Origin: Bacteroidota bacterium
GTDB taxonomy: Bacteria > Bacteroidota > Bacteroidia > Bacteroidales > PUMT01
Assembly (NCBI GenBank): GCA_003551495.1
Contig: PUMT01000195.1
Location: 1-38,124 of the forward strand
DNA: 38,124 bases
Direction of reading: 5' to 3'
In this document: in pieces, positions 1-38,124 of the stretch
Layout of the letters: the number at the start of each line of letters is the position of its first letter
Numbering within the stretch: the stretch's first letter is position 1
Program-made: the position numbers and the translations under genes
The notes under the pieces: model-generated
Told to the model about the DNA's origin: nothing
The model's input: the letters and a program-made list of their open reading frames with translations, nothing else
The model's database searches: none

Positions 1-579
1 AATGAAAACAAAGTCCGGATATGGGATCCATGGGCTGATGAGGAAGGGGATCTGGGACATATTTACGGATACCAGTGGCGGTCATGGCCGGCACCCGGAG
101 GACGTAAAATAGATCAGATAGCCGGTGTTGTTAAGTCTATCAGGTCTGCCCCCGATTCAAGGCGGCATATCGTATCTGCGTGGAATGTGGGCGACCTTGA
201 TAAAATGGCTTTGCCCCCGTGCCACATACTTTTTCAGTTTTATGTATGCGAAGGAACTCTTTCCTGTCAGCTATACCAGCGAAGTGCTGACATTTTTCTG
301 GGGGTTCCGTTCAATATTGCTTCCTATTCTCTTCTTACAATGATGGTTGCGAGGGATACCGGACTGGAACCGGGAGAGTTTATTCACACTTTCGGGGATG
401 CGCATATTTACCTTAACCATATTCCCCAGGTCAGGGAACAGCTAAAGAGAAAACCCCGCAAATTGCCTGAAATAATTCTCAATCCGGAAAAAAAATCTGT
501 TTTTGATTTTACTTTCGATGATTTCAGATTAATTAACTATGACCCCTACCCTCATATTAAAGGGGATATATCCGTTTAA
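1..579 (+). CDS. thyA: Thymidylate synthase, 5'-truncated by window start
   Basis: Frame 1 is open from base 1: [34 protein letters not shown]...[29 protein letters not shown]. It contains the PPCH active-site Cys and the downstream dUMP-binding region, and is followed directly by folA. Confidence 0.95.
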
Positions 580-581
580 AT

Positions 582-1070
582 ATGAACATTTCAATTATTG
601 TAGCAATGGGCAGCAACCGTGCAATCGGGAAAAACAACCGGCTGCTCTGGCACCTTCCTGCCGACCTGAAATATTTCAAAAAAACAACAATGGGCAAGCC
701 TGTTCTGATGGGCAGAAAAACCTTCGAATCAGTTGGTAAGCCGCTCCCCGGAAGGAAGAATATAATAATTTCACGTTCAGAAAATTACACTGTGCCTGGA
801 TGCCTGACAGCTTCGTCACTCAAGGAGGCAATTGAAAAATCAAAGCCGGCTGACGAAATCTTTATTGCAGGGGGCGGTGAAATTTACAATCAGGCGCTGT
901 CACTGGCGGACAAACTCTATGTAACGAAAGTCCACTGCAGCGCTTCTGCCGACACTTTTTTCCCGCGTATAAATCCGGGAAAATGGAAACTTGTCAGATG
1001 CTCCTTTCACGAGGCTGATGAGAAGAACCCCCACGACATGGAATTCATGGTATATGAAAAGATCACATAG
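582..1070 (+). CDS. folA: Dihydrofolate reductase
   Basis: MNISIIVAMGSNRAIGKNNRLLWHLPADLKYFKKTTMGKPVLMGRKTFESVGKPLPGRKNIIISR is classical DHFR. It starts 2 nt after the thyA stop. Confidence 0.96.
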   Translation: MNISIIVAMGSNRAIGKNNRLLWHLPADLKYFKKTTMGKPVLMGRKTFESVGKPLPGRKNIIISRSENYTVPGCLTASSLKEAIEKSKPADEIFIAGGGEIYNQALSLADKLYVTKVHCSASADTFFPRINPGKWKLVRCSFHEADEKNPHDMEFMVYEKIT

Positions 1071-1079
1071 CGCCCAAAA

Positions 1080-3029
1080 TTAATAATAATACCAGATTGT
1101 CCGGTAATCCCTTATATTCTCGCCTCTTGCCGCCAGCTCCTCAAGATAATAATATATTGGCACATCAATATAATTATATGGGGGCACAGGCTTAATATTC
1201 TTCTCCCACGGATGAAATTCATACACCCTTGAACCGTCGGGAAGTATCATAACAACCCTGTGGTCCTGCCATGCATTGAGGTTGTTCTTGCCAAGTTTGG
1301 GAACATTAAATACCGGTTCATCAGTGCGGTCAATTCCAGGCAGCAATCTTGCCTCTTCTTTTCTTTCCTGAAGTATGCGTGCTATGGGGACCATATAACG
1401 CCGGGTTTCCTCCTTGCCTTTCATATTGAAGGTATAATAGGGGTCAACTCCGATTTTTCTAAGGTCAACACGTAATTTGGCTGATTCAAATCTGCGGGAG
1501 TTTTCGACTGTAAATACCTGCTGGTTGTATACACCTATACCGGCCTTTTTAATTTTATCCACTGCTGCAGCTGCTTCGGGGGTAATTTCATAGGGATGCT
1601 GAAAATGGGTAATTACAGATATCTGTCTTTTACCCGGCACATTATATTTTTCAAGCATTTCAAGCAGCCTGTCAGTCCACCTCATTGGCAGAACGACAGG
1701 TGTACGCGTGCCGAGCCTGATTCTGTAAACATGATCTTTTTTTGACAGTTCGCTGAGAATATTTTCAAGAGTGTTGTCATCCATGATAAGGGGATCACCG
1801 CCGGTAATGAGTATGTCGCCTATACTGCGGTGATTATCAAGCCATTTTAAGGCATTTGAAACACTTTTGGAAGATGCCATTGCTTTAGGATCAAGACATT
1901 CATCTATTTCCCAGTTCCTCTGGCAATATACGCATATCTGACTGCAGGTGTTGTAAGGTTTTAAAATTGCGATACCTGCATAACGTCTTGTAATTAGTTC
2001 GACAGGTGATGTATCATGCTCTCCCATGAAATCGAACCGCATTCCCCTTACATCCCTGTTTTCAACCATCATGTCAACATAATCAGGCGGTGGGATAACC
2101 TGGGCTCTAACAGCATGATCGTAACCAATTGACAAGTCCCTGTCCATCAATCCCAGATAATAAGGAGTAATTCCAAAAGGTATTTTGTTTTGGGCAGCTT
2201 TTATTATTGCGGTCTTTTGCTGTCCTGTCAGTTCTATAAGGGAAAGCAGAGGTTTTTCGTCCTTTATAACATGCTTCAGGTGCCATTCATAATCGTACCA
2301 GTCATTTTCACTTCCCCCGAAATAACTGAGTATCCTTTTTTTATTGTCTTCACGCCAGTTAATAACATCCGGATCAAGTCCACTGGGATATTTTTTGAAA
2401 TACTTATTCATTTTCGCACCCATTTCATCAAGTATCTGAGTACGGAGAGCCGATGCTTTTCTCCCTTCCATCTTGAGGAAGTCAGGTATACCTTTTTTTG
2501 CACCTTCCGATTCATAATAGATATTGGCAGCACCTGCAACCCCCCTGAACAGATTTATAAACTCCATCAAAAACCCTATATATACTTTTCCTGTCATATC
2601 CTCATCACCGGTAGCAAGAAGCCAGAGATTCTTCAATGCAGATGTCTCCGTACGCCGCTCATTTATAGGGCCTATTACACTTCTGAAAGTTCTCACACAT
2701 TCTCTTACAGTAGCCTTTTCAAGTATATGGAGCTCATTATCAATCTCAAATACTTTCCTTTCACATCTTTCAAGATAATTATACATGGCATTCCTTGCAG
2801 ACTCTAAATCGGGTGCATCCTTAAGGATCTGGAATATTTCAGGGTTAGAAGACCAAAGCAGATTTACATAGGCATTGAAGTCAATCTCAAATTTTGTTTT
2901 CAGCATTTCAACTTCATCGGTAAATACATCGTCAACAATGCGGGTCTTTACCAGTTGTCTGGGAGCCTTCCCTTCCGTGGTTCCTTTTTTCTTTTGATCG
3001 GCTGAGGTTGGTTTGCTATTTTCCATCAT
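1080..3029 (-). CDS. KamA-like (lysine 2,3-aminomutase superfamily) radical SAM protein, long form
   Basis: 649 aa with the CX3CX2C motif CSQICVYC, the GGDPL segment DILITGGDPLIMDD, and a KamA-like C-terminal region with a conserved-looking Lys (NVPKLGKN). Confidence 0.8.
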   Translation of the reverse strand: MMENSKPTSADQKKKGTTEGKAPRQLVKTRIVDDVFTDEVEMLKTKFEIDFNAYVNLLWSSNPEIFQILKDAPDLESARNAMYNYLERCERKVFEIDNELHILEKATVRECVRTFRSVIGPINERRTETSALKNLWLLATGDEDMTGKVYIGFLMEFINLFRGVAGAANIYYESEGAKKGIPDFLKMEGRKASALRTQILDEMGAKMNKYFKKYPSGLDPDVINWREDNKKRILSYFGGSENDWYDYEWHLKHVIKDEKPLLSLIELTGQQKTAIIKAAQNKIPFGITPYYLGLMDRDLSIGYDHAVRAQVIPPPDYVDMMVENRDVRGMRFDFMGEHDTSPVELITRRYAGIAILKPYNTCSQICVYCQRNWEIDECLDPKAMASSKSVSNALKWLDNHRSIGDILITGGDPLIMDDNTLENILSELSKKDHVYRIRLGTRTPVVLPMRWTDRLLEMLEKYNVPGKRQISVITHFQHPYEITPEAAAAVDKIKKAGIGVYNQQVFTVENSRRFESAKLRVDLRKIGVDPYYTFNMKGKEETRRYMVPIARILQERKEEARLLPGIDRTDEPVFNVPKLGKNNLNAWQDHRVVMILPDGSRVYEFHPWEKNIKPVPPYNYIDVPIYYYLEELAARGENIRDYRTIWYYY

Positions 3030-3276
3030 TGTTATAATTTGTTTGTTTTATTGTGGCTTTAATTTTCAATAAGGATTGCTTATTTGGTTAAAACTGACTT
3101 TGCCCGGGAAGCAGTCAGCTTACAAAAAGATATGTTCCATTTCTGAATCCATTTACTGAAAAAAAGAAGTGAAAAAAAGGTTTTTTTGTCGCTTTTACTT
3201 AATTTCACAATATAATGATTTTTATCCGGTTTTTTCCTGATTCATCAGGGCAATATTAACCAAACATAATAAAACA

Positions 3277-4983
3277 ATGAGCCTCTTACCTGCCAGTAAT
3301 TCAAGCATATTTTTATCAAGACCGGTCATACAATTTATCTTACCGGTATTTCTTCTTTTATTTATCTTCTCGTGCAAAAGTGAAGTTGAGGAGAATATTC
3401 TTGTAACAGACATTGTGCATGCCGAAAAGCTTGCCGGACTGGAATTCCGGCCGGAACAAAGGGAGATGATGCAACAATCACTGCAAAACAATCTCCGGAT
3501 GTACAAGTCAATGCGGGAACATTCTATTGAAAACTCCATTCCACCTGCCTTGATCTTTAATCCTTTGCCGCCCGGCTTTTCGCCACCATCACATGAAGGA
3601 GAAACTGACTTCGGGCTTCCTTCAAATGTTGAGATGCCTGAAAATACTGAAGAACTTGCTTTCTACACTGTTGCGGAGCTTTCTGCCCTTATCAGGTCGG
3701 GGCATATTTCATCGGTCGATCTGACTTCCCTCTATCTTGAAAGGCTTAAAAAACATGATGAAGTTCTTAAATGCGTGGTAACCCTCACAGAAGAACTTGC
3801 AATGGAGCAGGCTGAGAGGGCTGACCGTGAGCTGGCTCAAGGTATTTACCGGGGCCCGCTTCACGGTATTCCATATGGTATTAAAGACCTTTTTGCAGTT
3901 AAGGGCTACCCCACAACATGGGGTGCAACTCCATACAAGGATCAGGTAATTGATGAAAATGCCACAGTTGTCGAAAAACTTGAGGAAGCCGGGGCGGTTT
4001 TGCTTGGAAAGCTTACGCTTGGAGCTTTGGCTATGGGTGATGTGTGGTTTGCTGACACAACACGCAGTCCCTGGAATCCTGAAATCGGATCCAGCGGCTC
4101 ATCAGCCGGATCAGCTTCTGCAATGGCCGCAGGACTGGTAGCTTTCTCAATAGGGACAGAAACACTTGGTTCTATTGTATCCCCTTCAACAAGATGCGGC
4201 ACAACAGGCCTCAGGCCCACATACGGACGGGTAAGCCGCTCCGGGGCAATGGCACTTAGCTGGAGCATGGACAAGGTGGGACCTATATGCCGTTCAGCCC
4301 ATGATGCAGCACTTGTATTTGAAGCAATTTATGGAACCGACGGAAAAGACCTCTCTTTAATGGACTTTCCTTTTTATTTCAATGCAAATGCATCAATAGA
4401 AGATATGAAGATCGGTTACTTTGCTGACTTTTTTGAAGAAGAGTACCGGGGACAGGATAATGATTTGCAAACACTCGAGGTTTTAAGGGAGATGGGTGTC
4501 GAACTTATCCCTGTTAGTTTCGATACGGATATACCGGTAAGCGCCCTGCGTATAATACTTAATGCAGAAGCAGCCGCAGCCTTTGACGATCTCACGAGAA
4601 GCGGTGATGATGATATGCTGGTACGGCAAAACAGGGGCGCCTGGCCAAATATTTTCAGAACTGCCCGTTTTATTCCGGCAGTCGAATATATTCAGGCTAA
4701 CAGGTTCAGGCAAATGCTTTCTTATGAGTTTAACAATCTAATAAAGGAGTTTGATGTTATTGTAACTCCCAGCTACGGCGGCAATCAACTTCTCATTACC
4801 AACCTTACAGGGCATCCCTGCGTAATTGTACCAAACGGATTCGATGATGAAAACAACCCAACCAGCATAAGTTTTCTTGGCAACCTGTTTGACGAGGCTA
4901 CCCTTTTGGCTTTTGTAAAAGCTTATCAGGATAAAACCGAATTTCATCTTCTTCAGCCTCCGGATTTTACTACAGGAAATTAA
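3277..4983 (+). CDS. Amidase signature family protein, predicted lipoprotein
   Basis: Signal/lipobox FLLLFIFSC. Amidase core GIPYGIKDLFAVKGYPTTWG and GSSGSSAGSASAMAAGLVAFSIGTETLGSIVSPS (Ser-cisSer-Lys triad region). Confidence 0.9.
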   Translation: MSLLPASNSSIFLSRPVIQFILPVFLLLFIFSCKSEVEENILVTDIVHAEKLAGLEFRPEQREMMQQSLQNNLRMYKSMREHSIENSIPPALIFNPLPPGFSPPSHEGETDFGLPSNVEMPENTEELAFYTVAELSALIRSGHISSVDLTSLYLERLKKHDEVLKCVVTLTEELAMEQAERADRELAQGIYRGPLHGIPYGIKDLFAVKGYPTTWGATPYKDQVIDENATVVEKLEEAGAVLLGKLTLGALAMGDVWFADTTRSPWNPEIGSSGSSAGSASAMAAGLVAFSIGTETLGSIVSPSTRCGTTGLRPTYGRVSRSGAMALSWSMDKVGPICRSAHDAALVFEAIYGTDGKDLSLMDFPFYFNANASIEDMKIGYFADFFEEEYRGQDNDLQTLEVLREMGVELIPVSFDTDIPVSALRIILNAEAAAAFDDLTRSGDDDMLVRQNRGAWPNIFRTARFIPAVEYIQANRFRQMLSYEFNNLIKEFDVIVTPSYGGNQLLITNLTGHPCVIVPNGFDDENNPTSISFLGNLFDEATLLAFVKAYQDKTEFHLLQPPDFTTGN

Positions 4984-4986
4984 ATT

Positions 4987-6408
4987 TTAGTTAAGCCTGC
5001 GTGAAAGGTAGCGCCTTATTGGTCTGGTGTGGTGTGATTTGGAAACCAGTTTGCGATTGGCATCCAGCAAATATATGCTGGGCGTGCCTTCAATGTTGTA
5101 TTTCCGGGAAAGCTGACACTCCCACATACTGAATGAGCTGTAATTTATCCATTCAGATATTCTCTTGTCTTCAATTGCAGACTCCCACTTTTCCTTATCT
5201 TCTTCAATACCAATGGCAATCACTTCCATGAAGGCCGGGTTATCCTTCCTGAAACCGGATTGCATTTCTGAAAGCTCCCTGATTATATCCATACAATAAG
5301 GGCACCAGCTTCCCCAGAAAAAAATTATCACATATTCTGTTTCAAGGCTTTCCATGTCGATCTCCTTTCCCGAATGCGAAACAAATCTGAATCCTGGAGC
5401 AGCCATGCCTGTTTTAAGCGGTTCTCCGGCCAAAACCCTCCTTCCCTCTTCCAGACAGATATCAGCATGAAGATAGTTTTCGGTAAGATGAACAGATACC
5501 TCTTCCATGCCTGCATTAATAAAATAATTTATAAGATACTCCAGTACCCTGTAAAAGACATCTTCGTGAGTCATTGCATAATAAAGAATATTTTCAGCAG
5601 CCCCGCTAAGCTCAGTATATTCCACCTCTTTTTCAGCAGTGTCTTTTATATACAGATTAATATACCTGTCAATTTTCTCAGGTATTAGTGAGGTGTTCAG
5701 CAAAACCGGATCACTGAAGTCATCCTCCCGGAAAAATTTATCCTTGATATACCGGACATTGTTTCTCGTTTCAGCAGAGGTCTGCGGCATCATTTCAAAC
5801 CTTGCGATAACAGAAAATAGAGTCCCCTCATACCTTTTTATCATTTCCTCCTGAAATGAAACCCTACTTCTTTCAAGCCTGTTGTAATGCCTTTCCATCC
5901 TCCGGTAAAACCTGTCTTCTTCGGGATAATGCGTAAGGGCTTTGTCAATTGCAGATAATTTTTTTTCAAATTCTGCCATTTTACGATTGAAACTGTAATA
6001 GGCGGAATTCTCCCTGGAAGAAACTATCTCAACCTTTGCGTCAGGATCGGTTATATCTGTATCAATAACCACATCCTCATAATTGAAGATTATGTTAATG
6101 TCGTGATAATAAAGGTTTTCTGATCCTTGCTCTCTGTTCGCTCCGGCAACAATGCGGTACATCCCGGTTTTATCTGTTTTTTCAAGAATAAACTGAAAAT
6201 AGCCTTCTTCCTGAGCAATTACTGAATCAACCAACACTTCTCCCTCAAAATGTAACCTGTGCAAATAAACATGAGTTCCCTTAAAGCCTCTTATATGGCC
6301 CTTTATATAAAAAATATCCTGTTCGGGAATATCTTTTGTTCCTTCCTGCAACAAAGCACACCCGGTTAAAAAAACCGCAACTGTAAATAAAAAAAGGTTT
6401 CTTGCCAC
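4987..6408 (-). CDS. TlpA/ResA-like thioredoxin-fold lipoprotein
   Basis: Lipobox VFLTGC. The C-terminal half has FFWGSWCPYCMDIIRELSEMQ and GTPSIYLLD. The N-terminal region resembles the DUF4369-type domain of Bacteroidota TlpA proteins. Confidence 0.85.
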   Translation of the reverse strand: MARNLFLFTVAVFLTGCALLQEGTKDIPEQDIFYIKGHIRGFKGTHVYLHRLHFEGEVLVDSVIAQEEGYFQFILEKTDKTGMYRIVAGANREQGSENLYYHDINIIFNYEDVVIDTDITDPDAKVEIVSSRENSAYYSFNRKMAEFEKKLSAIDKALTHYPEEDRFYRRMERHYNRLERSRVSFQEEMIKRYEGTLFSVIARFEMMPQTSAETRNNVRYIKDKFFREDDFSDPVLLNTSLIPEKIDRYINLYIKDTAEKEVEYTELSGAAENILYYAMTHEDVFYRVLEYLINYFINAGMEEVSVHLTENYLHADICLEEGRRVLAGEPLKTGMAAPGFRFVSHSGKEIDMESLETEYVIIFFWGSWCPYCMDIIRELSEMQSGFRKDNPAFMEVIAIGIEEDKEKWESAIEDKRISEWINYSSFSMWECQLSRKYNIEGTPSIYLLDANRKLVSKSHHTRPIRRYLSRRLN

Positions 6409-6673
6409 GCCTTATCAGTTTGTTTTTTTTACGTTTAAGAACAGGGGAGGTTTCAGCAAAATGATTGCATATCAATTAAGAAAAATTCACCTCAAATCAC
6501 AAATATTATAAACCCAACCCCTCAAATCAGTTATTTTTCAGTCTTAAAGCTTTGCAAAGCCATTGCTGCATAACACAGGATGGTTAAAAAAATTTAAAAT
6601 ATTGCATTTGACATTTCACGGCTTTTATAAATTGGTTATTTTTGAGTTCCAAACAAAAGTGAAGGATTACACG

Positions 6674-9600
6674 ATGGAAAAGATCAGTTTGAAATTTTAT
6701 GAAAAACTGAACACATTGACCGGATGGTTCGTTTTTCTGGTTGCAGTAATAGTTTTTTTCCTCACCCTTGAACCAACTGCAAGCTGGTGGGACTGCAGCG
6801 AAAGGATAACAGCTTCATACAAGCTCGAGATTCCGCATCCTCCGGGTGCTCCATTCTTCATGCTTTTGGGGAGATTTTTCACTCTTTTTGCACCCTCGGG
6901 ATCATCTGCCGCATTGTTCATGAACGGGATGTCTGCTCTTGCAGCATCATTTACCGTTATGCTCCTTTTCTGGATAATTACCCATTTTGCAAGGAAAATC
7001 GTTATAGGGGAAAATAATGAAATATCTTCCGGAAAAGTTCTTTCCATACTTGGAAGCGGTCTGGTCGGCGCACTGGCACTCTGCTTTTCCACTTCATTCT
7101 GGTTTGTTGCAGTTGAAGCAGAGGCTTATGCAACATCTGCTTTTTTCACTGCTTTTGTTTTCTGGTGCATTCTTAAATGGGAATATGTTGCAAACCACAA
7201 GCATTCCCACAGGTGGCTTATTCTTATCGCCTATTTGATGGGGTTGTCAATAGGCGTGCACCTTCTGAATCTGCTTGCAATTCCGGCGATAGTTTTTGTT
7301 TACTATTTGAGGAAATACCCTGCAACAAGGAAAGGTATAATCTATTCTTCACTTGTTTCAGTTTTACTACTTGGCAGTTTTATATGGATTATAATTCCTG
7401 GTGTAATAGAAATTGCCAGCAAGTTTGAATTACTTTTTGTCAATTCATTCGGATTACCTTTTAACAGCGGAGTATTGTTTTTTGTAGCCGCACTGACTGC
7501 CCTGATTGTCTGGGCGCTTTATTACACACACAAAAAAAAGAAACCCATATTAAACACCATTATACTTGGTCTGACAATGGTGCTGATCGGCTACTCATCA
7601 TATGCACTCACCATAATAAGGTCATCTGCAGATCCCCCGATGGACCAGAACAGTCCGGATAACGTCTTCTCCCTCATTTCCTATCTGAACCGTGAACAAT
7701 ACGGTCAGAGGCCCCTTTTCAGGGGGGAGTTTTACAGTGCACCGCAGATCGATGTTGAAGAAGGCAGGCCTATTTATATCAGGGAAGACGGGCGCTATGA
7801 AATTGCCAATTACAAGAGTGAACCCGTATACCACCCCGATTTTATAGGATTTTTCCCCAGAATGTACAGCAACAGCCCTTCTCATATCAGGGAGTACGAA
7901 AACTGGGGCAATATAAGAGGCAGAAGGATAAGGGTTACGGTTGATGGAGAAACTGAGGTGCTAACCCGTCCCACATTTGTGGAAAATATCCGTTTTTTCC
8001 TGCGTTACCAGGTATGGCATATGTACGGACGTTATTTTATGTGGAATTTCGTTGGAAGGCAAAATGACATGCAGGGGCACGGAGAAATACTTAAAGGAAA
8101 CTGGCTCAGTGGCATAAGAATTATCGATGAAATGCGACTGGGTCCACAGACGAATCTGCCTGACAGCATTGCCAATCATCCTTCGCGGAATATTTATTTT
8201 GGTTTGCCATTATTGCTGGGGCTTTTTGGGTTTTTCTTCCATCTTAACAGGAATCCCAAGGATTTTACTGCAGTTTTACTGCTTTTTGTTTTTACCGGAC
8301 TGGCAATTGTTGTTTACCTAAACCAAACACCGATTCAACCAAGGGAAAGGGATTATTCCTATGTAGGTTCTTTTTTCGCCTTTTCAATCTGGATTGGCCT
8401 TGGAACACTTTCCCTGATTGAGTGGATGAGAAAGAAAGTCCCTTTAAAGATAGCTGCAATTTCCACAACACTTATTACACTTTTTGCAGTACCTCTGCTT
8501 ATGGCCTCGCAAAACTGGAATGACCATGACCGCTCCGGTCGTTTTACAGCAAGGGATTTTGCATTTAATTACCTGAGTACATGCGAGCCTGATGCAATTA
8601 TCTTCACTCACGGTGACAATGATACTTTCCCGTTATGGTATGCACAGGAAGTGGAAGGGCACAGGACAGACGTAAGGGTTGCCAACCTGATGCTGCTGAA
8701 CACACATTGGTATATAGACCAGATGAAACTGAAAATGAACGAATCGCCTCCCCTGCCACTGACTCTTCCAAGGAAAAAGTACGTTGAAGGAACAAACAAT
8801 CTTTTATTTATACTTGACAGGTTTGATGACTATGTGGACTTGAGGCAGGTTGTTAATTTCATTGCAGATGAAAGTTCCAGGAGCAAGGTGAGGCTTAGGG
8901 ACGGCCGGGAGGTTGACTATGTGCCCACAAACAAGTTCAGGATACCGGTTGACAGGGACAAGGTTATTGAAAACGGAACTGTCTCTCCTGAGCTGGCTGA
9001 TGAGGTAGTGCCGGCAATTGAATGGTCAGTTGACAAAAATTTTCTGCAGAAGAACCATATGATATTGCTTGACCTGCTGGCTCACAATAACTGGGAAAGG
9101 CCAATATATTTCGTAACAGGAGGTACGGAAGATGCTCTGGGACTTGAGGAATACTTTCAGCTGGAGGGTTTTGCCTACCGCCTGGTACCAGTCAGGACTG
9201 AAGGAAATGATTTTGAATACGGAAGGGTCAATTCCGAAGTAATGTACGACAATTTCATAAACAAGTTTGACTGGGGAAGAATGAACGAACCCGATGTACA
9301 TCTCTGCCATTATAATATCAGGACTATCAGGGTGCTGAGACTGCGCCAGAAGTTTTCAAGGCTTGCGAACACCCTGCTGGAGGAGAACAGGAGGGACTCG
9401 GCACTTGTTGTACTCGACCGTGCAATGGAGTTGATGCCGTCAAGCAGGGTTCCAAATGACTTTATGATGCTGGGTCTGGCAGAATCATATTACATGGCCG
9501 AGGAACCCGCCAGGGCAAATGAAATAATAACCGATTATTACAAGGAGCTGAAGGACGAGTTGAATTACTATTTCAGGTTTGGAGGCAGGCACCGTAATCT

Positions 9601-9739
9601 TGTGGATCAGGAAAAAACAACTGCCCTGCAGTTGATGAATGAGCTGGCAAGAATGGCTGGAAACTTTGATCAGGAAGAGTTGTCTGAAGAGATAAAGGAA
9701 ACATTTGAAATGTTCCTTACCAGGCTATCATCATTATAG
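6674..9739 (+). CDS. DUF2723 family multi-TM protein (TMEM260/protein O-mannosyltransferase-like) with C-terminal TPR-like region
   Basis: SWWDCSERITASYKLEIPHPPGAPFFMLLGRFF is the N-terminal signature of the family, followed by multiple TM segments and GDNDTFPLWYAQEVEGHRTDVRVAN. The start at 6674 (MEKISLKFYEKLN) is preferred over the ORF-track start at 6563. Confidence 0.88.
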   Translation: MEKISLKFYEKLNTLTGWFVFLVAVIVFFLTLEPTASWWDCSERITASYKLEIPHPPGAPFFMLLGRFFTLFAPSGSSAALFMNGMSALAASFTVMLLFWIITHFARKIVIGENNEISSGKVLSILGSGLVGALALCFSTSFWFVAVEAEAYATSAFFTAFVFWCILKWEYVANHKHSHRWLILIAYLMGLSIGVHLLNLLAIPAIVFVYYLRKYPATRKGIIYSSLVSVLLLGSFIWIIIPGVIEIASKFELLFVNSFGLPFNSGVLFFVAALTALIVWALYYTHKKKKPILNTIILGLTMVLIGYSSYALTIIRSSADPPMDQNSPDNVFSLISYLNREQYGQRPLFRGEFYSAPQIDVEEGRPIYIREDGRYEIANYKSEPVYHPDFIGFFPRMYSNSPSHIREYENWGNIRGRRIRVTVDGETEVLTRPTFVENIRFFLRYQVWHMYGRYFMWNFVGRQNDMQGHGEILKGNWLSGIRIIDEMRLGPQTNLPDSIANHPSRNIYFGLPLLLGLFGFFFHLNRNPKDFTAVLLLFVFTGLAIVVYLNQTPIQPRERDYSYVGSFFAFSIWIGLGTLSLIEWMRKKVPLKIAAISTTLITLFAVPLLMASQNWNDHDRSGRFTARDFAFNYLSTCEPDAIIFTHGDNDTFPLWYAQEVEGHRTDVRVANLMLLNTHWYIDQMKLKMNESPPLPLTLPRKKYVEGTNNLLFILDRFDDYVDLRQVVNFIADESSRSKVRLRDGREVDYVPTNKFRIPVDRDKVIENGTVSPELADEVVPAIEWSVDKNFLQKNHMILLDLLAHNNWERPIYFVTGGTEDALGLEEYFQLEGFAYRLVPVRTEGNDFEYGRVNSEVMYDNFINKFDWGRMNEPDVHLCHYNIRTIRVLRLRQKFSRLANTLLEENRRDSALVVLDRAMELMPSSRVPNDFMMLGLAESYYMAEEPARANEIITDYYKELKDELNYYFRFGGRHRNLVDQEKTTALQLMNELARMAGNFDQEELSEEIKETFEMFLTRLSSL

Positions 9740-9935
9740 CCCTTTATAAAAAAATGCGTGTATTTATTCTGTAAAAACAGATATTTTGAAAAGAATATCG
9801 AAATATCTGTTTGCAGCCGGAGCAGTATTCCCTGGAAATAAATTTTTTTCAACCTGCCTGTGTGTTATTTAGGTTAAATTTTTATGTATATTTGTCAAAA
9901 TGTTATTCTGGTAATTAAATACTTTCTTATCTTAA

Positions 9936-10334
9936 ATGTCGAAGATTATTGCAATTTCGGAAGCGGCTTCTATAGCCCTGCACGGTATGATACTGGTCGC
10001 AAGGTCTGATCAACCCGTGAGCGTTCATCACATTGCAGAAGAAACAGGTGCTTCAAGACACCATGTTGCCAAGATCATGCAAAGGCTTGCCAAAAGCAAC
10101 TATCTTAACTCACAGCGTGGCCCGAATGGCGGTTTCACGCTGAAAAAAATTCCGGGTGATATTTCTTTTCTGCAAATTTATGAATCAATTGAAGGTGATA
10201 TTGAGATATCAACCTGCCCTTTAGACAAGCCGATCTGCCCTTTTGACAAGTGCATTATGAACAACGTTACAAACAAAATGACTGAAGAATTCAAAACTCA
10301 TCTTGAAACCCAGACACTTGATCTTTACATCTGA
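9936..10334 (+). CDS. Rrf2 family transcriptional regulator, cysteine-containing
   Basis: MSKIIAISEAASIALHGMILVA...VHHIAEETGASRHHVAKIMQRLAKSNYLNSQRGPNGGFTLKK is an Rrf2 wHTH. Three Cys lie at about residues 94, 101 and 106 (CPLDKPICPFDKC). Confidence 0.92.
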   Translation: MSKIIAISEAASIALHGMILVARSDQPVSVHHIAEETGASRHHVAKIMQRLAKSNYLNSQRGPNGGFTLKKIPGDISFLQIYESIEGDIEISTCPLDKPICPFDKCIMNNVTNKMTEEFKTHLETQTLDLYI

Positions 10335-10744
10335 GATATCCGCACTTTAATAAAAAGATTCGATTTAAATTTTTTATACCCCTTTATTTTTGTCTGAGGG
10401 CTAAACGTACCACCTCAAATAGAAATCATTAACCCCCCGCAATCAGGTCGGAAAAACCATTTGGTATTGATTTTTGTCTGCCGGGCGAGACCTCTGTTCT
10501 GGAATAAAAGATTATTAACTTCCTGCAATCAGATTAAAAACATAATTGGTTCTTGGTTGTTTCCGTATTTATTTATATATTTGCGTACCTAATTACTCTT
10601 TTAAGTGCTTTGACAAAATTAAACTCATTAATACGAATGAATCGTCCATGACGATATTTTCAATCTCTTCACAAAAGAGATGAATTTTACATCATATGTG
10701 TTATGCATGAAGCGCATATAATTTACCAAACATAATTTATACAG

Positions 10745-11662
10745 ATGGAAAGGGAAATAATAAAAATTGATGAAGAAAAATGCAATGGTTGCGGACTTTG
10801 CATTCCAAACTGCCATGAAGGCGCTTTGCAGATAATTGACGGTAAAGCCAGGCTGGTAAGCGAACTGATGTGTGACGGACTCGGCGCCTGTATAGGGCAT
10901 TGCCCCGAAGATGCACTGGAAATCGAGGTAAGGGAAGCCGAGCCTTATGATGAAATAAAAGTCATAAAAGAAATGGTCCCAAAAGGCAAAAATGTTGTAA
11001 CAGCTCATTTACTGCATCTGAAAGACCATAACGAGGCTGATTATCTCAGTCAGGCTGCCGGCTATCTTACAAAAAACAAGGATAAAATAAACTTCCCTGT
11101 TGAAGAGGTTCTGGCAAAAATTGGAAGTACTCAGAATGCAAAGGAAAGTGGTAAAAGTGTTTCCGCAAGTGAAATGCAGTCCGGTGAAACCCCTGCACCA
11201 AAGGGATGCCCGGGAGCACGTTCCTTCTCTTTCGGTAAGGATAATAATCAGCCGGCAGTTGATAATGACAGCCATTCACCTTCACAATTAAGGCAATGGC
11301 CTGTTCAGCTTCACCTGATCAATCCTGATGCATCACATTTCCGGGGAAGCGATCTGTTACTGGCTGCCGACTGCACTGCTTTTGCATCCGGAAATTTCCA
11401 TTCCGCACATCTTAAAAACAGGACTCTAGCAATAGCTTGTCCGAAACTAGACAGAAATCAGGAGATCTATTTCAATAAGATTGCTGATCTGATTGACAGG
11501 GCAAAAATTAATACCCTTACTGTTATGATAATGGAAGTCCCATGCTGCAGCGGACTTCTTCAAATGGCCAGATCGGCAGTCAAAGAAGCTGCACGAAAAG
11601 TGCCGTTAAAACAGATCACACTGGGTATTAAGGGAAATATTCTGAGTGAGGAATGGGTTTAG
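10745..11662 (+). CDS. 4Fe-4S binding (dicluster ferredoxin-like) protein
   Basis: CNGCGLCIPNC and CDGLGACIGHCPEDAL cluster motifs at the N-terminus, with further conserved-looking Cys (KGCPGAR, DCTAF, ACPKLD, VPCCSG) in the C-terminal domain. Confidence 0.88.
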   Translation: MEREIIKIDEEKCNGCGLCIPNCHEGALQIIDGKARLVSELMCDGLGACIGHCPEDALEIEVREAEPYDEIKVIKEMVPKGKNVVTAHLLHLKDHNEADYLSQAAGYLTKNKDKINFPVEEVLAKIGSTQNAKESGKSVSASEMQSGETPAPKGCPGARSFSFGKDNNQPAVDNDSHSPSQLRQWPVQLHLINPDASHFRGSDLLLAADCTAFASGNFHSAHLKNRTLAIACPKLDRNQEIYFNKIADLIDRAKINTLTVMIMEVPCCSGLLQMARSAVKEAARKVPLKQITLGIKGNILSEEWV

Positions 11663-11774
11663 TATTTTTTCGTTTTTTGAACAAACCTGTTTATTTTTTG
11701 TAAAATTGTATGATAAACTATTTTTACAATCAGAAATTGACCCTGTTATCCCGGGATCTTAAAAATCAGGTAAT

Positions 11775-12269
11775 ATGAAACTTCCAAAACCTACTAATGC
11801 AGAAAAATGGTGGAATATGGTTTCCACTCTTGTATTTGTTTTACTGGTAATTATTGCCGGGAAACTTTTTGAAGGTGCGGAAGTCGATTTCCGGGAAATA
11901 TCAGCTTTTGAGCTTTTCATTATAATTCTTGCCACCTACAGGGTGACCCGTATGCTGGTGTACGACAGGGTGTTCAAGCTTATACGCGACCTGATACGCA
12001 AAATGGAAGGAAAGGGTTTTGGTGATTCACTGAAAGCAATAGTTACATGCCCCTGGTGTGCAGGTGTATGGCTTGCACTTTTTAACACCTCAATCTATTA
12101 TCTGGTACCTTACGGTGATTTGTTTGTTACTTTAATGGCTGTTGCTGGTGTTGCAACTTTTCTGCAACTTTCAATAAATGTTATAGGCCTTAAAGCAGAT
12201 GAAAAACAGATTGACCTAAAAAGAAAACAGGATAATGAAAGCGGCAAAGATCAAAAAACGGGTTATTAA
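11775..12269 (+). CDS. DUF1360-like membrane protein
   Basis: TM segments plus ATYRVTRMLVYDRVF and TCPWCAGVWLALF, which match the DUF1360 pattern. Confidence 0.75.
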   Translation: MKLPKPTNAEKWWNMVSTLVFVLLVIIAGKLFEGAEVDFREISAFELFIIILATYRVTRMLVYDRVFKLIRDLIRKMEGKGFGDSLKAIVTCPWCAGVWLALFNTSIYYLVPYGDLFVTLMAVAGVATFLQLSINVIGLKADEKQIDLKRKQDNESGKDQKTGY

Positions 12270-12495
12270 GTATCTCCGGAATAATGAGAATTAACAGAAT
12301 AATATGCGTATGAAAATACAATCATTAACCAAAAATCATTTTAAGTCCGGTATATTTCATAACCATTGAATTTTTCAGTAATATTGTTGAAAGAACTATT
12401 TTTTTATATATATTTAGGCATTAAGTTACTATTTTACTTTATTCATGCCTGTACTTGCAGGTAATTATTAATAACCACTAATAAAAATTATTACT

Positions 12496-14154
12496 ATGAG
12501 TATGTTTTGTTATCAGTGCCAGGAAGCAGCTAAAGGAACAGGTTGCACTGTGAAGGGAGTTTGCGGTAAAACCGGAGACGTTGCAAATCTACAGGACCTG
12601 CTCCTGTTTGTAATCAAGGGTATCTCTTTCTACAACAGGCAAGCTGTAAAAAAAGGCCTGGAAGATCCTGAAGTTGACAAATTTGTGATCAACGGACTTT
12701 TTACAACTGTCACCAACACCAATTTTGACAGGAATGCTTTTATTGACCTTATAGGCAAAGGGCTTGAAATACGTAACAAGCTTAGGGAAAAAGTCGAAAG
12801 CACCGGTTCCGGAGATTCAGATGCAGTCAGGCTTCATGATTCGGCCACATGGGAGCCTTCTTCAATTGATGAATACGATGAAAAGGCCAAATCAACAGGC
12901 GTTTTGTCAACCGAAAATGAAGATATACGCTCCCTGCGAGAGCTAATAACCTACGGACTGAAAGGAATGGCTGCCTATACAGAGCATGCTATGAATCTCG
13001 GACAAAATGACACATCAATACACAAATTTGTTCAGGAAACACTTGTCGCGCTTACAAATGACGACCTGAACGCAGAAGAACTGACAAATCTTGTTTTGGA
13101 AACCGGAAGTTATGGAGTAAAGGCAATGTCTCTTCTGGATAAGGCAAACACTTCAGCTTACGGCAATCCTGAACTCACCAGGGTAAATATTGGAGTCCGC
13201 AACAACCCGGGGATACTTATCAGCGGCCACGACCTGAAGGATATGGAAGAACTGCTTAAGCAGACGGAAGGAACAGGTGTTGATGTGTACACTCACAGTG
13301 AAATGCTGCCTGCCCATTATTACCCTGCTTTCAAGAAATACAGCCATTTTGCAGGTAATTATGGACACTCATGGTGGAAACAGAAAGAAGAGTTTGAAAC
13401 ATTCAACGGCCCCATCCTTTTCACAACAAACTGCATTGTGCCTCCGCCAAAAAACGCAACCTACAAGGATAAGGTTTACACTACAGGTGCAGCAGGGTTC
13501 GACGGATTCCCCCATATACCCCCAAGAAAAGAAGGTGGAGAAAAAGACTTTTCCGGGATAATCGAACATGCAAAAAAATGCAAACCTCCGGTTGAAATAG
13601 AAAACGGCGAAATAGTAGGTGGTTTTGCCCATGCACAGGTTTTTGCGCTGGCCGATAAAGTTGTTGAAGCAGTTAAGTCGGGTGCTATAAGGAAATTTTT
13701 CGTAATGGCCGGATGCGACGGCAGGATGAAAAGTCGTGAATACTATACCGAATTTGCTGATAAACTGCCCGAAGATACTGTAGTTCTGACAGCAGGTTGT
13801 GCTAAATACCGCTATAACAAACTACCTCTTGGCGATATTGGTGGCATACCAAGGGTTCTGGATGCGGGGCAGTGCAACGATTCATATTCTCTGGCAGTAA
13901 TTGCTATGAAACTCAAGGAAGTTTTTGAGCTTAACGATATAAATGAACTGCCCATTGCATACAACATAGCATGGTATGAGCAAAAGGCTGTCATAGTATT
14001 GCTGGCTCTTCTTTCACTTGGAGTGAAAAATATTCATCTTGGCCCAACTCTGCCTGCATTCCTTTCGCCAAACGTAGCAAATGTTCTGGTTGAAAAATTC
14101 GGCATCGGAGGAATTGCCAATGTGGAAGATGATATAAAAATGTTTCTCAGTTAA
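12496..14154 (+). CDS. hcp: Hydroxylamine reductase / hybrid cluster protein
   Basis: [24 protein letters not shown]-terminal cluster, plus [49 protein letters not shown] and [10 protein letters not shown]. Confidence 0.97.
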
Positions 14155-14163
14155 ATTGGGTTG

Positions 14164-14202
14164 AAAATTCCGTTGCCCTTTCAGGGTAACGGAATTTTTT
14201 TA
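14164..14202 (+). terminator. Rho-independent terminator after hcp
   Basis: AAAATTCCGTTGCCCT-TTC-AGGGTAACGGAATTTTTTT stem-loop followed by a T-run. Confidence 0.85.
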
Positions 14203-14216
14203 ATTAAATAAAAAAA

Positions 14217-14552
14217 ATGACACATCATAAAGAATTCAAGAAATCTGAAAAATTCAGGTTCAACAATGAGATTGGCTATGCTGAAGGTGGCATTGTAAGT
14301 AAAAATGTTCTTAAGAGAAAAACCGGGAATATTTCACTTTTCGCATTTGACAAAGGTGAAGGACTCAGCGAGCATACTGCCCCCTTTGATGCAATGGTGC
14401 AGATTACCGAAGGCAAAGCTTTGGTTACAATCGATAAAAAGAGTTATAATCTGGAGGAGGGCGAAACCATAATAATGCCTGCAAACATACCGCACGCATT
14501 GAAAGCATCCGAAAAGTTCAAAATGGTGCTTACAATGATAAAAGAGGAGTAG
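14217..14552 (+). CDS. Small cupin-domain protein
   Basis: FDKGEGLSEHTAPFDAMVQITEGKALVTIDKKSYNLEEGETIIMPANIPHALKA matches both cupin motifs. Confidence 0.88.
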   Translation: MTHHKEFKKSEKFRFNNEIGYAEGGIVSKNVLKRKTGNISLFAFDKGEGLSEHTAPFDAMVQITEGKALVTIDKKSYNLEEGETIIMPANIPHALKASEKFKMVLTMIKEE

Positions 14553-14621
14553 CCAGGTTTGATCCTTTTATGATAATTTTTTTCTTGCCTGTGTTGTACT
14601 TTCGGATTAAAAAAATTTATG

Positions 14622-14629
14622 TACATTTG
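14622..14629 (+). promoter_or_regulatory. Candidate -7 box (TACATTTG) for nrfHA
   Basis: Matches the Bacteroidota TAnnTTTG -7 consensus. A TTTC -33-like element (14600-14603) lies 18 nt upstream. Confidence 0.5.
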
Positions 14630-14728
14630 AAAGTAAATCGGTTTTCGGGTACATATTAGCCATAATTATGGTTGTAAACTTTTAAGGTAAGATGCATCAG
14701 GTCTAAGAGTTAATTTAAATATTTACCC

Positions 14729-15319
14729 ATGAAGCGGATCATCAAATTTCTGGCACCACCTCCAAAATGGCAACCGGCTGTAGTTGTGTTGCTTGGAGTT
14801 TTTACCGGAATCCTTATCCTGATTGTACACGCATCCGAAGTTCAGTCATATATATCTGATAATCCTGAAACCTGCATAAACTGTCATGTAATGTATCCGC
14901 AGTATGCTTCCTGGTCAAAAAGCAGTCACCGGGAAGCCGCAAACTGTGCCGATTGCCATGTCCCGCATGACAATTTCGTAAGAAAATACTATTTCAAAGC
15001 CAAGGACGGCATGCGTCATGCCACAATTTTTACTGCAAGGACTGAACCCCAGGTAATCGAAATTAAGCCCTCGGGTATTAACGTTGTTCAGGAAAACTGC
15101 ATCAGATGCCATATTGATCTGGTTGAAACAACCCGTATTGTTGAAGTTACAGGAACCGGTCATGCCAAAGGCGACGGGCACCGGTGCTGGGACTGCCACA
15201 GGGAAGTTCCTCACGGAACTGTAAGGAGCCTCTCTTCAGCACCATTTTCACTTGTTCCAAGACTTCCGTCGCTGACCCCAAAATGGTTTGAACGTTTAAG
15301 AGATGATGATAATAACTGA
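14729..15319 (+). CDS. nrfH: Cytochrome c nitrite reductase small subunit (tetraheme)
   Basis: N-terminal TM anchor and four CXXCH motifs: CINCH, CADCH, CIRCH, CWDCH. nrfA follows directly. Confidence 0.96.
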   Translation: MKRIIKFLAPPPKWQPAVVVLLGVFTGILILIVHASEVQSYISDNPETCINCHVMYPQYASWSKSSHREAANCADCHVPHDNFVRKYYFKAKDGMRHATIFTARTEPQVIEIKPSGINVVQENCIRCHIDLVETTRIVEVTGTGHAKGDGHRCWDCHREVPHGTVRSLSSAPFSLVPRLPSLTPKWFERLRDDDNN

Positions 15320-15362
15320 ATAAAAGAAAAAAATTGAATATATAACTTAAAAACTCCCTGAA

Positions 15363-16835
15363 ATGAAAAGCATCCGAGAACTAACGGAAAAAAAACCCTG
15401 GCTAAGCTGGGTATTGTTTTTTGGAACCGTTGCAGTAGTTTTTCTTTTGGGTTTGTTTGCAGCTTCCATTGTGGAAAGGAGAACCGAAGCCCAGCTCTAC
15501 TTTCAAATGGTTGAACCCATATCAGAATGGGAGCCGAGGAATGAAGTATGGGGACAAAATTTCCCGAGGCAGTTTGAATCTTACCTGCAAACCCTTGACA
15601 CCACATTTGAAAGCAAATACTACGGCTCGGTAATGATAGATTACCTGGAAAAATATCCCGAACTGGTAATTCTATGGGCAGGGTATGCATTCGCGCGTGA
15701 TTATAACCAGGGAAGGGGACATTACTACTCGGTTACCGATGTACACAACACACTCCGGACAGTTCAGCCACAGCCCGCTACCTGCTGGACTTGCAAAAGC
15801 ACCGATGTTCCCAGGGTAATGGCTGAAATTGGTGTTGGGGAGTTTTACAGCTCCACATGGAGCGAGATGGGGAGCCAGATAATAAATCCAATTGGATGCC
15901 AGGACTGCCACGATCCTGAAACAATGAACCTTCGAATTACCAGACCGGCACTAATCGAAGCTTTCGAACGCCGCGGAGTCGATATTAACAAAGCAACACA
16001 CCAGGAGATGCGTTCACTTGTTTGTGCTCAATGCCATGTTGAATACTATTTCGGGGAAAACAACTATTTGATATTCCCCTGGGACGAAGGATTCAAGGCA
16101 GATGAAATGGAAACCTATTTTGACAACCTTGAGTTTGCAGACTGGACTCATGCTCTGAGCCGTGCACCCATGCTTAAAACCCAGCACCCTGACTATGAGC
16201 TCTACAAAACAGGGATACATGCCGAAAGAGGTGTCTCATGTGCAGATTGCCATATGCCCTATAAAAGGGAAGGCGGACTTAAATTCACTAACCACCACCT
16301 TACAAGTCCGCTTCAAAATATTGAAGGTTCATGCCAGGTTTGTCACAGGGAGGGCGAAGAAAAACTGCGCCAGATAGTATATGACAGGCAGAACAAAATA
16401 AGCGAAATGAGAAGAATAGCTGAAAAAAACCTTGCAAGGCTTCACATAGAAGCTAAAACCGCATGGGATGCCGGAGCAACTGAAGAAGAAATGGAGCCTG
16501 TTCTTCAGCTCATTCGCCATTCTCAATGGAGGTGGGACTGGGTTGCAGCTGCCAACAGCATGGGATTCCATTCACCGGCTGAAGCTCTGCGGGTTCTTGG
16601 CACATCAATACAAAAGGCTCAGGAAGGAAGAGTTTTGCTTGCCAGAATATTTTCACGTTATAACGTACCACAGCCTGTTGAAATGCCCGACATATCAACA
16701 AAAGAAAAAGCACAGGCGTATCTGGGACTTGATATGGATCAAATAGTTGCTGAAAAGGAAGAATTCCTGCAGGAAACACTTCCGGAATGGCTCGAAGAAG
16801 CTAAAAGACGTGAAGCCGGATATAGCTCCCGGTAA
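15363..16835 (+). CDS. nrfA: Ammonia-forming cytochrome c nitrite reductase
   Basis: Characteristic CXXCK heme (CWTCK) plus four CXXCH motifs (CQDCH, CAQCH, CADCH, CQVCH). Confidence 0.97.
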   Translation: MKSIRELTEKKPWLSWVLFFGTVAVVFLLGLFAASIVERRTEAQLYFQMVEPISEWEPRNEVWGQNFPRQFESYLQTLDTTFESKYYGSVMIDYLEKYPELVILWAGYAFARDYNQGRGHYYSVTDVHNTLRTVQPQPATCWTCKSTDVPRVMAEIGVGEFYSSTWSEMGSQIINPIGCQDCHDPETMNLRITRPALIEAFERRGVDINKATHQEMRSLVCAQCHVEYYFGENNYLIFPWDEGFKADEMETYFDNLEFADWTHALSRAPMLKTQHPDYELYKTGIHAERGVSCADCHMPYKREGGLKFTNHHLTSPLQNIEGSCQVCHREGEEKLRQIVYDRQNKISEMRRIAEKNLARLHIEAKTAWDAGATEEEMEPVLQLIRHSQWRWDWVAAANSMGFHSPAEALRVLGTSIQKAQEGRVLLARIFSRYNVPQPVEMPDISTKEKAQAYLGLDMDQIVAEKEEFLQETLPEWLEEAKRREAGYSSR

Positions 16836-16861
16836 TAAAAAAGATATTCAAACTCTCATAG

Positions 16862-16898
16862 TCCCTCCATTCAAAAACCTGAAGGAGGGATTTTTTTT
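16862..16898 (+). terminator. Rho-independent terminator after nrfA
   Basis: TCCCTCC-A-TTC-AAAAACCT-GAA-GGAGGGA followed by TTTTTTTT. Confidence 0.82.
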
Positions 16899-16959
16899 GT
16901 AAATTGTTTCTTTCCTTCCAAAATTTTCATTTTCTTAACAAAATATTTCGGACGAGAAG

Positions 16960-19900
16960 ATGCTTCCACAAAGAGACATAAACAAAAGGTTCAGGTTCCG
17001 TATAATTATATTTTCACTGACTTTGGTCGGCATATTACTCATTGCTGCTTCATACGGTTTTTACAGGAATCAGCTACTTCTTAAAAAAACTTCTGAAAAT
17101 GAAATTGTTTTTAAAAACAGATCGGAATTGTCAAACAGGGCTTTAAAACTGGCCGGTGAAATTAAAGAAATATCCGCCAGTTTAGCCGAAAATCAGAGAG
17201 TATCAGAGTTGCTGCACAAAAGGGAATATGAACTGCTTACCGCGGAGGTTGAATCATTTCAAAACAGACTCGGGGAAAAATATAATTTCAGTTATTTTTT
17301 AAATTTCTACTTTCCGGATCAAACACTTTTCTTATCAAGCAATTACAAAGAAGAACTGTTTGTTTCCCCACGCCATTCGCTTGTTAGAAAGGTAACAGAG
17401 AAAGAGTCTCCTTTTAAAGGGCACAAAATTGTTGATAATGACCTGTATTTTAAAATAGTATCTCCCGTTTTTCACAACGGATCATTTTCCGGTCTAGTAG
17501 AATTTGGATTGCGCGACAAAGAGTTGATTGAATATTTTCAAAAAGGTATAAATGTTTCGGCAGCACTCTATTTCCCCAAGACTCTCTTCCCCCTTGTCAA
17601 CAATATACTGCCCGGGAAAAGTTTTGATTTTGAACAATTTTGCCTGAAAATTTTTGAAAATGAAGGGCTGTTTTTGGAATTTTATGATAATGACAGGCAA
17701 ACAGACCGGTTTTCTGTACGCTTTGATCAAAAACATTATATTATCGAAGATGCAGGGATTATTTACTGGTCTGATGAAATTCCTCTGGGTGGACTACTGT
17801 TAGCCCATGATACCACTCATATATTTAAAGGATACAACCGTGCTGTTCTTGCCGGCATTTTTTCCTTGTTTTTTCTGGTTGCAGCCACATATATTGCTGC
17901 AAAAGTATTTGCCGGAAGAACCGTTTCAGGTTTCAGTAAAAGTTACAAAAATCTGTTTGACAGGCTGGAAGAAAAAAATGAAAAGATAACAGAATCTGCC
18001 CTCGAAGTTCACAATATTTTCAATTCCACTGCAACTGCAATCAGAGTAATTAACAAAGATTTTCAGATCATCCGTATCAATAATTCATACGCAAAAAACT
18101 TCAAGCTAAACCCCGAAAAAACTGAAGGCAAAAAATGCTACGATTACTGGCCTGAATCCAGATGCCATAAAGATTCCTGTCCACTGACCAGAATAATGAA
18201 AGGAGAAAAAAATATTGAGAGCGAAATTGTAAAACCTGATAAAACAGGAAAAGAGATTGCAGGGATTCAAACATGCATCCCTTTATACGATGAAAAAGGG
18301 AACCTGAAGGGTATGGTAGAGGATTTCAGGGATATTTCAGAAAGGAAAAAAACTGAAGATGCAATTATAAAAAGTGAAAAAGAGCTTAAAAATTTCATTT
18401 ACAATCTTCCCCTGGGTGTATTTATAAAGGATTCTCAAAGCCGTCCCTTTTACCATAACAGGTACATGGATGAAGTATTTTGCAGGAAAAACTGTACTGA
18501 AAATACACCCCATGAATTATTCCCTGGTAAAATTGCCCGGCTTGAAAGAGATGAGGATAAAAAAGTGCTTTCAGGTGAAAATATAGTAGTTGAAAAGATC
18601 CTGCCTGATAAAAATGGAAGGGAACGGATCTACATGGTCCATAAATTCGCAATGAAAGAGATTCATGGCACCTCACGCATCGGTGGAATATACATTGATA
18701 TTACAAAACGTAAAGAGGCTGAATATAAGCTGAGGATCCTGTCACGTGCAATAAGGTATTCACCTGTTTGCGTCGTAATAACTGATCCTGAGGGCAATAT
18801 AGAATTTGTTAACCCGGCCTTCACCCACATTACAGGTTACAGCTTTGCGGAAGTAATGGGGAAAAATATGAACATTGTCAACTCGGGAAAACATAAGGGT
18901 GAATTCTTCATGAAAATGTGGAAAACAATTAAAAGCGGAAAAGACTGGCAGGGGGAAATACTGAACAGAAAAAAGGATGGTACACTTTTCTGGGAAAAAG
19001 TTGCTATATCGGCAATTATAAACAATAAGGGGAAAATCACTCATTTTGTGGCAATCAAGGATGATATCACAAAAAGTAAAGAGGCTGAAGAACAAATAAA
19101 AAAGGCAAAAGAGAAAGCGGAAGAAAGTGACAGGCTGAAAACCACTTTTCTTGCCAATATGTCTCATGAAATCAGAACTCCCATGAATGCTATCGTGGGA
19201 CTTTCAAGATTACTTGTCGATACCGGGATATCGCTGGAAGAGCGCAAATCTTTCACAGGCATAATTAACGAAAACAGTCAGACGCTTCTTAAACTTATTG
19301 AGGACATTATAGATATTTCAAAAATTGAAGCCGGACAAATAAGTATAAACAAAAGCGAATGTCAGTTAAACCAGCTTCTTGATGAAATACTGAATACTTT
19401 CAAATCCCAGATAGAAAAACAGGAGGGTAAACGTATCAGATTATCGGCTCACAAAGGCCTTGATAACACGAGGGCAACAATAATAACTGACCCCCATCGC
19501 CTGAGACAGATACTTTTCAACCTTATCGGGAACTCCTGCAAATTCACCGATAAAGGATCGGTTGATTATGGTTACGAACTTTCAGACTCCGGAAAACTGA
19601 AGTTTTATGTAAAAGATACCGGTATAGGAATATCAAAGGATAAAACTGAAATTATCTTTAACCGATTCAGGCAGGCAGAGGATTCGACAACGAGAAATTA
19701 CGGGGGGGCAGGTCTTGGACTTACAATTTCAAAAAGCCTGGTTGAGATACTTGGAGGAGAAATATGGGTTAATTCAATACCCGGTGAAGGGACAATTTTT
19801 TACTTTACACTCCCCTACCAGCGTGCAGCAACAAAAAAACCTGCCGGCAAGGTTGTGCAAATCAGCAAAGGGAAAGAATTGTCCTTTAAAGAAAAAACAA

Positions 19901-20259
19901 TACTGGTCGCAGAAGATATAGAAGCTAACTACCGCCTTATAGAAGCCCTGCTCAAGAAAACAGATGCAACAGTATTGTGGGCGAGAGATGGTGAAGAAAC
20001 AATTGAAATGTGCCGCAGAAAAAATAATATCGATCTGGTTCTTCTGGATATCAACATGCCGGGTATCAACGGTTATGAAGCACTGGTTGAAATAAAGAAG
20101 CTAAAAACTTCTCTGCCTGTAATAATGCAAACCGCTTATGCCATGCCAGGTGAAGAGGAGCGATTCATAAAGGCAGGATGTGACGGGTACATAACTAAAC
20201 CAATAAACAGTGATGTATTCCTGAACACAATAAGAAAATGCCTTGAAACACCATTATAG
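16960..20259 (+). CDS. PAS-domain hybrid sensor histidine kinase / response regulator
   Basis: Two TM segments flank an extracytoplasmic sensor. Several PAS domains follow, then HisKA (FLANMSHEIRTPMNAIVGLS), HATPase (DTGIGIS, GGAGLGLTISKSLVEILGG) and receiver (LVLLDINMPGINGYEAL...GYITKPIN). Confidence 0.94.
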   Translation: MLPQRDINKRFRFRIIIFSLTLVGILLIAASYGFYRNQLLLKKTSENEIVFKNRSELSNRALKLAGEIKEISASLAENQRVSELLHKREYELLTAEVESFQNRLGEKYNFSYFLNFYFPDQTLFLSSNYKEELFVSPRHSLVRKVTEKESPFKGHKIVDNDLYFKIVSPVFHNGSFSGLVEFGLRDKELIEYFQKGINVSAALYFPKTLFPLVNNILPGKSFDFEQFCLKIFENEGLFLEFYDNDRQTDRFSVRFDQKHYIIEDAGIIYWSDEIPLGGLLLAHDTTHIFKGYNRAVLAGIFSLFFLVAATYIAAKVFAGRTVSGFSKSYKNLFDRLEEKNEKITESALEVHNIFNSTATAIRVINKDFQIIRINNSYAKNFKLNPEKTEGKKCYDYWPESRCHKDSCPLTRIMKGEKNIESEIVKPDKTGKEIAGIQTCIPLYDEKGNLKGMVEDFRDISERKKTEDAIIKSEKELKNFIYNLPLGVFIKDSQSRPFYHNRYMDEVFCRKNCTENTPHELFPGKIARLERDEDKKVLSGENIVVEKILPDKNGRERIYMVHKFAMKEIHGTSRIGGIYIDITKRKEAEYKLRILSRAIRYSPVCVVITDPEGNIEFVNPAFTHITGYSFAEVMGKNMNIVNSGKHKGEFFMKMWKTIKSGKDWQGEILNRKKDGTLFWEKVAISAIINNKGKITHFVAIKDDITKSKEAEEQIKKAKEKAEESDRLKTTFLANMSHEIRTPMNAIVGLSRLLVDTGISLEERKSFTGIINENSQTLLKLIEDIIDISKIEAGQISINKSECQLNQLLDEILNTFKSQIEKQEGKRIRLSAHKGLDNTRATIITDPHRLRQILFNLIGNSCKFTDKGSVDYGYELSDSGKLKFYVKDTGIGISKDKTEIIFNRFRQAEDSTTRNYGGAGLGLTISKSLVEILGGEIWVNSIPGEGTIFYFTLPYQRAATKKPAGKVVQISKGKELSFKEKTILVAEDIEANYRLIEALLKKTDATVLWARDGEETIEMCRRKNNIDLVLLDINMPGINGYEALVEIKKLKTSLPVIMQTAYAMPGEEERFIKAGCDGYITKPINSDVFLNTIRKCLETPL

Positions 20260-20289
20260 AAAATTGCTCCAGAAGAGCAGGCTCCGGTT

Positions 20290-21153
20290 TTATACAGCCT
20301 TTTTAACCGAATCATTTTCAAGAAGCCCGTCAAGGCATTTGAGGTACTCATCAGCCAGCCTGTCACCGAAATACTCAAAGAATATATCATGAACAAGCTC
20401 GCGTATATTACTAAGCCAGTCTATATAGGCAAGTGCTGTAATTTTCCCTTCATTTCTCGATGAAAATTTCTGCCTGAGAATGTTTAAACTGGGGAGCAAT
20501 GCCAGATATGCCCTCACTGCGGTGTAAAGTTCAGTTGAAAAATATTTTTCTATATGCTTGATATCCCCGGGCATTATCTCATAACTCCTCTCATAAATAT
20601 CTTTAAAAGTGTTGTTCCAGTTTATATAATGCAAAAAATAATTTGCTGTCTTATATGCTCTCTGATCATTTTGAGAATTGACATAGCTTTCAAATATTTG
20701 CTCAAGCTTATTGTAAAAGGCATCTTTAATAATCCTGTCAAGTCTTTCTGCTATATCTGAACTGTATCTTGCATAAGTCCTGGCAAAACTGTTGTCATAA
20801 AGTTTTTCCGTTGAACGTGTTTCAATCATTGCTGTTTTCTTTACTATTTCCAGTTCCTGTTCCAGCAATGATGTAAGTGGAAAAAGATTGTTGCTTTTAG
20901 ATTTTTTCATCAGGCTTTCCGATAAAAATCCCTCCAAAAGCAGCTTTGAAGAATAAGGGTCTTTATCTACAAGCAGCTCTGCATCACTGCTGTACGGCCT
21001 GAGATAATGCCCAATGCGACTTAGAACTGAAATAGTGTCCTGCCCTTTGGACACAGATATATAAACCGGATAGTACTCCCCCATGCAGCCAAGCATGGCT
21101 GTTTCAGTTTTGTCAAGAAAATGGTACGCTTCCAAATCTTTATAACAATCCAT
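20290..21153 (-). CDS. Hypothetical protein
   Basis: 287-aa ORF with coherent helix-rich composition, positioned between genes. No family recognised by eye. Confidence 0.75.
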   Translation of the reverse strand: MDCYKDLEAYHFLDKTETAMLGCMGEYYPVYISVSKGQDTISVLSRIGHYLRPYSSDAELLVDKDPYSSKLLLEGFLSESLMKKSKSNNLFPLTSLLEQELEIVKKTAMIETRSTEKLYDNSFARTYARYSSDIAERLDRIIKDAFYNKLEQIFESYVNSQNDQRAYKTANYFLHYINWNNTFKDIYERSYEIMPGDIKHIEKYFSTELYTAVRAYLALLPSLNILRQKFSSRNEGKITALAYIDWLSNIRELVHDIFFEYFGDRLADEYLKCLDGLLENDSVKKAV

Positions 21154-21459
21154 AATCAGAATTATAACCTATATATACTTAAAACAAACTGGAATGTTTC
21201 AAAGCTGGTGAAATAATAAGTTTAAATCATCTTAAACCCGTTCAATAACGAAACAAATAAATGCCGGTTCCCGTAAAACAAAAAAGTTAACGTTTCCGGA
21301 AGCTGGGCATTGCCAATAACTTGATTCAGATACTAAGCCAGCTTTTGGTTTAATTGTTATATATCAAAGAGCTTCCGGTTAATGAAGCTTTGAGTATATA
21401 TATTTTTTTAACTTTAGACAGCTTAATTATTAAGAGGGATTAAATCAAAGCAAAATTCT

Positions 21460-23370
21460 ATGTTAGAGCTCAAGTTCAATCTTAAAGCAAAAACCGGCCT
21501 GATCACGGATGCTTCAAAGGTCGAAGAACGGGAATCCAGATTAAGAAAAGAGTACGGTAAAATACTTGAATACGAAAAAACCGGTGAACCCGCGAGGTTT
21601 TTTGAACTGGATGAAATTGTAAACTCTCCGGAATTCAAGGAAAAGAGAAAAATAATCAACAGCCGCAAGTTCAGCGACACAGAAGCCTATGATAAACTCA
21701 TGGCTTACAGGGAGATGAAAAAATCCAGGCCTGTTGCAGGATATTTCAGGTTTATATCAAATCCATTTTTTGAAAGTTTCCGGAAGATTGAAAGTTCGGA
21801 TGAAGTGAAAAAGTTTCATGAACTGGAAAAGTATGTCAGGTCCGGTGAGCTTGACCGCATAAAAAAAATGAAATTCGAAGATACGGAAGCATACGAAAAA
21901 TACCTGGCATACAAAAAATTGAAAAAATCGCCTGATATACAAGATTACTTTTCAGTAAAATCTTCCAAATACTTCGATGCGTTCAAAGAAACTGAAAACA
22001 GTGAAAAACTGGCAAGGTTAAAGGAACTTGAAATGTTCGTAAATTCAAGCGACTTTCATGCCAGAAAAAAAGTGTTATCATCATCTGAGTTCAAAGAAAC
22101 TGATGAATACAAAAAGTATGAGGAATACCTTCACCTGAAGGAAGACCCTAAAATAATTGCCTATTATAACATTGCATCTTCAAAAGCTTTTGCAAATTAC
22201 AAGGTTTTGGCAGACTCTCCTGATATAATGGAATATGAAAAACTTGAAAAATACATCACATCAGGAGAATATGAAAAGGATAAGAAACAATTTGAAATTG
22301 AAAAAGCGACTGCACTGCATAAGGAAAAAGAATACAAAAAACTGAAAAACAGCAGCAAATACAAAAAATACTTCAAACTTAGAGGTTCAAAGGATTATGA
22401 ATATTACAGGGAACTCCACAATTCTGATAAGATAAAGGAGTATATGGAACTGGAAAAATTTGTCCAGTCTGTCGAGTTCAGGGAGCTTAAAAAGCAAATG
22501 CAATCCCGCAATAAATTCAAAAATTCACCTGAATACCAGCAATTGCTTGAATACTCTGAATTAAAGAAATCCCGAAAGTTAAAATGGTACCTCAAACTGA
22601 AAGATTCACAAGTTTTCGACGAAATCAGAAGATGGGAGCTTGTTTTTTCCGATGATTTTCTTACGAACGGACTGAACAGGGAGAAATGGCTGACGTCTTA
22701 TTTCTGGGGGAAAAACCTTCTGAATGATAGTTATTCACTTGCTGCAGATCAGCACTATTTTACTGCTGACAATAATTTCGAAATTAAAAACGGGGTTCTT
22801 AAACTATATACCAAAAGGGAAAAAATTAAGGGTAAAGCATGGGATCCATCAATCGGTTTTTTTGAAAAATATTTTGATTTCACTTCCGGTATGATAAACA
22901 CAGGCGAAAGCCTGTGGCAAAAGTACGGTGCATTTGAGGCCAAAGTCAGATTAAACGCATCGCCCTCGGTTTACCACACTTTTTGGATGGTATCTGACAA
23001 AATGGTTCCCCACCTGAATGTATTCAGGTTTTCAGGAAGCAATAAGAAACAGGTCAATATAGGAGGGCTCTGGCAGGATGAATCAGAGCCGGACAGGATC
23101 AAAAAAACCGAAAGTACTGTCAAAGGTGTGGACTTCTCTCGCAACTACTACATTTTCAGACTGGAATGGTCACCTGAAGAGATAATATGGAAAATCAACA
23201 ATAATGTTGTTAAAAGAGAACGCAACAAAGCATTCAATAAACCTATGTATTTAATTTTCAGTTCGGGTATTGCCGGCGATGCAACTGAAAACAGCCTGCC
23301 TGTATCATTCGATATCGACTGGGTTAAAATATACAGACCGGCCGGGAAGCAGATTACTGAAGAAAACTGA
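21460..23370 (+). CDS. Protein with five tandem ~70-aa helical repeats fused to a GH16-like (concanavalin/laminarinase fold) domain, probably catalytically inactive
   Basis: C-terminal GH16-like landmarks: WELVFSDDFLTNGLNREKW, YGAFEAKVRL, HTFWMVSDKM, YYIFRLEWSPEEIIWKINNNVV, PMYLIFSSGIAG, FDIDWVKIYR. N-terminal repeated units carry ELEKYV.SGE...KK...FK.TE.Y.KY..YK.LKKS...YF.LK.SK.F..F. No signal peptide is visible. Confidence 0.85.
   Translation: MLELKFNLKAKTGLITDASKVEERESRLRKEYGKILEYEKTGEPARFFELDEIVNSPEFKEKRKIINSRKFSDTEAYDKLMAYREMKKSRPVAGYFRFISNPFFESFRKIESSDEVKKFHELEKYVRSGELDRIKKMKFEDTEAYEKYLAYKKLKKSPDIQDYFSVKSSKYFDAFKETENSEKLARLKELEMFVNSSDFHARKKVLSSSEFKETDEYKKYEEYLHLKEDPKIIAYYNIASSKAFANYKVLADSPDIMEYEKLEKYITSGEYEKDKKQFEIEKATALHKEKEYKKLKNSSKYKKYFKLRGSKDYEYYRELHNSDKIKEYMELEKFVQSVEFRELKKQMQSRNKFKNSPEYQQLLEYSELKKSRKLKWYLKLKDSQVFDEIRRWELVFSDDFLTNGLNREKWLTSYFWGKNLLNDSYSLAADQHYFTADNNFEIKNGVLKLYTKREKIKGKAWDPSIGFFEKYFDFTSGMINTGESLWQKYGAFEAKVRLNASPSVYHTFWMVSDKMVPHLNVFRFSGSNKKQVNIGGLWQDESEPDRIKKTESTVKGVDFSRNYYIFRLEWSPEEIIWKINNNVVKRERNKAFNKPMYLIFSSGIAGDATENSLPVSFDIDWVKIYRPAGKQITEEN
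21592..22635 (+). repeat. Five tandem protein-level repeats (68-72 aa each)
   Basis: The [E/K]-L-[E/D] anchor recurs at codons 21604, 21820, 22024, 22240 and 22447, giving spacings of 216, 204, 216 and 207 nt. R2 FHELEKYVRSGELDRIKKM..., R3 LKELEMFVNSSDFHARKKV..., R4 YEKLEKYITSGEYEKDKKQ..., R5 YMELEKFVQSVEFRELKKQ... Confidence 0.9.
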
Positions 23371-23435
23371 TGCAGTGTTTTGTTTTCCGGATCTGGTGAT
23401 AGACAAGTTGCTGTCTGACATATAAGCACACATCT

Positions 23436-23472
23436 AAAAAAAATTCCGGGATTAGTACCCCGGAATTTTTTT
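23436..23472. terminator. Bidirectional terminator between the GH16-like gene and the AbgT gene
   Basis: AAAAAAATTCCGGG-ATTAGTA-CCCCGGAATTTTTTT, with an A-run on one side and a T-run on the other, located between convergent genes. Confidence 0.88.
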
Positions 23473-23497
23473 GTACTCTTTCCCGTCCAGCCCATTA

Positions 23498-25069
23498 TTA
23501 CTGTATATATATGCCTTCTCCAACACCTATAGGCAAGTTGAGGCCGTACCAGACAAAGAGTAATACCACCCACATAATAAACAAAATAATTGCATAAGGT
23601 ATAAGAAGTGAAATAATGGTGCCAATTCCCAGATTCTTGTTGTATTTATGAATCCATCCCAGCAATAACGGGAAATAGGGATATATTGGAGAAATACAGT
23701 TTGTTATAGAATCGCCTACACGATACATCAGCTGCACGAAGGCCGGACTGTAACCAAGCTGTGCAAGCATGGGGATGAATATCGGAGCAAAGATAGCCCA
23801 TTTGGCGGAACCGCTTCCCATGAATATGTTTATCACTGCCACAATTATCATGTAAAGGGTGAACATAACAGGGCCCACCATACCTGTAGCCTGGAGAAAC
23901 TCTGCTCCGGAAATTGCAAGTATTGTATCCAGCTGAGACCAGTTAAAGAGATTGATAAACTGGGCTACTACAAGCATAAGTACAATGTATCCGGAAAGCT
24001 CCTTCATACCATGCTCCATAAATTTCAGTACATCATTGGATTTTTTGATCGTACCCGTAGCCTTTCCGAAAAAATATCCCGGAATTGCAAAAAAGAAGAA
24101 CAGAATTGGTATTAACCCCCTCAAAAAAGGTGAAGGTACCAGTCCGCCGGTTTCAGGATCCCGCAACGGAGCCCATGAAGGAACTACAAGTATGACAATT
24201 AAAATAATATAGAGTGAAAGTGCTATTCCTGCCTTTTTGAGACCCCTTTTTTCATCTTCAGTAAGTGTAGCTCTCTCAGTTGGGGTGTCGGAGGATATTG
24301 TATAATCAAAATTTTTGCACCGCGGAATAGTAAAGCGTGATACTATGAATGCCCCTACAACTCCCAGTAAAATTGTGGAAACAATCATGAAGTACCAGTT
24401 GGCAGTTGCACTGACCTCCATGCCGTCAACCATTTGCTCTGTAATTGATGAGCTGATACCTGCAAGGAGAACATCGGTCCCGGCTATAAAGAAATTTGCC
24501 GTAAAACCGGCAGTTGCACCAGCATATCCCGCAATCAGTCCGGCAATAGGATTTAGCCCCATTTGCGCAAAAATCAGCGCCGCAATCGGAGGTACAATTA
24601 CCACACCGGCATCTGACCCTATATTTCCGCATGCTCCGATTATAAATATTACAGGAAGGACAATTTTGTTCGGTACAGAAAAAGCAACTGTCCGCATCGC
24701 AACAGCCAGCAAACCGCTTCGTTCTGCAACGGACACCCCCATAAGCATTACGAGTACAAGACCGAAAGGTGCAAAATGGGCAAAATTCGTTACCATCTCC
24801 TGCACAAAACGTCTCAGAGCTTCACCTGAAATAAGGTTTTGAGCCTCAACTACCCTCCCCGTTGAAGGGTCTGTTGCACTTACTCCCAGAAAGGAGGTAA
24901 TTCCGCTAAGAATTACAATAAAAATGCAAATCCAAACAAAAATCCAGAAAGGATGAGGCAGTTTATTTCCCAGAATCTCTATCCACCTGAGTAACCCTGA
25001 AGAACCTGCGTCCTGGGCTGTTTCTTTTTTATTCATATTTTCTTTGTTTTGTTGGCTTTTTTCTTCCAT
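23498..25069 (-). CDS. AbgT family transporter
   Basis: 523-aa multi-TM protein: NKLPHPFWIFVWICIFIVILSGI, GSGSAKWAIFAPIFIPMLAQLGYSPAFVQLMYRVGDSITNCISPIYPYFPLLLGW. Confidence 0.92.
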   Translation of the reverse strand: MEEKSQQNKENMNKKETAQDAGSSGLLRWIEILGNKLPHPFWIFVWICIFIVILSGITSFLGVSATDPSTGRVVEAQNLISGEALRRFVQEMVTNFAHFAPFGLVLVMLMGVSVAERSGLLAVAMRTVAFSVPNKIVLPVIFIIGACGNIGSDAGVVIVPPIAALIFAQMGLNPIAGLIAGYAGATAGFTANFFIAGTDVLLAGISSSITEQMVDGMEVSATANWYFMIVSTILLGVVGAFIVSRFTIPRCKNFDYTISSDTPTERATLTEDEKRGLKKAGIALSLYIILIVILVVPSWAPLRDPETGGLVPSPFLRGLIPILFFFFAIPGYFFGKATGTIKKSNDVLKFMEHGMKELSGYIVLMLVVAQFINLFNWSQLDTILAISGAEFLQATGMVGPVMFTLYMIIVAVINIFMGSGSAKWAIFAPIFIPMLAQLGYSPAFVQLMYRVGDSITNCISPIYPYFPLLLGWIHKYNKNLGIGTIISLLIPYAIILFIMWVVLLFVWYGLNLPIGVGEGIYIQ

Positions 25070-25278
25070 AATTATTGGTTTCTGTATTTATAATTGAAAA
25101 AAAAGGGTCTTTCCCATTTAACATAAAAAATATGCACAGCAAAAATAATATATTTAACAAACAAATAACAATAAACGAGTTATACATCGGCAGGCTTGAT
25201 TTACGTTGCAGGTTGCATTATTGAAGCATTTTCAGGTTTATTAGCAGTGCAGCCTGCTAAATCTGTAAACCGTATTGG

Positions 25279-25308
25279 TTTGTAAATTGATTTCAAAATA
25301 TATATTTG
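25279..25308 (+). promoter_or_regulatory. Candidate Bacteroidota-type promoter for the M28 peptidase gene
   Basis: TTTG (25279-25282), an 18-nt gap, then TATATTTG (25301-25308), about 80 nt upstream of the start codon. Confidence 0.6.
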
Positions 25309-25387
25309 GTTAAAGCGTTATTTTTCATAATTTTGGGTTGCTGGACATAGCAAAAAAAATATCAAATAATAACCAAATATTATATCC

Positions 25388-27055
25388 ATGAAAACCAAAA
25401 AATCAATACGTTTTATTCAATATTCTGTTTTTATTGCCGCTGTAATGGCATTGCTGTCCAAATGCGGTCCTGCCGCTTATGAAATCGAAACATTCTGCGA
25501 AAAACTGGAAGAATACATCGAAGTACTTTCCTCAGATGAATTTGAAGGCAGGGCTCCGTCAACTCCCGGAGGACGTAAAACAGTGGAATATATTGAATCA
25601 CATTTCAGGAGAATCGGTCTGGAGCCTGCTGTAAACGGAAGCTACAGGCAAACTGTGCCGCTGGTTGAAATAACCCCCTCAAATATTTCAGACCTCAGAA
25701 TAACCGGCAACGGAGCGGACCTTTCATTCAGATATTACGATGAAATGATGGTTAACTCGGTAAGGCTGGGAATGGATGATGTTAACCTGAGCAACAGCGA
25801 GATGGTATTTGTGGGTTACGGGGTAAATGCACCGGAGTATGACTGGAATGATTACGAAGGCGTAGATGTAAGTGGTAAGACTGTTGTAATACTGGTTAAT
25901 GACCCGGGATATGCAACAGGAGACGAGGAGCTGTTCACCGGAAATGCAATGACTTATTACGGGCGGTGGACTTATAAATTTGAGGAGGCTGCAAGGCAGG
26001 GAGCCGAAGCCGCACTTATAATACACCAAAGCGGACCTGCCGGGTACGGATGGAATGTAGTAAGCACTTCCTGGTCGGGACCTAACCTGGAGCTGGATGC
26101 TGAAAGGGAAGTAACGCCACTCCTTGTTGAAGGATGGATACAAAAAGATGTTGCAGAAAAGATTTTCGAACAGGCAGGAACATCACTCAGTGAGCTATCC
26201 GAAATGGCAATCAGTCCCGATTTCACCCCTGTACCTCTTGATCTTACCACATCTGTAAGTTTCAGCAACAGCTACCGGACTTCTGAATCACATAACGTTA
26301 TTGGTTACATTGAAGGAAGCATGTATCCCGAAGAATCATTCGTCTATATGGCACACTGGGATCACCTTGGAATGACAGAAACCGAAGAGGGAGAAATTGA
26401 AATTTACAACGGGGCAGTCGACAACGCCACCGGAACCGCAGGTGTTATTTGCCTTGCTGAAAGATTCATGGCGCTTGAAGAACCCCCGCAAAGAACAATT
26501 GTCTTTATGGCTGTAACTGCAGAAGAATCTGGTTTGTTAGGGTCGAGGTATTATGCGGAGAACCCATTATTCCCCCTTTCAACAACTGTGGCAGGCATCA
26601 ATATGGATGCACTGAATGTATATGGGCCAACTCATGATGTATCTGTTATCGGCTACGGAAGCTCTGACCTTGACAATTATTTGAGGCGTCATGCATCTGC
26701 ACAAAATCGGAGGCTTGAGCCCGATGAGCACCCCGAGAGAGGCTATTATTACCGCTCAGATCATTTCAGTATGGCAAGGTTTGGGGTTCCCATGATTTAT
26801 GCAAAAGGAGGATCTGATTATATCGGCAGGGACGAAGAGTATTCTCAAATGGTTGCAGAGGATTATGCAAAACGTTATCACATGCCGGAAGATGTGATGC
26901 ATGATCTCTGGGATTTTGAAGGACTGCACCAGGATTTATGGCTGTTTTTCAACATAGGGAAGGATCTTGCCAATAGCAACGATTTCCCGAACTGGGTAGA
27001 AGGTAATGAATTCAGGGCTATACGCGATAAAACTGAAGCCGCGAGACGAAGGTAA
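25388..27055 (+). CDS. M28 family metallopeptidase, secreted/lipoprotein-like
   Basis: HWDHLG (zinc ligand), YNGAVDNATGTAGV, FMAVTAEESGLLGSRYYAENP, YYYRSDHFSMARFGVPMIY. A PA-like insert is present, and the N-terminus is signal-like. Confidence 0.93.
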   Translation: MKTKKSIRFIQYSVFIAAVMALLSKCGPAAYEIETFCEKLEEYIEVLSSDEFEGRAPSTPGGRKTVEYIESHFRRIGLEPAVNGSYRQTVPLVEITPSNISDLRITGNGADLSFRYYDEMMVNSVRLGMDDVNLSNSEMVFVGYGVNAPEYDWNDYEGVDVSGKTVVILVNDPGYATGDEELFTGNAMTYYGRWTYKFEEAARQGAEAALIIHQSGPAGYGWNVVSTSWSGPNLELDAEREVTPLLVEGWIQKDVAEKIFEQAGTSLSELSEMAISPDFTPVPLDLTTSVSFSNSYRTSESHNVIGYIEGSMYPEESFVYMAHWDHLGMTETEEGEIEIYNGAVDNATGTAGVICLAERFMALEEPPQRTIVFMAVTAEESGLLGSRYYAENPLFPLSTTVAGINMDALNVYGPTHDVSVIGYGSSDLDNYLRRHASAQNRRLEPDEHPERGYYYRSDHFSMARFGVPMIYAKGGSDYIGRDEEYSQMVAEDYAKRYHMPEDVMHDLWDFEGLHQDLWLFFNIGKDLANSNDFPNWVEGNEFRAIRDKTEAARRR

Positions 27056-27078
27056 AATATCAGAACAATTAATGCTTC

Positions 27079-27115
27079 GGGGATGCAATTTAATGTTCTG
27101 TATCCCCTTTTTTTT
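27079..27115 (+). terminator. Probable terminator after the M28 peptidase gene
   Basis: GGGGAT ... ATCCCC followed by TTTTTTTT. The loop is long. Confidence 0.6.
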
Positions 27116-27264
27116 ATGGGATCTATAGCTGCCTTTTTTTTAAGAAGACAATTGAACAATACTGCTGAAATTCCTGTTTATAATAATAAAAATTTTAAGG
27201 AGGCGTTATTTTTAGTAAAACACCTTCCTTTTACAGTAATTCCTGACAAATAACGTCCGGCAAA

Positions 27265-27987
27265 ATGTGTAAAAGTATCTATATCACGGCAATATTTTCC
27301 CTTATCTTGATGCACCAGGCTGCAAGCCGGCCGCATACTCACCCGCATGAGTCTTTTTATATTTCTTCAAATAACGACACCGTAAATAAGACAGGAGAAC
27401 TGGTTGACATTAACGGCAATACATATGAAACAGTTCGTATAGGAACCCAGGTATGGATGGCCGAAAACCTCAATGTTTCTCAATACAGCAACGGAGATCC
27501 CATTCCAAGGGTAACAGATGATAAAGAGTGGGAAAATATAAAAGAAGGAGCCTACAGTTATTACAGGAATTTCTGGTATTTTGGCCGGGTTTACGGCGCT
27601 ATTTACAACTGGCATGCTGTTAATGACGAGAGGGGGCTGTGTCCTGAAGGATGGCGGGTTCCGGATGATTCTGACTGGCGTGCATTGTCAGATTACCTTG
27701 ACGGAAGAGAAAATGCAGGAGGCAAGCTAAAAGCAAGATCCCTGAGATGGATGAGGCCGAATGAGGGGGCAACCGACAAAACCGGCTTTTCTGCACTTCC
27801 CGGTGGCTACCGCCATAGCAACGGTACATTTTATAATATAAGGCAGTTCGGGGACTACTGGACATCCCTGGGATTCCCCGATGGATATGCATTTTTCAGA
27901 AGCTTCTGCAACCGGTACCCATATATACATGAAGGTGTATACAGCAAGAATGCCGGTGCTTATGTCAGATGCATCAAAAAGGATTAA
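27265..27987 (+). CDS. FISUMP domain protein (Fibrobacter succinogenes major paralogous domain)
   Basis: DINGNTYETVRIGTQVWMAENLNVSQYSNGDPIPRVTDDKEWENI...GAIYNWHAVNDERGLCPEGWRVPDDSDWRALSDYLDG...ATDKTGFSALPGGYR...GAYVRCIKKD. Confidence 0.9.
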   Translation: MCKSIYITAIFSLILMHQAASRPHTHPHESFYISSNNDTVNKTGELVDINGNTYETVRIGTQVWMAENLNVSQYSNGDPIPRVTDDKEWENIKEGAYSYYRNFWYFGRVYGAIYNWHAVNDERGLCPEGWRVPDDSDWRALSDYLDGRENAGGKLKARSLRWMRPNEGATDKTGFSALPGGYRHSNGTFYNIRQFGDYWTSLGFPDGYAFFRSFCNRYPYIHEGVYSKNAGAYVRCIKKD

Positions 27988-28919
27988 AATACCGGTTCAA
28001 CATCGTAACCTTCTTTCTTAAGCAAATTCACCAATCCTTTTTCACCCGGGAGATGAGCAGCACCAAAGGCAAAAAAGACCGGCCGATCATGCATCATTTC
28101 TTTCATGACAGGAAGCCATTGCAGATTCCTTTCTGTGATGAACCCTGCATCCTCATAGATCTGCTCTTCGGGACTTTCATCGGGTGTTTTTTTAATGGAC
28201 ACCAGATCCCTTTTCCTGTATAGAGCAACCATTTGCTGAAACTGCTCACGAACTTCATAATAGTTTTCTATCGTGGCAATCAGTTCATAAACCTCATCCT
28301 CAAGCTTTATTCCCTTAAAGAGTGCGATCTGGTCATCAATATTTTCAATACCTGATATTCTGATCCTGTTGTCCATTGCAATTTCGGCTAAATACCTCTC
28401 ATAACTCCTCGGAGTGCACCCAAGTATATGGGGATATATCTCTGAAACAAGAAAAAAAGGCCTTACATGTGAATAGTGTTCAATATTTATTCCCAGGCTA
28501 TCCAGGAAAAAACCTTCAACCAACAGGTATTGTTCCCGGGAAAGTACCCTTCTCAGTGTCAATCCTCTCTCGAGGTACATAACATTCTGCATTCCTGCCC
28601 AGAAATAGGGATCATATGTATTGACCTCAAGTACCAGCTGTTTTGTCTCAAGTAACTTCCTTTTGAGGGGATTGTAAAAAATGAATTCCCCGGTACAGAA
28701 CCGGGCAAATATTACAAAGTCCTCCGGGCATATCTGGTGCATTGTCCCGAACAAATAAGAAGGCGACTCAAGGCCCTTGCCGCTGATCCTCCACATGAGC
28801 CTGTTCGGATAAGTAAAATCATCAGCCTCCTCCGTGACATTTACTGAAGGTAAAGCAGACATATCCGCTAAACCCAAAAAAAGCAGTACGGTAAAAACCT
28901 GGCGTAACATATTTTGCAA
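27984..28919 (-). CDS. TraB/GumN family protein
   Basis: SYLFGTMHQICPEDF near the N-terminus and RPVFFAFGAAHLPGEKGLVNLLKKEGYDVEPVF at the C-terminus. Confidence 0.88.
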   Translation of the reverse strand: MQNMLRQVFTVLLFLGLADMSALPSVNVTEEADDFTYPNRLMWRISGKGLESPSYLFGTMHQICPEDFVIFARFCTGEFIFYNPLKRKLLETKQLVLEVNTYDPYFWAGMQNVMYLERGLTLRRVLSREQYLLVEGFFLDSLGINIEHYSHVRPFFLVSEIYPHILGCTPRSYERYLAEIAMDNRIRISGIENIDDQIALFKGIKLEDEVYELIATIENYYEVREQFQQMVALYRKRDLVSIKKTPDESPEEQIYEDAGFITERNLQWLPVMKEMMHDRPVFFAFGAAHLPGEKGLVNLLKKEGYDVEPVF

Positions 28920-29236
28920 GCTTACAAACAGATTATTATATAACGAAAAATGTAACCTTATATATGTACAATTTACGAAAAAGGGAATATAAAACGCAAT
29001 TAAAATATAATGCTGGCCGCAGTCGACATAAAAGGATATCAGAATAATTTTTTTAATTTAATTACCTAAATTCCTGGACATTTCTGAAAAACCGGGAGGA
29101 AAAATTGGTAAATGGGATTTATTTAACAACCTTTGCAAATTGGCGGCGTTTTTCAAAAAATAAGCCGCGTCAAGAACAATAAACCATTTTTCAAAGTGTT
29201 ATTCTATTAAATGTTTAACAATAAATTCTATTTAAA

Positions 29237-29785
29237 ATGACCTTTAACAAAAACACATTAACGAAAAAAATTTTCACTTCCTTATTTGCCCTGGTTTTTA
29301 TAACTGTTTCGCTGGCAATGTCCGGTTGCGGACCCCGTGATGCAGAAGCTGAAGGCAATGGATTTACTGATGAGGAGCTTAAATTGTTTGTCGAGGCTGT
29401 ACAGCAAATAATGCCGCTAAATCAGATCAGTCAGATGCAAATGATGGGTGAGCTGGAAGATCAGGATATTTCCATAGAAAAGTTTAACGAGATTAACCAG
29501 GCACTGCAGATGGGGCAGGAGCCAGATGCAACCCAGGATGAAATGGATGCATTCAATATTGCAATGGACAATATTGAGGAGATACAGATTGAGTTCGAGG
29601 AGATCCTGAAGGAGACTATTGAAGAAACCGGTCTTTCATTTGATAGGTACGAAGAAATTATTATGGCTTATGAAGAGGATCCCGAGCTGCAGGACAGAAT
29701 TCACAATCTTCTGGAAGAACAGCAGCCTGAGGCACCACAGCAGGAAGGGCAACCTCAGTACCCTCCTCAGCCACCACAGGAATAG
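29237..29785 (+). CDS. DUF4168-like lipoprotein, acidic with Q/P-rich tail
   Basis: Lipobox LAMSGC; FTDEELKLFVEAVQQI...ETGLSFDRYEEIIMAYEEDPELQDRIHNLLEE; tail QPEAPQQEGQPQYPPQPPQE. Confidence 0.65.
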   Translation: MTFNKNTLTKKIFTSLFALVFITVSLAMSGCGPRDAEAEGNGFTDEELKLFVEAVQQIMPLNQISQMQMMGELEDQDISIEKFNEINQALQMGQEPDATQDEMDAFNIAMDNIEEIQIEFEEILKETIEETGLSFDRYEEIIMAYEEDPELQDRIHNLLEEQQPEAPQQEGQPQYPPQPPQE

Positions 29786-29820
29786 TATCTGTTTTTTTTA
29801 AAGTATTTAATGCTGATTGT

Positions 29821-29851
29821 AAAAGTCCGGTTTGATACCGGACTTTTTTTT
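29821..29851 (+). terminator. Rho-independent terminator after the DUF4168-like gene
   Basis: AAAAGTCCGGT-TTGAT-ACCGGACTTTTTTTT. Confidence 0.88.
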
Positions 29852-29913
29852 CATGTTTCATATAACTTATGCAGCTTATTGCGTTTTACTAAAATATCCA
29901 AAAAAGTATAACC

Positions 29914-30918
29914 ATGAAAAACAGGGCACAAAAAATCCGTCTGGGCATATTCACCTTTATATCCCTTGCCTTACTGGTCATCCTTATCGGATTATTCAGT
30001 GTTCCCAGGCTGTTTGAGAAAAAAGACCATTATTATATTGCTTTCAGCGATATATCTGTTAGTGGTCTGCAGGTTGGGAGTCCGGTAAAATATTTGGGCA
30101 TTGATGTTGGATCGGTAACTGATATAAAAATTGATCCATCAGATATCAACACTGTAATTGTGAGAATAGGACTTCAGTCAGGAACCCCTGTAAAGGAAGA
30201 TGCTGTTGCAAATATTCATACTCTGGGGGTTACCGGACTCAGGTCTATAGAGATAAGAGGGGGGAGTCAGGATGCAGATGACCTCAACCCCGGGCAATAT
30301 ATAGACGCCGGAACAACATTGACTGCTGAAATCACCGGAAGGGCAGAAGATATTCTTTTCAAGCTTGATGAAATACTGGTCAACCTTGGGGAGGTTACAC
30401 AACCGGATAACCTTCGCACCTTCACAGAAGCCACTGAAAATATTTCCCTGCTTGCAGGCACTGCCAGCTCCTCAATCACAGCCATTGATGAAATTGTTTC
30501 GGAAAACCGCAGCGATATCAGGGAAACCGTTTTATCACTAAATCAGATAGGGAAAAACCTGAACAAAAGTTCGGAAGAGATTGTACATGTTATAGGTAAT
30601 ATTAATAAAATTATTGAAGATGAAAAAACAGGGGAGCTGCTTGAGGCTTTGACCGAAATATCCAAAGCATTGAGCGATGCCGGGATCAGCGAGCTTGCAA
30701 AAGATCTATCGGGGGCGGGTATCCAGACAAGGCATTTGCTGAACAGACTGGACGAAGATATTGACACCGGAAGTGAAAAGCTGAGCAATAACATGCTGAT
30801 TTTACAGCACACCCTTGAAAACCTGAACGAAGCATCCCGGATGATAAATGCCGACCCCTCTGTTTTGATCAGGGGAAGGAGCACCAGAAATGCACCTGAC
30901 CGGGAATTAAAAAACTAA
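29914..30918 (+). CDS. MlaD/MCE family protein
   Basis: N-terminal TM followed by an MCE domain: YYIAFSDISVSGLQVGSPVKYLGIDVGSVTDIKIDP...VKEDAVANIHTLGVTGLRSIEIRGG, then a long helical C-terminus. Confidence 0.93.
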   Translation: MKNRAQKIRLGIFTFISLALLVILIGLFSVPRLFEKKDHYYIAFSDISVSGLQVGSPVKYLGIDVGSVTDIKIDPSDINTVIVRIGLQSGTPVKEDAVANIHTLGVTGLRSIEIRGGSQDADDLNPGQYIDAGTTLTAEITGRAEDILFKLDEILVNLGEVTQPDNLRTFTEATENISLLAGTASSSITAIDEIVSENRSDIRETVLSLNQIGKNLNKSSEEIVHVIGNINKIIEDEKTGELLEALTEISKALSDAGISELAKDLSGAGIQTRHLLNRLDEDIDTGSEKLSNNMLILQHTLENLNEASRMINADPSVLIRGRSTRNAPDRELKN

Positions 30919-30922
30919 TAAA

Positions 30923-31564
30923 ATGAAAAAAATATTTTTTATTTTATCATTTTTCGCTCTGCTGGTTTCCGGTTGCCGTAGCACAAGGGAAGCCGAAATC
31001 AGGTTCTATTTGCTGGAGTATCCCGATGAGTATTATACCCCCGAATCAGACTATTTGGATCCGGATGCAGTATCCGGAAAAACCTGCAGGATTTCAGGGG
31101 TAGAAGTACATCCTGCATTTGCTTCGCACAAAATAGCAATACGTGAAAATTCAAACGAAATAAGGTACTTTTCCTACAATCAGTGGGCAGTAAGACCCGG
31201 TCAGAGCCTGGACCTGATTTTGAAAGATTTCTTAAGAAGAAAAAATGTTTTTAAAACGATCCTGTCGGCTGATGAAAGAGGTGAAACAGATTATACCCTT
31301 GAAACATATATCCCCAGACTTGAAGTTGTACGAAATGGCAAGGTTTATAATGCTCACATCGAAACCAAATTCAGATTGAAAAACAACCTTACCGGTACAA
31401 CAGTTTTAGAGTACCGGTCAGATAGCCTCCAAGAGCTCGACGAGAGATGCCTGAACCAGTTTTCTTCGGAAATTAGCAGAATGTTCGTTCAGGAATTGCA
31501 TAAATTCGTACTAAAAATTAATTATAATCTGGCAAAGGCTGAAGCCGGGAAAAACAATTATTAA
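30923..31564 (+). CDS. ABC-type transport auxiliary lipoprotein (PqiC/DUF330-like)
   Basis: Lipobox FALLVSGC; Y/F-x-L-x-x-Y start (RFYLLEYPDEY), FSYNQWAVRPGQSLDLILKDFLRR. Located between mlaD- and mlaE-like genes. Confidence 0.75.
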   Translation: MKKIFFILSFFALLVSGCRSTREAEIRFYLLEYPDEYYTPESDYLDPDAVSGKTCRISGVEVHPAFASHKIAIRENSNEIRYFSYNQWAVRPGQSLDLILKDFLRRKNVFKTILSADERGETDYTLETYIPRLEVVRNGKVYNAHIETKFRLKNNLTGTTVLEYRSDSLQELDERCLNQFSSEISRMFVQELHKFVLKINYNLAKAEAGKNNY

Positions 31565-31596
31565 TATTTCTACGGATATTTAATCTCATTAACAAT

Positions 31597-32739
31597 ATGC
31601 CGGCCGGGAAACAGAAAAGAACAAAATATAACAATCATTCGGCTGATAACAACTTTTTCCGGATGGAAGGCAGTAACCTGCTTTTCATGAAGGAACTCAA
31701 AACGGAGCAATGCGATGATCTGATAAATTTTATCAGACAAATGATGGATGATCCGGAATTAGATCTGGTGAAATTTGACCTTAGCGGACTTGAAGATATT
31801 GACAGTGCAGGGGTTATTACAATTTTTTTTGCAAAGCAGATGCTTGCTGATAAAAATATTAAAGTCGAAATTGTTGGCGGTTCTCCACAGATATGTAAAA
31901 AAATTGAACTTTTCCGTCCGGGACAAAAAGAAATAAAGAGCACAGTTCCCAAAAAAAAAATTTTTGAGTTAGTTGGTGAAAAAACTCATCAGCTTTTTTC
32001 ATCATATATATATGATTTTTTAATACTTGGTTCAAGTGTCTCCTATTATGCTATAAGAGACCTTTTTAACAGAAAAAGCAGGCGAAAGGGTGAATTCCTT
32101 ACCCAGTCAGTTTTAATTGGGGTTAATGCGGTCTGGATTATTGTTCTGATGTCCTATATAATAGGATTGGTAATTGCACTTCACTCGGCGGCACAGCTAA
32201 GAGATTTCGGTGCTGACATTTTTATTGTTGACATTATTGTAATAGGAACAATGAGGCAGATGGGGCCTCTTATCGCAGCTATTCTTGTGGCCGGAAGAAG
32301 CAGTTCTGCTATTGCAGCCGAAATTGCCACAATGAAGGTCACAACTGAACTCGATGCGCTTAAAACGATGGGGCTTGACCCGGTCAGGTTCGTAGTGATA
32401 CCCAAGATTTATGCATGCATGTTTACAATGCCATTTCTAATAATCCTGGCCAACACTTTTGGGATAGCGGGCGGTGCAACAGCCGCTTATTCATACCTTA
32501 ATCTGCCGCCTGAGATTTTCACAAACCGAATGAGCGAAATTGTCCAGAATAAGGACTTGTTTACCGGCCTGGTCAAAAGTCAGGTATATGCCTGGATAAT
32601 AGTACTCACGGGAGCATTTTACGGTTTCAGGGTGGAACGGGGAGCAGAAGATGTGGGAAGGGCTACCACCGTAGCGGTAGTAGTTGCGATTTCTCTGGTA
32701 ATACTTGCTGACAGCATCCTGGGTTTATTGTTTTACTAA
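31597..32739 (+). CDS. STAS domain-MlaE family permease fusion
   Basis: N-terminal STAS: LVKFDLSGLEDIDSAGVITIFFAKQML. The MlaE core follows: TQSVLIGVNAVWIIVLMSYIIGLVIALHSAAQL...MRQMGPLIAAILVAGRSSSAIAAEIATMKVTTELDALKTMGLDP. Confidence 0.94.
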   Translation: MPAGKQKRTKYNNHSADNNFFRMEGSNLLFMKELKTEQCDDLINFIRQMMDDPELDLVKFDLSGLEDIDSAGVITIFFAKQMLADKNIKVEIVGGSPQICKKIELFRPGQKEIKSTVPKKKIFELVGEKTHQLFSSYIYDFLILGSSVSYYAIRDLFNRKSRRKGEFLTQSVLIGVNAVWIIVLMSYIIGLVIALHSAAQLRDFGADIFIVDIIVIGTMRQMGPLIAAILVAGRSSSAIAAEIATMKVTTELDALKTMGLDPVRFVVIPKIYACMFTMPFLIILANTFGIAGGATAAYSYLNLPPEIFTNRMSEIVQNKDLFTGLVKSQVYAWIIVLTGAFYGFRVERGAEDVGRATTVAVVVAISLVILADSILGLLFY

Positions 32740-32750
32740 TACATATTTTA

Positions 32751-33539
32751 ATGAAGTATGAAAATATGATAGAGGTCCGGGATCTTTCCGCAACAATTGA
32801 CGGGAAGAAGATATTATCCGGAGTATCATTTACAGCCCGCAGGGGCGATATTACTGTAGTAATTGGCGGAAGCGGTGCAGGTAAAACAACTGTTTTGAGG
32901 CATCTGCTGGGTCTCTATCCATTAACAAACGGATATATTTCTGTTCTTGGAAAGGATATAAGCAGTATAACCGAAAAGGAACAAAACAAACTCTATCTGC
33001 AGACCGGAGTTTTTTTCCAGAACGGCGCATTGCTGAACTCGATGACCGTCGGTGAAAATGTGGCTTTACCACTTGTTCAGCATACCGATCTTCCCGAATC
33101 ACTGATCAGGGAAATTGTTCTTATGAAGCTTGGTCTTGTAAACCTTGAGGACTCATTCAATCTCTACCCTTCACAGCTGAGCGGCGGAATGCTCAAGAGG
33201 GCTGCACTGTCAAGGGCAATAGTAATGGACCCTCCCCTTCTTTTCTGTGACGAGCCGGGTTCGGGCCTTGACCCCCTTTCTATGGAATCACTCGATTACC
33301 TGATAATGAACCTGAAAAACAGGCTGGGGATGACTATAGTTATGATAACCCATGAGATCCATACAATCCTGCGCCTTGCCGACAAAATAGTTTTTCTTCA
33401 TCGGGGTAATTCATTGTTCGAGGGAAGTGTGGAGGATGCACTTTCTTCAGAAAACAAGGATATTAAAGACTTCTTTTCAGTAGTTAACAAAAGAAAACAG
33501 TCCCCTTTACAAAATAACTCCCCTGAAAGCAACCTTTAA
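32751..33539 (+). CDS. MlaF-like ABC transporter ATP-binding protein
   Basis: Walker A GGSGAGKTT, signature LSGGMLKRAALSRA, Walker B PLLFCDEPGSGLDP. Confidence 0.95.
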   Translation: MKYENMIEVRDLSATIDGKKILSGVSFTARRGDITVVIGGSGAGKTTVLRHLLGLYPLTNGYISVLGKDISSITEKEQNKLYLQTGVFFQNGALLNSMTVGENVALPLVQHTDLPESLIREIVLMKLGLVNLEDSFNLYPSQLSGGMLKRAALSRAIVMDPPLLFCDEPGSGLDPLSMESLDYLIMNLKNRLGMTIVMITHEIHTILRLADKIVFLHRGNSLFEGSVEDALSSENKDIKDFFSVVNKRKQSPLQNNSPESNL

Positions 33540-34543
33540 TCATTGTCTTTTATGCATCTGACACTGCACCCCCGATGCTTGCTGGAAGAGAAACGAAATA
33601 CCCCCGGGTAATCGTAACGCAAAACCATATTATGAGCCCATGATCCATCTATACCGTGCTCATCTGCTGACCACCAGAAAGCCCTTTCCCCAAGATCCCG
33701 AAAGCTGCCTGCTCTTTCACGGTATCCGGCCGGAAAAGCCGAAAAACCTCCGGTATTTGTTGCACCGGTATTAGGTTCATTCCATCTGGGATGCAAATCG
33801 GGGAATGTCCTCTCCGACTTCATGGCTCCACCGGCAATTTCGCTTCCACCAAGGAAAATTACAAGAGAGTCCCAGTCCTCCTCCCCCGGCACACGCCACC
33901 CGGGCGGACAAAGCCCCCTTTCATCTGCAACCGCGTACCAGTTATATAAAGCACCGTAATATTCACCTCTTCCTTCATAACGGTTTTCGTACCATACAAA
34001 TGCCCCGCCTGTAAGGTTGTGCCAATCATTACCATCCTCTATTTCAGGTATCGGATCGCCGTTTCTGTAACTTGAAACCATCAGATTCCCGGCCATCCAT
34101 TCCTGGTTGCCCACAATTATTGTATTGTAATGGTTTCCCTCGTGATCTGTAACACCTTCGCCATACCTGAACAGCGTAGTTGTAAAGCTCAATATTTCAC
34201 CGGTAGATATCCCCTGTTCATTTTCGGCAAAAGCTGAAATATAATATGTAGTTTCCATCTCAAGTCCTTCCAGCTTTATTTCAAACTCACCCATACCGCT
34301 TCCCGCAACAATTTTTTGGCCTTCATCAGGCAGATCGGGTTCTTCTCCCCAGTAGAAGCCTCTTTCAACAATATTGCCTCCGCCGTCAGAAGTTACTCTT
34401 CCTGCAGCAATTGCCGATACGGCTGTAACATCATAAGGAGGATAAGTTTCTGCAACAGGCAGCGAGGTTGCCCCCTCACGGGCGCAACTGCAGATCAATA
34501 CAATGTAAAGAAGAGCAGATTGGCTGATTATTAAAAACTTCAT
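33536..34543 (-). CDS. FISUMP domain protein with one N-terminal Fn3-like repeat
   Basis: VSAIAAGRVTSDGGGNIVERGFYWGEEPDLPDEGQKIVAGSGMGEFEIKLEGLEMETTYYISAFAENEQGIS is followed by DHEGNHYNTIIVGNQEWMAGNLMVSSYRNGDPIPEI...GLCPPGWRVPGEEDW...CSVRCIKDND. Confidence 0.9.
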   Translation of the reverse strand: MKFLIISQSALLYIVLICSCAREGATSLPVAETYPPYDVTAVSAIAAGRVTSDGGGNIVERGFYWGEEPDLPDEGQKIVAGSGMGEFEIKLEGLEMETTYYISAFAENEQGISTGEILSFTTTLFRYGEGVTDHEGNHYNTIIVGNQEWMAGNLMVSSYRNGDPIPEIEDGNDWHNLTGGAFVWYENRYEGRGEYYGALYNWYAVADERGLCPPGWRVPGEEDWDSLVIFLGGSEIAGGAMKSERTFPDLHPRWNEPNTGATNTGGFSAFPAGYRERAGSFRDLGERAFWWSADEHGIDGSWAHNMVLRYDYPGVFRFSSSKHRGCSVRCIKDND

Positions 34544-34622
34544 TTTATAAAAGACGAAATACTAATATAAGACGTTTTACAATTGATAAGTTATTATATT
34601 CAAATTAAAATATTTAAAAACA

Positions 34623-34736
34623 ATGCGCAGGGAAAACGACAGGAGTTTTTTGAAAACCCCACTTTCAACATCCATTATCATAGGTGCGGTTATTGTAATT
34701 ATTGTTGTGCTTATAGCAATATATCTTCTGCCCTGA
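34623..34736 (+). CDS. Putative 37-aa single-TM microprotein
   Basis: MRRENDRSFLKTPLSTSIIIGAVIVIIVVLIAIYLLP*: a charged N-terminus plus one strong TM helix. It is shorter than the ORF-track cutoff. Confidence 0.5.
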   Translation: MRRENDRSFLKTPLSTSIIIGAVIVIIVVLIAIYLLP

Positions 34737-34799
34737 TGCAGGAACAGGAGGTTCTTCCTTTAACTTTCTCCTGCCCCGGCCTGCCGCTGCAATAGGCAA

Positions 34800-34976
34800 A
34801 TGAAAAAAAAGAAGAACAAATCGAAAGACAAAACCCAACTGGCCGTATTTATAATATCAGCCGCAGTGGTCGGTATATTAAGCTACCCCCTGGCCTACGA
34901 AAACTTTCGTGCCCATCTTTTTGTTACCGTTTTTGCAGCCCTTATTATAAGCTACCTCTGGAAACTGCTGGTTTGA
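34800..34976 (+). CDS. Putative 58-aa two-TM microprotein
   Basis: MKKKKNKSKDKTQLAVFIISAAVVGILSYPLAYENFRAHLFVTVFAALIISYLWKLLV*: a Lys-rich start and two hydrophobic helices. Confidence 0.5.
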   Translation: MKKKKNKSKDKTQLAVFIISAAVVGILSYPLAYENFRAHLFVTVFAALIISYLWKLLV

Positions 34977-35050
34977 ATAACCTTTTTCATATTAAAACGT
35001 ATATTAACATGTTTATATTCACCAGTTAATATATTTTTTTCATTACAGGT

Positions 35051-36958
35051 ATGAAAAAGTTTTCAATACTGGCATTGACACTGATGGTAAACACTTTCAT
35101 TATCCTGCCACAAAACTGGAACAGGCTTGACATGCTCCAGCAGGATGCCTTTTATTTCTCGGAGACTATGCAGTATGAGCTTGCGGCGCAAGCATACACC
35201 GACATGCTTGAAGAGCTCCCCGGAAATGCAAACCTTTTATTCAATGCCGGTTATTATTACCTGAGTGCTCACGGCATGAATGAAGAAGCAATAAACTACC
35301 TTGAAAAAGCATCCCGAAACATTTCAGATAACTGGAATCCGGGATCGTTAAGGGAGGAAAAAGCACCAACCGAAGCGCTGTTGCTACTGGGGATCGCATA
35401 CCAAAGGGGGAACAGGCTGGATGAAGCTGTTGATGCTTACAAAAGATTCAGTGATAAACTTGCCGAAGATGACCCCAGGGTGATTATGGCCCGACAGCAT
35501 ATAAACAGCTGTTACAATGCAGAAGCCTTCCTCTCCGAGCCACGTTTTGTCAGGATGTTCAACCTTGGAAAAGAGATCAACAGCATTGCCTCAAATGTTA
35601 ATCCGGTTATTTCAGGTGATGGCCGGACAATGGCTTACACCAGCATATCCCGTTACGGTTTTGATATATTTGTATCACACAGGGAGAGCAACAGCTGGGG
35701 CCGTCCCTCAAACATAAGTTACCAGCTTGAGGATGACCTCCTGCTAACCTCCAGCCTGTCATATGATGGCAAAACAATGTACCTTGTAAGGAAGGCCCAA
35801 AACAGGTCGGATATATACTACAGCAACTTTAAGGAAGGACGGTGGACAAGGGCAGGAAGTATTGGAAGGCCTGTTAACAGCCGCTCCAGTGAAACTCATG
35901 CATCCGAGTCGCCTGACGGGGAAACTCTTTATTTTACAAGCGACAGGAACGGGGGGCATGGAGAACTTGACATATACAGGGCTACACTTGACCGGCGCGG
36001 CAGGTGGAGAAATATTGAAAATATGGGGGCAGATATAAACACACCCTTCAATGAAGAGACCCCTTTCGTCACAAACGACGGCAGGTATCTCTTTTTCAGT
36101 TCCGAAGGGCACAACAGTATGGGCGGGTATGACATTTTCTATGTTGACCTGTCGGATCCCTCGCAGGTTCATAATGCAGGCTATCCGCTCAACGATACCG
36201 GCGATAATCTTTTTTTCCATCCGGGCGAGGACGGCACTGCGGGGTATATTTCACTTTACCGTGAAGATAACCTGGGAGGGAAGGATATTTACCGGGTTAT
36301 ACTGGACGAAAATCATGAACTGCTTGCAGAATACTCCATGCAGGAAGAAAAACATTACGTTGCCGGTATGGCAGGTAAAGCGGATACCTTTCAGGTCAGC
36401 GCTAATGAAATAATGGAAACACTGGCAGAAGATAAAACCGGAGGTTTTACAGATCTGCCATCCCCGAAAAAGGAAGATCCCGCCAGAAATATATACTACC
36501 GCCCCGGTTACGGAAGATCATTCAACATACAGTTTCTGGCGCTTGCAGAAAACATAAACACCCAGATCATAGATTCCATTGCAGGTAATGATGCAATTGT
36601 CCTTTTTGATAACGACCGTTTCAGCAGGTTTATCTCAGGCTATTATACAACATACGAAGATGCGCGTAAAGTGATGGAGGAAAAATACCGGAATGCTTTC
36701 CCTGATGCCTTTATCAGAATAAATGATTTTATCCCGGCTTATACTATACAGCTTATAGCTACTTCAGAATTCATTGATCCATCGGAATTTGCTGACTTCA
36801 ATCAGATTTCCTGCATAAAGGGGACTGACGGCATATACAGATACACCTGGGGTAATTTTGAAACCAGGAAAGAAGCCGCATCCCGCCTCCCCGGATTATG
36901 GGAAGCGGGATACGACGATGCATTTATCCGTGAAACCGGATTCAAGTCCGGCAACTAA
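35051..36958 (+). CDS. TPR + PD40 (WD40-like) beta-propeller protein with C-terminal SPOR-like repeats
   Basis: TPR-like N-terminus (YELAAQAYTDMLEELPGNANLLFNAGYYYL). PD40 blades: NPVISGDGRTMAYTS, SSLSYDGKTMYLV, HASESPDGETLYFTSDRNGGHGELDIYRA, PFVTNDGRYLFFSSEGHNSMGGYDIFYV. SPOR-like C-terminus: YTIQLIATSEF...YRYTWGNFETRKEAASRL...YDDAFIRE. Confidence 0.82.
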   Translation: MKKFSILALTLMVNTFIILPQNWNRLDMLQQDAFYFSETMQYELAAQAYTDMLEELPGNANLLFNAGYYYLSAHGMNEEAINYLEKASRNISDNWNPGSLREEKAPTEALLLLGIAYQRGNRLDEAVDAYKRFSDKLAEDDPRVIMARQHINSCYNAEAFLSEPRFVRMFNLGKEINSIASNVNPVISGDGRTMAYTSISRYGFDIFVSHRESNSWGRPSNISYQLEDDLLLTSSLSYDGKTMYLVRKAQNRSDIYYSNFKEGRWTRAGSIGRPVNSRSSETHASESPDGETLYFTSDRNGGHGELDIYRATLDRRGRWRNIENMGADINTPFNEETPFVTNDGRYLFFSSEGHNSMGGYDIFYVDLSDPSQVHNAGYPLNDTGDNLFFHPGEDGTAGYISLYREDNLGGKDIYRVILDENHELLAEYSMQEEKHYVAGMAGKADTFQVSANEIMETLAEDKTGGFTDLPSPKKEDPARNIYYRPGYGRSFNIQFLALAENINTQIIDSIAGNDAIVLFDNDRFSRFISGYYTTYEDARKVMEEKYRNAFPDAFIRINDFIPAYTIQLIATSEFIDPSEFADFNQISCIKGTDGIYRYTWGNFETRKEAASRLPGLWEAGYDDAFIRETGFKSGN

Positions 36959-36973
36959 TCTCTAAACGTGCCT

Positions 36974-38124
36974 CTAGGGCATAACATATCCGGGAGGTGC
37001 GCCTTCTACAGGAAGTTCTCCCTGTTCGCCCTTAATGCAGCGGACTGACATCCCTATATTAAGCGGAGCATCTGTTTTTCCGATTAATTCTGCAGCATGA
37101 CTTAAAATGTAAGCCCTGCCGCCTTTATCCCAGGTAAAAAGGTAAGCCCACCATGCGCCTAACTCATTTAAGAAAACAAACTCTCCGTCACTGAATTCAT
37201 CTTCAGCTTCACCAATACGAAGGCCGCCAGGCAGAGCAGTAAATCCGCTCTCATTGGTTGCTCCTTCATTCGGTCTGTTCCAGTGAGCTGTGGTTGATTT
37301 GAGCTTGCCTCCTGCAACCTCCTCTCCACCCAGATATTTTATCAGTTGTTTCCAGTCGTCATCCGTGGGTACACGCCAGCCTTCCGGACAGAGATTGCCT
37401 TTTGCAACAGTATAAAAATTGTAAAGAGCACCATACACATCCTTGAATTTTTCACCGTAATTTCCATACCAGCTATAGGCGGGTTCTGTTTGTTTCGCCC
37501 ATTCGTCTCCATCTGTTATCTCAGCTATTGGCGTTTTGTCATTCAGCCTGGTGGTTCTGAGGTTCTCCGCCATCCACCTTTGCTGCCCGATTGTAACAGT
37601 ATTGTATTCATTCCCTTCAATGTCGACAACCGTAGGGTCATTCGTTTGAAAGTCCTTCTGCTCCCCGTAGGCTGTACCCAGGGCGTTGGTTGCATAGGCG
37701 CGGACATAGTATGTTGACTGGGGGGAAAGACCGGTAATATCACTGGTAAAAGACCCTGTGCCTGACCCGTCAGTTGTCATACCGTCATTATCGTCAACTG
37801 TGGGATTCTCCGACCCGCTCCATACAACACCGCGGGCAGTAACTTCCAGGCCGCCATCGTCGGTCACTTCGCCACCCGAAACAGCCGACTCATGTGTAAT
37901 ATTTGTAACATTGGCAGTTGTAACAACAGCCAGCTCACCTTCGGTTGTAAAACTCTTCTCCTCTCCGTAAGCTGTGCCTTCGCTGTTGGTTGCATAGGCG
38001 CGGACATAGTATTTTGACTGGGGGGAAAGACCGGTAATATCACTGGTAAACTCACCTGTGCCTGACCCGTCAGTTGTCATCCCTTCATTATCGGTTACGG
38101 TGGGGTTTTCCGACCCGCTCCATA
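36974..38124 (-). CDS. FISUMP domain protein with tandem Fn3-like repeats, 5'-truncated by window end
   Basis: Repeated unit ...VTTANVTNITHESAVSGGEVTDDGGLEVTARGVVWSGSENPTVDDNDGMTTDGSGTG.FTSDITGLSPQS.YYVRAYATN..GTAYGE.K, then FISUMP DIEGNEYNTVTIGQQRWMAENLRTT...GMSVRCIKGE. The frame stays open to the window end (WSGSENPTVTDNEG precedes the ORF-track Met), so 38080 is not a real start. Confidence 0.9.
   Translation of the reverse strand, partial: WSGSENPTVTDNEGMTTDGSGTGEFTSDITGLSPQSKYYVRAYATNSEGTAYGEEKSFTTEGELAVVTTANVTNITHESAVSGGEVTDDGGLEVTARGVVWSGSENPTVDDNDGMTTDGSGTGSFTSDITGLSPQSTYYVRAYATNALGTAYGEQKDFQTNDPTVVDIEGNEYNTVTIGQQRWMAENLRTTRLNDKTPIAEITDGDEWAKQTEPAYSWYGNYGEKFKDVYGALYNFYTVAKGNLCPEGWRVPTDDDWKQLIKYLGGEEVAGGKLKSTTAHWNRPNEGATNESGFTALPGGLRIGEAEDEFSDGEFVFLNELGAWWAYLFTWDKGGRAYILSHAAELIGKTDAPLNIGMSVRCIKGEQGELPVEGAPPGYVMP
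37688..38124 (-). repeat. 300-bp-period tandem DNA repeat encoding 100-aa Fn3-like units
   Basis: 37688-37824 aligns without gaps to 37988-38124 (137 nt, about 13 mismatches by eye). The first ~60 nt are nearly identical. The second copy is cut by the window end. Confidence 0.9.

Follow-up and report, generated by a model that had tools for sequence, protein, structure and literature searches.

The window, meaning the whole stretch of 38,124 nucleotides analysed here, carries on its forward strand an open reading frame (21460–23370) that starts with ATG and codes for a protein of 636 amino acids, in which an all-helical arm of ~389 residues precedes a GH16-fold head. Pfam, AlphaFold and dN/dS comparisons underlie the description of the whole gene as an arm joined to a GH16 pseudoenzyme head. 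Directly upstream, on the reverse strand (20290–21153), is a gene for a 287-amino-acid protein with no convincing match in Pfam, NCBIfam or PADLOC. Elsewhere in the window, a hydroxylamine reductase (hybrid cluster protein), a NapC/NirT-type cytochrome and an NrfA-type ammonia-forming nitrite reductase are encoded in a row (12496–16835), and a PAS-rich hybrid histidine kinase (16960–20259) comes after the NrfA-type reductase; these genes form a nitrite-ammonification block. The window also encodes a 1058-amino-acid protein with a TMEM260-like protein O-mannosyltransferase domain (6563–9739) and an Mla/MCE-type lipid transport operon (29914–32739), the latter flanked by three proteins with a FISUMP (Fibrobacter succinogenes major) domain (27265–27987, 33536–34543 and 36974–38080).

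The first-pass annotation had recognised a GH16 fold in the C-terminal part of the protein, and several independent comparisons agree with it. The head (residues 390–627; 22627–23340, forward strand) was matched by PF00722 at residues 436–622 with an E-value of 1.5e-9, past the gathering cut-off, and sequence searches aligned GH16 laminarinases of the PDB with residues 390–626 (E 1.8e-8). An AlphaFold model of the full-length protein, built with 58 family sequences as the input alignment, shows helices to residue 391 and then a beta-sandwich (mean pLDDT 91.1, pTM 0.61), with values mostly above 90 in the head. A Foldseek search of the PDB with the predicted head returned GH16 laminarinases and carrageenases as the top matches (4dfs, E 2.8e-17), with TM-scores by target of up to 0.81 against GH16 structures. 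By homology and by structure prediction, the head of this gene product is a GH16 fold. The GH16 structures 4dfs, 3azx, 4bow and 2vy0 are homologous over the whole head and share its predicted beta-sandwich; unlike them, the window protein has no ExDxxE motif, no signal peptide and an eroded cleft, and it carries an extra W-x4-G-F loop as well as the helical arm.

The former catalytic strand, HLNVFR (residues 518–523; 23011–23028, forward strand), had been placed correctly, and it aligns column for column with the E-I-D-I-M-E strand of GH16 enzymes, so that positions 518, 520 and 523 of the E-x-D-x-x-E motif read H, N and R. Alignment revealed no intact ExDxxE elsewhere. Both catalytic acids had been called lost, and in the window they are (H518 and R523). 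A check for orthologs retaining both had also been proposed, and the two glutamates occur together in none of 77 distinct family heads, the first being kept in 8 and the last in 5, versus an E-D-E triad in 44 of 45 outgroup GH16s and Q-D-E in the remaining one. The claim that the middle aspartate is gone as well holds for the window and its closest relatives, where it is replaced by asparagine, but does not extend to the family, in which 57 of 78 members keep D520. As judged from the alignment, the fixed loss in the family is that of the glutamate pair, not of the middle aspartate. The commonest family triad is H-D-[K/R] (39/77); the general acid/base position is Lys or Arg in ~60 members, although the first position can also be Q, E, R, F or M and the last E, C, I, N, S, V or D. 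One Prolixibacteraceae clade (L078, L079, L081 and L087) reads R-x-N-x-x-E, having lost the first glutamate and, unlike most of the family, kept the last. An enzyme that is still active, either because its catalytic residues have moved (e.g., to His518/Asp520) or through new chemistry, would fit the prevalence of H-D-[K/R] and has a precedent in known pseudoenzymes with migrated residues (PMC10211241); as the triad is not fixed across the family and the entire cleft is eroded, we regard this reading as very improbable.

The changes in the head extend beyond the catalytic strand. Most family members have lost Trp505 and Trp516 (present in 96% and 91% of the outgroup, respectively), His537 (100%) and the G605-G606-x-G loop; from what is generally known of GH16 we take these outgroup residues to serve in sugar binding, the two tryptophans by stacking. 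Lys495 and Asn580 stand in the family where outgroup GH16s carry Arg and Asp. Residues of the fold itself (F400, W410, N439, G490, W570, P614 and D620) are retained, and comparison of the head alignment with outgroup GH16s identified a family-specific insertion, W461-x4-G466-F467 (22840–22860, forward strand), that is ~97–99% conserved in the family and absent from ~40 of the 45 outgroup sequences. Because cleft residues have been lost while fold residues were kept and a new loop is conserved, the active site has been remodelled and is not decaying. On the sequence evidence, the window protein and its family are almost certainly GH16 pseudoenzymes.

Family members, defined by a cut-off of E <= 1e-35, were found in 102 of 393 genomes of a Bacteroidales sample, nearly always at a single place per genome. 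Whole-genome searches recovered evident orthologs of the window gene within its genus (74% identity), within its family (~50%) and in numerous further families of the order, and in a phylum-wide sample the matches beyond the family were ordinary GH16s (best E 7e-28). Named records belong to Bacteroidales and include Marinilabiliaceae (Anaerophaga, Breznakibacter, Labilibacter and Plebeiobacterium), Prolixibacteraceae, Odoribacter and Prevotellaceae, together with many metagenome-assembled genomes. In a maximum-likelihood tree of the heads, one branch with support of 100/99 parts 70 family rows from all 45 outgroup GH16s, which indicates at the level of sequence that the family has a single origin, its catalytic apparatus having been lost once, in an ancestor within Bacteroidales. 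Three members (L041, L046 and L076) come from metagenome-assembled genomes labelled Chlorobiota or Atribacteria; the tree places them among Bacteroidales sequences, and they are probably mislabelled bins. Three quarters of the sampled Bacteroidales genomes have no family gene, so the gene is dispensable at that level. A phage origin was considered and rejected, as there were no viral contigs and no PHROG match, and viral fold matches reflected general GH16 or lectin folds; a search for defence systems with PADLOC likewise yielded no match.

Nei-Gojobori comparison of the window gene with its 74% identical ortholog (L031) gave an arm dN/dS of ~0.06 and a head dN/dS of 0.05; only the direction of this result, purifying selection, is safe because dS is saturated. 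This bears on the reading of the gene as a sequencing error or as an ordinary GH16 decaying into a pseudogene; only occasional broken copies in other genomes speak for that reading. With an intact frame of 636 codons, the same loss in orthologs at 74, 50 and 38% identity, and this low dN/dS, we rejected that explanation and assign it next to no probability. The broken copies themselves, which in some draft assemblies carry a frameshift or stop codons (L007 and L039; L025; G033:C1; G504:C121), may represent assembly error or decay.

The protein had also been reported to have no visible signal peptide. The open frame reaches only 11 codons further upstream, so no signal peptide is hidden by a wrongly chosen start, and by a crude hydrophobicity measure none of 58 family members exceeds the threshold for a hydrophobic N-terminal core, against 89% of outgroup GH16s. 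The N-terminal cap (residues 1–42; 21460–21585, forward strand), delimited from AlphaFold and family sequence comparison, begins with a short, hydrophobic and slightly basic segment with a predicted helix at 2–11; a motif of the family, G-x-x-P/D-x-[TS]-x-x-[VI]-E, and a long predicted helix at 18–40 come next; E22 is invariant in family alignment A3. In 45 of 58 members the first 18 residues, mildly basic on average, exceed every other sampled stretch of the arm in hydrophobicity, and membrane docking through this segment is possible from its composition. The same feature, together with the fact that GH16 relatives work outside the cell, could be read in favour of a surface or extracellular lectin exported without a signal peptide, for example through vesicles or lysis; however, no member has a hydrophobic N-terminal core and no common neighbour genes hint at a secretion system, and we consider such export improbable.

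Genes near the family members are conserved only among near relatives and provide no functional link. No second GH16 was found in the genome that carries the window; as the sole GH16 found there, the window protein is not an accessory to GH16-based glucan degradation in that genome. Several other carrier genomes likewise gave one GH16 match only, so the protein is not linked to glucan breakdown by GH16s. We found no CAZyme or polysaccharide-locus neighbourhood common to the family, which, along with the loss of most of the stacking tryptophans and His537 and the gain of the conserved W461/G466/F467 loop, favours a purely structural or protein-protein scaffold, in which the head would be a stable beta-sandwich for contacts or oligomerisation and would bind no glycan. 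Conservation of much of the former active-site strand pattern (D520, H/Q and K/R) goes beyond purely structural need, however, and this scaffold, while a serious candidate, seems to us somewhat doubtful.

The helical repeats described in the first-pass annotation are borne out by the predicted helices and by the lags at which the arm resembles itself. Five repeats, all on the forward strand, follow the N-terminal cap: repeat 1 (residues 43–113; 21586–21798), with self-similarity at lags of 72 and 140; repeat 2 (114–181; 21799–22002); repeat 3 (182–253; 22003–22218); repeat 4 (254–322; 22219–22425), which contains one long merged helix at 270–297; and repeat 5 (323–391; 22426–22632). The first four were delimited from AlphaFold helices and internal similarity and the fifth from the full-length model, in which its last helix (384–391) connects without an intervening loop to the opening beta-strand of the head (392–398). 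Each repeat comprises ~71 residues in about five short helices. Modelled alone, the arm reached a pLDDT of 92.5, and its overall shape is uncertain at a pTM of 0.60–0.61 for the arm-only and full-length models. Residues 1–389 matched no Pfam family or PDB entry, 38 arms searched against Pfam for a curated repeat family gave scattered weak matches only, an arm profile found nothing convincing among PDB sequences, and in a Foldseek search with the arm model nothing reached significance (best E 0.18, with a high rmsd). The weak Foldseek matches include long rods of helices or coiled coils (F-BAR, SMC arms and colicin), which like the arm are elongated and all-helical but, unlike it, are not made of repeats of about five short helices. 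Across 99 genomes the arm profile matched these genes only. A candidate repeat-only protein in one genome (G497) was rejected, as its two pieces (L141 and L142) both lie at contig ends and are in all likelihood a single gene that the assembly broke in two.

Across 58 members the head varies little in length (226–249 residues), whereas the arm measures 103–108, 158–182, 220–265, 282–309, 377–400, 450, 542 or 585 residues. These lengths cluster at a period of 71–72 residues, with a vector strength of 0.67; on the 34 distinct values it is 0.62, a strength reached by none of 2000 random sets, although the random sets ignore relatedness. Similarity within arms peaks mainly at lags of 69–75, 132–150 and 201–219, and the steps in length and the lag peaks together indicate that arms gain and lose roughly whole repeats. 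Near relatives already differ, with an arm of 389 residues in the window, 282 in L034 and 231 in L035–L038. This quantised arm length, the family-wide fixed loss of catalysis and the erosion of the remaining active site are new beyond the first-pass annotation, whose suggestion of a binding or structural module, or an intracellular scaffold, is the best-supported class for the window protein.

Non-catalytic GH16 homologs are known in insects, where beta-glucan recognition proteins (GNBPs) carry a GH16-fold domain without the catalytic glutamates and have a non-enzymatic role (PMC6403176, PMC6827312). Those are secreted animal immune recognition proteins; the present family is bacterial, has no signal peptide core and sits on a helical rod. 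In a survey of GH16, loss of one or both catalytic residues affected 0.7% of GH16_3 sequences, 1% of those in other GH16 groups and ~9% of GH16_4, where the losses do not form monophyletic groups (PMC6827312), in contrast to the single well-supported clade described here. A paper on Tannerella GH16s concerns ordinary GH16_3 lipoproteins with an active site (PMC13352502). No earlier description of the family was found in the open-licence literature; subscription journals may hold one.

With catalytic residues and export signal lost and a rod that varies stepwise, the protein is therefore probably an intracellular binding or spacer protein and not an enzyme. Purifying selection, the loss of catalysis, export and stacking residues, and the presence of a new conserved loop and a repeat rod all point to an adaptor inside the cell. 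We infer a cytoplasmic location, binding, the charge of the ligand and the spacer role, and the reading that we favour, at about even odds, is a GH16 pseudoenzyme of the cytoplasm with a head that binds a ligand or partner and an arm that, as a spacer, sets the reach. A GH16 beta-sandwich in which catalysis was lost once would have been fused with a long rod built of ~71-residue helical repeats, and the head would act as a non-catalytic adaptor, making contact with its ligand or partner by way of the remodelled cleft and the new W-x4-G-F loop. Replacement of the acid pair by His/Gln and Lys/Arg suggests that the ligand is a glycan, either anionic or phosphorylated, or that the partner is acidic. 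In the model the rod and the head are continuous, and the rod would keep the head at a set distance from a docking point, which would be whatever the hydrophobic N-terminal cap or rod attaches to. By analogy, the insect beta-glucan recognition proteins (PMC6403176) offer a precedent for a binding role of a dead GH16, although the loss of most stacking tryptophans weakens the case for classical beta-glucan binding. A bolder and rather unlikely version is that these proteins form an undescribed intracellular class, in which a lectin-like dead GH16 head is carried by an arm that has a new helical-repeat fold and serves as a molecular ruler, the number of repeats in each species setting the length; such proteins would read an anionic glycan or glycan precursor inside the cell and position it at a fixed distance.

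In total, the family is a bacterial clade with one ancestral catalytic loss; purifying selection has maintained it, it lacks an export signal, and its arm belongs to no known family. Genome annotation will label these proteins glycosyl hydrolases, and hydrolysis by the GH16 mechanism is impossible for them. If the proposed binding is true, they would be a bacterial counterpart of the insect glucan-recognition proteins and would provide, with arms from 103 to 585 residues, a natural length series for testing molecular-ruler ideas.
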